A stretch of 64,000 bases of DNA from Bolinopsis microptera. Lineage: Eukaryota > Ctenophora > Tentaculata > Lobata > Bolinopsidae. The DNA lies in assembly GCF_026151205.1 (NCBI RefSeq), contig NC_087081.1:15922837-15986836 (forward strand), read 5' to 3'. The translations under genes and the position numbers were made by a program. The notes below the pieces were generated by a model. It was not told the origin of the DNA. It saw nothing but the letters and a program-made list of their open reading frames with translations, and made no database searches. Of this stretch, positions 1 to 64,000 are shown in pieces (the first letter of the stretch is position 1; the number at the start of each line of letters is the position of its first letter).

Positions 1-1060
1 TAACAGACAGCCTGACTTAATAACACGATCCTATTCTAAATTTCATCGGACTAATTCCTGACCCCTTCTGACCTGCACTTAATCTCAGGGGAGAGATAAA
101 GGGTCCCCAGGGGGAGGAATGGGATCACCTAATCTTAGTGAGAATCTATCCTTCACTGATGGCACGGACCAGCTATCAGATCTAATTCACATCAAACAGG
201 TAACTGTCACTACTTATGTGATAATATGTAATATGCCGGTTAAGTTATATAGAAACGCAGATCCTTAAGCAATAAGCAGATATTATATCAAGAATATGGA
301 AGTCTTTAAATGACTTAGCATCGCATACGGTCCAATTAAAAACAGATTATGTTATAATTTTAGTGGCTATTTTTCACCAAGTTCTTAAATGGGTGGAAGG
401 TGGTCCTCGACTCTTAAGTGACACTTTTTATCCGATGAACATGAAAGATTGTGGATCGATTCCGAATCCGTCTGCTTAAAGTATTAACTCTGGGGATGGT
501 ATGAGAATGTTATGACATTCTTTAAAAGTGCCAACTCTTGACTCGATAAGTCATTGGTCGATCGATAATCTATCAATGATTGATCCATAATGGATTGTTA
601 ATTGATCAATAATGGATCGTTAATCGATCAATAATCGGTTTACAATTGCCAATAAACGTTGAATTACGCCCTCAGTTGACAGATGTTTTGGGACGTAAAG
701 CAGTTTTGGATTCGTTGTCTCCAAATATTTCCAGTGGTGCAGATCTATCTCAATATCTTGGGTAAGATAAGGAACTAATTCTGGAATCTTACTGGATTAT
801 TGATTTAATTCGGTTGGTTATTATCGAATTAAATGAATTCATAAAAAAATCATCATGCGATATTATTATGCCCTAGAAGGAGCTTGCTAAAAATACACTT
901 CCACTATTACACTATTCTAATCTAGTAGCACTTAGCACAAAGTAGTCGTTACCACCTTACTAACCAATTATAGACTACAAATTAGGAAATATTTCCCAAA
1001 CTTCCAGCTTGAGTTCCGGCCTCTGTTTAACCCGGCATTTCCACCAGATCTACAATCAGC
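1..1060. other. 5' flank of the POU gene
   Basis: No ORF or RNA gene is recognised here. Around 540-650 the motif ATTGATC or ATCGATC recurs several times with short spacing, which looks like degenerate local duplication. The last 60 bases before the ATG are presumably 5' UTR or promoter; no clear TATA box or initiator can be assigned. Confidence 0.4.
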
Positions 1061-1894
1061 ATGGCACAAGCAGCCTCTCTCCTCGGCCAGCTCCCAACTT
1101 CAACCTCCGCAAGCAACCGTAATCTCCTGGGGTCTCTCTGTGGCATGCCTCTTTACAATATGGAACAAGCTCTGGTGAGTGGAGAATCATTAGATTACTA
1201 ATAGAGTTTCTAATTTGTGATCCACTTTTAAAAATTACGAATGGTCCAGTTTAGTTACGAGGTCGCTTTTAGTATTGATAGAATTGCAATCTTTGTGTAC
1301 CGTAAATCCTGCTTAATTTTTGCACACGAACTAGCCAAATGACCCAATCCAATCTGATTCAGCCTCCGCAAGCAATCGCAATGTTTTTAAATTGTCTCCG
1401 TAATTTGTCATCCCCCGGCGTTTACTTTAACGATTTGTCATTATACTTTAATTAAAGCCCGTCTTTCGAACAATATTCTCGCATTTTGTGATGCTAACGG
1501 GGGACTCACGAGAGAATCTTGTCATATGTAGTCTCTCCAGAATATGTTTATCAAGGAAATTTAGTCAGTCCTTAACTAACCAATCAGAGAGCTCTATTTT
1601 AGCCAGTCCTTCCCGACTGATATTAATAAATTTGTCTCTACAAAAGAATCGCAACTTGTAATTATCGTATAAGACTGTTTTGCGGAGTTTTTGAACTTAT
1701 AAGGTCAGTTAGTTTAACCCCCTTAACGGTGAAGCAATCGAGGGGATTATACGTGAAGCGTCCCTTAATGGCCCCTGGCAAAGTAGTGTCTAAAAGTGTT
1801 AAATATCAGTGAGATCAAACGAACCTGTAAAATATTATAGACCAGCAATTTACATTGGCTTTAAAGTTGGTATATAACTGTAAAAATTTGTAAA

Positions 1895-1963
<69 letters not shown>

Positions 1964-4900
1964 TACTTAGTAGCACGTGGCAACATGAGGGATTTATGGC
2001 TTACAAATTAATATTTCTCAATTTATCGTTAATTAATCGATTTCTCAATAACCAATTAATTATTCAGTAAAGTAATCTATTTTCACAGAAAACGGACGGA
2101 TACAGTTCGCTAGATAACCATCATCATGTGAAGCCGGAGAGGTCAAGACACTACCAAGCAGCAGACCAGGATACAAGCAATATCACTCTACCTGAGGGAT
2201 TCGAGGTAATTGGTTAATTAGCTTTAATTGGTTTTAATTAATTGATTGAAGATTATTTTTATCAAGAGTTTTGAGGTTATTTTTTAATCAGTTAAATTGT
2301 GATGTATCCATATTCCATATTTTGGGTATTTTCCGTTTTAATTAATTTTACAAGTTTTAAGTGGCATGATTAAATCCTCATCAAGCTGGACGCTTTGAAA
2401 TGTCTAAACTCTAAAACCCTCAAATTTCTCCAACTCCTTAAGTTAACTGCACGGAATGAAAATTACGTCATGGAAAATTCGAGAATTGTTGCCCACCCTG
2501 CTCATCACATGACAGCATTTGTTTTTGTTATCAGCCGACTTTGGACGAATAAATTAACATTATGACATCACAAACGACTCATATCGTAACCATGTTATCA
2601 GTATTAACATAGTGCCAGCCGTATTACTTGTAATTGTATACCTGGCTGGTATAATTGCATGTTTTTAATCAGTTTAATAATACCACCCTGTACACAAAGA
2701 TGAAAGAGCTTCTCTAGTGAGCAGTTGTGAAATTTAAAACTAGCGAGGGTTATTCTGTCTAGAGCAATTATTTTGGAGTACGTGTCACTGTCAAATAATA
2801 AGGGGGTTCGTTGTGGAGATAATATTAATAGTGGACTATAAATGGTTAAGATTTGGATTTTACAAATTGGTGGGAGACCTTTTTTTCGTGGCTTCAAATA
2901 GTTTACCGTAAGGAGTTAAGGTGGATATTATCAACTATGAAGTATATTCTAGAATCATACCACTCAATTTATTCTGTAATCTTCCGATGGACACATAACG
3001 CACGGTTAAGGCACGGTTAAGTGTCCATTCATTAACCGTGCCTTAGGTAACCATTGTGCGTCAACCGTGCATTAACCGTACGTTATGTGTGCCTTAACCG
3101 TACGTTATGTGTGCATCGGAAGATTACCGAATTGCCCAATTTATTACAAGTGACACTGTGCCGTGTGCGATCGGGCCTTTTGAATTATTATAATCTTATA
3201 GATCAAGCGTGCGGCGTGACCCTATGAGTCCACTGTCCATGTATATTCATATATCAGTACATCGTTATTTTATATTAGAGATATATGTACTTATAGTTAT
3301 GATTATCAATTTACCTTATTCATAAAACCTTATATGGTCACTTTGTAAGTTTGAAGTGCTGTATCATGCTACAAAGAGAGTTACAGCACAGCTGTTTTTG
3401 TCCACAGTGGTTAGCAAAAAAAAAACCTGACAAACCATAATCCCGAATTTCCGCGATTCATAATCGTTCTTCCCCCTTATCTAACCCCTTTTCTGCTTAT
3501 CTAACCCCTTATCTTCCCCCTTATCTAACCCCTTATCTTCCCCCTTATCTAACCCCTTATCTTCCCCCTTATCTAACCCCTTATCTTCCCCTTATCTTCC
3601 CCCTTATCTTCCCCCTTATCTTCCCCCTTATCTAACCCCTTATCTTCCCCCTTATCTAACCCCTTATCTTCCCCCTTATCTAACCCCTTATCTTCCCCCT
3701 TATCTAACCCCTTATCTAACCCCTTATCTTCCCCCTTATCTAACCCCTTATCTTCCCCCTTATCTAACTCGTAATCTCCCTCAGTCTGAAGATCACCTGA
3801 CTTGGTCGGAAGTTGAAGGTTTTGTCAATGAGTTTAAAACGAAACGTGTAAAGTTGGGATACACTCAAGCCCACGTGGGAGCAGCCCTTGCGCTGGTTCA
3901 CGGACCTGAGTTCAGCCAGACCACGATCTCAAGATTTGAGGGTCTCCAACTGAGGTATGTCTAGATTTTTTGTTGTTACCCCGAGTTACATTTTATTATC
4001 TATACTGGGTGTTTTAAATATTTGGAACACTTCATGGTCTTGTTTTATCAAGAATATCGTTAGAATAAATTTCCGGTTGCCTAGATGTTCGCTATAAACC
4101 ATTCTCCCCCTAGTTTCCCAAACCACAAGAAGATAATCCAAATCTTGCGTCGCTGTAAACCATTCTCCCCCTAGTTTCCCAAACCACAAAAAGAGAATCC
4201 CAATCTTGCGTCGCTATAAACCATTCTCCCCCTAGTTTCCCAAACCACAAGAAGATAATCCCAATCTTGCGTCGCTGTAAACCATTCTCCCCCTAGTTTC
4301 CCAAACCACAAGAAGATAATCCCAATCTTGCGTCGCTATAAACCATTCTCCCCCTAGTTTCCCAAACCACAAGAAGATAATCCCAATCTTGCGTCGCTAT
4401 AAACCATTCTCCCCCTAGTTTCCCAAACCACAAGAAGATAATCCCAATCTTGCGTCGCTATAAACCATTCTCCCCCTAGTTTCCCAAACCACAAGAAGAT
4501 AATCCCAATCTTGCGTCGCTATAAACCATTCTCCCCCTAGTTTCCCAAACCACAAGAAGATAATCCCAATCTTGCGTCGCTGTAAACCATTCTCCCCCTA
4601 GTTTCCCAAACCACAAGAAGATAATCCCAATCTTGCGTCGCTATAAACCATTCTCCCCCTAGTTTCCCAAACCACAAGAAGATAATCCCAATCTTGCGTC
4701 GCTATAAACCATTCTCCCCCTAGTTTCCCAAACCACAAGAAGATAATCCCAATCTTGCGTCGCTATAAACCATTCTCCCCCTAGTTTCCCAAACCACAAG
4801 AAGATAATCCCAATCTTGCGTCGCTATAAACCATTCTCCTCCTAGTTTCCCAAACCACAAGAAGATAATCCCAATCTTGCGTCGCTGTAAACCATTCTCC

Positions 4901-6592
4901 CCCTAGTTTCCCAAACCACAAGAAGATAATCCCAATCTTGCGTCGCTATAAACCATTCCCCCCCTAGTTTCCCAAACCACAAGAAGATAATCCCAATCTT
5001 GCGTCGCTATAAACCATTCTCCCCCTAGTTTCCCAAACCACAAGAAGATAATCCCAATCTTGCGTCGCTATAAACCATTCTCCCCCTAGTTTCCCAAACC
5101 ACAAGAAGATAATCCCAATCTTGCGTCGCTATAAACCATTCTCCCCCTAGTTTCCCAAACCACAAGAAGATTATCCCAATCTTGCGTCGCTATAAACCAT
5201 TCTCCCCCTAGTTTCCCAAGCCACAAGAAGATAATCCCAATCTTGCGTCGCTGTAAACCATTCTCCCCCTAGTTTCCCAAACCACAAGAAGATAATCCCA
5301 ATCTTGCGTCGCTGGTTGGAGAGTGTTGAGAATCCGGCTAAACGACGACATCACTCCCCCAGCGCTCTCCATGGCAACAATCAGAATGGAAACCAGAAGA
5401 GGAGAAAGAGAACAACAATCAGTAGCAACAGCAAGGTGAGAACTGAGAAGGAGGTATTCAGATAGGAACTTTCCAGAGAAAATAGTTATCCATTTTAACT
5501 GGACCACCCCGACATGTACTAGTATAGAAAGATAGAAATCTCGGGTAAACACCCCCCCCAGCCCCCCCCCCCCCCACCCCCCTACCTCTCGCCCCTAAAC
5601 GTTAACATGAGCTGCTACAACCCCTTAATGGTACCAAATTGGGACCATTGCTACTTGGTGACAAACTACCAAACCACCAAACTATTACTGAATACTCACG
5701 AACTAACTGCCTAAACACCATTAGTTACACCTTTAATTCTAACTGGAATATTCTGTTTTCAGGAAGTTCTAGAGCAATATTACCAAACGAACCCTCTCCC
5801 AAGCACAGAAGAGATTGGAAACTTATCCAACAACTTGACTCTCGACAAAAGGGTGATCCGAATCTGGTTGGTTGATTTTTTAGAGTTTTTTTATTTTTCA
5901 GTGACAGTGACAGTGACAGTGACAGTGACAGTGACAGTGACAGTGACAGTGACAGTGACAGTGACAGTGACAGTGACAGTGACAGTGACAGTGACAGTGA
6001 CAGTGACAGTGACAGTGACAGTGACAGTGACAGTGACAGTGACAGTGACAGTGACAGTGACAGTGACAGTGACAGTGATCATGTTTTCACGAGGAAATCT
6101 GTGAGCGTTAATTAATTATCTTATTGGTAGATATGGATATTGTTGGAAGGTTAATTCCATAATTGTTCTGACACGTGACAGAGATTAATGTCACATGTCA
6201 AAACAAATAGGGCTCACCGCTCCAGCAGTATCCTGATCTATTAGTAAATTATAAAAAACTTTAGAAAATCAACTATCCAGAATCGGGTTACTCTTTTGTC
6301 GAGAGTCAAGTTTTGTCACATCACACGGTTCTCACATCGCAGGAAGTATTCAAATTTACACAAACAAATCAGTGACCATCAATAATTAACCATCTAATTA
6401 ATTAATTCATAATCTAATTGATTATTTCATATTCTTACTCTTGTCAGGTTCCAAAATCGCCGAGCAATAGGGAAGCGGCTGAGCAAACTGATCGTGACAA
6501 TGGGGGGTGGTGCCTCAAGGAACCAGATGCAAAACAGCCAAAACTCCATGCCTATAACCACAATGATGAACCAGAATCATGGTCTGTTCTGA
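1061..6592 (+). CDS. POU1F1: POU class 1 (Pit-1-like) homeobox transcription factor, six coding exons
   Basis: Coding exons are 1061-1174, 2089-2205, 3785-3954, 5273-5435, 5763-5866 and 6448-6592. All junctions are GT-AG, the phases agree throughout, and the product is 270 residues. The POU-specific domain spans about residues 80-153 ([28 protein letters not shown]). The homeodomain starts near residue 176 (RRKRTTIS) and its recognition helix reads [15 protein letters not shown]. The POU-specific sequence resembles class 1 (Pit-1) more than classes 3, 4 or 6. The N-terminal region is short, only 77 residues. Such proteins bind octamer-like DNA through both domains and act in the nucleus, commonly in sensory or neuroendocrine differentiation. 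One oddity is glutamine at homeodomain position 50 (residue 225), where POU proteins normally carry cysteine (WFCNRR). The ATG at 1061 opens the first exon in phase with all downstream exons. Class assignment is by recognition, not by a tree. Confidence 0.93.
1897..1961. repeat. (GA)n microsatellite in POU intron 1
   Basis: About 32 uninterrupted GA dinucleotides lie 128 bases upstream of the exon 2 acceptor at 2087-2088. Confidence 0.97.
2972..3131. mobile_element. Palindromic MITE-like hairpin element in POU intron 2
   Basis: The ends are inverted copies (GTAATCTTCCGATG at the left, CATCGGAAGATTAC at the right). The interior consists of repeated inverted blocks built on CACGGTTAA and TTAACCGTG. 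The whole stretch could fold into one long hairpin. No coding capacity and no clear target duplication are seen. Confidence 0.7.
3471..3768. repeat. 12-bp minisatellite (CCCCTTATCTAA / CCCCCTTATCTT) in POU intron 2
   Basis: Alternating 12-base pyrimidine-rich units run up to about 15 bases before the exon 3 acceptor at 3783-3784. The array therefore contributes the polypyrimidine tract of that splice site. Confidence 0.93.
4092..5313. repeat. 61-bp tandem array, 20 copies, containing the exon 4 splice acceptor
   Basis: The TAG-TTTCCC junction recurs at exactly 61-base steps from 4111 to 5270, giving 20 copies. Each unit holds a pyrimidine tract, the acceptor TAG and the first 41 bases of exon 4. 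Only the last copy continues into the rest of the exon (5273-5435). Copies are nearly identical, with scattered single-base changes such as GTAAAC versus ATAAAC after the exonic part. The array has the same orientation as the gene. Confidence 0.96.
5550..5584. repeat. Poly-C tract in POU intron 4
   Basis: A run of cytosines broken only by an AG, an A and the flanking bases. Length is likely unreliable in assemblies. Confidence 0.85.
5901..6078. repeat. (GTGACA)n hexanucleotide repeat in POU intron 5
   Basis: About 30 perfect units begin 34 bases after the donor at 5867. They are open in several frames, giving Thr-Val repeats, but the position within the homeodomain intron shows they are not coding. 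Confidence 0.97.
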
Positions 6593-7251
6593 TGAAACAA
6601 ATCCGCAAAATCCGCGGATATTCTTATGATTTCGATGATAAGTGTGCAATTTGTGACGATGAAATGTCGGAAGTTAAGTGGACACGGGACGTTTTGACGA
6701 GTTTTTGTGTTAAATAGAAGTGAACTTTGAGCGGTTTCAGAAAACTGGTTTCCGTTTTGATTACGATTTGTGTATGTTTGTGTATATAATATTATATAAC
6801 ATTTGATGGTGCGTCGAGTAGGTTCATCTTCCCTCTTAAAAATACCTGACATGCTTGGTATTTACTTGAAATCAACAACTGGTTCCGACCGAGTTCCCTG
6901 CATTTTGAAATTAAATTATTGACTGTTATACTCTCCCTTAATCTGCGACGCATCCAAAATGCTAATCTTGTGTGGCACGATTAGGCACTAACACATAAGT
7001 GCTTATAACTTGTAGTTTTTAAATGCTACATCTTTATGTTTTCCTTTATAGAAAGGAGATTGTATTGCGCTGAATTTTACATTTCAGTCGATTGAGATAA
7101 AACATTGTGTTCTCAGTTTAGGGTTGTGACTTGTGATAACTTAGTGTGAAACATATCAGATTGAGCCAGTCTTACTTTGCCACAGAATTATTGATGATTC
7201 CATTGTTTTGAGAATGTGTTATGAACGAAAATTGCTCAAAATTCTGTGGTG

Positions 7252-7257
7252 AATAAA
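7252..7257 (+). terminator. Polyadenylation signal of the POU gene
   Basis: AATAAA lies about 660 bases after the stop codon at 6590-6592, with no better signal between. A 3' UTR of about 0.68 kb is reasonable for an animal transcription factor gene. The cleavage site is not determined. Confidence 0.55.
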
Positions 7258-7275
7258 GACTTCTTTGTGTGAAAA

Positions 7276-8757
7276 TTGATGGGTTTAATCATTCGTTCAA
7301 ATAATTTAATGTGCTTTTAATTCGGGCTTCAATTTACATTCCATACATATCTTTAGGTCTTAACTACCAAGATTGGATATAATTTTTTATGTTTTTATAA
7401 CATTATGTCACATAATTTATGTGTTGCTGTGACAATCTCATAGAAACCATGAAGCAGTTTTATGTTGTGCACGGTGTTCCCCAACAATTAATTCGCTACT
7501 GAACTATGCTTTTTTCACCGAAATTTCGCTAGTTTAGACTCGAATCTTCCAACATATATTATTATATATGATAATATATAATGATATATATATTATGATA
7601 TATAATAATATGCAGTGATATATTATCATCAACCTTACTGTTTTGTTATGTAACCCCACTGTGCAATCCTTTTACCAAATTATAAAATTGAGTTTTACTT
7701 TTCTACACACCCCCCTACACCTTATCTGCCCTCTCCAAATCTCTGGGGAAAATAACCACTAAATCTATTGATATAACTCTAAATCAATTATTTTTCTGCG
7801 CTGAAGACTATAATGCACCATGTCTTACGGTGATTCCTCAAACTTTAAGTAGGTTCAATGACTCAATAATACAGAATGCTCTCTCGATTATCTCGACCAC
7901 TAAACGATTTTCACTGCGAGTAACGTGCAATCATACCTCAGAAAAGACAAATCTTCACCCTTAGAAAATTGCAAAAAGCACTTTATCCCCGCAAAATTGA
8001 ACTGATGAGTGGGATAATTTGTAATTACACGGGCAATGACCTCTTTTTCTCTATTTAACAAAGTAGCCCCGCACAATAGTGCTGCTTTCTCAATAGTACT
8101 TTGTGGGGCTGCTAATTTTCATATCGTTTAAAAAAAGTTGAATGAAAATCTTTAGTCCGGGTCTAATAGTCTAATGAACTGTTGGATTTATGAAGGAGTA
8201 AATGAACTGTTGGTACTTTTAACTGTAGAGTTAATATCAATCTCTTAAGCTGCAGTGTTTAAATAGGTGCACCTGGTTGCGATACCTCGTACCAAACCTG
8301 GAATCTTCCTGAAGTTACTGTAGAAAATCTTTGAAAATATTTAATTTCTAAATTTTAAGTGAAAATCCTGTAGTCTGATTCCACAAGCCACGAGCTGGTT
8401 TTCAACATAGTGGAAATGAAAATGTATTACCAATAAAACAATATCTGAATAATTTCCAAGATACCTTATTGAATTCCATGACACAAGCACAATTGAAATG
8501 AAGGCATGATACTTAAATACTCTTATTTCTTGATATGACGCCAAAAAGGTGAACACCTCACTGTGTACTGTGTATTTACTTTACTGCCAGTGCCCTTATT
8601 ACCTCTGGAAGCTAAGTTGGTTACTCATACAACCAATCTCCATGAAAAAGCCAAACGACGATTTTGACTCACGTCTCCATTTCAAGCGTATCATGTATAA
8701 GCCACAGGAGTATGTGAAAAGTACATGTCCTCCCTGGGGGAGTGACACCGTATCAAG
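7276..8757. other. Gene-free stretch after the POU gene
   Basis: No supported gene. An AT-rich patch of TATAT/ATATT motifs lies at about 7556-7630. The short ORFs at 8341-8764 show no domain or codon signal. Confidence 0.45.
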
Positions 8758-8760
8758 TAT

Positions 8761-8820
8761 GTGACGTCACGTGAGGGCGAGTGTGACGTCACGTGAGGGC
8801 GAGTGCGACGTCACGTGAGC
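8761..8820. repeat. 22-bp tandem repeat of CRE plus E-box motifs (3 copies)
   Basis: TGACGTCACGTGAG repeats with a 22-base period at 8762, 8784 and 8806 (the third begins CGACGTCA). Each unit overlaps a palindromic CRE-like site with a CACGTG E-box. A related two-copy version lies at 10383-10421. Confidence 0.85.
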
Positions 8821-9871
8821 TGGGGGAGTGACACCGTATCCCTCTTTAACGATTAAACCCCAACCACAGATTCAGCTCTACGAGTAGAATTAGTTAAATC
8901 AGCTCCATCTTAACTAGCCTGTAATTAATGACACCGTCCCGGTACCAGCCAATGAAAACCTCGATTGATCTCCCACGTGACTTAATCCCGCCTATGGGAG
9001 CCCCGGAAACAGTGAGAATGTCCAGGTCGTCATGGTAATTAATTAGGAGCTGTTATGGTGTAATCCTATCTAATGTTTATGATTGGAGGTCCCCTTGTTA
9101 AGAGCGGGGTTGTTGATTGTTCTATCTCCAATAAGAATACGTGACGTGTATATTTCAGAACCGTGCTGTCACCTTCCATTCCTGAATTGGGGGTTTACGA
9201 ATACAGAAACGAAACTTGAGAGGTGGGTGAGATGGGGAGAATCAATATTGGCAAAATAGATTTTAAAAGAAGATTTCCGGAAGATAAAGAACTGAATGCC
9301 ACCCTTCTAGAATGGCTTAACTTCCTCAAGTCATATCACAAGACCAATGCACTGTTAAAACTCATCCTATAATTCTTCTTAAGGGCAGTTAAATGTTAAT
9401 CAAAAACTTAGCAGGCACGTTAGATCCTGACTGCCAATTTTAACCCCCCCCCCCCCCCCCCCTCCGTAATAAGTACTACACTTAGCTATTATATTAAAAT
9501 TAGTAATTACACTAGGGTAATCATTGAGAAACCCCCTCTTTTACGTAATATGTAAACGTCCACTTTACTTGACAAGCCAAGTGAAAATGACATCATCTTT
9601 GCTGGGCATAATTGCGTTTTACTTATTCAACTAACACATTTACCTGTTACCAGGGCGGAGACTAGTAATTGAGATCTTGGGAAGACATTACAAAAAGCTA
9701 CTTCACTTTAAACTGTTTCCCGATAATGGTTATTGCAGCAGTCCTACCTCATTCTGATACCCCCCCCCCCCCACCCCCGAAGTCTGACACCCAAACTTTG
9801 TTTCTCAAGTCATTATGAATGAGTCAATGAATGTCCAGGGACAGATCCCTCATTGCGTTCCTGCGCTGAAA

Positions 9872-9901
9872 CCTGGTATATAGTTATAACTATATACCAG
9901 G
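9872..9901. repeat. Perfect 30-bp palindrome
   Basis: The left arm CCTGGTATATAGTTA is followed immediately by its exact reverse complement, with no spacer. It can extrude as a cruciform. Nothing nearby assigns a function. Confidence 0.95.
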
Positions 9902-10382
9902 AGTCCCTCTCCGCAAGCAATCCTAGTCTCCTAGTCTGCTTAATGGAGGCGCAATCAGAGTGTGTCAAAACTTGCACTATAAATCTCTCTACCAGTGCCG
10001 TCAAGCTAATTCCTCTGAGAGATGGTGCTGATGACTCATTAAGATAATATGTTCTACCCACTCAAGCAAATTTAATAAGCAGCTAAGAAGCTGTACTGAC
10101 TGACATTTACTCAAAACGTCTCGACCTCACATTATACTAGTATTCTGGTATTGCGTGGATTTGATTGGTTTGTCAGTGGTGTGTCTCGGAGAGGAACAGC
10201 CGTTGATTGGCTCAGCCTAATGAGAGTTCTCGGTTATACTTGTTTATTTGCTGTTACTACAAATCTAACTGTTCATTCAGAGGAGATTGGCTGAGTTTAT
10301 TAACAGTTTCAAGTGGGGTACTTATATTCTTATGGCAGATGTTCCCGGTGTGTGATGGTAATGGTAAAGTGATGAGCAAGTG

Positions 10383-10421
10383 TGTGACGTCACGTGAGGG
10401 CGAGTGTGACGTCACGTGAGC
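10383..10421. repeat. 22-bp CRE/E-box repeat, second locus (2 copies)
   Basis: The same unit as at 8761-8820, with TGACGTCACGTGAG at 10385 and 10407. Two loci 1.6 kb apart share this regulatory-looking minisatellite. Confidence 0.85.
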
Positions 10422-12050
10422 AAGCGTGTGAGATGATAATTCAGGGGCATGATACCATTATCAAGTTCAATATCAACTTGGTCTAATTAGCTTAAAGTTA
10501 TGGCTTCTGCTATTAGTAATAAGTTTAATCAACTTAGTTTAAGATGTTGGAGTATATAATGGTTTGTAAGCTAAAAGTTGGGCTTCTCCCCAATGGTTAG
10601 ATCCAATAAATTTAGTTTTAGTTGGGCAAAGTGAATTAAGATTCCTCAGGTAAAATATTGGCTTCTTTACATAGTTAAAGTTTAAGTTATTGAAGAGCTT
10701 TTTGTTCCAATATTTACCAGGGAACACCCATGAAACAGTCAAATGATTTTTAGTCCACTTCACCTGTGAAACCCTCTGAATCATGAGTCATGAACTACCC
10801 GGAATGCCAAATCGTTCCAAATTTCATGTAGTAACCACTTATAGTGCTCCACTCCACGTATTACATATATCGACTGAAGCTCAAGAAATTAATTTAGCGC
10901 TAAATTAACTTTAACCCCGTCAGCCCGTCCGATCTTCAGACTCGAATCCGAAACGTCAGGGTTAATAAATCCGAGATTTCATTAATTTTGCCCCGATTTA
11001 TTGGCAATAAATCTGTCGGTGCGGACCGGAACGATCGTCCTGGACTGTTAGACCCTACTCTAACTTCGCACACGTGACGACTCCCCGATAGTCACGTGCT
11101 GATCCCGTGGTAACCATGGTTATTTTTAGTGGTCACGTGCCCTTGCGAACTAAGATCCGAGCTCCTGACTGGGGAACACATGACATGTCTTGTACTGACA
11201 AGTTAATTACAATATTAATCGCATTTTCCCATCCCTTGACGAGTCCAATTTATTTGGACTGACCTTGATCTGAGAGAACTTGAGTTTTGGTATCGGAGTG
11301 GGAGTGACGCAGAGGTGAGATGGCAGTTTCTGTCCAGGTATCGGGGTTTCTTGACAGCTAAGAAAGCTTCAAATTTTTGCTATTAGGCGATTAATATTGC
11401 CGTATTTTAGGTATGTCCACTGATTATAATTAAAACTTCGTGAGGAGCGGTATAATTTTAATCAGGAGGTCGGACAGCTTGGTTAAGTTAAGACAAATTC
11501 GAGGAGTTAGCAAAGATTATCAAATGAAAACATCTACCCTGTAAAATAAACGTGAGCAATTTGATCAAAACACGTCTTTTCAAAAATATATGACGACTAT
11601 CAAACAGGATTATACATAGAAATAGATAAGTAAAATATTTGCATTTGATCTATTCGATGAGTTTTTCGTCGTTAAGGTAATACAAATGGGTCCCAATAAA
11701 CTATGCTGAATTTGAAAATTTCCCTGCTTTCTGTTTCTCAGATAACTGTAGTGTCGTTATTGTCTAAAGATATGACATCAATTGTATTTATACTTTATAA
11801 AGTAACATCACTGATTTGACCTTTTTGCGTCACGCAGTATGCACGTAAGGAGTATACATCTCCACTGTAGCCAGCTCCGGTAGCCAGCTCCACTGTAGCT
11901 GGGGTAGGACTCCGGCAGCCGGCTATTTGAATGTCAGGTATACAACTTAAGAGGCATTAGTTTACTCTCTAGAGATATTTTATTACCTTAGACTAGATTT
12001 TGTCAAACTGTTTAGAAGCTGAGTTTGACAGGAAGCTATTTAGGATAAGG
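10422..12050. other. Gene-free stretch with clustered CACGTG sites
   Basis: No ORF with recognisable coding character. Several CACGTG boxes occur near 11070-11140, around a short GC-richer patch (10980-11170). This could be a regulatory region, but no gene is placed next to it. Confidence 0.35.
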
Positions 12051-12099
12051 TGCTTCACAGTCACTATTAATAACAAATTGAACCCGCTGCACCCTGCAA

Positions 12100-12327
12100 C
12101 AAGGAATACTTTCAATCGTGCAACAATTTCAACAGAATCTGATCAATCTTTCAAAATGTTCAGGAGAGTTCTTCCCAATTTCAACGAAATCTGATTAATC
12201 TTTCAAAATGTTCAGGAGAGTTCCTCCCAATTTCAACAGAATCTGATAGATCTTTCAACATGTTTAGTTCCTCCCAATTTCAACAGAATCTGATAGATCT
12301 TTCAACATGTTTAGTTCCTCCCAATTT
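12100..12327. repeat. Degenerate tandem repeat of about 50 bp (4 copies)
   Basis: The block CAATTTCAACAGAATCTGAT, followed by a TCTTTCAAMATGTT segment and TTCCTCCC, recurs four times with shortening in the last two copies. It is non-coding. Confidence 0.85.
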
Positions 12328-13086
12328 CTTAGAAACTAGAGATTGTCGAGCAGATAATTTTTGTCGTAAAACTTTCCAGCTTGGGATTAATACTATAATA
12401 GAATTTTATTAGCACTCCCACAATCTGTTAGTCTATTTCAACATATTTTTAAAAGATTTTACCACAGACACCTTCGCCACCAGTCGTAGCAAACTGTTAA
12501 TTTAAAAAATATAATTACCCGTTGATCAAAATCTGCAGAATTCCCATTTTGCGCCGCGCCCTTGGCCACGTGGTCTGTATCTTTTAGAACAATTGGTTCT
12601 CCCAGTTAATTACACTTTATATATAATGCTTTCTAACGAGAACGTAACCCTCTAAACTTAAAAGCTTTTTCTTGCAATCACAATCAAAACTTGGACCAAT
12701 GGGAAGTCAGCTACTCCGTCACTTGGTTTTTATCCAACCAATGGGAGTGCTCGGACGAGGTCACGGGATAAAATATCCATTAACTATTTTGTCAATCAGA
12801 TATTTATCAATGGATACATTATGATGATAAAATAACTGCCTTCTGTTCTATTATAGAACAAGATTTTAATGCACGATGTCAATTTACAGAAACCCTCAAT
12901 TCGATAAAAGCTTTTAGATTGGTGAGATAAAAAATAAAACGTTATCGGAATATATCTGGCGGTGTGGGTTGTGTGAGTGAGCTGATGTTTCAAGTTAAAC
13001 CTTTCTAACTAAGAAAGATTTTTATGTGCCCAGTTTATTTTCACGTTTCTGGTGAAATTAAAATTTGTATGAAACCTTGATGTCCT

Positions 13087-13831
13087 CATGGTAACTGTAC
13101 TCATGGTAACTGTACTCATGGTTATGTCCTCATGGTAACCGTACTCATGGTAACTGTACTCATGATAACTGTACTCATGGTAACTGTACTCATTGTAACT
13201 GTAGTCATGGTAACTGTAGTCATGGTAACTGTACTCATGGTAACTGTACTCATGGTAACTGTACTCATGGTAACTGTACTCATGGTAACTGTACTCATTG
13301 TAACTGTAGTCATGGTAACTGTAGTCATGGTAACTGTACTCATGGTAACTGTACTCATGGTAACTGTACTCATGGTAACTGTACTCATGGTAACTGTACT
13401 CATGGTAACTGTACTCATTGTAACTGTAGTCATGGTAACTGTACTCATGGTAACTGTACTCATGGTAACTGTACTCATGGTAACTGTACTCATGGTAACT
13501 GTACTCATGGTAACTGTAGTCATGGTAACTGTACTCATTGTAACTGTACTCATGGTAACTGTACTCATGGTAACTGTACTCATGGTAACTGTACTCATTG
13601 TAACTGAACTCATGGTAACTGTAGTCATGGCAACTGTACTCATGGTAACTGTACTCATGGTAACTATACTCATGGTAACTGTACTCATGGTAACTGTACT
13701 CATGGTAACTGTAGTCATGGTAACTGTACTCATTGTAACTGAACTCATGGTAACTGTACTCATGGTAACTGTACTCATGGTAACTGTACTCATGGTAACT
13801 GTACTCATGGTAACTGTACTCATGGTAACTG
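13087..13831. repeat. 15-bp minisatellite (CATGGTAACTGTACT)n
   Basis: About 50 units with point variants (CATTGTAAC, TGTAGT). A 15-base unit without stop codons keeps long frames open on both strands (244 and 233 codons). The peptides MVTVL and MSTVT are repeat translations, not genes. Confidence 0.97.
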
Positions 13832-16306
13832 TAATATTTTCTGATAAAAACCTGTTCTCAAAATAAAAAGTAACACCCTCCCATACCTCAATACCATTTA
13901 TTTGGTTCTGAAACAGACATTTTCCTCATTACTCATTCCTTGTCAGAAACAAGATAACGAAACGCTTCCATGGCGGGAATGCCTGCTTGGTACCTTGCCA
14001 CAACGCTTCAATTGCAGCTGATTACTTACTTATGTTACTTAAATGTGATTACAAACTGTGAAGTATTAAAACTCACATATCTTTGATGCCAGGATACCAA
14101 TTGAATAAATTGTCAAGAACGTAATTTGATAACTCCTTAGGCCAAGTTTCTAGTTGATGCGGGAACCACATTCCTTAGTGCTATATTGCTAAGGTTGGTG
14201 GTGTGACGTGGAAGCAGTGGTGTTCTAAAGGACTCGAGATGGCTCCAAAATCTCACCAGTAATATGGGATGGAATTCGAAGTTTTAACATTTATATTTTT
14301 GACTCCATATATATTTGTCAATGATCTAGTTTCCAGTTTAATTACATAATCAATTTAGCCACTGAACGTTCCGACTGCTGACCAATTTTTGGTCGCTCAT
14401 GGTGATACGATAACTATTATTAAGTATTGGTTAATTAAATTGATTAAATTCGTGGATTGATTAAAATTCGTGGATTGATTAAAACATCAAAAATCGTTTC
14501 TTGGAACCACCTCAACTTATCATTCCGGATGAAACACAATATTTTTCACGTTTCCTGGTATGATTATATCTAGCAGGGTAAACATAATAATATCTAGGCT
14601 ATGAAGTAGGAGATGACGGCTGACCAAAGTGGAATGTTCCGAGGATAGTGTAAGCAGTATCAGAACATCGGGTGTAAAATGATGCCTCAGATTAGCACAT
14701 TTAAAGTTCACAAAATACGCACTTCACATCGTGACACCCCGAAATGTGAAAAACCATTCTCTTGATGATAACATACTGGAACGCGCGTAAATAAAATTTA
14801 TATGCAGCATGACAATAAATCACCCAGTAAAACTAAAGACGCGCGCGCTCTCCCACGCGCTACGCTTAGCTCGATCGCATGCGATGCGGACGTGACTTGA
14901 CCCTTATACCTGTTATTATAGCTTGTACGTTGAGAAGGTCAGTTGTAAGAGCAAGAAGGCAAAGCACAGTTTACATTTACTTTGCCTCTACCAAACTATG
15001 TATCTAAATAAGAAATCTTAAAATTTGGTCCTTTACATGACACATGTGTCTCTCAACTCGAAGTTGGCGCTGAGAGTGAGAATAGTAGTTCATGGAGAGA
15101 ACAATTCCCGGATCACGGCTATAATAAATAAAGCAGAGGTTGTTTCGTTAGTGGTAAGATTACGAACGTACGTCATGCTTCAAAGCTTGCCTTCCCAGTG
15201 CAATTTGTCACTTCAAGTACTAAAATACTGCTTCTAATCTAAAATGAAGACAGAATGAATTAAGAGCTCCGATCCTTATAATTTACCATTCAGACCAGGT
15301 AATACTCATATAATACATGATCATAGCAAAAATACGGAACATTATTAGTATTGGCGTAGACTCCAGTTCACAAGTTGGGCGCTTATAGTCTAAAGTCTTA
15401 GAGTCCTAATAATAAGGCCACCATGAGTCGGTTTGGAATTAGTAAACTAAGTGTTTGTCAGATATTGATAAATATAACTTACTTTTGAACTAATTAAGCT
15501 TATAGTTGCAGAATGAGGATAAGATTCAAAGGAGCTGTTTCTATAGTTTGTCTAGTACAGATTTGTGGGCTAACTCGGGCAGTTTTAATAGTAGTCAGTT
15601 TAATTTGTGTGGCTTAATGCTTATCATTTGACAACCCTTTAAAATGAACAAATTTAAACAATTTTATAATGGAAACTCAACTGTAAAATATTACCATCAG
15701 TAAATAAATGGAGTCAATGATTCAATTTAAAGTCAAAACATACGATAGGAAATCCGGCCGGAATTTTTCAAACACTCCTACATAAAGAATAGCTAGTTGA
15801 TTTACAAATCAATGTTAAATTTAACCCATCAACAAATAGCTTGCTTGAATAAGTTATAAATTGAAAAGTTAAATATTCAAATAAATAATCAAATTTAATA
15901 AGTTATCTTTTGAAATCTGAATATTAAAATAGAATAAATAATAAATGGCCACTTAGACCTCACCCAAGATCACAAGATAAATTTCAATAGAAACCTAAAT
16001 ATTCAAATATAAGTCAGTTAAATTGTTGGCAATAATAATATTAGACACTCTAGAAATTTAAGCAGTTTTGAATTTCGAAAAGCACGGAAAATTTAGGATA
16101 CAAGTTCAAAATTCACATAAAATACACATTTTAAAGTCAAAGTCTTACAAGCCATTTTGGAACTAAAAAATATTTTATTCCTTATTTAAACAGCACAAAC
16201 CCTATAAATAATAAATAATAAATATAAGTATGTAATACTACAAACGATATCATAAAATTACCAATATCACCGACAAAGTCTCTCTTCTGAATAAAGTTTC
16301 TTCCTC
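13832..16306. other. Gene-free AT-rich stretch before the CCCH gene
   Basis: No supported gene. A CpG-rich, alternating CGCG patch lies at about 14838-14895. The part from 15600 to 16300 is very AT-rich with AAATA-type runs, and its end is probably the 3' UTR of the minus-strand CCCH gene (AATAAA on the minus strand at 16174-16179). Confidence 0.4.
16174..16179 (-). terminator. Candidate polyadenylation signal of the CCCH gene
   Basis: AATAAA on the minus strand, 128 bases past the stop codon at 16307-16309. Confidence 0.45.
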
Positions 16307-19300
16307 TTAGTTATTGTAGAGCTGGTGGTTGAACCAGCACGTTTCACCGAACTGACACACTCCTGTCTGACTTAGGTTCCTGTAGGTGGTTATATTTTAA
16401 TAAAAATAACTCAACTGTCAACCTGAGGATTATCAGCGAAAGCTACATATACGAGAAGTTTCCAAAATAACAGATCCTATCGATTTATTGGTGCCAAAAA
16501 ATCACTAATGCAGTACAACAACTAAAGTTTTCATATAATAAAAGTTGTCATATAATAAAAACTACTGTTGTTATAGAAATGACGGTTGTTATAGAAACTA
16601 CGGTTGACATAGTGACGTACCTGCAAGGGATCTTCTTGCGGATCTGTCTCTTTTCGTCCAGGAACAAGTGCTCGTTCCGGTCAATGTTCTCTCGACGTGC
16701 CATCTGCAAGACAAGGATATTTAATTAATTGGTGATAAATTAGACACTCGAAGACAAACCAAAACATGAAACATGCTGGATATATAATATAGCTAAGCAG
16801 CTTCTTTATAGGGTTCAACTTCAATCATTATGGAGTTACGGTTAAGAGTTACGGAGTTCGGAAAACTATTTGTATTTTGTAGGGTTCAACTTCAATCATT
16901 ACGGAGTTACAGTTAAAGTTCGGAAAACTATTTGTATTTTGTAGGGTTCAACTTCAATCATTACGGAGTTACATTTAGGAGTTACGGAGTTCGGAAAACT
17001 AGGATATTTTGACCTAACCTTGTAAACTGTTTCGTTTCCAAAAGGCTCAGATTTGTTAGATTTGTCCAATATCAGTATATCGGTAGCGGGTTTCAAGTCA
17101 CACTCACAGGTATTCAAAGTCAAATAACCAAATAGTGCACGTGCTAGTTACTCACCCCCAAATAGTGCACGTGCTAGTTACTCACCCCCAAATAGTGCAC
17201 GTGCTAGTTACTCACCCCCAAATAGTGCACGTGCTAGTTACTCACCCCCAAATAGTGCACGTGCTAGTTACTCACCCCCAAATAGTGCACGTGCTAGTTA
17301 CTCACCCCCATGTAGTGAGATAGAGAAGCCGGGTCCAGGGAGAATGTGGGGTTGTTTTGATCACAGAATAGCAGTGGTCTCTCTCCGCTGTCGTCCTGAA
17401 AGGAGAAATTTGTCAGCGAAACGATGGAATCGTCTGTGAAGTGCCCCGATTAATTATTAATATAATTTGGGATTATTACGTTCCATATCTAATTATTCGC
17501 TACAGAGACTACATCACATAATCTTTTACCTAACGCATTACGTAGAGTCTGGCTTAATTCTTTATAGTTGGGTCTAATTTTCATTCCCACAGCATAACTA
17601 TGATCATGAAAACGAAGTACAATTAATGTTATGAAAAGGATTTCAGGGACCTTTACCTTAAAAGCAGAGAAACTTTTCCCGCCCTCTATGTACCCACTGT
17701 CGTTTGTAGAAATGCTGGAGTCACTTCCCGTTGGAGAACTTTGACTGTGGAGGTAGGCTGTTAATTTGGTGCTGAGCTTAATAAAACTTTAACCACGTGA
17801 AGTGAATCTTTGGGATTTGTAGAGACAATTCGGCAAAAAATGTTTCTAATTGAGCGGATGGTCTAGCAAGACTTCGACATCAAACTTAACAATGGACTGC
17901 GGCCTGTTTGTGAACGGACGCTACATTTCTCGTTCTACACTTACAAATTCAACTTCAAGGTTGATAGGTAAAAGATAAAAAACACAAATATTCACTTACC
18001 ACTGCTCACAGTTGCACTTTGCAGAGTAAGCATTGGGATAGGAAGGTGGCTGGTTGGTAACAGGACTAGAGTCCTGGAACTGTTCGGCAGAGAGGGGGCT
18101 GGATTGAGTACTGGAATCCACCTGACCTGTCTTTACCGGGATCTGAGGGGTTTGTTCTTAGGAGTGATCTTTATCAGTTATTACTTAATTTCACGAAATA
18201 GGGAAAGGTAAAATGCACCAGTTAAACTAATAGTTAACTTACATTAATTACAAATTATCTGATTTTGGAATAAAGTATCATACGGCGACTATAATTATTT
18301 AAGATAATTTCAATATAAAAATACCTGTGCTGGAGAGTATTGTGGGCTGAATTTAGTCTTAGAGCCAGAGGTAGAGTTTGTCATCCTGCTTTGAGCAACA
18401 TACGGATTCTGGTCCAGTTGTCCTGGAAGAGGGTTCTGTGGAAGAGGGTTCTGTGGAAGAGGATTCTGCTGAGGCGTCCTCTGACCGGTAACCGGTCCAG
18501 TAGGGAGAGTGTAGTAAGGGGTGGGTAAGTGGTAAGCCATGGTGCAAGGGAGCGTTGTCGGGAACGGGTTGAACTGATTTGTGTCAGTTTTGGTACCTGG
18601 TTAAAGCGGTTTATTGTTTTGTTAATCAGTTATGTTCTTTATCGCTGCTGAAATCATCGACGAAGAGAAGACATGATTTTATGCCAAATACCTTCATGCA
18701 TGAATGGTGGCAGATGATGTGCTTTGAACTATTTGCATTTCTCTAACCTAATCAGGTCCATTTATCCACCTGACCTGCTTATGGAGAGGAGTGGTGACGA
18801 CAATAAGTCCGTAAACTATCTCGACATCAACATCTCGATGAATAACTCCGGACACGTCGCCACCAAGCTTTACAACAAACTTGATGACTTCAACTTTCCT
18901 GTGGTCATGTACACCTTTCCTAACAGTAATATTTCCTCTTCTGTTGGTTATAATGTTTTTTACGGTCAGGTCCTTCGTTACTCTTCCATTATCTCTGACC
19001 TTGATTCTTTTCTGTGTTCTACCAACACCATTTATAGGACACTTCTTTCAAGATGTTATAATGACAGACTCCTGAAGAGTAAATTCAGAAAGCTTCTGAA
19101 AGACCGACCTAGTATTCTGTACAAATACAGTATGCTTGATGTCAGCGACATCCTTGACATCACATTTAACGTGAACAGGTGATCACTGACGAGTGATTGC
19201 TAGGGGGTCTTGGCACATTAAACCGGTACAGGTATTAAACCCCCGAAACCGGTGTGCCAAGTCATCTGCTGATGATGTTCACATAACATTATTTCCTCTC

Positions 19301-20971
19301 TCCTTTATTCCTTCCGTCTTTTCTTAAACTTACAGTTCAGTTACTTTATTTCACCAGGTCTACCTAAGGATCAATTATTCTTTGGTGGGGTTTCACTTCT
19401 GGTATTGGCTTCATTCCCGTTCCTTTTCCTTATTCTTTATACTTATTTTTTATATAGTTTAATGAGATTCTAGTATTCTATAATTCAGTGCTGCCGCTCA
19501 CGTAAACCAAGGAAATAAACAAAACACATAAATGACTATTACCTGTGGGAGCTGGCATCTCAAAAGCAGGGTTAGTTCCCGGAGGGTAGACTGAAGCACT
19601 TGTAGTTTGTGGAACAGAGTTAGGGGTGGTAGTGTAGTTGGAAGCAAAAGTAAAGGTTGGAGTGGGTGTAAAGTTTGGCATTTGCTGGGTAGTATAGTTG
19701 GCTTGGGTGCTGCTGTAATTTGGTAGGGTTGGACTCGAGTAGGTTCTGAGAACAGATTTAGGATTGATAAGTTGCTCCTTGAATTAATATATCCGTTGAT
19801 ATATTAATTCAAGAGACAACTCAAAAAGACATTCCTAAAGCTAGGGCAAACACAACAATCGTTAAAAATATTGATCAATTTCAACTCCAAGGGCTAGGAG
19901 TTTGCCTCCCAAAGTTTCACACTTCAAGTCTGATATAGTGTATAAGAAAATGTTTGCTCTCACCGTTGCCTCTGTTGAGGGAAGGGGTTCTGTAGGAGAT
20001 GTGGGGGTAGAGGAGGTAGAGGCGGGAACATCATCAGACTGGGATTTCTGTTGAAGGACAACAAGTTAAAATTATGTTACTGTAAGGGGCTAGAGTGATA
20101 TTCCTATAATACAAATTAAAATGTGGCTCCCAAATCTCAATGTAGCAAGATATGAGTTGAGCGCCTTATACTTATACTTATAGCTCAAGTCGTACGGGTT
20201 CCATTCGGGTTTGATAACAATAATTACAATGCATACTTCTAATACTCACATGTAAGGCATTCGGAGAGGATCAAATCCCTGATTGGACGGAACTGGAGGT
20301 AGAAAAGGTAGGTGGGGTAGAAGACCGTAGTGCTGGTACATATTCTGAAATTGAGATTAGTTGACATAGTTACATATTGATATATGATTTTCTGTTAAGA
20401 AGATATCGTCAATTCTTGAGATGAGCAATTTGAATTATTTCTGTCGGATTTAAACAGATTTAAAATTACAAACCTTGTTGGAGTTCTTGCGGGGGTCGTC
20501 CTTAACGTAAACTAAAATAGATGGTCCTCCACTTTTAGGGAAAGCTGGCTTCTTACGCTGAAAGTTCTAAGATTTATCATCAAAAGCAAAATAGCGTTTT
20601 ACACTTTTACAGTTATATGATCTTCAGATTATAAAATCTATAATTTGCTATTGAAGAGTAAGATGGGTAAGACTCAATTGGCACCACTGACCATCATAGT
20701 GCCAACGAAACACTCATTAGTTATATTTAGAAATCTACAAGGAGAATATAAATCTCCCGATGACTCACATTATAAATAAATTGTTTATTAAATTTATTTA
20801 TTAAATTATTTAAATCATTATTATTATTTTATTATTACATAAATAAAAATTATGTTGTTGCAAACCTGGTCCTTGCGGCGGTTTTTGTAAGCGAATCTCT
20901 CGTCAGCTCCTAGAGGGTACTCCGAGGTACTGGGGTATCTACTGTGAACCATACCCGGGTCAGATCTCGGA
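16307..20971 (-). CDS. Proline-rich protein with a C-terminal CCCH zinc finger, 11 exons (5' end incomplete)
   Basis: Minus-strand exons in transcript order are 20866-20971, 20474-20557, 20250-20344, 19964-20047, 19543-19745, 18325-18596, 18000-18142, 17657-17744, 17306-17395, 16621-16703 and 16307-16379. Every junction is GT-AG and the phases join without a stop, giving at least 439 residues. The order is a basic segment (RFAYKNRRKDQRKKPAFP), a long Pro/Thr/Ser/Gln-rich middle with LPQNP repeats, then IPCRNLSQTGVCQFGETCWF-NH. That last segment is a C-x8-C-x5-C-x3-H finger, the kind found in RNA-binding proteins such as the Tis11 type. Only one finger is seen. The first exon begins one base out of phase, so an upstream exon or use of an internal ATG is expected. 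A cytoplasmic or nuclear RNA-binding role is inferred from the finger only. Confidence 0.85.
16811..17003. repeat. Tandem repeat of 62-71 bp (3 copies) in a CCCH-gene intron
   Basis: The block GGGTTCAACTTCAATCATTA, followed by GGAGTTAC and GTTCGGAAAACTA segments, begins at 16811, 16882 and 16944. It lies in the intron between exons 16621-16703 and 17306-17395. Confidence 0.85.
17131..17310. repeat. 30-bp tandem array, 6 exact copies, containing the splice donor of exon 17306-17395
   Basis: Six identical 30-base units end at the exon edge. On the minus strand each unit reads TGGGGGTGAGTAACTAG and then a CACGTG box, so every copy carries the GTGAGT donor of the adjacent exon plus its last few bases. 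The copies extend into the intron. Confidence 0.96.
18724..19182 (+). pseudogene. Reverse-transcriptase-related fragment (Penelope-like or related retroelement)
   Basis: A 152-codon frame on the strand opposite the CCCH gene, inside its intron 18597-19542. It contains VNYLDINISMNNSGHVATKL, DDFNFPVVMYTF and a GYNVFYGQVLRYSSI block. I recognise this pattern from the region after the RT palm in retroelement proteins of animals, where a conserved DFNF-type segment is followed by a YG...R motif. No RT catalytic motif lies in the fragment, so it is a truncated insertion. Assignment to Penelope-like elements is tentative. Confidence 0.5.
19209..19261. repeat. Hairpin just downstream of the RT-like fragment
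   Basis: CTTGGCACA and TGTGCCAAG form outer arms, and CCGGT with ACCGG form an inner stem, 26 bases after the stop of the RT-like frame. It may be part of the retroelement 3' end. CTGACGA, CGAAAC and CTGATGA motifs lie around it but do not form a clear ribozyme in order. Confidence 0.6.
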
Positions 20972-21552
20972 CTGAAATTATCAAATCGTTACGCAGTCTA
21001 TAAAATTACAGTTCGGGAAGAAATTTAGGAGTTGAAGAGATGGAACTGATAGCAGTGGTTCATTGAACAGATTTTCAAGCACTTACACTTTTAGTTCGAT
21101 TATCATTTTATATGTCGTGCTAGTTTTTATAAGTAAGAATGGCGAATAAATTAACCTCAAGTTTAACAAACTAGAAATACGAGAGTAGGAAACTATTGAA
21201 ATAGATTATACGCTCCACAATAATGTTGCAGCATGACAGTCAAGAAAATGTTTTATTATCTGTAAGTGCAAACTATTAGCTTATTAGTGTTTTAATAGAG
21301 CCTTGATGTAAATTAAAAAGATAAGCACAACATCCTTGCGAAGATCAGGCGATATTTACCAAAATTTTATCATTCCCTTTACTTTGAAAATAATAACTTT
21401 CAAAATAAAAGATAACAGATTTCTCAGAATCTGTACCATTCACAGAACACGCCCTGAACGCTACACTGAGCACTTACATTGCTAGGATATTCCGAGTGCA
21501 GAACTTGATATTTGTTTTGGGATGGAAATAGAAATGAAAATGTAGAGTTTAG

Positions 21553-21838
21553 CAGTGGCGTAACGAAAGGCCCTGCTGACCCCGCTGTGCAGGGGGCGCC
21601 GTCTTAGGGGGGCGCCAAATCGTCGTTTGAATGTGGGACAATTTCGAAAACTTAACTAAAGTACTAGCAAAACTGCGCGTTTTGCTCTAGATACACACTT
21701 TTTTAGAGATTTTACCGGCGTATTCTTTAAAATCACCTAATTTGTTCAATTTTAGGGAGGGGCACCAAAAGGGGAGGGGGCGCCAACAGGGGGCGCTTTT
21801 TTCGGCAGGGGGCGCCAACAGGCAACGTTACGCCACTG
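21553..21838. mobile_element. hAT-like MITE with perfect 8-bp target-site duplication
   Basis: Ends CAGTGGCGTAACG and CGTTACGCCACTG are inverted repeats, and both sides carry the 8-base direct repeat GAGTTTAG (21545-21552 and 21839-21846). The 286-bp interior is G-rich, with GGGGGCGCC motifs and no ORF. Eight-base duplications and CAGTGGCGTA-type ends are characteristic of non-autonomous hAT elements. Confidence 0.92.
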
Positions 21839-22329
21839 GAGTTTAGACTGGTTTAGCAATGGACAATTTCCGTTTCCAGGGTACTGTGCTCTGTATCACA
21901 TGATTTCTTTGAATGTATCATTTCATACTTAATTCTTCACTTTAACGCTTATTTGAATGCTGACTAAATCAATGTGAACTTTATTTATGGTAAAAAAGCC
22001 GGTAAAAACTGATAAATTTGTAGAGGACGTTTATAATAGTTGTAAGCATTTAAATTTTTTTTTTAATCTAGACACTTATTTTACTTCGGTGTATTCCAAC
22101 AGCCACAATGTTACACAAGTGCAACCAGCCAATTACAGGAAGCTAATACTTAACTTAGTTCTATTAAAGATAGGAAATAATGTGAAAGTAACCTGTGGGG
22201 AGCAGCTTCAGGAGACATCACACAATTTCTAACTTGGGTTAACTTAGCACACTTGGTGGAGTTGAATTAATTATATTTTGAAACCAATTTGAACGGAATA
22301 AAAGTTAAATGAACTCTGCTCGTGCGGAC

Positions 22330-22720
22330 CATCTTACTCAGGATCAAGCATAGTCACGTGACATTTTCCTGGCTCCTGGTTGGTTGCCTTGTGAGTACGT
22401 ACTTAGTATCTCTCTCCTTTATCACGCCACTTGTCTCACACGCGCTTCTCTGATAGGCCGAGCCAAATCACGTGACAGCGACACACGACAATTTCGTTGG
22501 TTGCCATGGCGCTGGTGCGCGCTGATTGGTTCACAGCGACATGTGACTTGGATACTCTATTCTGGTTGGCCCATCTGTGGCAGGAACGGAGACGCCTGAG
22601 GGGCGTTGGTTTAGTGTTTAGGGCAAGGTTCCTCGCAATATAAAGGAAGATAATTATAAGATAAGGGTTGTTCCAAGTAGCTACTTGAGTACTTGAGTAT
22701 ATGCACGTGGGCGCTTTTCG
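22330..22720. promoter_or_regulatory. Promoter-like region with CACGTG and CCAAT-type boxes
   Basis: A GC-richer patch with two TCACGTGAC palindromes (about 22353 and 22468), another CACGTG near 22705 and several ATTGG/TTGG boxes on the + strand (CCAAT on the minus strand). It lies upstream of the minus-strand CCCH gene and could be its promoter, but no exon connects them. The 137-codon minus-strand frame here has no coding signal. Confidence 0.25.
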
Positions 22721-22812
22721 CTGACCGAGTGATGTAGTTGGTATAACTGCGGATGGAAGATTCTGGAGCGCAAAATTATAGTTCTTAAAATGAGTCCATG
22801 GGAAAGCATATA

Positions 22813-23015
22813 CCTTATCGGACATAATTGTCAGGGACAAGTTTTTCACGGACCAAATTTTTCACGGACATAATCATTCGCGCTCATTACCGCCCAAAAA
22901 TGTCCAAAAAATTGTGCAAATTTTTGGTGATTTTTCAATAAGTGTTTTACTCTTTTTCTGAACTCTAGAATGTGACTGAGGAGTGATTATATTTGTCCTA
23001 GTATTATTAAGAAAT
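22813..23015. mobile_element. Left end of a pogo-like (TA-flanked) element
   Basis: TA followed by CCTTATCGGAC and repeated TTTTTCACGGAC-type blocks, then a 110-base segment that is also present at 26915-27020. The CCTTATCGGAC end is shared with the elements at 33047, 42082, 45892 and 63966. No right end can be paired with confidence. Confidence 0.6.
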
Positions 23016-24382
23016 CTTGGTCAATATCAAGATATCACTAATCTCGAACTAAAACATTGAAATTATTTTAATGTAAGCTTAGCACTATAATATAAATGTG
23101 ACGATATAACTGTGTGAGATTTGAGAATATGGCACTAAATAGTGTGGCGAGGCTCAACTTTCATTTAGCTAAAAAGAGGAGAAATGTAATTGTAAGCTTA
23201 CTTCATCAAAATCAAATCGAATGAAGTTGGGATTGCAGCTCCACAATATAAATGTCATAACCTGTTTACCTGTCCAAACCCAGGATACATAACATGAATA
23301 CTTTGTTGTAACTTGTATGAAAAGCATTGATAAGTACAATATCGAATCATGCTCATATATTTTGTATTTGCGAAACCTCAAAATTCTTGTTTCTGTCGGT
23401 TGGATAGCCACTATTACAGCACTGTGATTCGTTGTCACATTGACAGTCAAAAGTTGGTAATTGGTATCACAGTTATTTTAGTCCTTATAATAAACTAAGA
23501 ACAAGGAAACATGAATAGGTTTCTGATAGATAAGGTTTACAGTGTAATAATTACTTTTTGTATAATTATACCCGATCTAAAGGAGAATACATAATTAGGT
23601 TTGAGCCAAAGTGCGGGTATCGTGTTTAATGTGTTAAATTAAGGCCACAGTTACGGGCTCGGATATTGAATATGGATGCCGGATGGGCGAGGTAGAAACT
23701 GTAAATGGAACTTGCGGTTTCGGATGCGTTAAAATTCGTGAGTTGTGAATAGAGCCCCGTTCCCGTTAGTAACCGCTTGAAGTCGACGATTCAGAAACGA
23801 ACAGGTTCAGCAACTCGGAATCAGCAACTTCCAAAAACAGCTCCTAAAAGATCGGATTTCACAAGGCTATCGAAAGTGTTTGGTGCTCCTCAACAGTTCG
23901 TGGCTAGGCTGCAAATTTCACTTTAGGCGGAGCTCTCCAACGCTCATACCTTGTCCTGAGTACCTTGTCCAGATTCCCCTATCAGATCATCGGTGCCTTC
24001 CAGTTCCTTTGGATCAGATCAACACCGCCTTTATCCTCTCATAACTTCTAACATGAGGTGCTGACTACTTTAAACGAACCTCGATTGTTACCTTCGCCGG
24101 CCGCAACCCTCTCTTCCACGACACTCAGCTACTTCTTCCTTGTTAATCCAACATCGCTGAGGGCTCGCACCATGGTTTCCATTCTATTATCAAAAATACG
24201 TGTACGAATTATATTGCAATACTTATAGTTGCCACATTTTTGAAAAAAGATATACAATTTTGGCTTATTAAAATTTCGTTGATTTAGAAAAAGGTCTCCA
24301 CAAGGCACAAGTCATAAAGATTTATTTCTTTAGCACCATTTTGAGCTTGCAACACCCTGGCGTAGTGATCGGTCGTTCGTTT
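23016..24382. other. Gene-free stretch
   Basis: I see no supported gene, repeat or RNA. The short minus-strand frame at 23169-23450 has no recognisable domain. Confidence 0.4.
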
Positions 24383-24480
24383 TGGTTTGTACGAGTGACC
24401 TCTGAACTGGCGTAAACTAGCAACCTAGCTGATGGCGTAAACTTACTGGCGAGTTAACCAACTGAGCTACCTGCTTACCT
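24383..24480 (-). repeat. tRNA-related sequence, possibly a SINE head
   Basis: On the minus strand GTAGCTCAGTTGGTTAACTC matches the tRNA D-arm/A-box pattern. A weaker B-box-like GAGGTCACTCGTACAAACC follows about 50 bases on. The arms do not form a convincing cloverleaf, so this is more likely a degenerate tRNA-derived SINE than a working tRNA gene. Confidence 0.35.
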
Positions 24481-24997
24481 GCCCAAATGATACGAAAAAT
24501 AGTAAAATTACTCGCTCCTGCTACAATTCATGATTAGTACCGTGATAGAAATTGTATAAATGTAATATTTCGCTCCACAATCGTCTGGGTACCCTGCTTA
24601 TCTCCCCATAAAACCTGTAAACTACCTCCTCTAACGAGCTATTCACTGTAACTTTTCCTGTCTGTGACGCTCTGTGTATCCAGAAAGTTGGTACTTCTGT
24701 CCTGTTGTTACCTGTATCTGGTTGTTATCAGGATTGAGCAACCCTTACCAAAACAATAATATTGTAGTATTATGCGAGTATAAGACAGAGTTGTCTGGAG
24801 ATATTGTAGAATGTAGTATGTCTTCTGCCACACCTATCGGAACCGCCCGTCAGTATCTTATTAAATCTTTATCTCGGATCAAGAGTTGGTGCAGTACCAT
24901 GTGCAGGTTCTTTCAAGAGCTGTAACGGCATCCCTACGTTACTTTTATTTATCAGTTCTCCTGTATGGACTACTTCAATTTAGAAGTCTTTTTGGAT

Positions 24998-25565
24998 CAG
25001 GGGTGTAGGAAGAGGGGGGCGGGGGCGACCGCCCCCTCCCATATAATCTGGAAAAGGGGTCAACTTTTTGGCCTCATTTGGCCTATTATCCTGAGATATG
25101 AGAGGTTCCTAGTTGTCGGTCACCGTGTCTAACTGCAGTCTAACTGCACAATAGTTGCCGATTTACAAAATTTCAGAAAACATTGCTAGTTACTCAATTC
25201 TGTGCCGTGTTCAGTGTCTTCAATTAAATTAGCAGGATACAATCCAGCTGTTGGCTGGCATGAACCAGAAATCTGATAATTTATATTACATAATATTCCG
25301 GTATTAAATGTCAGGATTCATCAGAAGTTCAGGAACCTAGCGATTATACAATTCGGATAACATTGCTGGCCGTTACTCTTATATGCTGTGTTCAGTATTT
25401 TGAATTTTCAATACCAGAATTTTTCAATGAACCAGAAATCTGTTAATTTATATAACATATTCTGATATTAAACGGGTTAGGAAGCTGATCTTGATAAAAT
25501 AACATCGTGATCCGGCGTGATCAATTAAATTATTTTAATTGAAGTACAATGGCTGCACCCCTGAA
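24998..25565. mobile_element. hAT-like element, related to the copy at 32450-32793, right end unclear
   Basis: It begins with CAGGGGTGTAGGAAG and shares GCGACCGCCCCC, TTTTTGGCCTCATTTGGCCT and a GGCTGCACCCCTGA segment with the 32450-32793 element, in the same order. The middle is longer than in that copy. The expected right terminus and target duplication were not found, so it is probably truncated or interrupted. Confidence 0.65.
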
Positions 25566-25647
25566 TTTTTAACTTAATAAAAGACGTATACAATTATATT
25601 AGGACATTTGTAATTTGATAAAATTAAATGTTTTGGTGTGTGAATTA

Positions 25648-25790
25648 AGGGGGGGGGGGGGGGGGCGCCAAATGGTCCGGGACCCCCTCAAAGTTCGGTC
25701 ACTGGTCCTAGTTTGTTGGTCAGCTGCTATCTCGAAATCAAGTTTCACAAATAAAAATACCCATTGTCCCCCCCCCCCCCCCCCCCCCCC
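25648..25790. repeat. Poly-G and poly-C tracts about 100 bases apart
   Basis: A run of about 18 G at 25648-25665 and a run of about 22 C at 25769-25790. They can pair or form G-quadruplexes, and assembly length is doubtful. Confidence 0.8.
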
Positions 25791-26149
25791 TAAAGGTCTT
25801 TAAAACAAAACATATTACATGTCAGGATTCATCAAAAGTTCAGAAGCCTAGCGATTATAAAATTGAGATAACATAACTGATAACTCTTTTGTGCCGTGGG
25901 AGTAAATTAGCAGTTTGTCCCTTGTAGTCCAGGCCACATTTACATTACCTCATTGCTAGGGTTCATTCATTAAAGCAAATTTTCCAAGAATTGTTCCAGT
26001 TTCTCCCTCCTAGCATGTTGTACCCTCTTTGAGAGTGAGACCTATTACTGTAAGAATATTTTTCAAAATTTGCAGGACTTTTCCTTTGACTCTTAATTAA
26101 ATTGGCACAACAAAATCTTTCTGGATTTATCATTTCACATTGCTGAGTG

Positions 26150-26341
26150 GAGTTGGGTTAAAAACATATAAGAGATACGATGATTTAACTTGTAGAAGCT
26201 TTCAATAAACATGTGTTAATCGTCGTCAGCTGAATGTGATGTGGTGGACAATGCTTATATGTGATTGAGTGGTGTCAGGGATGGAGGGTGGGGGAGGTGT
26301 GGGTGGGAAAGTGAAAATTACAGTACAATGTCAATAAAAAT
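26150..26341 (-). mobile_element. 3' tail of the Penelope-like element
   Basis: It contains AACATATAAG, an AGAAGCTTTCAATAAACATG-like block and a TGTTAATCGTCGTCAGCTGA segment. A diverged copy is at 37205-37425. Location directly after the endonuclease stop suggests the retroelement's terminal (pLTR-like) sequence. Confidence 0.5.
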
Positions 26342-26730
26342 TTAGTCTTCTGTTGAGGTTGAGTAGGAAATGCCAGATGGTCTGGACTTCAAGGATTTGG
26401 CAATTTTAGGAAGAATGGGGTCCCAGAGGGAACTACATTTGGGTGCGCGGTCTGTTCTGTTCATAGCTGGTTGTCGTATTTGTATAGCTGCGTGTTCTGT
26501 GAGGTCTAGTTGGGTGCGTGAGGTGAGGGATTTGAGGACTTCGATGTTGTTCCAGGAGATGGTGTGGCCGGTGGTCAGGGCATGATGTGCAGGGGCTGAT
26601 TTGATTCTGTCTGTGGATTCGTCGATGGCGTTGTTGAGTCTGTAACATCGTTCGTGTTCTTTCATGCGGTGGACCAAGGGTCTGTAGGTCTGTCCGGCGT
26701 ATTTGGAGGGGCACTGTGAGCATTGCTAGA
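26342..26730 (-). pseudogene. GIY-YIG endonuclease fragment of a Penelope-like retroelement
   Basis: On the minus strand the frame reads QCSQCPSKYAGQTYRPLVHR, a cysteine pair followed by the KYxGQT form of the GIY-YIG motif. The sequence continues with HRMKEHERCY, a HHALTTGHTISW block and a C-terminal WDPILPK. This matches the C-terminal endonuclease of Penelope-like elements, which nicks the target for priming. A stop codon lies just upstream (about 26728) and no RT is attached, so the copy is 5'-truncated. The non-coding tail to about 26150 is shared with 37205-37425. Confidence 0.7.
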
Positions 26731-26844
26731 TTTCAATTCTGGAAGCAAATTTCCTGAAACTTTTTTCGAGAGAATGCAATATGCATCCCTTTTTCGAACT
26801 ACATTTATTTCGTAAGAGCTGCTTGCAGATCCTAATATGCATTT

Positions 26845-27270
26845 AAAATTTCGGACAAGTTTTTCACTTGTCCGAATTTTTCACGGACATAATTATTTAT
26901 ACTGATGACCGCCCAAAAATGTCCAAAAAACTGTAAACTTTTTTGGTGATTTTTCAATAAGTGTTTTACTCTTTTTCTGAACTCTAGAAAGTAACTGAGT
27001 GATTATATTTGTTCTAGTAATAGTATAACTAATAAACCAATATAGTAATCGGATACACACATATCTACGCATATGTATGGAGTCCATTTATTTCCATTAA
27101 TTTTTGTGTGTGTGTGTGTGTATGTGTGTCCATACTATGGACACACATACACACACACACACAAAAATTAATGGAAATAATTACCGGACTTTATTATTTA
27201 CGGACCTTACAGACATCATTTTCACGGACTTAATTATTCACGTTAAGCGTGATAATTATGACCGATAAGG
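26845..27270. mobile_element. Pogo-like MITE fragment carrying a long inverted repeat
   Basis: The left part repeats the 110-base segment seen at 22905-23015, and the right end is GACCGATAAGG followed by TA. Inside, at about 27092-27178, lies a near-perfect inverted repeat with arms of about 43 bases: ATTTCCATTAATTTTTG, then a GT run, then GTCCATA. The arms differ by only one GT unit. Confidence 0.65.
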
Positions 27271-27632
27271 TAATTAATTTTTTGTAATTGGAATTTTCCA
27301 ATCATTGAACCCCAATGACAATTTCAATTTTTTCAATTACACTTTCCATTTAAAAGTAGTAAATTACGTATGTATGACAGTCTGTATGTTTAGTTAGACT
27401 TTTTAAGTTTCAATTCTTTTGTCTTTTTTCAATTCCTAAAAAGTTGATTGAGACAGATATTGGTTTAAACCACTGTGAACATCACAGTTTACGACAGTTG
27501 AAACATACAAGATTTATAAGTCTAAGTTATTGAGCTCCAGCAGAAACATTTTTATTTGCTTCGAAATTTACCAAGAAATACTAATAATCATTTAACGAAC
27601 AATATTTAATGGTATTGACATAACTACAGAGA

Positions 27633-29507
27633 ATGATGATGCTCTCCCTGCTCGTGTACCTGGTGTTAGCATATCACTCTGCTCAAGCCACCACTTATTC
27701 CGACCAAATGGAAGGACTGAGATTTGCCGATGACGGATACATCCAATTCAGTCCGGATATGAGTCCTTTTGTCAACAAAATGTCGGTTTGTAGCTGGATA
27801 CGTTATCTCGGATCAAACCAATATCCTCAGATATTAAACTACGGGAGTAATCAAGTTCGTTTTCAAAGCAATGGTGATCACAACTGCGCGTCTAATTACT
27901 GCTATTTGCAAGTAGGAAGCAAACTAACAGTGCCTAAAGGACAGTGGTTTCATGGATGTTTAACTTACAGCACTGCCTCCCGGTCCATTCGGTACTACGC
28001 TGACGGTGCACTTTTAGGGACAGCGCAGACATCAGCAGGCAATGTTATTTCAACCGGAGGAATATTCGTATTGGGGAGTCATTCAGGCAATCATCATACT
28101 AGCGCTTACGCATTTGGTGGAGAGATGCTACAGCTCAACGTCTACGCAAAGGAGCTGTCTGGAGAAGAAATCAAAAGAATGGCTGACGCTGGTATATGTT
28201 CTACTATAGAAAATGAGAATGAGGACGTGCGTGTTCTGAAATGGGAGGACATGTTAAAGAAGAGTAGAACAGGAACCGTTACAGAATTCAGTATCATTGA
28301 TCAATGTTTATCCCAAATATTGTCACGTCTTGAGGAGGCTGAACGTAAGGTGAACGAGACAGAAACGCAGCTCTCGGCCACTAAGCATTTATTGGCAGAA
28401 TGTCAGCAGTCTTTGGAGGAATCCGAGCAGACATTAGAGGAAACAGTTAAGGAAAAAGAGGTCATTGAGCAGACCCTGAACCAGACACAAACAAAGCTAA
28501 ACTCTACGGAACTACAGCTGGAAAATGTATCTACAAACTTGAACAGAACAGCTGACGATCTTCAAACGGCCCTGAAACAGTTGGAGCAATGCAACCAGAC
28601 CAGTCAAAGTTGGGATTGGGATCTTTTCTCCCAGGACACCTACGTGAACACGACAATCTCTTTAGAAGTTGCTGAGCGGCTTCGTTCTAGCTGGGACAAC
28701 ATAGCTGGTATAATATTAAATCATGATTTTATTACTCAAACAACTTAATATTTGTAAACAAATTTGACCATCATTGCATATGGTGTTTCAAAAATTTTTA
28801 ATTTTGATAAATATTTTAAAAATATTCTCTGTGCGTCATATCATGAACTATGCTGAGAATCTTTATCCTTTTAATATAACATATAAAACCTGAAACTTTT
28901 ATTGTTCATCTCAATCGCTTAAAGGAAGATCAAGATTATAAATCAATTCACTCTGGCATATTTATTTAAATAAACTGGCATATTTCAGAGATGATGATCG
29001 GGTTCACGATAACCGACCAGTTCATCACGTTTCTAAAGCACATTGACACTGAGGAAAGACCGTGGACAATGCTACATACCAAACGGTACCTAAACAAGGT
29101 GTTCACAAGAGAAGATGCTAACTCACTCATCACCATGTGGGACGGAATTAGCGGTAATTTAGTAATCATCAGTTAAAATAAATATTATATTAATTTTATA
29201 TTAATCATAAGTAAAACTAAACATGTGACATTTCTATAATTCTTATTTCTTAGTACAAATTTTGGGGGTTTAGTAAATTTTGTTGATGTTAGTAATAGTT
29301 GGTTATTAACTCTAGGGTGGAGCTGCACGTGTGCGCGGCTTTGTTGGTTATTGACTATTTAAAATGGTCGGGTTAAATATTTTCAGACCCAGGATACTGT
29401 TATTTAATGGCACAATCTTTATATTTTCAGGGAGTCTTGTCGGTGTTACGATGACGAGGGAAACGGTGGAACTCTTGAAGTACATCACCAAAAATTGCAC
29501 TGACTAA
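27633..29507 (+). CDS. Secreted LamG/pentraxin-like protein with coiled coil, three exons
   Basis: Exons 27633-28707, 28989-29153 and 29431-29507 join in phase with GT-AG sites and give 438 residues. A hydrophobic signal peptide (LSLLVYLVLAYHSAQA) opens the protein. Residues about 28-190 form a concanavalin-like LamG/pentraxin-type domain (MSVCSWIRY, WFHGCLTYS, YYADGALLGT, FGGEMLQLNVYAKELSGEEI). An acidic coiled coil follows at about 225-310 with several N-glycosylation sequons (NET, NQT, NST, NVS, NRT). The last 110 residues are not recognised. It is likely a secreted, oligomeric, carbohydrate- or ligand-binding glycoprotein; this is inference. A partial duplicate, including about 50 bases of 5' flank, lies at 34277-34900. 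Confidence 0.88.
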
Positions 29508-29872
29508 GCTTGACCTGCACTACTCACCAAGTCAAGGACATGACTTCACAATAAGAAGGACGAATGTTTCTTTTAGGCATGAACAATGACATTTCCAATT
29601 TTCCATACTTAAAATTTTCTGATTTAAAATGGCTCTTCATCAGTCAATTGTTTCCATCTGTGCAAGCATGTTCTACTATTGAAGAGTTGATTTGATTAAT
29701 CATTAATCTATTAATCGTTAGCAGATCAATAACTTTTAATTCTTTTGCTTGAAAAATCGGATCTTAGTAATTTTTCTGCAATTTATGTAATTATTTAGTT
29801 GTGTTCTCAAACTCTTTTGAAAATTTAGGTTTTTCAATTGTATAATCACGTTTTGGCAATTATTGTGAGCGG

Positions 29873-29878
29873 AATAAA
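29873..29878 (+). terminator. Candidate polyadenylation signal of the LamG gene
   Basis: AATAAA about 370 bases after the stop codon at 29505-29507; another AATAAA occurs near 30007. Confidence 0.4.
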
Positions 29879-30628
29879 CGAAAAGGCAAAAAAGTTCAAC
29901 TAACGGTCTTGACAGCTCTAATTAATTAATTACACAGAATTACCTCAGTTTAAGTTCAAAGCATCTTTTAAAAAGTGTGTAATGCAACGCAAAGGGAAAG
30001 TTGAGTAAATAAAGTTCTAGTTCTACACAGAGATTGAAAATGTTTCAGTCTCCAGAAATGATAAATTTCGAATTATTATTGTTACCCAACTTTAAAACCA
30101 TAAACTGGATAAGAATAAAACTATGTATTTGTACGTCTTGTAGTATAGCGATCATTTAATGATTTGATGATTTGAAACTTTTCAAAAATATGAAAACAGC
30201 AAATCGAACAAACATATAAAATGGGCCGAAATGTATTTATATATTGTAATTGCTAAAAAGTCTGGGTCAGTGATACAAGTACCGAGGACTACTTTCAAAA
30301 CAAGAGTTTTCTGGCTGCCCAAATAGTCTTAGTGACATCACGTCTTCCACCTAGGAATAGGATAAAGAAATGTGAGAAGTTTAAAAACAATCGACAAAAC
30401 AGTGTAGGCCTTACACTGTGCTTTCAGCAATACTCACTCATAGTATGTAACCATAATATTAATTGTCTATAAAATACAGATAGCATACGAAAACTCTTAA
30501 GATACTCATAGTATTATAGTCATACATAATATCTGATCAGTGTCCTAGACACATGAATTATTTAATGTTGCCCTCTTATCATGGCTACAGACCTTTCCGT
30601 ACTGGATCGAGTGGTCGAGGTGAGTTTG

Positions 30629-30986
30629 TTAAGCCCTCTTCTTCTTCAGGTCAGTGACCCGATGCTTCCTTGCTGCACACTCTTCATTTGATTTATCAGG
30701 ACGGGTCCATACATCTTTTTGGGTCTCAACTAGCCTCAGCCTCCCTGTTTTCATCAGAATCTGACAAACTGAAGTTTAGCTCGGTACAGTGACTTTCATT
30801 GATCGGATAGCTGTACTTGGCCTCTTCCAGCCGACTCTTGTCACTTCGAAATGAGGTTTCTCCCTTATCGCCTTCAAAACAGCGGTTACCAAAGCTGGGA
30901 GCTGTTCTTCTTCTTCTTCTTTCAACCCAAACAGAGCCAGTCCTGTCCTTCTCTGCAGCTCTTTGGTGCCTCCTTTAACGTTTTAC
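30629..30986 (-). pseudogene. LINE ORF1-like (RRM type) remnant
   Basis: One minus-strand frame with a single internal TAA reads LALFGLKEEEEEQLPALV, then VTRVGWKRPSTAIRSMKVTV, then after the stop TRPDKSNEECAARKHRV and DLKKKRA. The pattern of a FG(L/I)-E opening, an R(V/L)G...R.KV core and a basic E..A.R...LK.KR tail is that of ORF1 RNA-binding proteins of many non-LTR elements. The region upstream on this strand has stops and no RT follows. Confidence 0.5.
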
Positions 30987-31276
30987 TGCTGCAGACTGTA
31001 AGTGTAACATTTTTTGTTCTTTTGTACAGCTGCACTGCAGTAGCTCTGAATTCCTGAGTCCACTGTCATCTTCAGCGCTTTAATCTTTTCTTTCTTTGAT
31101 ATGTGTGAAAAATAAGGAAATATTTTCAAATTATTGAATTTTAACTATTCTAATCATACGCTCAGACGTTACTTACCATGTACCAAGGCATAGGAATTAC
31201 GTCAGCTAGTGCGATGATTGCGAGCATATCCATGTCTAAATCATAGTCGTTGGCAGAGGCAAGATTTAAGTGCGGC

Positions 31277-32066
31277 TAATCTGGCGAATAATGCGGTTCG
31301 AAGGCGATTATTTGCTAGTCTATGTAATAGGCGTCAAGAGTTGGCACAAAATTCGTTCTCTCTGATTTTGATGTATTTTCTCAGAGCTGAGTCCGAGGGC
31401 TGAATTTGACCCAATAGTTTAATCTTCCAGCTCAAACTTTTGAAGCTGGTGTAGGCTATTCCTCATCACACCGAGACCAATAGAATGGATATAATTAGTT
31501 AGTGGACAATAGTCATGGTGATAGGTCAAGAAAGTCTTGACTGACTCCGAAACACTAAGAATTAGTTAAACTTATAGAGAGTGTTCACATATTACATCAG
31601 CAAGTGTTTTGTCACTTTTACCCCCCCCCCCCCCCCTCCATGAGCAACTGTCAGAATTAAGCGACCCCCCCCCCCCCCCTCATAATTAAGTAATTACGAC
31701 AGCATTTACCAGACCCCCCTCCCTGCACGGTACAATCTGGCGAATAATGCGGCGCGAGGGCAGCGATTATTTGCTAGTCAATGTAATAAAGTAATAAGTG
31801 CCAAGAGTTGGCACAGAAATCTTTCTTTTCGATTTTGATGCATTTTCTCCGAGGGCTGAATTTGAGTTTTGACGACATACCCAATTGTTAAATCTTCCAG
31901 CTCAAACTTTAAAGCTAGTGTAGACTATCCCTCATCGTATATACGTTGGTATAATTAGTTGGTGGACAATAGTGGTGATAGGTCAACAAACTCTGTCCTA
32001 GTAGCCCCTATAATGCCATTGGTCATGATGCGATGAGGGAAAGTCTTGACTGAGTCCAAAACACAA
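31277..32066. repeat. Diverged direct duplication with a step of about 460 bp
   Basis: AATCTGGCGAATAATGCGG, an AAGAGTTGGCACA block, ATCTTCCAGCTCAAACTTT and GTGGTGATAGGTCAA-type segments occur in the same order at 31277-31560 and again at 31737-32066. Poly-C runs at 31621 and 31667 lie between. No gene is recognised. Confidence 0.75.
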
Positions 32067-32449
32067 AGACGTGATGAGGGCGGTAGTAAACTGACCACAT
32101 TTATACTTAATAAACCATATCATTAATTATAATTTAGTATTATACTTATTTTTTGTTTTTCACGTTTTCAGTACCTACACCTTCAGAATAGAGTACGATT
32201 ACTAATTTTTCGTTCTAATCCAACTGATGGTAGCTCTAGAGCTGGGGATGAGTTTCAAAAGATGCCCGCGTCATAAGAGTCTGGGTTGCTGGACTGACGA
32301 ACCTTTAAAAGCAAAGGCAACATTTAAGTCAAAAGTGTGTTCCCACACTTGCCTAATATTGTTTGAAAGTAGGTCACTTTTCTTGCCAAATATGAGTGTG
32401 GCCTCAGATCGGATTTGTGAGAAAAATTGTGGAAAACGACTGTTAGTAT

Positions 32450-32793
32450 CAGGGGTGCGGGTGTAGTAAGAGAAGGGGCAGGGGGGGGGGGAGCGACCGC
32501 CCCCCATGAAATCTGGAAAAGGGGCGAAAAGGGGCCTACTTTTTGGCCTCATTTGGCCTATCCTGTCTAACTGCAGTCTAACTGCACGATAACATTGCAG
32601 CTATAGTTACTCTTCTGTGATCAATTATTTTAATTGAAGTACAACGGCTGCACCCCTGACTTTTTAGCTTAAGATAAGAAACGTATATATTAGGACAATT
32701 GAAATTTGATAAAATTTAAAGTTTTGGCGTGCTAAATTTGAAAAACTGTAAGATTTTGGCCCCCTCATGAAGAAAATCATTCCTACACCCCTG
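32450..32793. mobile_element. hAT-like MITE with perfect 8-bp target-site duplication
   Basis: The outermost ends CAGGGGTG and CACCCCTG are inverted and are flanked on both sides by GTTAGTAT (32442-32449 and 32794-32801). The 344-bp interior includes GCGACCGCCCCC and TTTTTGGCCTCATTTGGCCT and has no ORF of its own. A longer, less well bounded relative starts at 24998. Confidence 0.9.
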
Positions 32794-33046
32794 GTTAGTA
32801 TGAATATGTGCGGGAAATGGCTACCTTATTAACCTAGGTGCGTTTCCGCACCCGCCGCACTTAAATGTCGCTTCTGCAGCAGTTGTTGGGCCTGAAAATA
32901 ATACATGTTATGGTTATTATTGCATTTTTAATAGAGAATACTTGAATACTGTACTGGATCGAAGAGTGTGGTAGGTCTGGTCTCTGGATTTGATGGATAG
33001 GTGGCAGTATGTTATAAGCCCACTGTCTTGATCATTTTATAATTTA

Positions 33047-33159
33047 CCTTATCGAACGTACTTATTTGCGTGAACGGAGATAATTTTGAACGGACATTAA
33101 AATGAAGGCTGCAGCTTCCAGCTTCCAATTAATGTCCGTTCAATAAAAGTCCGACAAGG
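33047..33159. mobile_element. Short palindromic pogo-like MITE
   Basis: CCTTATCGAAC and GTCCGACAAGG ends flanked by TA, with inverted GAACGGACATTAA / TTAATGTCCGTTC blocks and almost no spacer. It appears to be a two-ended 113-bp derivative of the family at 42082-42952. Confidence 0.75.
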
Positions 33160-33413
33160 TAGTTAAATCACATAGTACAAAGTATAAACTTGTATCTTTT
33201 ATAGTTTTCAATAAAAATTTTGATTCGACGGATGTAATTTAAAACAAACACTTTTCCTCAAGTTATTTCTAAAGTCGGATGCTCTTATTAAAGCTTTTTG
33301 ACTCAACAACATTCGTTCTGTAACGTAAAAAGTTTACGTTAGCCTTTGCCTTGCTTTCTTTACTTTAGAATATTAAATACTATATTGATATGGACCCTTA
33401 TACCCACAATCCT

Positions 33414-33523
33414 GGTTATCTGGATTCTGGTTACTAAGCTGGTTGCCTGGTTACTAAGCTGGTTACCTGGTCACTAAGCCGGCTACCTGGTTACTAAGTT
33501 GGATACCTGGTTACTAAGCCATG
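33414..33523. repeat. Tandem repeat of about 20 bp (CTGGTTACTAAGCTGGTTAC)
   Basis: About five imperfect units; non-coding. Confidence 0.8.
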
Positions 33524-34276
33524 AACTCGGAGAGAGGGCTTATCACCGAGGCTCTCTAAGCAAACTAGCATGAAATGAAGCGGGATTGATTTTATGGAAC
33601 TTTTATGTGATCACAGCTGTTTGTACTGTGTATACTGTATGGTGTATATGTGGAAACACACACAAAATGTAACTTTGCGAATTTTGACATCAAGCCACAT
33701 CAAACATATTTTGACGCGGATACAAATTTGTCAATATACCAAAAAATACTACCTTAAGGCCAATAAATTTGGATCACATAAATTTGGTTAACATAATTTT
33801 AGTCACAAATTTCACAATTTTTTTGTCTACAACAATTTTAGTCACATTTTTTGACTTTTCGAGACCATTTTCCATTCCATTCATTTTATTTTTCCATTAT
33901 TTATTTAGTTTTTTTTTTTCTTCGATTCCGCACATAAAGTTGTAATTTGAAGTTTAACGTCAGATGGGAAGTAATTGTGAATGTGAAAGCATACAAGCAG
34001 TGGATTACAAGTGCAACGTGTAATACAGAATACTCATAATGTAAGCTCAATAATATTAACAATTCAAGCTCAATAATATTCATGTCATATAATGCTCTAC
34101 TAAAATTTTGGTCTGCTTTTAAATTAGTCACCGAACATTTAGTCTCAATAAATTTGGTTTACAACAATTTTAGTCAATATTTTGACTAAATTTATGGAAG
34201 ACTAAATTTGTCATTCTCAAGGTAATAATCATTTAACGAACAATATAATTTAATGATATTGACAGAACTACAGAGA

Positions 34277-34900
34277 ATGATGATCCTCTCCCTGCTCGTG
34301 TACCTGGTGTTAGCATTTCACTCTCTTAAAGCTATCAGTTATTCCAACCAAATGAAAGGACTGAAATTTGCCAATGGCGGAGGCTCATACATAAGTACAT
34401 ACGGTTTAGCTCAGACATGAGCCCCTTTGCCAACAAAATGTCGGTTTGCAGCTGGGTACGAGACATTGGATCGGGCACATGGCCTATAATTTTTAGTTAC
34501 GGCGCTGATATAGTGCGATATGAAAGTAGCGGGCGTTACAACTGTGCAACCAAATGTCATCTGGACGTTAGAAGCAAGCTCTCGGTGTCTAAAGGAACGT
34601 GGTTCCATGCTTGTTTGACTTTTAGCACTTCCTCCCGCTCCATGAGATACTACGCTGACGGTGCACTTTTAGGTACGTTACAGACACCTGGCAGCACTAT
34701 TCCAACTGGCCATAGCTTCACATTGGGAAACGGTGATAGCTATCTCACCCGATCCGATCATGCATTTGGTGGAGAGATGTTTCAGCTCAACGTCTACGCA
34801 AAGGAACTGTCTGGAGAAGAAATCAAAAGAATGGCTGACGCTGGTATGTGTTCTACTAAAGAAAATGAGAATGAGGACGTGCGTGTTCTGAAATGGGAGG
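34277..34900 (+). pseudogene. Duplicate of the LamG/pentraxin-like gene, frameshifted and truncated
   Basis: The 5' flank from about 34223 and the coding sequence parallel the gene at 27633. It has the same signal peptide (LSLLVYLVLAFHSLKA), the LamG core (MSVCSWVRD, WFHACLTFS, YYADGALLGT) and the KENENEDVRVLKWE linker. Near 34390 an extra 8 bases (AGTACATA-type) shift the frame, so the start-proximal frame stops at 34418-34420 while the rest of the domain stays open from 34417. At 34901 the reading frame runs into the foldback element, and the coiled coil and later exons are missing. A tandem or segmental duplication followed by decay is the simplest reading. Confidence 0.82.
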
Positions 34901-36190
34901 GGTCATACATCAGTGTACCGACGGCAGTACGGCGGCAGTACGGCGGCAGCACGGCGGCAGTACGGCGGCAGTACGGCGGCAGTACGGCGGCAGCACGGCG
35001 GCAGTACGGTGGCAGTACGGCGGCATTACGGCGGCAGTACGGCGGCAGTGCCACGGCAGTATAGTGACAACACTTATATCAGACTTTTGATCCAATTATT
35101 TCATGAGTTTGATGATTAGTTCACATTGATTTGTCAATTCAAGAGACGATTTTGATGATTTGTCAATTAAAAACATATTTGGATAAATCAATATTAGTTG
35201 TAACATGTAAATAAGTTCATACAATATCATTATAAATCAGTAACTGTCACCCTGGAGCAATAAACTAATTTACATTTAGAGAATCTTTCCAGCAGCAATT
35301 GCGAGTCGTTTCTTCTCCAGAAAGTCACTCTGCTTGAGGATAGCCCCACATCGGTCAGAGAGAATCTGCTGGTTGATCCTGTCAGTCCGCTCCTCCTTGA
35401 GAATCTGTTTGATGAGACTGGCGAATCGTGGTCTATCAAGGATAATCAGCTCTGCTATCTTCTTCTTGCGGTAGAAGGATCTTTCAGGGGTTCGTTTCTG
35501 TTTCAGGGGACGAGATCTCTTTCGTGTTGGGGTAGCCAGTGTTCCTCAAAAAGATCGACAACATGGTTAACGCAGGAGCTTCTCTAGATGACGCTGTGAG
35601 TTACATGGGTATCACATCAGAGAAATACAAAAGATACCAGAAATACCTGCAATGAATCTGAATTATTTTAATACTTTATTGCTCCAGGGTGACAGTTACT
35701 GATTTAAAGTTATGATATTGTATGAACTTATTTACAACTTATTGATTTCTCGAAATATGTTTTTAATTCGCAAATCAATGTGAACTAATCATCAAAATCA
35801 TGGAATAATTGGATCAAAATTCTGATATAAGTTTTGTCACTATACTGCCGTGGCACTGCCGTGGCACTGCCGTGGCACTGCCACCGCACTGCCGCCGCAC
35901 TGCCGCCGCACTGCCGCCGCACTGCCGCCGTACTGCCGCCGTACTGCCGCCGTACTGCCGCCGTGCTGCCGCCGTGCTGCCGCCGTACTGCCGCCGTACT
36001 GCCGCCGTACTGCCGCCGTACTGCCGCCGTACTGCCGCCGTACTGCCGCCGCACTGCCGCCGCACTGCCGCCGCACTGCCGCCGTACTGCCGCCGTGCTG
36101 CCGCCGTGCTGCCGCCGTGCTGCCGCCGTACTGCCGCCGTACTGCCGCCGTACTGCCGCCGTACTGCCGTCGGTACACTGATGTATGACC
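34901..36190. mobile_element. Foldback element with minisatellite-bearing inverted arms
   Basis: The left end GGTCATACATCAGTGTACCG and right end CGGTACACTGATGTATGACC are exact inverses. Each arm then has an 11-bp minisatellite (CTGCCGCCGTA on the + strand at right; its complement at left) and a shared 190-220 bp inner arm ending near 35266 and 35676. The arms differ in unit count, about 13 at left and about 29 at right. The 0.4-kb core holds two short divergent frames. The element interrupts the LamG duplicate. No target duplication was found. Confidence 0.88.
35276..35545 (-). other. Unrecognised basic frame in the foldback core
   Basis: About 90 codons without a start, reading TPTRKRSRPLKQKRTPERSF, then YRKKKIAELIILDRPRFASL and ending AIAAGKIL. 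It is very Lys/Arg-rich and helical in character. A divergent frame on the + strand (about 35541-35655) reads KKIDNMVNAGASLDDAVSYM, then GITSEKYKRYQKYLQ. I do not recognise either. They may be remnants of the autonomous partner's proteins or captured sequence. Confidence 0.35.
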
Positions 36191-36241
36191 AAAGATGCAT
36201 ATCACAAAACACGCAAACAAAAATGTTTATAATCTATATTA

Positions 36242-36535
36242 TCTCTACTATAATTCAAAGAAATATTTCTGATGTCTGTACGACCGCCCACGTGCAAATA
36301 GATGAGAAATAGGTAGTTGCAAAGTAATCATGGTAACGGTGTTCAAAAGTTCACGTGCACGTGCAAAGATTTGCGACCGGCATTTTTATCGGTTTTGGTG
36401 ATATTACGTTGTGCTTAGTGCGAGCAACATTTTAATAGGCTGTATCTTCGGTTGTGATGGATATTTTTTGATGCGATTTAAACTTGCTAACAAAAATACT
36501 ATTAGCGCACTTCCCTGTGACCACGGGTTTTCTAG
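36242..36535 (+). mobile_element. Helitron-like element, copy 1
   Basis: It begins TCTCTACTATAATTC after an A and ends in CTAG, preceded by an imperfect hairpin (CCCTGTGACCACGGG). These are the terminal features of Helitrons (5' TC, 3' hairpin plus CTRR). There is no ORF of note and the interior is shared with the next element and with 50220-50530. Confidence 0.7.
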
Positions 36536-36818
36536 TCTCTATTATAATTCAAAGAATTATTTCTGTAGAATGTATGTATGTACGACCGCCCACGTGCAAT
36601 CAGACGAGAAATAAGAATTTAGGTAACAACCAAAAGGTTCCATAGCAACGGTGTTTTAATGCACACATGCACGTGCAAAGATCGTTTTAACGTCATTTTG
36701 GTCGGTTTTGTGGTAATTCTGTATCTTCGGTTGGGATGGATATTTTTTGATGCGATTAAAACTTTCTTTCAAAGAATACTAGGTACTAGCTTCGTCCCTG
36801 TTACCACGGGCTTTCTAG
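36536..36818 (+). mobile_element. Helitron-like element, copy 2, abutting copy 1
   Basis: It starts TCTCTATTATAATTC on the base after copy 1's CTAG and ends TTTCTAG followed by T. Interior blocks GACCGCCCACGTGCAA, GGTAACAACCAAAAGGTTCC and GATGGATATTTTTTGATGCG are shared with copy 3, where they match more closely than in copy 1. Confidence 0.7.
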
Positions 36819-37204
36819 TTATATATAATACCAGATTTTTGTCACTCGACCATTTCAGAATCCAAAAAAGAGCCTCATGATATTGAAACGAAGATCACAA
36901 GAAAAGACACAGAACTCCGCCACTGTGAGATACTGCTGTAACCAGACATTTCAAGCTATCTTAATGGACAATTTCAATTTTCACTAGTAATAGTATCAAC
37001 CTATCACTGAAAATGGTAAACATTGTACGCTGTACCGAACGGTAGAACTGGTGTCCCTTTTATTTTAACATTTTAAGAAATGCAATGGATTAATAAATGG
37101 CATCGGATTTTTTGAGAGATAACTTAAATCATTTTTAACGTTTTTATAAATCGGCATTCACCGAGAAATTTTGAGATTTATTTTGAAATTTAAAAAATAA
37201 ATGT

Positions 37205-37425
37205 TGTGTGAAGCTGGAGGGGGATATTTAAAACATATAAGTGATACGAAAGATTGTATTAGCAGGAGCTTTCAAAATACTTGTGTAAATCGTTTTCAAC
37301 TGAGGATGATGTTGTGAAGGGTGATTATATATGATGTATTGATGTCAATGATGAGTGGTGTGTGACGTGAAAGGGTGGAGTGGTGAGGGTGGAAAAAGTG
37401 TTCAGATTACATTACAATAACATTT
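37205..37425 (-). mobile_element. Solo copy of the Penelope-like 3' tail
   Basis: It parallels 26150-26341 in order: AACATATAAG, GATACGA, GAGCTTTCAAAATACTTGTG, AACTGAGGATGATG and a GTGGTG/GGGTGGAG-rich segment. No protein-coding remnant is attached. Confidence 0.5.
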
Positions 37426-37888
37426 TTTTTTTAAAGAAAAAAAGTGTGATTATTTTTCCTTTTTTTTTTTTTTTTTTATTAAATACTTTTCAAATTTTAC
37501 AGAGTACAGCAATAGATGAATATAAAATAGAATCGTTCAAAATATCGCCCCCATCTGTAAAATATGATGGGCACCCAAACACGGTAAACACATAGTGAAC
37601 TATGTCCGCAGTAACTTGGACCCATTACATCGAATTAATCTAAATCCAAAAATTTATGAAAAACTATTTAAGAACAAACAAATCCATGGTGAATAACTGT
37701 GGATATAGAGTCAAAATTGGTATTTCAATACGTCAAATTCCAGATACATTAGATACAGGTCTGAAATGGTCATTAATGTGTGAGAAGGTGTGCGGGTGAA
37801 GTGTGATATGATGTTGAAAGTATAGGAAGGTAGATAAAAAAATTAATAAAACAAAAATAATAATAATATGGGGAGCAAAGAGACTAGG

Positions 37889-38575
37889 CTAGACTGTTGT
37901 TTCACTATCCAATAAACATTTCCATAGATGCTTAGTGACCTCAGCTTTGAAAAGACTAGTAGACACAATCTGTCTTACCTGTAAAGGGAGTCCATTCCAC
38001 AGTATATGGGTTCTGTAGAAAAATGATTTTGCCAGTGGGCTATTTGAGGTACATGTGGTGTGTGAATTCTGACTTAACTTAGGTAAAATTGATGACACAA
38101 TAGACAGACTGTCGAGGTGGCAACGTCTTAGTCGAGAAGTGCCCTGATATAGAGAGAGATAGTGAGGCAGCGATACAGGAATTAAATTGTTAAGAACTTT
38201 GTGGAAAAAAATAAGATCATTCAAGTCAAACTTTAGAGACAAAGGGAGAATGTCGACAAGCTTGCACTTTTTGACATATTGCTCAGGTGGATAACTGCGG
38301 CCCTCTTCAGACAGAATCCATTTAATAGCTCTCTTTTGGAGACTTTCTAATTTATCACTAAGTGATTTATTACAAGGGCGCCAGATTATGGAACAATTCT
38401 CGAATTGGCTACGAACCAGGGAGAGGTAAAGCGCCCGGCGACGTTTCTGATCAATGACAATATGGCCATCTCTTCTGACCATACCAAGTTGTTGGCAGGC
38501 CTTAGTATAAATTCTGTCGCACTGACTATTCCAACTTAACTTAGGAGTAACATCGACTCCAAGAAGTGTGAATTA
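37889..38575 (-). pseudogene. 3' part of a non-LTR retrotransposon reverse transcriptase
   Basis: The open frame runs from 38482 down to 37889 and is continued in frame upstream to about 38571 (GVDVTPKLSWNSQCDRIYTK). It contains SLVRSQFENCSIIWRPCNKS, a LQKRAIKWI block and FYRTHILWNGLP, the thumb and C-terminal connection region typical of Jockey/CR1-group elements. All RT catalytic motifs are missing, so this is a 5'-truncated insertion. The minus-strand 3' end runs into an ATT-type short repeat (about 37862). Confidence 0.75.
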
Positions 38576-38800
38576 TTACTTACTATTTTTTAATAAGAAA
38601 TTTAAATAGATTTTACTTTACAATTTACATTACTTTTTAAAGTATTAATTTAGAAGCACCTAGTTAAATAATTTGACTTTTCAGTCTTACATTATTACGT
38701 TAGCAATGACTATGATTTGTTTCAAACAGGTGAAAAATTTAAATGTGTAATCTCACAACTGTCTTTCGGATAAAACATTTCAGCAATTGGCCATAAAATA

Positions 38801-40494
38801 CTACTACTATGTTGGAACTAAGTCCAATCTACGCCAGATAACCCCCTCCATATATCCCTGTCCCACATCAGGGTTCGCAGTTCCTATTTAGAGTTTGTCC
38901 CAACTTCCTTCAGTAACATAGACAAGTAGCTTTGTCTTGGTCGGCCTTGCTGTGCTCTACCATGCATAGGTTCCCATAAGACTAAATCACTGGCAAGTAG
39001 CTCAGGATGTCTGTTGCAGTGTCCCGCCATTTTTAGTCTCCTGCTTCGTAACTTGTTTGACAGCCTTGGTAGACTAACATACAAAGTTATATTGCTGACC
39101 TTGTCCTTCCATGAGATACCCAGCACCATACGCAGCATCTTTGTGTATGTCCCGTCCAAACTTTTTTCTTGAGCCTTTGTCAGTGTCCAGGTTTTTGATT
39201 CGTAGAGCAGTACTGACTCACAAGCCGCTATGAAAAATCTAATCTTTAGGCTCTTTGAGAGTTTGGATTTCCAGATATCCTTAGGGCGCTCCATGCTTTT
39301 CCCTTTCTAACCCTTATCTCCCTATCTGTGCTCTTAATCCAGGAGCCTAAGTAGATGAAATCATCCACATTTTCTATGGCTTTCCCAGATCGACTTTGGA
39401 GGCCGCTAGATCGATCCTTCATATTCAATGTCATAACCTTGGTCTTGCCTTCGTTTATGTGAAGCCCCACGCTCGCTGCCGCCGATTCCACTCGGAGCAG
39501 GAACTCGTTAGCCCTGTCCAGTGTCCATGTCCTCAGATATAAGTGCTATATCATCTGCAAAGTCCACATCGGTGATGATCTTGGGCCCCACTCTTCTGCT
39601 TTTTCTACGTTCGAGAGTGAGTCCAAGTCGCTCCGCATCATCACCTATGGCTTGCCTCATACAGTAGTCGATGACTATTGCAAAAAGGTAAGGTGCTCGA
39701 ACAATTCCGTTTCTCCGTCTGGAGTTAGGACTTTGGCCATTGCCTTCTCGTACATGTGCCGTATAAGCTCTACGATTTTGACTGGAATGCCGTAAGCTTC
39801 TAGAATCTTGAGCACTTTCCCACGATGTACACTGTCGAAAGCCTTCTTAAAATCTATAAATGTCAGAACAGCTGGCAGTTTCCGACTCTTGACACCCTCT
39901 ATTAGACGCCTCAATACCTATATATCTGCTGGGCTGTTGACCTTCCTGGTCTGAATCCGTTTTGGTTTCTGCGCAGAATTGTCTCGATTTCTGGTTTCAA
40001 GTGGTTCAGGACCATTTTGTTCAGAGCCTTGGCAACTAGGCTTATTCCCCGATAGTTCATTGGTTCGCTAAGTTCGCCCTTTTTTGGAATTGGTATGTTG
40101 TTCACAATTGACCATTGGTCTGGTTTCTCGCCTCTCAATAGAGCATGGTTACAGAAGTCTAAGACAATTTGATCAAGGTCGCATCGTTTTAAGACTTCTG
40201 GGGCTATGTTGTCGTCAACACATGCTTTCCCTTCCTTTATACTGGACTTTGCTTCCCTGTACTCATCCAACGTGAACGCTTCTGTTCCGATATTCAGAGG
40301 TGGGTGGACTGGATCAATATCCTCTTCCGCATTCGCTACCGTCGGTGGTGAGCCTAGAAGAGTAGCAAAATAGTCCTGCCATTTCTGAACTCGTTCCGTT
40401 GGTGAGTTGCCCTTGATTTTGCCAGTATACGATGGAGCTTTACCCGTAATCTTGTTGATCATGGTCCAGCTTTTAGCATACCTGCCCTGCCAAC
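38801..40494 (-). pseudogene. RTE-like non-LTR retrotransposon, 5'-truncated, several frame breaks
   Basis: Minus-strand frames 40462-39911, 39914-39675, 39491-39246 and 39294-38884 follow one another along one RT. They contain GKACVDDNIAPEVLKRCDLD, NYRGISLVAKALNKM, QNGFRPGRST, LTFIDFKKAFDSVHRGK, a DFADD catalytic core near 39550 and a C-terminal RRLKMAGHCNRH with GRPRQSYL. The pattern matches an RTE-type RT common in invertebrates. At least three frameshifts separate the pieces. The 14-bp TTGGCCATAAAATA occurs at both edges (38787-38800 and 40495-40508) and is a candidate target duplication. The 3' end carries a TAG-type short repeat. Confidence 0.82.
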
Positions 40495-40508
40495 TTGGCC
40501 ATAAAATA

Positions 40509-42079
40509 ATACGTCATATATAATAAATAAATAAATAATTGAACAAGGTATTGTAAGTGCTTTTAAACTCATCATTAAAACTAAATGTCACTATAAGACC
40601 AAAAACTAGTGGGTTGCGACATGAAGTTATGGGCCAAAATTGAATTAATCGAAATTCTAAAATACCACTCCCAGGTCCACCAGGAAGGATAAAAGTGCTG
40701 CCAAGAACCGTAAAGCTACCAGCACACCAGTACCACACACTGATAGGAGTGACACGACCATAAAGTTTACTGATAACAATTACCCTGAGGATATCAGCAG
40801 GATTGATGAGGGGTGAGGGATGGTCGATGGAGTTATAGCTTTAGTCACAAATCAGATGCCAAACATCAAATATTCTAAAATAATTTTATTTAGTGATAGA
40901 TACAAGATAATAGTATTTTACTCATTTAGAATATTATTTCATGATAAAAAATGATTTTCACAGGATAATTTTGCTGACTGTTGAGTATATTTGAGGTGAC
41001 AGTTGCAATAGAATGTCTATTTACATGTAAGACCTTATCAATGTCATCATTATCGACCCAAGGTCTCAAATAAAAATAAGACGAATGTTTAACTTAAGTT
41101 AGGGAAGTAAGCCAGATTTTGGCCCTCGCTCTTCTTTAAGGCATTTTACTGGTACACTCACACATAATACCTATCGACTATTGTGTATAAATAAATCGAG
41201 CGATCTTAAATTTTAAATAGCCGTTGATCTAGACGGCGCACGTTTTTACCCCTAACATCTTCAATCTTTAATTAGGAGTAATTAATTAATTAGGAGGATC
41301 TAAATCTTAAGATTTTCCAAATAATTTGTGCATGAGTTTTATTTGATAGTATTTGATGATTTGATCGTTTTTGATTCATGATTTAAATTTAATGTTTTTT
41401 ACCATATTAAGTTTGCGACAAACTAAAATAAAAGTTTTTTTGTATAAATGGAAAAAGAAGGAATGTGAACACACGGAAGGAATTTGTAGGGTATTCTTCA
41501 CCAGTTTATAAATTTTATCTATTTAAAAAAAACAATTAAAGCGCGTTAAATAATTGTAGCAAATTTAGAATAAAATCATTATTATCAATTTCAAAAGGGT
41601 TGCTTAAACTCTCAACAATTAGTCCTTCCAGTTCCAGTTCCATTACTTCAGTTACCAAACTTTGCAACTTTAATACAACACTTCAACACGTCCTCTTCAA
41701 TTCAGTGGCTAGACTTCAATCCGAATGGTACTGGCCACTGGGTACAGGATTTTGATTTAACTAATTCAAAACAACTCTCTAACTCTTTCAAAAAGTGTCA
41801 CTCCAGATAAATAGTCCTCAGTTTCAGCTCTTTAATCTTTGAAAGAATATTAAGTAACGTATATGAACAGATATTAATAATGGATTGTTAATCGGAGCTT
41901 TCATTGAGAAAGAATTCGGTCTAAGGTCATCGCGGTTGAGTTTCACTAAACTATCGTCCAGGCTTGTAACGGTGTGAGGAGGTAATAACTTGTTTAGAGC
42001 CGCTAATGATGGCTAAAGCAATCTAATATACTTAGACTAGTTACTTTGGAGGCTCTCAATCATCATCAATTAATTTGAC
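40509..42079. other. Gene-free stretch
   Basis: AT-rich, with short AAATA runs near the left edge. No supported gene or structured repeat is seen. Confidence 0.4.
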
Positions 42080-42081
42080 TA

Positions 42082-42952
42082 CCTTATCGGACCTTATTTG
42101 GACGGACATTACATGAACGGACATAATTATGAACGGACATTAATATGAACGCTCGAAGGCATTCAAAACCATCAAAAATCCGAATTTTTTGACGTTTTTT
42201 AAATTTCAGCAAATGATTTTTAAATCCATTTTTTATACAGTAAGTAAGAAAAGCAGTAAAATGTTAAAATATGTGTACATGATCAGTGTCTGATATCACA
42301 TATCATCTTCATCAAATGAGTTTTCGCGCATGAAATAGTCCATGCTTAAACAAGCATCAGTGATTTCTAGCTTTATGGAAACCTTTTTTATCAAACTACC
42401 CCGGTCCTGCATTTCAGTGTTAACTTTTACAAGCCATTCGGCGTGAAGTGGTTTTATCTTAGACAACTTAAGGTTAACCTTAACATCACGTGGAGCTTTC
42501 ATAGCACTGTTTCACTACCTCCCCTCAGTAATATGAACTATAACAACGTCGGACAATGTCCCTGGCAACACGATTTACCGTAATATCTAGAGGCTGGAAC
42601 AAGTTTGTCATGTTGGCGGGGACTAGCTCATGAACTATGTTGTTGAGTGCCATAATTTCGCTGACTTTTTCCGCCAAGTGACCCTTGAAAACATCATATA
42701 CTAGTAAAGTTTTCTGTGCCTCCGGCAGACCAAGGAGAACCTTTCCGTCGTTAACTTACGGCACAATAAAGTTCTCATAGTTGTCATATTCTGGACAAAA
42801 AGTTCGAAATGGAAAAATTTTTGAAAAAATTTCAACGGACTTTAACTTGGACGGACATGTTAATTGAACGGACTTTATTTGAACGGACATTAAGATGAAC
42901 GCTAGGGCCTCCAGCGTTCAAGTAATGTCCGTCCAAATAAGGTCCGATAAGG
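42082..42952. mobile_element. Pogo-like DNA transposon, internally deleted
   Basis: Terminal inverted repeats CCTTATCGGACCTTATTTGG and the reverse complement at the right end are flanked by TA dinucleotides. Sub-terminal GAACGGACATTA-type blocks repeat in both arms. The interior keeps only a C-terminal transposase fragment on the minus strand (42296-42780), so about half or more of the autonomous element is missing. Confidence 0.8.
42296..42780 (-). pseudogene. C-terminal fragment of a pogo/jerky-type DDE transposase
   Basis: On the minus strand the first part reads LLVYDVFKGHLAEKVSEIMA, then VPANMTNLFQPLDITVN, ending in a stop. After a frame change the second part (42502-42296) reads KLSKIKPLHAEWLVKVN and continues to an acidic end, ENSFDEDDM. 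The D-V-F-K-G and V-P-A-N-x-T-x-x-x-Q-P-L-D motifs and the KPLHAxW tail are those of DDE superfamily endonucleases in pogo-like elements. The N-terminal DNA-binding part is missing. Confidence 0.78.
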
Positions 42953-43536
42953 TAGATTGTCAAAATGTCTTAATGTCAGCTCTTTATCATAGGAAATACG
43001 GACATCAACTCATGAGTTTTTTCCAATCGGAGTATTATTAATATTCGTTCATATACGTTCATTGATATTCTTTCCAAGATCAAAGAGCTGACATTAAAGA
43101 ATATCCATCTGGAGTGACACTCTGAGCAAAAGAGCTGTCAGCTCTGTAATGATATAGCTTAGAAAGGGCGTGCCCTAATATTAATAACCATGTAAGTGTA
43201 ACTAAGTCATCGAATGCTTCGACTGCTCATGCGGCATCGCTGCTCCAGTCCAGCAAAGAATTTCCATTGGGGCAGCTAAAGTTTCTCACATGTGTATTAT
43301 CTAGAAACGATTTAAGAAATCTTGTTAGATTTGCCCTTAAGTAGTTCCCGTACATACCTTACCGAAAACATTCGTGATTCGAATGTTAAAAAACTGTAAT
43401 TTATCTTCTAACTTTTTAAGGCCATTCCTGACACATGATCATAATATAACTTTTACTTAAAAGTGCAAATATAACATAAACAAAGACATAAGATTAAGAC
43501 GAAAAATGAACTTAGACGTACCTATACAACATTTTA

Positions 43537-45363
43537 TTATGTTGCTTGAAAAAACATAACACTTAGATCTTTATAAGTAACAACAATTTCCCTCAGTTGA
43601 TTGATATTCATACTGCACGTAGACCAAACAGGATACTGTGCCATACACTTCTCTTTATCAAAGAGAATGAATTTAGGATCAGTAATATGATGGTAGAAAC
43701 GATCGTCACGACGGTTAAGTCTAAAAAGGGGCCCCTTGTTTTCAGGTAGAAATTCTGGGGTATAGTTATAATTAGTGAAGTGATAAGGTGGTAAATTGTC
43801 TTTCATCAAAATGTAAATTTTCGGAGTCAGTGATCGAGAACAGCATAACAATCTTCCTGACAAAGGTGGCCGTTTAACAGGGTTGCCTTGTTCAAAAACA
43901 ATCTCATTCTTGTGTTTATTGCACTGATAGTGATAAGAAAACCGATAAGAAAACTTCCCTCCAATAAGGGACGTGGTTAGAAGGTATGGTTGGAGCACAA
44001 AGTTCAGATACTCATCAGGAAGATAGCACAGGCAAACATAACTGTTTATCAGTCCCAAAATCTTTTTATCATCCCCAACGTTTGTAAGAGCCCAGTTTAT
44101 TATACATTCCACAATCCTAATGTCTAATAAGTTAACTTGGCTGCCATATGACATGAGTGTATTCTTTACTTCACAACTTCTTGATTCTTTTACAAATTTT
44201 CTAAGATTCAGGAACGACAAAGTATCCCATTTGATGGTGAGGATTAATTCCCGAAGCCGTATGAAGCTGTGAATCTGCACAGTGTTTATTATTGAAAACG
44301 GGAAAAGATTAAATTCATAATCATTCAGCCTCACCAAGTCTGTTATGTTATCTTTCGTAACCAATTTCTTCCAGTTTTTATACAAAAACTCTTCTATAAG
44401 CTGCTTTGTTATAGGATCTCCGCATGAATAAAATTTCTTTACAATTAAGAAGTAGTCAGATAGAGGAATTGATTGGTCACTCTTCCGTGGGTGCTCTAAC
44501 AGCATTTTCATCTTTTCGAATATTTGCCGACAGCTCTTCAGTTTCTTGTTACTGCTTGATTCATCTGTTGTTGGGAGTTTGGGAATATTCGACATCGTCT
44601 TAATGTCCTTCATAAGAGGGACTTTTAGGCAGTCATCAATGTGCATATCACCTACTACCCACTCAAAAACTAAACATAGATCTGACATGTCTATAGTATT
44701 AAATTTTATCAAAGAAATCAAGGTTGGCAAATGGCAGATTCTATTAGTGACATCTGTTTCAAACCATTTGCAGACAAATCGGAATTTCTCCATCTCAGGT
44801 ACTGCAGCAGAATCCCCATTATTAATAATGGTACACAGACAATAATAATCAATATTTACCAGTTCGCCAGTTTTTGTTAGGCTCTCAAGAAAGTTTGGTG
44901 AAAGGTAGTCCAAACACAATTCTTTCAGGTCTTCACAGCATATTGAATGAGAGAACTTTAAAATGTCGATAAACGTTGCTTCAGTTATCATATTATCAAG
45001 AATAGCAAATATTTTGCTTTTCAGCCAATCGACACTGTAGATCTTAGCAAATTTATATACAAATTTAGCATCATCCTCACTAACTTCAATGCATCCAGTA
45101 TAAAGACTCGTAATAATACCACATAGAAGATCATAGTTTTCCTCAGACATATCAGATAAAATAACATGGTATAGTTTATCAGCCACTGAATAATAAACAT
45201 CATCAGTCTTCATGATATCACAGTAAGCATCTAGCACAAATTTATGTGCAGGAATCTGACGATCTCCTACACAGAGTAAAACATCAGCTTCTAACCGATC
45301 TTTTGAAAGAACTTCCAATCTCTGGGTTAGACGTGTTGACCAGTTTCCATCTGGACCCACCAT
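43537..45363 (-). CDS. BTB/POZ domain protein, single exon
   Basis: A 608-codon frame without interruption. The BTB domain lies at about residues 20-115 (ADVLLCVGDRQIPAHKFVLD, VILSDMSEENYDLLCGIITS-LYTGCIEV). A BACK-like helical region follows at about 120-260 (ILKFSHSICCEDLKELCLDY, RFVCKWFETD, VFEWVVGDM). The C-terminal 300 residues are Leu- and Lys-rich and not recognised; no Kelch or zinc-finger repeats are seen. BTB-BACK proteins usually dimerise and often recruit Cullin-3, which here is inference. The gene is intronless and lies between a pogo-like element (42082-42952) and another end of the same family (45892), so retroposition or transposon capture is possible. AATAAA on the minus strand overlaps the stop region. 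Confidence 0.82.
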   Translation of the reverse strand: MVGPDGNWSTRLTQRLEVLSKDRLEADVLLCVGDRQIPAHKFVLDAYCDIMKTDDVYYSVADKLYHVILSDMSEENYDLLCGIITSLYTGCIEVSEDDAKFVYKFAKIYSVDWLKSKIFAILDNMITEATFIDILKFSHSICCEDLKELCLDYLSPNFLESLTKTGELVNIDYYCLCTIINNGDSAAVPEMEKFRFVCKWFETDVTNRICHLPTLISLIKFNTIDMSDLCLVFEWVVGDMHIDDCLKVPLMKDIKTMSNIPKLPTTDESSSNKKLKSCRQIFEKMKMLLEHPRKSDQSIPLSDYFLIVKKFYSCGDPITKQLIEEFLYKNWKKLVTKDNITDLVRLNDYEFNLFPFSIINTVQIHSFIRLRELILTIKWDTLSFLNLRKFVKESRSCEVKNTLMSYGSQVNLLDIRIVECIINWALTNVGDDKKILGLINSYVCLCYLPDEYLNFVLQPYLLTTSLIGGKFSYRFSYHYQCNKHKNEIVFEQGNPVKRPPLSGRLLCCSRSLTPKIYILMKDNLPPYHFTNYNYTPEFLPENKGPLFRLNRRDDRFYHHITDPKFILFDKEKCMAQYPVWSTCSMNINQLREIVVTYKDLSVMFFQAT

Positions 45364-45774
45364 GCTTCATTGAGTTCTATACATAACCTATAATATATTG
45401 GTGATTACAGACCATTTTCAATAATTATTACTTATAAAACACAATGTCTAATAAAAAACACATGGTTACAATTATGGAAGGTTGGAGACAAGGCTGTGAA
45501 GATGTGCTACTGAGAATAACTGGCAGTCATCTGATTTTAAATATTGAATCTATTCTGACAGTGATAGTTAATGTTGCATTTTCTACCGATACTGAGCATG
45601 TGATGTACTTTGGCAGTCATGATAATCATACAACTTTTGCATCTTAAATTTCGCAAATTATCCGTCCGATGGCCATATTACTATCTGAAAAGTTTGAAGA
45701 AAATCGTATTGCGGGTATTGTGGGATCTGGAGAAAATTCAAAATTATTCTAAGTTATTTGCTACAACATTTTAT

Positions 45775-45892
45775 TTTCCAATGAGATGAAAAAATTTCGG
45801 ATTTATAATGGTTTTAATGCCTTCCAGCGTTTATTTTAATGTCCGTTCAAAATTATGTCCGTTCACGCTATGTCCGATAACGTCCGATAAGG
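45775..45892. mobile_element. Right-type end of the pogo-like family
   Basis: GTCCGATAAGG followed by TA, preceded by TTTTAATGCCTTCCAGCG and GTCCGTTCAAAATTATGTCC. Its reverse complement matches the left end at 42082 over about 110 bases, including the ATTCAAAACCATCAAAAATC-type segment. It has no partner of its own nearby other than 42082. Confidence 0.7.
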
Positions 45893-45894
45893 TA

Positions 45895-47910
45895 GTCCAC
45901 ACCCTAGGGCCCTAGCAGCTAGCGACATAATATGAAGAATTTATTTCACTTCTAGATGCTACTTCATTTAACAGAAACGCATATGAGAACTACTGTTGAG
46001 TACCTTTTTCCTCCTCACGGAGGAAACAACAACCAATGAATTCCTTGTATCACAACGTGATCCCCATTGTCGTTTCACTAAATAGAAGTAACTAGTATCG
46101 TGAAATTAGTAACAAGCGTTCCAATGATATTAGGACTTTGGCAAACTTGCTGTTTGTTAGGGTGACGGTTTAATTCATGCAATTAGTAAAGTTTGCCGAT
46201 TTTGTATTGCCATTGGAAACCAATATCCTTCGGTAATTGGCCCTGTCGATTTGAGTTCGCACTTGAGTTCACTCGGCCTACCGACAGTTCACTCATATTC
46301 GTAAGCAGCAAGCAAGTTCAAAACTTTAAGAGAAATGGTTGTATCCAGCGTAATGGTAAGTTCGGCAAATTAGCATTGTCAACCTCAGCTAAGAAAGTGC
46401 TGGAAGTAAAAGTTTCAATTGAAAATCGACGTTGTATCCGAAAATAACTACCCAAATATAAAAATCTTAGGGTTCTTATTATATCAAATATCGGAAACGT
46501 TCTACACATAAAAATTAATAATGAATGTACGAACATAGTCCTAAAAAATGTTAGGTGTCTAAATATCTGAAATCTGATTAAGTCGTACACTGTTATTGTG
46601 TCTCATTTGATTAAAATACTTCAGTTATGATATTTACTGAAATAGGCTAATCATGTTTAAAGGATTGAACAATTATAAGGATTAAAAAAAGCAATAAGCT
46701 TTTTTTTTAAATAATAAACTTAAAGCACTAAACACGAAAAAATACATTGCAAAAAAGGTAAAAACATGGAAGTAAATGAGCTTTATAAATTGCATTTGAA
46801 GATCTTAAATCTTTGAATGGTGCAGATGAATGTATGTAATATTAATCGCGCTCTATTACATTAATATGATTGTATTAATATAATTACTATTAGGTGTTCC
46901 GTACAAATGGATAACCCACTGGCTGCCCGACAATAAACGCTAACAAGCATGAGAGTATTCAAAGTAAACACATTAAAACACTGTAAAAGGAACATAATAT
47001 GTGTAATCTTATTTTCTATGAGGCTTTAATGTGAGTGCTAGTCACGTATCGTTTGGGCTGTAACGATCAAAAATGATTGTGTAATATCCGGATAGGAACA
47101 TCAGGAGTCAGGGGTTGGTGAGGGAAAAAATTGCTACAAGATGAGATTTGTTTCATTGATCTTGCTTGTGTCGGTACATATATATGGACACGTTCATTTG
47201 AGTTTGAGGATATTGGTAAACAAAAATAATAGCGTTTTTGACGATAGTGGCTTAATTTTGACATCTATTAACCTAGCACGTTCAGAAGTTCTGAACATTA
47301 GCCACGTAACCCATACTCCCATATGCACTGTTCAGAAAGAAAATCTATTGTTGTTAGGCACTATAATGTTTCAAATGTCACATTTTTGTGACTTAGTTAA
47401 CTGCAGTTGTCTAATTATCATTCCTTGGTCTGAAACATAGTAGATTAGGTCAATCTAACAATTATGATACAACATTGGTTAAAGGGCACGGATCGAACGG
47501 TTACAAGGCAATATTTAGGTAACTTTGTCACACTCAGAATACCATACCTCTATTCTACTGTGAGGTGTCCTCAAAACCCTTTTTACTCATTATTTGATGG
47601 TTGATCTACCAAGTATGGAGTACCAATCATAGCCCTAAAATATGTTGCTTTGAATAGATAGCTATTACAGGCACTTGGTTATTGGGAAATGAGGTTAATT
47701 CTGTCACAATATATGGAATTTAAAATTTTGGGCGAATTATTTATATCTGATTTTGGTTTGAAAGGCGGAAAAACTTTACATGATGACAATGTAGTTGATG
47801 CAAGTTAAGATCAGTTGATGTTTACATTGTCACAAAAAATTATACGAAATCGTAAATAGGTTAAAAACAATGATTATATAATGAAATAGTCTCTTATAAT
47901 AACTCTTATA
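45895..47910. other. Gene-free stretch
   Basis: No supported gene. Short frames at 46193-46590 and 47067-47440 have no recognisable domain. CATGATTGTATTAATATAAT-type AT-rich sequence fills 46600-47000. Confidence 0.4.
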
Positions 47911-48915
47911 ATAACTGATGTGACAAAGTAAACATGTCTTGCCCTTATTTTGAAGATCTATATATTCTATAACTCTTTTAGAATTCAACATTCTTTCAGA
48001 AAAAGTTGGTAGAATATTGTCCAGAACATCAAAGCTCAAGTTTAACAATTTTAGGTTAAATTTGTCAAAGTCACTAAAAATGTGACAAAATTAACTTTTC
48101 CTGTCCCAACAATTTCAAGATAGTGTGTAAAAATTAGCATAGGCTGCCTTATTACCTAAATAAATCAATCCAAACTACAAAAAAATATATGTTAACGTGA
48201 TGACGATTACCCAACTGTAATAATAACTGATGTGACAAAGTAAACATGTCTTGCCCCTATTTTGAAGATCTATAACTCTATTAGAATTCAATACTCTTTC
48301 AGAAACGATTGGTAGAATATTGTCCAGAACATCAGAGCTCAAGTTTAGCAATTTTAGGCTAAATTTGTCAAAGTCACTAAAAATGTGACAAATTTAACTT
48401 TTCCTGCCCCAACAATTTCAAGATAGTGTGTAAAAATTAGCATAGGCTGCTTTATTACCTAAATAAATCAATCCAAACTACAAAAGAATATATGTTAATG
48501 TGATGACGATTACCTAACTCTAATAATAACTGATGTGACAAAGTAAACATGTCTTTCCCCTATATTGAAGATCTATAACTCTATTAGAATTCAACATTCT
48601 TTCAGAAACGATTGGTAGAATATTGTCCAGAACATCAGAGCTCAAGTTTAACAATTTCAGGTTAAATTTGTCAAAGTCACTAAAAATGTGACAAAATTAA
48701 CTTTTCCTGCCCCATCAATATCAAGATAGTGTGTTAAAATTGGCATAGGAATTAGGATGCTTTATTGCCTATATTAATCGATCCATACTACGAAAAAGAT
48801 CGGTTAATCTGATGACGATTACCTAACTCTTATAATAACTGATGTGACAAAGTAAACATGTCTTGCCCCTATTTTGAAGAACTATACCTCTATTAGAATA
48901 CTATGTAATTTTATC
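47911..48915. repeat. Tandem repeat of about 308 bp, three copies plus a partial
   Basis: ATAACTGATGTGACAAAGTA begins the unit at 47911, 48223, 48526 and 48835 (periods 312, 303 and 309). The unit also has TTGAAGATCTATAACTCTAT, TTGGTAGAATATTGTCCAGA and GTCACTAAAAATGTGACAAA. The 72-codon frame at 47830-48048 is part of this repeat. Confidence 0.92.
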
Positions 48916-49680
48916 ATCAAAAAAATTTCGATAAACTAGTTATTTTGCCAGCAAGGAGCTGACAGAATTATAATTTTTTTTTGTGACAAAATTACCCTAT
49001 TTTTGACCATGTTGCGGTAGTTTAATTGTGACACTGTTAACATATTACCACCCGATAATGATTTATGTGACTGGTGCATGGTACTAGCAGTGTTGTTTGG
49101 TCCATAGTACGTAATACAAAGGGTTTAAGCTGGTATATCATTATTTGTTCAATTTCACACATGTTCAGATATCATCAAGATTGTGTGACAAAGTAAACTT
49201 GTCTGTGCCTTCTGTGTTTTAATTCCTTGCGACTATATGGGTACATATGACCATTACTATATGATATAATAACAATTCCTAGCACTTCCAGGCCATTAAC
49301 TAAACCTACACTACTCAGCATTGCTTATCAGGGTTCCCTAAACATTGTTCACATATTTTCTTAAATGTGTGACAGAGTAAACCTGAGTGCACCATCTAAC
49401 GAAAAAAGTCTTTAAATATGTAGGTAATGGTCATATGTACCCATCCAATCAACTGGACACTCAAAATTTTGGTCAAAAACGGCAGCAAGGGGTCCATATT
49501 TACTCTGTCACATGTTTATAGTGTGACAATGTAACCATTTCCGTGCCGGCCGTATTTAAGCGATATCTTATCACCTGATTAAGATATCGTTATGTGACAA
49601 AGTTAGCCTAGAGGATGAGACGATTATCCTAACCATCAAGGGTTTGTGTAATTTCATAGTGTGACAAAGTCAACTACACT
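48916..49680. repeat. Diverged GTGACAAAGT-motif region
   Basis: The core GTGACARAGT(A/T)AAC of the 308-bp repeat recurs at about 49190, 49370, 49520, 49590 and 49660 without the rest of the unit. It looks like an older, decayed extension of the tandem array. No gene is seen. A short frame at 49681-49935 follows, with no domain recognised. Confidence 0.5.
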
Positions 49681-50219
49681 GTGCCTTTTAATAGGGTCAC
49701 TTATATTTACCAATATCCTCAAACTCAAATGAACGTGTCCATATATAAGTCACACCTGCCCAAGCTAGAGAGCCATGGCAGGGTCAGCAAGCAAGGCCCG
49801 GGCCAAAACAAACTGAGCCGACTGGGTATAGAAAATATCAATATGGAAACAATAGAAACAATAATAGAAGAATATAAAAAAATATTAAGGAGGGACAAAC
49901 CGGGGCCCCTCCCCGGGGCCGAAGAGAAAAAGTGATCCTGAGTGTTATGTGTTCTTCTCTTCTTCGTTATTGAGGGTGGACGTGGGTATCCGATCTTGTT
50001 TGCTGTAGGGGGTTCTGTTCTTGTGAACGTATAGTCCTGTGTATTGAGGGGGTTAATGGCGTACATCAATTGTGCAATTGAATGTGTCGGTGGTTTCTGT
50101 ACTAATTTTAATTGTGATTCAGATTAGTGGCATTTTAATGAGATTTTTACTAAGAAGCACCTGAAAAGTAGTCACCTTCAATCTCCAATAGCCATGTATA
50201 ATGTATAATGTATAATGTA

Positions 50220-50530
50220 TCTCTACTATAATTCAGAGAATTATGTACACTGTACGTACGACCGCCCACGTGCAAATTAGATGAAAAATAGGAATTTAGG
50301 TAACAACCAAAAGGTTCCATGGCAACGGTGTTTTAATGCACACATGCACGTGCAAAGATTGTTTTAACGTCATTTTGATCGGTTTGTGGTAATTACGTTG
50401 TGTTTAAAGTGTTTTATATTTAAATCGGCTGTATCTTCGGTAATTGAGATGGATATTTTTTGATGCGATTAAAACTTTATTTCAAAGAATACTTATACTA
50501 GCTTCGTCCCTGTAACCACGGGCTTTCTAG
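50220..50530 (+). mobile_element. Helitron-like element, copy 3
   Basis: It starts TCTCTACTATAATTC after an A and ends TTTCTAG before a T. The 3' hairpin is CCCTGTAACCACGGG. It sits inside a TATAATG microsatellite (50191-50219 and about 50535-50608), so the empty site can be inferred. The interior parallels the elements at 36242 and 36536. Confidence 0.75.
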
Positions 50531-50608
50531 TTATATATAATGTATAATGTATAAGGTATAATGTATAATGTATAATGTATAATTTATAGTGTATAATGTA
50601 TAATGTAT

Positions 50609-51857
50609 TTTGATTCAAAGTGTAATGTTTTATATTGAGACTGGTAATGGAATGTTAAATCGATTAATAATAATCGAACAGCTCAAGTTGTTTTCAGATC
50701 AGATGAAGAGATAAACGTTTTGGAATTATCATGTTAAGAACTAGAAGACCGAAAAAGATAAAACGAACCTTACGGGCCAACTCTTCATGTCACGGACAAG
50801 GAGTAATCAGAGGACCCGATATGTCTTTGGAGATAGACTCAGAGCACAGTTTGGTGTTATGACGATTATTTATTTTTTCCCGATCCATGACTCAAAGTGC
50901 CGAAGGCACAAAAGAGTCAAGGACAAGGGTTAGCGAACGAGGTTTTTTTTTGTATATGGTAGCTTTGCGACCGTACCTGCGAGCGTGCGAGCGACCGTAC
51001 CTGCCTGCACACGTACACTGTAATCGCCCACGTGACTACCTGCGCAAAGTTATTTTGCTGAATAATCCGAATCAGCTAATTGTTGGCGCGCGGCGCTGAA
51101 CTGACCAAGTACATTGTTAATTTCACCATGTACATATCCCACTAGGCACTAATTGATAGCATACTATTATTATTTTGAGTTACTTATACTATTTTGCACA
51201 CATCCCTGTCGGGTGTCAGGTTGCATAAACAATAAGCATATGGTTTTTAAAAATATACACGATTTTCAAATTCAATATGGAATTATATTAACTTGGTGGC
51301 GCTCGGCCTGTCACTTCGCCATATCTGCATACTTATAAACAGTAAAAACTGGGGTCCTCAGGTTGTATAGAAAATGATAAAATACGCCATCACGGATCGG
51401 GAAATTGAGCGGCCATGCACAAAAAAAAGCGGCCGCATTTCTTGTTTATCAGACTTACTGCTACGACTTGTCCATTTGTGATGGACTTACCCGGAGCGTG
51501 CTACATTGAGTCATATTATAGGTCAATTCTTGGACACTTGGTTTCCTAAATTTTTCTCTGCTGAGTATTTTCGCCATTCCTTTAATATTAGCATAATCAG
51601 AGATATTTATTTTTTGTTCTATTTACTGACTAATACGTACAAGCTGATTCTGCATCTAGCAATACAGTTCAAGTAAGATCCTAAATGGGTTGTGTCTGTG
51701 TAATTTTATCTAGCATTGAGTGTTTAAAATTAAATGCGAGTATTAAAATTGCACGGCCGTAAAAAACTGCGCGCTGAAATCTCAAATTGTCAATAGAATA
51801 ACACTGAAATTTCCTAATTTCGAGGCATATTTTTGCTACTATTTAATAATCGCAACC
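50609..51857. other. Gene-free stretch
   Basis: No supported gene; a GCGTGCGAGCGACCGTACCT-type repeat of short GCG/CCG motifs lies at 50965-51010. Confidence 0.4.
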
Positions 51858-52330
51858 TGAGAGTCTCGCCCTACAGATCAGGAATTGAGAGTATCGTCCT
51901 ACAGATCAGGATTTGAGAGTCTCGCTCTACAGATCAGGAATTGAGAGTCTCGCCCTACAGATCAGGAATTTAGAGTCTCGTTCTATAGATCAGGAATTGA
52001 GAGTCTCGTTCTACAGATCAGGAATTTAGAGTCTCGTTCTATAGATCAGGAATTGAGAGTCTCGTTCTACAGATCAGGAATTGAGAGTCTCGTCCTACAG
52101 ATCAGGAATTGAGAGTCTCGTTCTATAGATCAGGAATTGAGAGTCTCGTTCTACAGATCAGGAATTGAGAGTCTCGTCCTACAGATCAGGAATTGAGAGT
52201 CTCGCCCTACAGATCAGGAATTGAGAGTCTCGCCCTACAGATCAGGAATTGAGAGTGTCGTCCTACAGATCAGGAATTGAGAGTCTCGTCTTACAAATCA
52301 GGAATTGAGAGTCTCGCCCTCGGCCCTACA
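51858..52330. repeat. 28-bp minisatellite (GAGAGTCTCGTCCTACAGAT-CAGGAATT)
   Basis: About 17 contiguous units with small substitutions. GAGAGTCTC is partly palindromic. It lies about 0.7 kb upstream of the retrotransposon ORFs and could be either 5' UTR repeats of that element or unrelated. Confidence 0.93.
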
Positions 52331-53014
52331 AATCAATCCAGTTATACGAGACTCTACTACTATAATTATTGTCACCCCCAAACCAAATATAATATAAATC
52401 CCTGTCAAAATTCTTTGATCCACCTTACATTATGAAAGGGGAATATGATTAATTAAGAAAACTCATAAAGAACTAATTAAAAACTAGTGTAGTTACTAAT
52501 AATATAACAACTTAATATCACATAGGATCCTACCATTCAAGCATTGTAATTGTAATACTTATCAAACTGTTCATGAGTCACTACACCCATATTATGTAAT
52601 AAAGCCTTCACTTTTCTATAAAATTCACGACACAAATTTTCCATAACAATTAGAGTTAGTGGTTTTTTATACCCACAAACTTCCTGAAAATAACGTTAAT
52701 ATGTTCACTGTGAGCTAAGTTTATGATTCTCTGTGGTCATGCGTTGTGCTTTATCGTACAAATTGGTTTTCTGAATTTCTAAGTAGAGAAGCGATCGTTT
52801 TCGTTGTCTGTTATCCTTCAATAATTTAGAGATTTTAATAAATTTGACTCTTTTCAGCAAAGCATTAATATGGAGCCTTAATACTCATCTTTATATCATA
52901 AACCCCAAAATGGAGCCAAAATGTTACTCATTGGAGAAAAATTCAGCCAACATTTAAGCGAACACTTTTTAAAGTATTAAGCAAAATATCGCAACGCCTG
53001 AGAATCCAGTGACC

Positions 53015-53149
53015 ATGTCTGAGAAACGAAAATGTTGTCTAGAGGGTGAGGATACATCGTTTATTACCGATCACGATAACAGTCTTAGCACTGGTGATAT
53101 TGGAATACCAGTCTTCGGATTTGTGAGCAAGGTATTTTTCAACTTGTGA
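53015..53149 (+). CDS. Short upstream frame, 44 codons
   Basis: It reads MSEKRKCCLEGEDTSFITDH, then ends GIPVFGFVSKVFFNL. The AAG-GTATTT junction at 53131-53132 looks like a splice donor, so it could be a first exon or an upstream ORF of the retrotransposon. GIPVFGFVSK loosely echoes the GMLGFGVPSIYTFCAK segment of ORF1. Function unknown. Confidence 0.3.
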   Translation: MSEKRKCCLEGEDTSFITDHDNSLSTGDIGIPVFGFVSKVFFNL

Positions 53150-53262
53150 TTTTCTTGGCTTTAGTTCAATCATTTTTACTTTACATTACGCATCAACATT
53201 TTTGCTCTCTAATCTTTTCACAAGTGCACTGACTTGCTGATAAGAAACTGCTTGATTTTATC

Positions 53263-55056
53263 ATGTCCGGCCATCTTAACAAGTCGACCTCTGCTGCTAA
53301 CAAGACTCCTGCTGCTAAGAAGACTCCTGCTAGGAAGAACAGTATCACTAAACCTGCTGCCTCCGGGTCACCCTCCGACACGGAGGCACCCTCCCTCGGT
53401 ATGTTGGGCTTTGGTGTGCCATCAATTTACACGTTTTGCGCTAAGACGTGTTTAAACGTTTTACCTACCCTCTCCAAAGAAGATATAGATTTTGAATACA
53501 ACAGGCTCCGTTTAATTGACTCCGCATTTACTGGCAAAGCCACTAAGCCTGACACCAAACAAGCCGCCATCAAACAATATCTAACACGTCAAATAGTCGT
53601 TGATATAGATCAATCCATGAATAGTCTAACTGCGGCAGCTAACTTACTTTCATGTACTGTTAATGGGGAGTGCGAGAAGGCGGTGAAACATCTAACAGAA
53701 CGTGCTCTGACGGCGATCGAAGAAGTCTCTGATGAAACGAAGAAACAGACCACCCTCATCACACAGCAGACTGCAACTCTCATCTCTGAAGCCCCCTCGC
53801 AGAACCTTGACACTTCCAGAGAAGTTACAAGTATGCCTCATTCGCCGGTAAGACTTTTAGAGTGCGATCTTTCCGAGTTAACTTTTGATAAAGTTTCAAG
53901 TGAGCTAAACTTTGACATGCACCACCCTGGAGGCCGTATCACAACTTATTATGGCTCCGTCCCCTACACGTACGGCAGAACCTCACATCCTGTCTCTGTT
54001 GGGCCACTTCCACCCACTCTGGAACATGCGTACGAGCAACTGCAAAAACTGGACGCTGACATAACCCCAGAGAACTACACTTGCCTTTGCACTTTATACA
54101 AGGACGGATCGGTCGGCATACCGATGCATAATGACAGCGAACCTAGCATAATGGAGGATAGTCAAATTTTTACAGTGTCGATTGGAGCACCTAGAAACCT
54201 TAGGATATCAAGTACAGTAGGCCCCTTTGTCGAGCATAACATTCCACTTGAGCACGGTTCACTTTACGTCATGTCACGAGCAGATCAGGACAACTGGCGC
54301 CACGGCATTGACCGCGATATCTCGGTAAGGTTTCCACGCATTTCACTGACTTTCCGCAAACTGAAACAACAAGAGTCATGCACTGTGCCTGCACCTCCAG
54401 CTCTCCATCGGATACCACCTGTTGCCCCTCCAGCTCAGAACTCCTCCTCTCAGTCTCGTCACTCCAGGGTCCTATTCATACATGACTCTATCCATCGTGA
54501 AACACCTGAATGGTTGTTCGATCAGATACCCGGCCACCGCTGTCAGAAGCGTTTGAACTACCAGCTCATAGACTCTTTGGATCATGACCTCAAACATGCC
54601 AAAACTGTGATCATCTCATGTGGCATAAACGATCTTTCACGGTATGGAAAATCTGCCAAGAGTCTGGCTGATAACTTTTGTCCCCGCCTTGTCGAAAGCT
54701 GTAAGAGCAACAAAAGCACACAGTTTGTTTTTTGTGCTTTGTCTTTAACGAGAATTGGTTGGTTGAACAGAGAAATTGATGATTTTAATCTATGTATGGT
54801 GAATCTCGCCAGGGTGATACCCAATCTGACATTTTACGATGCCCATGCCGTTATCAAGCGGGTTCATTCATACTACGTATGGGACCGCAATGATAAGCAT
54901 GGCATCCATTTACATCACGATGTCAGAAGGGCTGTTGCATATGAACTTGTCAACTGCGTTGGCAAGTTATGTGGATCAGAACTGCCACGCCACAGGAACT
55001 GTGCGTGGCTCTACCACCATGAGCCTAACAGTCCTTTCAGATATCACCGTGGTTGA
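53263..55056 (+). CDS. ORF1: AlkB-like Fe(II)/2OG dioxygenase fused to SGNH/GDSL esterase
   Basis: An intact 597-codon frame. Residues 1-40 are basic and rich in KTPA/KKTPAR, suiting nucleic acid binding. Residues about 220-367 form an AlkB fold: H289-N-D291 iron ligands (IPMHNDSEP), SIGAPRNLRI, LEHGSLYVMS, H347 (NWRHGI) and RISLTFRK with R359 and R365 for 2-oxoglutarate. AlkB enzymes oxidatively demethylate alkylated DNA or RNA bases. Residues about 400-565 are an SGNH/GDSL-type hydrolase: HDS with Ser409, CGIND with Gly454 and Asn456, and HGIHL with a catalytic-type His549. The residue where Asp is usual, directly before GIHL, is His546, with Asp544 nearby. Esterase domains are known in CR1-group ORF1 proteins; an AlkB domain beside one is not something I know of. 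ORF2 starts 740 bases downstream. Confidence 0.88.
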   Translation: MSGHLNKSTSAANKTPAAKKTPARKNSITKPAASGSPSDTEAPSLGMLGFGVPSIYTFCAKTCLNVLPTLSKEDIDFEYNRLRLIDSAFTGKATKPDTKQAAIKQYLTRQIVVDIDQSMNSLTAAANLLSCTVNGECEKAVKHLTERALTAIEEVSDETKKQTTLITQQTATLISEAPSQNLDTSREVTSMPHSPVRLLECDLSELTFDKVSSELNFDMHHPGGRITTYYGSVPYTYGRTSHPVSVGPLPPTLEHAYEQLQKLDADITPENYTCLCTLYKDGSVGIPMHNDSEPSIMEDSQIFTVSIGAPRNLRISSTVGPFVEHNIPLEHGSLYVMSRADQDNWRHGIDRDISVRFPRISLTFRKLKQQESCTVPAPPALHRIPPVAPPAQNSSSQSRHSRVLFIHDSIHRETPEWLFDQIPGHRCQKRLNYQLIDSLDHDLKHAKTVIISCGINDLSRYGKSAKSLADNFCPRLVESCKSNKSTQFVFCALSLTRIGWLNREIDDFNLCMVNLARVIPNLTFYDAHAVIKRVHSYYVWDRNDKHGIHLHHDVRRAVAYELVNCVGKLCGSELPRHRNCAWLYHHEPNSPFRYHRG

Positions 55057-55796
55057 GCACTAATCCATAAATGAATTAATTATATAAAAATCAACCTTTT
55101 CTGTCAAGCCTTTAAATTAAGCATATCATCAAGTATTTTCATATCTTTTTCAGTACATCCTCACTCCTCATCCAAATTCATCATTTGATTGCTACCACGA
55201 TCGATTTTTGAAGAAATGATCTGATTGGTCGAAAATGCTTATCTTCTTAAGCTTATCAGATGAACTGATGAACATTCTTTCACTATCAAGCATTTTTGTC
55301 TCTTATCATCCCACCATACATTTCCTAAAACATTTTCACATTACCAAACAAAACTGTGCACATTTTATTTAATAATTATAGAAGCTTCTCTGGTAAATCA
55401 GCATCAAGCACGTTTCCTCAGTCAAAGTTCAGTGCAACAGTATTTTCGAAAACTTCACAAACAACTAAATAGCAAAAATCACCACACAAAACTACACAAC
55501 GAAACAATTTCACACATACAAATCACAACGACTTAATATACACTTTAGGTAAAGTCATATTATCATACTGATAAGCCCGAAAATCGAGATAAGGGCACTA
55601 TATTGTAACATTTGATTTAGCGAATATTTTTAACAAATAAGTAGATAAGACTCAGATCATGATTCTGTAGCATACAGGACCTCCGGTTCTCGTGAAAGAA
55701 TCTGATTTGCACTAGTATAGATATATTTTACGTTATTTATAAATTTATACATTTTTTATTCTCTAATTCCTCCACAAGCATAAGAGTTAACTTAAA
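55057..55796 (+). other. Inter-ORF spacer of the retrotransposon
   Basis: 740 AT-rich bases between ORF1 stop and ORF2 start, with no frame of note. This is long for a two-ORF non-LTR element, where the ORFs often overlap or nearly abut. An insertion here cannot be excluded. Confidence 0.5.
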
Positions 55797-58700
55797 ATGG
55801 CAGCGAATGGAAATGTTACTGATACTTCTGGTCATAAAATCAAAATAAAATGTGGTAGCTGTAGCGGCTGGTGTTATTCTTCCAAAAACATCCGCAGCTG
55901 TTCATGGTGCCAAAACAACGTCCACGTCAAATGTTTTAAGGAAAATTTAGGTTGTACAAGCTGTTGTGAAAGTCTTATTCCTGGATTTTACGCGGCTTAC
56001 TATGAAATTTACGATGACAACAATAAGCTTAATTGCGCTATTTATAATCCATACGCTCAAAATAGTCGATGTAATCTTATTGGAGACGCCATGACCAATG
56101 AAGAGCACCAGGATTCAACATGGAGTGACATTTCGGCTTTCCTAACTCACTGTCAGTATAAACAGCAACGTAACGTAAAAAGGTCGACATCCTCTCAACT
56201 TAAAACATTTTCCATGAATATCAGATCCCTTTTCAAAAATATTGATCAACTACGAGAAGATATAGAAATATATGATAAGTATGATGTATTGTGTTTTAAC
56301 GAAACTAACTGCACACTAGAAAAATTGCCTAACGGAATAAACGACATCACATTAAATGGATTCCATGAACCGTATATCCAAGATCCCATCCGCACATCGG
56401 GTAAAGGTGGGGGGCTTGCCATATACATACACAAACGTGTAGCTGACTCTGATAAAATTGATATTTTCAATCCCAACCCTGAACCCTCAAATACTAGCGG
56501 CGAATTTCAATTTATCAAGATCCACCAGTGTAAAGGATATAATAGAACAAAGATAATTGGAAATGTTTATCGCTCTCCCGCTAGAAAACCTGAAGCATTT
56601 CTTGAAATTTTTAAAAGTACGCTTCACAACCTGGGAAGACACTCTCGCAAACATATGACGTTACATGGAGATTTTAATCTAAATTTACTGAAGCACAGTA
56701 GCAACCAGGCATGTCAAAGCATTATAGATATTGCATCCTCTTACGGTTTCATCCAAATTGTATCACGTCCAACTCGCATAACAGACCACAGTGCCACGCT
56801 TATTGATCATATCTACACGAACAATCTTGAAGATACAATAAGCTGCAACGTATTAACGACAGATCTGTCGGATCACTTAGCGATAGTTACAACAATTAAT
56901 CTTGATAATACATCCACCAGCAGTTACCGCTCCGCATCTTATAATCAAAATCCAACACAAACCAACGTACGTAGTTTTAATGAGGCCAACAACCATAAAT
57001 TTAGAGATTTAATAATGGAAGAAAATTGGTCTGTAATACTAACAAATACCCCTGATGCTAACCAGCAGTTTGATTGTTTAAATTCGGCTTACAACAGGAT
57101 TTATAACGCTGCCTACCCGACAAAAAGACAGTCCGAGCGCAGACAAAATGAACGTGTTAATCCCAAACCATGGATACTGCCCTGGCTTGAAGAAGCTATA
57201 GAACGTAAAAATCAGGCATATCATGATTTTGTTAAGGAACCAGTTGATAGGAACCAGCTAAAATATGACCGTTTGAAAAAGTTTTGCACCAAACACGTTG
57301 ACAAAGCCAAAAACATACACTACAAAAAATTCTTTGAACAACACAAAGATAATTCTAAGAAGCAGTAGCAGATGATTAACGGACTTCTGAATAGGAAACC
57401 AGCCAAACCTACATCGATAAAACTGTCGGACGAAAACGGACAAGTCAGCACTCCGGCAGCAGTAGCAGAAAAATTTAATGATCACTTCTCAAACATCGCT
57501 CCAAAAATTAAATCTGAAATTAGTAGTAGGACCACTTTCGATCCTGGTGGGGCCCAGGGGACACTACGTAACCCTTCTCCAAATAGTATTTACATAAAAC
57601 CAGTCACAACTACCGAAGTTCAAGACGTTATTAACCTATTTAAGAATAAAGCTACTCTTGACACCAAAATCCAACCACTCAAAATTGCCAACAGCTGTCA
57701 TAATTTTACCACTGTATTGGCCCACGTTGTTAACAGCTCGTTCGAACAAGGGGTCTTTCCCCAAGCCTTGAAAACGGCAAAAGTAGTTCCTGTACATAAA
57801 GGTGGATCTAAAACTGACATCAAAAATTACAGACCGATATCTCTACTTGCCACTTTCTCAAAAGTCTACGAAAAGCTTATGCACAATCGAGTCATAAAAT
57901 TTCTTGGATACCTACAATATACTTTGTGAAAATCAATACGGCTTCCGCCCAGGTAGGTCTTGTGAACATGCACTTCTTAATGCTAAAGACAGAATCCTCA
58001 ATTCAATGTCTAAAAAGCAAGTTACTTTGCTCCTCTTGATTGACTTTAGCAAAGCCTTTGACCTTGTGGATCACTCCATACTCCTGAATAAGCTCGAGCA
58101 CTATGGCATAAGAGGTCTAGCTTTAAACTGGTTTAAATCATATCTTATGAACAGAAACCAGTTTGTATCAATTGGATCCTCTGAATCCTCAGCCAATCCA
58201 ATTATTTACGGTGTACCCCAAGGTTCAATTTTGGGACCTCTCCTTTTTATAATCTACATAAACGATCTTCCTCAAATATCAGAAATAGCTAATTTCATCA
58301 TGTACGCAGATGATGCAAACATTTTCCTAACAGGAGAAAATATAAACGAGGTTTATGATAAGCTCAAAATTCTTAGCGATGTCTTAGTTAAATGGGTAGA
58401 TAACAACGGATTAGCTCTAAATCTTAAAAAAACGAATTATATGATCTTTTCTCGACAAAGAAACCTCATTTATCGCGATGTAGTAATTTCTGGTGTCACA
58501 ATCGAAAGAAAAACAGAAGCCCGTTTCTTAGGTGTTATAATAGATAACAAACTGAACTGGTCGCAACATATTTCTGCCATGAAAATGAAAATGGCCAGAT
58601 ACATTGGAGTCATGTACAAACTTAAAAAATATTTGCCTCTGGAAGCACGTTTACAAATATATCACAGCTTTGTGCAGTCTCACCTTAATTACTGCTCCCT

Positions 58701-59283
58701 CGTCTGGGGTTTTGCTGCCAAATCCCATATAGAAACACTATTTGTTAAACAGAAAATGGGTCTTAGAGCAATACTACCAGGTTTTGTTAATTACTGGTAC
58801 AAAGATGGTACACCACCAGCAAGTACCAAGTCTGGTTTCTATGTACACAAAATATTGACAGTTCAAAGTATCATCGTGAAGAACGCATTAGTTTTTATAC
58901 ATAAGCTAAAAAACTTCCCAAGTCTAGTGCCTCCCTCTATAAAGAAAACAATACCTAACAGTGCACCAATATTTAACGTCGCCGATCCGGATTCGAGTCT
59001 TACAACTTTATGGTCAGATGAATACGGTAAACACCCTTACAATAATTCAGTATTCTACAAAGGTCCACTATTAGCAATAAACAGATATAGTGTCGCAGCA
59101 ACTTCCTTGCCAAGTCTATTCAACCTTAACATCTACAAAAGGTGCATAAAAAACATGCTCATTGATCAACAAAACGAGGGCATTGCAGACGAATGGCCTA
59201 ACTTTATGTTATACAATATAACGGGACTAAGGAAATCAGAGCGCAACATCAACCGTAATGCTAATAATAACTCTGTCCCATAA
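55797..59283 (+). pseudogene. ORF2: PHD-like finger, AP endonuclease and reverse transcriptase (one stop, one frameshift)
   Basis: The first frame (55797-57368) opens with a PHD-like Cys/His finger (CGSC, CSWC, HVKC, CTSC, residues about 20-60). The apurinic-type endonuclease follows, with SMNIRSL, CFNETN, GGGLAIYIHKR, LHGDFNLN and DLSDHLAI. TAG at 57366-57368 interrupts the frame, which resumes in the same phase to 57929 (KNYRPISLL). One extra G near 57906 shifts the frame. The rest (57904-59283) has QYGFRPGRSCEHALLN, IDFSKAFDLVDH, YGVPQGSILGPLLF and the catalytic YADD at 58303-58314. The architecture is that of the CR1/Jockey group. It would nick target DNA and copy the element RNA there. 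Confidence 0.88.
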
Positions 59284-59611
59284 GCACGCCATCACAGAAT
59301 CAATTTCACTGCATACCATCTCAGTTACACTGCCATCAATTCGCCAGCAAAAACGGCATGACGCTATGCGACTGATAACAGTCGTTAAATTTTTAAAATT
59401 TTGGAATAGCTAGCTAGCAGTAGCTATGCGCCTGTTTCCACTCTAACAACTCTAAAAGCATATTAACATGATAATTTCAACTAAAGGCAACGTTATATGT
59501 GCTCAGCTATGTTTTGTTTCGACAAGCTCTATTATATACATTTTAATCGTTTTAATGAGATCTAATCTTGTATGAGTTTTGAGTTTGAATTGATAACACT
59601 TATTATATCTA

Positions 59612-60115
59612 AGATGGCAAGTACGTACGGTACGTACCTTTAAATTAGCTGTACGGTACGTACTTAATAAAGTAGGCTGAAAGGTACAAAGCTTATTAAT
59701 CCGTCAATATACTGGAAATATTTTGGAGGAGAACTTTTTCTGCTTAAACAGTTGGCCCAAATAGTATTCAGTGTTTTAAGTTCTTCGTCAATTTGTGAGA
59801 CCAATTTTAGAGATTACGAGTATATTATGGACAAGCGTAGATTAAAGTAGTAGTAGTGTAGTACCGGTTAAGAGCGATCCGGTACAAAAATTTTCCTCTT
59901 AAATCTTTTATTGTTTTAACCACTGTGTTTATTTTCGACTTCTATCTCAAAAATTATGATGATAATACTAATCAAAAATTGCAAGTAATTCACTGAAGTT
60001 GATTCTAAAAATTTGAAAAAAAAATTGTACCTTACAGTGCCTGTACGGTACGTACCTTTAAAAGTAGCTGTACCGTACGCACTTAAAGCCCTGTACCGTA
60101 CGTACTTGCCATCTT
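59612..60115. mobile_element. TA-flanked MITE nested in the retrotransposon 3' tail
   Basis: Ends AGATGGCAAGTACGTAC and GTACGTACTTGCCATCT are inverted repeats flanked by TA on both sides. Sub-terminal GTACGGTACGTACCTTTAAA motifs recur at both ends. The 504-bp interior has no coding capacity. A TA target duplication is typical of the Tc1/mariner superfamily. Confidence 0.82.
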
Positions 60116-60189
60116 AGTATTATATATATTATTTTTTGAGTAAACATTGGCTGGTACTTCGGGCCGGTCCCCAACAAAAAAAAAAAAAA

Positions 60190-61719
60190 GTTATAAAACT
60201 GTGAATCATGGTATCAATTGTAGATGATTTGTTATATTAATAGCCACGGTCTTAGTCAGTGTAGAATGTAGATGCAATTGCTTATTTCCGTATAGTAAAT
60301 TTTGCCTTCCAGTCGTAGCTACTAATTCCACTAACTTAATGACACCACATAATAATAATATATTCCTGATAAGTTTTACTTAATTACCCACAAATAAAAC
60401 ATTTGAAGTTTGACGCTCTGGGCTTCTTAGGATACTCTTTCAGAACATTTACATAGTAGTGTACTGTAAACAAGGGCGGTCGAACTATTCGATGACCCTG
60501 TATAGGAATTTACGAACTTTACAAATCATACAAATTATCACAGGTAAAACACCTGAAGTTCCGAAGCTCAAGGCTGATCCTACTGTTGCTGATAAACATG
60601 GTATTCGTCGGAGCTTCAAGTTTGGCTTTCATGCGGATTGAGAGCAAGTCACTGTGGGTTTATTATCAGTACGATATCTAAACATAAATACTGTATAGTG
60701 TTACCGCGCATTTATTAAGTTATTACCACTTACCAGTAGGCAATATTTGCACATATATGGCAACCTTATCTTTCAGTCCCGTGTGTCATGGAAGGTTTGT
60801 CAGTCTCATGGCGATTACAACTGACGTCAAAATTTATTAAGTTATAAATGATTGAAAATTGAATTCTTGGACATTTTGACGAGTCTCTGCTATCTTGCGA
60901 TCGGGCATGATGATAAGATTAGCTAGCTGCTTATAATTACTAGTTTCTAGATTTTATTTCTGGGGACGGAAAGAAAGTCAAACTCGATTTTAAGTAACAT
61001 ACCGGTGACCATATACCAGATACCTATATAAGTATGGGAACTTGTATTTTCAGACCAGTGCACCTAGAAACAAGAAAAGAAAGTCTTAGCTATCTTCTTG
61101 AAGGGATGCATAGTCAAAGATATCATCACCGGCACAGAGGTAATAATAACTAATATATAGGCGCTGAATTTGTCCAATAACCAACATGCAGCCAACATTC
61201 TACCCATCATCATGCTGTGTGCTGCCAGTTTGATGATATGGCATGGTTTATAATTTATATTACAAGTTAACTCATAAACAAATCACTTTAATTAAATTTA
61301 CTAGCATGCTGTTTTAGTGGCATCATAAACAAAGCAAGAGGGGAAATTAATAGGGAAAAACAAGATTGTTACATTTTTGTTTCGCAAATGGCATAATCAT
61401 GGTAAAACTTTCTTTCAATATGCTTTCAGAGTTTTAGTGCACTATTATAGGACTGGTCGTTCATTTTTTACTGTCAAGTTTAAGTCACGAGTTGATGTTT
61501 TAACCAATGGTATTGGTAGTATGGACTATGTGGATACCTTCGCGTCAGTTTAGATTAGGTTTAAGAACTATGATTTGTTTATCAACGCCTGCTGGGTTTC
61601 AAAAGGTGATACCAGATCGAGATGCTGCGATAATTGCGCAGCTCATCTTAATTGGATCCAATTACACTTGATACACTATATTATTCCATATAAGGCCTGG
61701 TCAGGAAGCTTGAGCTCTG
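60190..61719. other. Gene-free stretch after the retrotransposon
   Basis: No supported gene. A 60-codon frame at 60459-60641 has no recognised domain. Confidence 0.4.
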
Positions 61720-62132
61720 GGGGTCCTTTCCGAAATGAAACTTAAGTTCTTACTTAGTTTAAGTAATCGCCAAGTAAAATCATGTTTGTCCTTACCGAAA
61801 CACTACTTAAGTAAAGTGCAGCGTTTCCGAAACTTAATTACTTAAAGTGTTTACGAAACGCGTCAAAGTTACAAATTTACAAACTTACAATTCTAAGGTT
61901 GGTCTGAACCAAACTTAAAAAAATTAGCAAAAAATGAAAAATTGGAAGCAACTTAAGCAAAAAATAGCTCTTAAGTTGAAACTAAGCAAAAATCGAAGTA
62001 AAAACTTAATTAAAAAATTTTGCTTGAAAATTTGCTAACTTTGTTACTTAAGTTGGTTTTCGGAACGGATTTTAGCAAAAAAGGGAAAACTAAGCAATAT
62101 TTACTACTAAGTTCTATTTCGGAAAGGACCCC
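61720..62132. mobile_element. Harbinger-like MITE with CTG target duplication
   Basis: GGGGTCCTTTCCGAAAT and ATTTCGGAAAGGACCCC are inverted ends, flanked by the 3-base direct repeat CTG (61717-61719 and 62133-62135). The 413-bp interior is rich in CTTAAGTT / AACTTAAG motifs and has no ORF. GG-starting ends with a 3-base CWG or TWA duplication fit PIF/Harbinger elements. Confidence 0.78.
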
Positions 62133-62135
62133 CTG

Positions 62136-62260
62136 GTGACGTCACGAGATATCCTAGTCAGCATTCGACACGTTACGAATGTGATCACGTGACCAAGGAT
62201 TTACGAATCAATCAATCAAGGTCACGTGATAGGATTGGCGGTCACGTGACTTCAGTTATC
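62136..62260. promoter_or_regulatory. Cluster of TCACGTGA / TGACGTCA palindromes
   Basis: TGACGTCACGAG near 62139, then ATCACGTGAC, GTCACGTGAT and GTCACGTGAC within about 70 bases (about 62183-62250). These are E-box (CLEAR/USF-type) and CRE-like sites. No adjacent gene is recognised in the window. Confidence 0.35.
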
Positions 62261-62632
62261 CCTTATATGGCACAAGTAGCTGCAACTGATCAGCTCTTAA
62301 TTGGGCTGCAATCATTGACAGGCCTATAATTATTCATTTTTCAATGACCGATATCTCGATTTTTAATAGGATTAGAGCGTAAAACGAATGCTTCCCGGAA
62401 TCAGCACAATGAAGAGAACAAGATCCTGTTGGATTCTCAATTATTCATCACCCACCGGTAGTCCCTACTGTTAGTGTTAGCACGCAATTCACAATTGTAA
62501 ATGTAAGTTGTATATAATTTATCAAGACGCGCGTCGAGTTAAGTTGGACTCGCGTCGACGTACGACGGTCTAATCTGTAATCACTAATGGCAATGCTAAT
62601 ATTTGATATTTGAAACAAATATTTTATGACAT

Positions 62633-62776
62633 ACGAGTATCACCCGTTACGGTTAAAAACACAAATAAAATTTTGGCGAACGGGAATTCAAAATATGTAT
62701 TTGTGATTTGGTATCCGTATACATGGTGAATACATCATACTGATACATGATGCAACAATTTACGGGTGATACTCGT
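62633..62776. mobile_element. Small MITE with 15-bp terminal inverted repeats
   Basis: ACGAGTATCACCCGT at the left is the exact reverse complement of ACGGGTGATACTCGT at the right. The element is 144 bp and non-coding. No clear target duplication was seen. Confidence 0.65.
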
Positions 62777-63805
62777 GACTCGTAGAATTCTTTGTATTAG
62801 TAACAAGTAATAATTTACGGATCATTCATTTAATCTGTCAAAATTTGGAAAAACTTTTAAAAGATGCCCTTTGGCTAGAGAATACTTTCTTGAATATTTT
62901 CGATAGTTTTTAATATTGGTAATTTTAATGAATTGTAATTGATTGATATGTAATATTTAGGCCCGTGGCCAGTTTTCACAAAAGATGCCCAAAATGATTG
63001 GAATTTTTTTGGAAATTAAAACGATTATAATTTAGTCAAAGACAAAAGCTTAAGTAGAAAAAAAATTTGAAGTGATGCAAAATGAAAATCAAAAATGCAA
63101 AAGCTTGAACATTGAAACAAAAATTTCGCCGCGGTAACACTACGCACAATCAAATTTCCCTACTGCCTACAATGTAATTGTTTTACTATTTATTGTATCC
63201 CGCCCAGAGTGGTGTTTGGCGCGCGCACGTGATAGTCGTTGTCATTATATTAGCAATTAGGCGTGCAGAACTTGTAAAATTCTGCGCGCATCTGAGGTGT
63301 CGCCGTCGATCTGTATGTGGTTTGGTTGTAGATCATTTCATATTTTGCGCGGTTTGTTTCTTGTTAACAATGCGTATCATTTTACGTCATATTATTACAT
63401 CGTATGCCAACTTTATTGACTGTAATAAAATATTCTGTCTCACCTTAGCTATTATTTTTATGAATCTAACATAAACTAATACATTTTGATGCTTAATCGA
63501 CACATCTACAGCACCATCACCTTACCTGGGGACCTCAGGCTATTATGTTCATAAACATAATAGCGAATAGATATTCGGCGGAATGACAGGCTGAGCGCCG
63601 CCCAGTAACCATCACCAAGCTTACTCAAACTTCTACTGTTCCTTTTGCTAGGCTTACAGTTTATAGTCGGCTTCTTAATCTTTCTTTCCAAATTAAGTTA
63701 TTAGCTGTTTGAATTGCCATTTGAATTCCATCGGCGACCGAGAGCATTTCAAATCGCAGCTCACCCAGTTCATGCTATTTCTTCCGGATACACCGCCCAA
63801 CAGAA

Positions 63806-63846
63806 AATTATTTTTTCCCCTACTAGTAGGGGAAAAAATTATTTTC
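63806..63846. repeat. Palindrome AAAATTATTTTTTCCCCTAC and its inverse
   Basis: Two inverted arms of about 19 bases meet at CTAGTAG. It lies next to the pogo-like end at 63850-63966. Confidence 0.8.
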
Positions 63847-63849
63847 TAA

Positions 63850-63966
63850 TTTTTTTTAAATGTAAAAAAAAAGATTCGGATTTTTGATGGTTTTGAATGC
63901 CTTAGCTTCTAGCGTTCATTTTTATGTCCGTTCATTTAACATCCGTCTAAATAAGGTCCGATAAGG
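63850..63966. mobile_element. Right-type end of the pogo-like family
   Basis: GGTCCGATAAGG followed by TA, with TTTTTGATGGTTTTGAATGC and TCTAGCGTTCATTTTTATGT blocks. It matches the ends at 42082 and 45892. The partner end would lie to the left but was not identified. Confidence 0.65.
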
Positions 63967-64000
63967 TAGAACACGAGAAGCTTGGTAATTGCCGGGCTAT

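Follow-up and report, generated by a model that had tools for sequence, protein, structure and literature searches.

The question raised by this locus is what an AlkB-type dioxygenase and an SGNH-type domain are doing in one and the same protein, and whether that protein belongs to a mobile element or to its host. The locus lies in a stretch of 64,000 nucleotides of Bolinopsis microptera DNA (contig NC_087081.1, positions 15,922,837 to 15,986,836), hereafter the window, in which an earlier note had read an intact frame of 597 codons as a retrotransposon ORF1 that fuses AlkB to SGNH. The intactness of the frame is borne out: it holds no internal stops, and in 500 first-order Markov versions of the 7.8-kb region the longest stop-to-stop frame was 197 aa. 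The fusion and its assignment to a retrotransposon are supported by HMM matches, by copies in which ORF1 and ORF2 occur together, by AlkB-RT (reverse transcriptase) spacing and by purifying selection. The features of the locus are collected in Table 1.

Table 1. Features of the element in the window (positions are those of the window)
Feature	Position	Strand	Remarks
Whole non-LTR retrotransposon copy	53159..60189	+	About 6.5 kb without the later insert; 5' border where L037/L039 similarity begins (53159-53165); 3' border GGTCCCCAAC(A)n, common to 7/7 other copies examined
Short 5' leader, about 100 nt	53159..53262	+	Tandem repeats (about 20 nt) stand before it in L037/L039
ORF1, 597 aa, intact: N-terminal helical region, AlkB, SGNH	53263..55056	+	Same intact frame in L037, L039
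ORF1 residues 1-200: a Lys/Pro-rich tail followed by predicted helices, a candidate for multimerisation	53263..53862	+	Helices come from a low-confidence model only
AlkB dioxygenase domain, residues 214-368	53902..54366	+	H289, D291, H347, R359, R365
SGNH-type domain, residues 400-575	54460..54987	+	S409, G424, GIND 454-457, H549; usual Asp position is H546
Conserved non-coding block in ORF1-ORF2 spacer	55669..55709	+	41/41 identical in sister-family L009-L011; folds as hairpin
ORF2 (endonuclease-reverse transcriptase), broken	55797..59283	+	Stop 57366-57368; frame change near 57.9 kb
PHD-like C4HC3 zinc finger, ORF2 N-terminus	55851..55967	+	Read from sequence; weak C1_1 match
AP-type endonuclease domain	56217..56876	+	Exo_endo_phos E 1.7e-6
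Reverse transcriptase domain, split over two frames here	57810..58542	+	RVT_1 E 0.043 (first piece), 4.7e-31 (second piece)
Later insertion (0.5 kb) with 35-nt inverted repeats, in 3' UTR	59609..60117	.	Absent from 7/7 other copies (L030-L036)
3'-terminal GC-rich block and A14 tail	60149..60189	+	Same block, then a short A-run, at 7/7 3' ends (L030-L036)

The Pfam HMM 2OG-FeII_Oxy_2, a search proposed beforehand as a check on the AlkB assignment, matches residues 233-365 of ORF1 above its curated cut-off (64.7 bits vs 31.2, E 1.7e-17), and the landmark letters claimed for the domain all stand in their places. The iron ligands (HxD...H) and both Arg residues are kept in 29/29 aligned rows, which comprise 26 element rows from 25 places and 3 candidate host rows. 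The Asn of the N-x-Y motif, a typical 2OG contact of the AlkB family, reads Thr277 in the window and varies among the element rows (Asn in 15/26, Thr in 10/26 and Ser in 1/26), and the Tyr of the motif (Tyr279 in the window) is kept in 29/29 rows. Against the sequences of solved structures in the PDB, the AlkB part matches human ALKBH3 (E 1.6e-16) and ALKBH2 (E about 7e-11). A profile built from 11 sequences (the window and 10 of the 14 prepared segments, with L024 and the three host rows left out) ranks ALKBH3 first (9.5e-28), followed by ALKBH2 (2.6e-26), ALKBH8 (8.7e-11), E. coli AlkB (1.5e-10), N6-methyladenine demethylase (6e-4) and ALKBH5 (0.14); FTO is absent among the matches listed. 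According to this ranking, element AlkBs are closer to ALKBH3/ALKBH2 than to m6A erasers of the ALKBH5/FTO type, and the AlkB domain of the window ORF1 is, judged by its sequence, of the ALKBH3/ALKBH2 type, a relatedness that does not fix its substrate. It has the iron and 2OG-Arg residues in common with the cellular ALKBH3 and ALKBH2, its best profile matches, and differs from them in being part of a mobile multidomain protein. The substrates of AlkB-family proteins are varied, and the domain might work in trans, its target being a tRNA, rRNA, histone or silencing factor of the host, in a way that favours the element; this is very improbable, as the sequence places the element AlkB with the nucleic-acid repair members of the family.

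An HMM search for the SGNH part, likewise proposed as a check, does find Lipase_GDSL_2 at residues 431-550, but under the Pfam cut-off (E 0.0097 with the whole ORF1 and 9e-4 with the domain alone; 16.8-20.2 bits in the window vs a cut-off of 32.9), and no SGNH chain occurs among the PDB sequence matches of the window ORF1. The identity of the domain is secured by its relatives, since a profile-profile comparison matches the SGNH part of the window's group to five ORF1s with SGNH blocks (Prob 97.8, E 6.8e-13); GDSL-family matches appeared in 0/8 reversed or shuffled controls. S409, G424, G454/N456 and H549 stand in register with the block I Ser, the block II Gly, the GxND motif and the catalytic His of the relatives. 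The SGNH landmarks had been called complete, which holds for S409, G454, N456 and H549 but is too strong a word for the domain, as the D-x-x-H position reads H-G-I-H and the catalytic Asp is replaced by His546. The Asp is also replaced in L009, L010, L012, L013 and L040 and kept in L014, L015, L017, L022, L023, L027, L042, L018, L020 and L021; by group, the window's has lost it and the others retain it, apart from L028, whose C-terminus looks frame-changed. Single-sequence AlphaFold models were not used as evidence, either for the whole ORF1 (mean pLDDT 34.4) or for the SGNH part (mean pLDDT 43.5), for which the best 50 Foldseek rows included neither a match at E <= 0.001 nor an SGNH hydrolase.

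In its layout the window ORF1 resembles the type IV (esterase) ORF1 of CR1/L2-group LINEs such as ZfL2-1 of zebrafish, being a multidomain protein with a C-terminal SGNH-type domain, encoded upstream of an endonuclease-RT ORF2 and also without an RRM match; of the type IV features, the N-terminal helices come only from a low-confidence model. It differs in carrying AlkB before the SGNH domain and in the absence of the triad Asp, and a plain esterase ORF1 is shorter. The distance from Ser to His is 139 residues in ZfL2-1 and 140 in the window, and at the position of the transposon-specific His (H191) of ZfL2-1 the window reads S452, counting from GxND. The ZfL2-1 triad consists of S143, D279 and H282, and N195 and G165 are placed at its oxyanion hole (PMC3905857). 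Searches of PHROGs returned, besides AlkB, only families of unknown function, NCBIfam gave a sub-threshold match only, and scans of viral and prokaryote contigs yielded no confirmed relatives.

The likeness to esterase-type ORF1 proteins also suggests that AlkB might serve in ORF1p mainly as a module for binding single-stranded nucleic acid, replacing the RRM, with catalysis secondary. At the thresholds used, Pfam gives no RRM match in the window ORF1 or in 10 other LINE ORF1s, the ZfL2-1 study reports esterase-type ORF1ps without structured RNA-binding domains (PMC3905857), and the variable Asn of N-x-Y points the same way. A pure binding module would nevertheless be expected to lose some of its iron ligands and Arg residues, all of which are kept throughout the alignment, and the SGNH domain of the window's own lineage shows what such residue loss looks like; this reading is distinctly unlikely.

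The frame is the ORF1 of a mobile non-LTR retrotransposon. It had been placed directly upstream of a CR1-like ORF2, and ORF2 does lie downstream, yet after a spacer of 740 nt (its ATG is at 55797) and with an in-frame stop and a frame change. By its domain content, with an endonuclease, an RT, a PHD-like finger and no RNase H match in Pfam, ORF2 appears CR1-like. The non-LTR features of the element are this endonuclease-RT ORF2, the A-tailed 3' end and the existence of 5'-truncated copies (L038, L041); a repeat search found no LTRs around it. Target-site duplication candidates are only matches of 5-9 nt, by eye not above chance in the four copies examined. Searching the genome with the second RT piece, with the best 92 of 6664 candidates scored, gives counts that are lower bounds: the 94 matches listed include at least 36 at 98-100% identity (window included), at least 2 at 94-95%, at least 32 at 84-90% and at least 22 at 57-59%, the remainder being 2 short fragments at 74% and 81%. 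At least 11 of the 36 at 98-100% have open ORF2 frames of 1,160-1,164 aa, and seven other copies of the window family (L030-L036) are 99.3-99.7% identical to the window over aligned DNA. Among three siblings whose 5' regions were examined, L037 and L039 carry the same intact ORF1 of 597 aa and start at nearly the same place (53159 and 53165 in window positions), and L038 is 5'-truncated. L037 and L039 lie on other contigs with the same ORF1, spacer and ORF2 as the window, so that AlkB ORF1 and ORF2 are found together in other copies, a pairing the earlier note had named as a check. Upstream of the frames, a motif like that of a spliced leader acceptor (branch-point, pyrimidine and AG-like) was noticed before both ORF1 and ORF2; Markov controls were as good in 33/2000 cases (80-nt windows, the stretch taken for ORF2 ending 9 nt inside it) and 122/1000 cases (300 nt). 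The spliced-leader idea was rejected because the motif is missing in sister-family leaders. An upstream frame of 43 aa at 53015 was likewise rejected as a uORF, because the mapped 5' border leaves it outside the element.

AlkB is not confined to this family. A PF13532 search of the assembly to which the window belongs (264.65 Mb in 232 contigs), in which the best 150 of 587 candidates were scored, gave at least 151 matches, with stops inside the match in 1 row among the matches listed. Twenty-six regions were typed, 20 chosen by AlkB match and 6 by RT match with long ORF2 frames, the latter added because the first sample had been chosen by AlkB. Fifteen of the 20 AlkB-chosen regions are LINE-type, and in 15/15 of these an open AlkB frame (551-777 aa) lies upstream of RT similarity on the same strand; the other five (L018-L021, L026) have AlkB in very long frames. 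When 10 of the 15 LINE ORF1s were scanned, AlkB was above cut-off in 10/10, Lipase_GDSL_2 was present at E <= 0.05 in 7/10 (none above cut-off) and PHD-type matches in 4/10 (all below cut-off). Their architectures include the AlkB-SGNH of the window type, a PHD-AlkB-SGNH order (L022, L027 and also L023, where the SGNH motif is seen in the alignment with no Pfam match; the C-terminus of L028 looks frame-changed) and AlkB followed by a coiled coil without SGNH match (L024, L025). Among the six RT-selected regions, four have an AlkB ORF1 (L037, L039, L040, L042) and two are 5'-truncated (L038, L041); the AlkB of L042 fails E 0.01 with PF13532 but reaches 131 bits with a profile built for this analysis, and the SGNH region of L040 aligns with its relatives, a Pfam match at E <= 0.01 being absent.

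The spacing of the two frames was followed in the sister family, where 25 of 32 RT rows were compared with AlkB rows picked among the PF13532 matches listed. Copies with an ORF2 frame of at least 1,130 aa have a listed AlkB 3,420-3,437 nt upstream in 10/13 cases, vs 0/12 for copies with shorter ORF2 frames, one of which has an AlkB 9.4 kb away. These data bear on the possibility that the AlkB frame is an ordinary host ALKBH gene, or a chance neighbour, standing beside a LINE. Three AlkB loci of the genome (L001-L003) do look like host genes and are candidate host AlkBs, L003 with a 259-aa frame downstream. The multi-copy evidence opposes this explanation for the window: two copies on other contigs share ORF1, spacer and ORF2, and the AlkB-RT distance is near-constant in the sister family. 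There is, besides, no homopolymer of A or of T reaching 8 nt between ORF1 and ORF2, no repeat pair flanking ORF1 among those listed, and no stand-alone host-gene copy of the window ORF1 among the regions found by AlkB-profile or RT searches, and the explanation is almost certainly wrong.

Among the five very long frames (more than 2,000 aa), the three that were scanned (L018, L020, L026) belong to another class of element, of Helitron type. They contain an SGNH match, AlkB, DUF6570 and Helitron_like_N, in that order, with AlkB above cut-off in 3/3 and SGNH above cut-off in L020 only (43.5 bits). L018 and its continuation L044 join Helitron_like_N and a PIF1 helicase in one open frame, as in Helitrons, and in L020 and L026 the Rep (Helitron_like_N) was matched within the stretch examined. 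SGNH and AlkB are thus also present, in an order reversed with respect to the LINE ORF1, in rolling-circle-type DNA transposons; the difference from Helitrons as described is that SGNH and AlkB stand upstream of Rep, an arrangement of which the literature search found no description. A direct comparison of SGNH profiles between the window-group LINEs and the Helitrons is not significant (Prob 0.5), and the SGNH profile of the other LINE group matches both the window group (97.8) and the Helitron SGNH (94.7).

In this genome, purifying selection maintains AlkB in several LINE families as well as in Helitron-type elements. A dN/dS test on the AlkB half had been suggested, and it returned purifying selection, with pooled pN/pS of 0.095-0.15: eight close pairs differ by 61 synonymous changes vs 27 non-synonymous ones (pN/pS 0.123, p 4e-22), and pooled values are 0.095 (p 3e-11) for the six LINE close pairs and 0.148 (p 3e-5) for the four in which both members have SGNH. 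Comparison of AlkB with the C-terminal part gives p 0.009 for six pairs, 0.17 without L027/L028 and 0.41 for the four SGNH pairs, and with the N-terminal part p 0.0005, 0.003 and 0.052, respectively. The idea that AlkB is the most constrained part of ORF1 was dropped, as the six-pair signal against the SGNH side hinges on L027/L028; selection on AlkB appears strong, and about as strong as on the SGNH side. Deeper pairs have dN/dS of 0.096 for AlkB vs 0.081 for SGNH (window/L009), 0.128 (L014/L017) and 0.135 (Helitrons L018/L020), the LINE values coming with near-saturated dS; of the 18 pairs run in this comparison, several are saturated at silent sites and have no ratio. Where a single pair has few changes, its ratio says little or is higher (0.47 for L009/L010), whole Helitron frames reach 0.44-0.52 in close pairs, and the window family is too young for the test (differences 2:1, 5:7 and 3:6).

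In the AlkB tree, a branch parts the LINE and Helitron AlkBs from the three candidate host AlkBs and L024/L025 (97/96), a split recovered at 93/85 with another row set and with long branches in play. L024/L025 group with the host AlkBs in the first tree and may represent a second AlkB capture; a constraint holding one of them with the LINEs was not rejected (p-AU 0.115). The main groups of the AlkB tree recur in the ORF2 tree. L014 and L017 show one clear exchange, with ORF2 dS of 0.071 vs AlkB dS of 1.63 and a break near the ORF2 start, in keeping with reports of reticulate evolution of ORF1 in CR1 and L2 (PMC4120745).

Part of this picture is already known, namely the esterase-type ORF1 and the presence of AlkB in a retroelement. 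AlkB is also encoded by RNA-bearing genetic parasites of another kind, the plant positive-strand RNA viruses, which are without reverse transcription. The only transposon-borne AlkB found in the literature searched is that of the giant Ty3/Gypsy elements of Phalaenopsis orchids, retrotransposons reported to encode an AlkB-type protein with m6A demethylase and RNA-binding activities in vitro (PMC9289625). The orchid elements are plant LTR elements with AlkB in an additional ORF (PMC9289625), whereas the elements described here are animal non-LTR and Helitron-type, with an ALKBH3/2-like AlkB that is fused with SGNH in many. For AlkB in a non-LTR element or a Helitron, for the AlkB-SGNH combination in ORF1 and for its spread over LINE families, no description was found in the literature searched, whose scope lay outside Repbase reports and most subscription papers. 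The orchid precedent lends itself to an explanation in which the target of AlkB is a methyl mark (m6A on RNA or N6-methyladenine on DNA) that the host applies to flag or silence transposons; a defence pressure common to LINEs and Helitron-type elements could be why one genome has AlkB in both. This explanation, a form of which the earlier note had raised as the erasure of base methylation used as a defence mark, is unlikely, because the profile is far nearer to ALKBH3/2 than to ALKBH5 or the N6-methyladenine demethylase and FTO is not listed.

A function in template repair, to which we give a probability of roughly 0.55, is the reading we prefer: AlkB would remove m1A/m3C-type lesions from single-stranded element RNA or DNA. 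We infer it from sequence, because the ALKBH3/2-like profile, the substrates of those enzymes and the hindrance that m1A poses to RTs point in one direction, and its odds rest on the purifying selection on AlkB, not on any ranking of constraint. ALKBH3-type enzymes act on single strands, which both LINEs and Helitrons expose, and ALKBH3 repairs N1-methyladenine and N3-methylcytosine. The same lesions are repaired by ABH2 (PMC12295762). Both m1A and m3C are reported to interfere with common RTs, and m1A to impede the R2 RT used in OTTR; in the same report, AlkB treatment removed m1A and m3C, most 3' tRNA halves were captured more often after it, and intact tRNAs changed modestly (PMC12140624). 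In the proposed mechanism, ORF1p would coat the element RNA and multimerise via its helical N-terminus, its SGNH fold might contact membrane or protein partners, and AlkB would oxidatively remove m1A/m3C-type lesions from the exposed single strand (LINE RNA or first-strand cDNA, and ssDNA in Helitrons), so that the element's polymerase would not be blocked. AlkB would then let elements that replicate through single strands encode their own template repair. The broader proposal, that AlkB and SGNH form a domain pair found across transposon classes, grouped mostly apart from the candidate host AlkBs and stripping such lesions from the elements' own intermediates, is tentative and stands at a little under even odds.

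LINE ORF1 proteins are poorly understood, and few are known as enzymes. The presence of AlkB in several LINE families and in Helitron-type transposons makes it a testable question whether base methylations on transposon RNA or single-stranded DNA limit transposition, which they could do as damage or as host defence. These elements may also offer natural AlkB-RT partners for RNA sequencing methods, which already use AlkB to help RTs past m1A. If the repair reading is true, self-encoded template repair, kept under strong purifying selection, would be common to the LINEs and Helitrons of this animal.

Among the other LINE-type regions of the assembly in which an AlkB-bearing ORF1 lies upstream of a reverse transcriptase, L014 and L017 are nearly identical in ORF2 (dS 0.07), whereas their AlkB regions differ at a dS of about 1.6, and the break in divergence is located near the start of ORF2. 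The pair shows an exchange of ORF1 between elements. Upstream of ORF2, the window element carries a non-coding block of 41 nt that is identical in regions L009, L010 and L011 of the sister LINE family, and in the two families that have this block in common the silent sites of ORF1 are near saturation. The block folds into a hairpin (z -2.0; equally good shuffles in 4/200 and 8/200), as does, at z -1.7, a shorter piece from L009, and the block may act as a signal in the translation of ORF2.

In the sibling copies L037 (about 560-640) and L039 (about 550-640), the 5' border of the element carries tandem repeats of about 20 nt, which differ between copies. Further features of the window are listed below.

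Features of the window, including the surroundings of the element
Feature	Window position	Strand	Remark
POU domain match	3485-3961		
Tandem repeat	13009-13925	both	several open frames
Laminin_G_3 frames (n=2)	27624-28745; 34330-35061		
Remains of another LINE	37889-40513	minus	RT fragments, several frames
BTB-BACK protein	43540-45366		609-codon frame
Minisatellite, 28 nt	51858-52320		16.5 copies; a short way 5' of element
Conserved non-coding block	55669-55709		5' of ORF2
Small insertion	59609-60117		imperfect 35-nt inverted repeats; 3' UTR of window copy; not in seven other copies

AlkB also occurs inside very long frames, exceeding 2,000 aa within each region (L018, L019, L020, L021 and L026) and reaching 3,388 aa in L018, which L044 continues. 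In the three scanned of these five (L018, L020 and L026), SGNH and AlkB precede DUF6570 and Helitron_like_N, and PIF1 is present in L018/L044. Finally, L024 and L025 are LINEs of a different ORF2 lineage, with an N-terminal AlkB, coiled-coil-like matches and no SGNH match, and their AlkB may represent a second capture.
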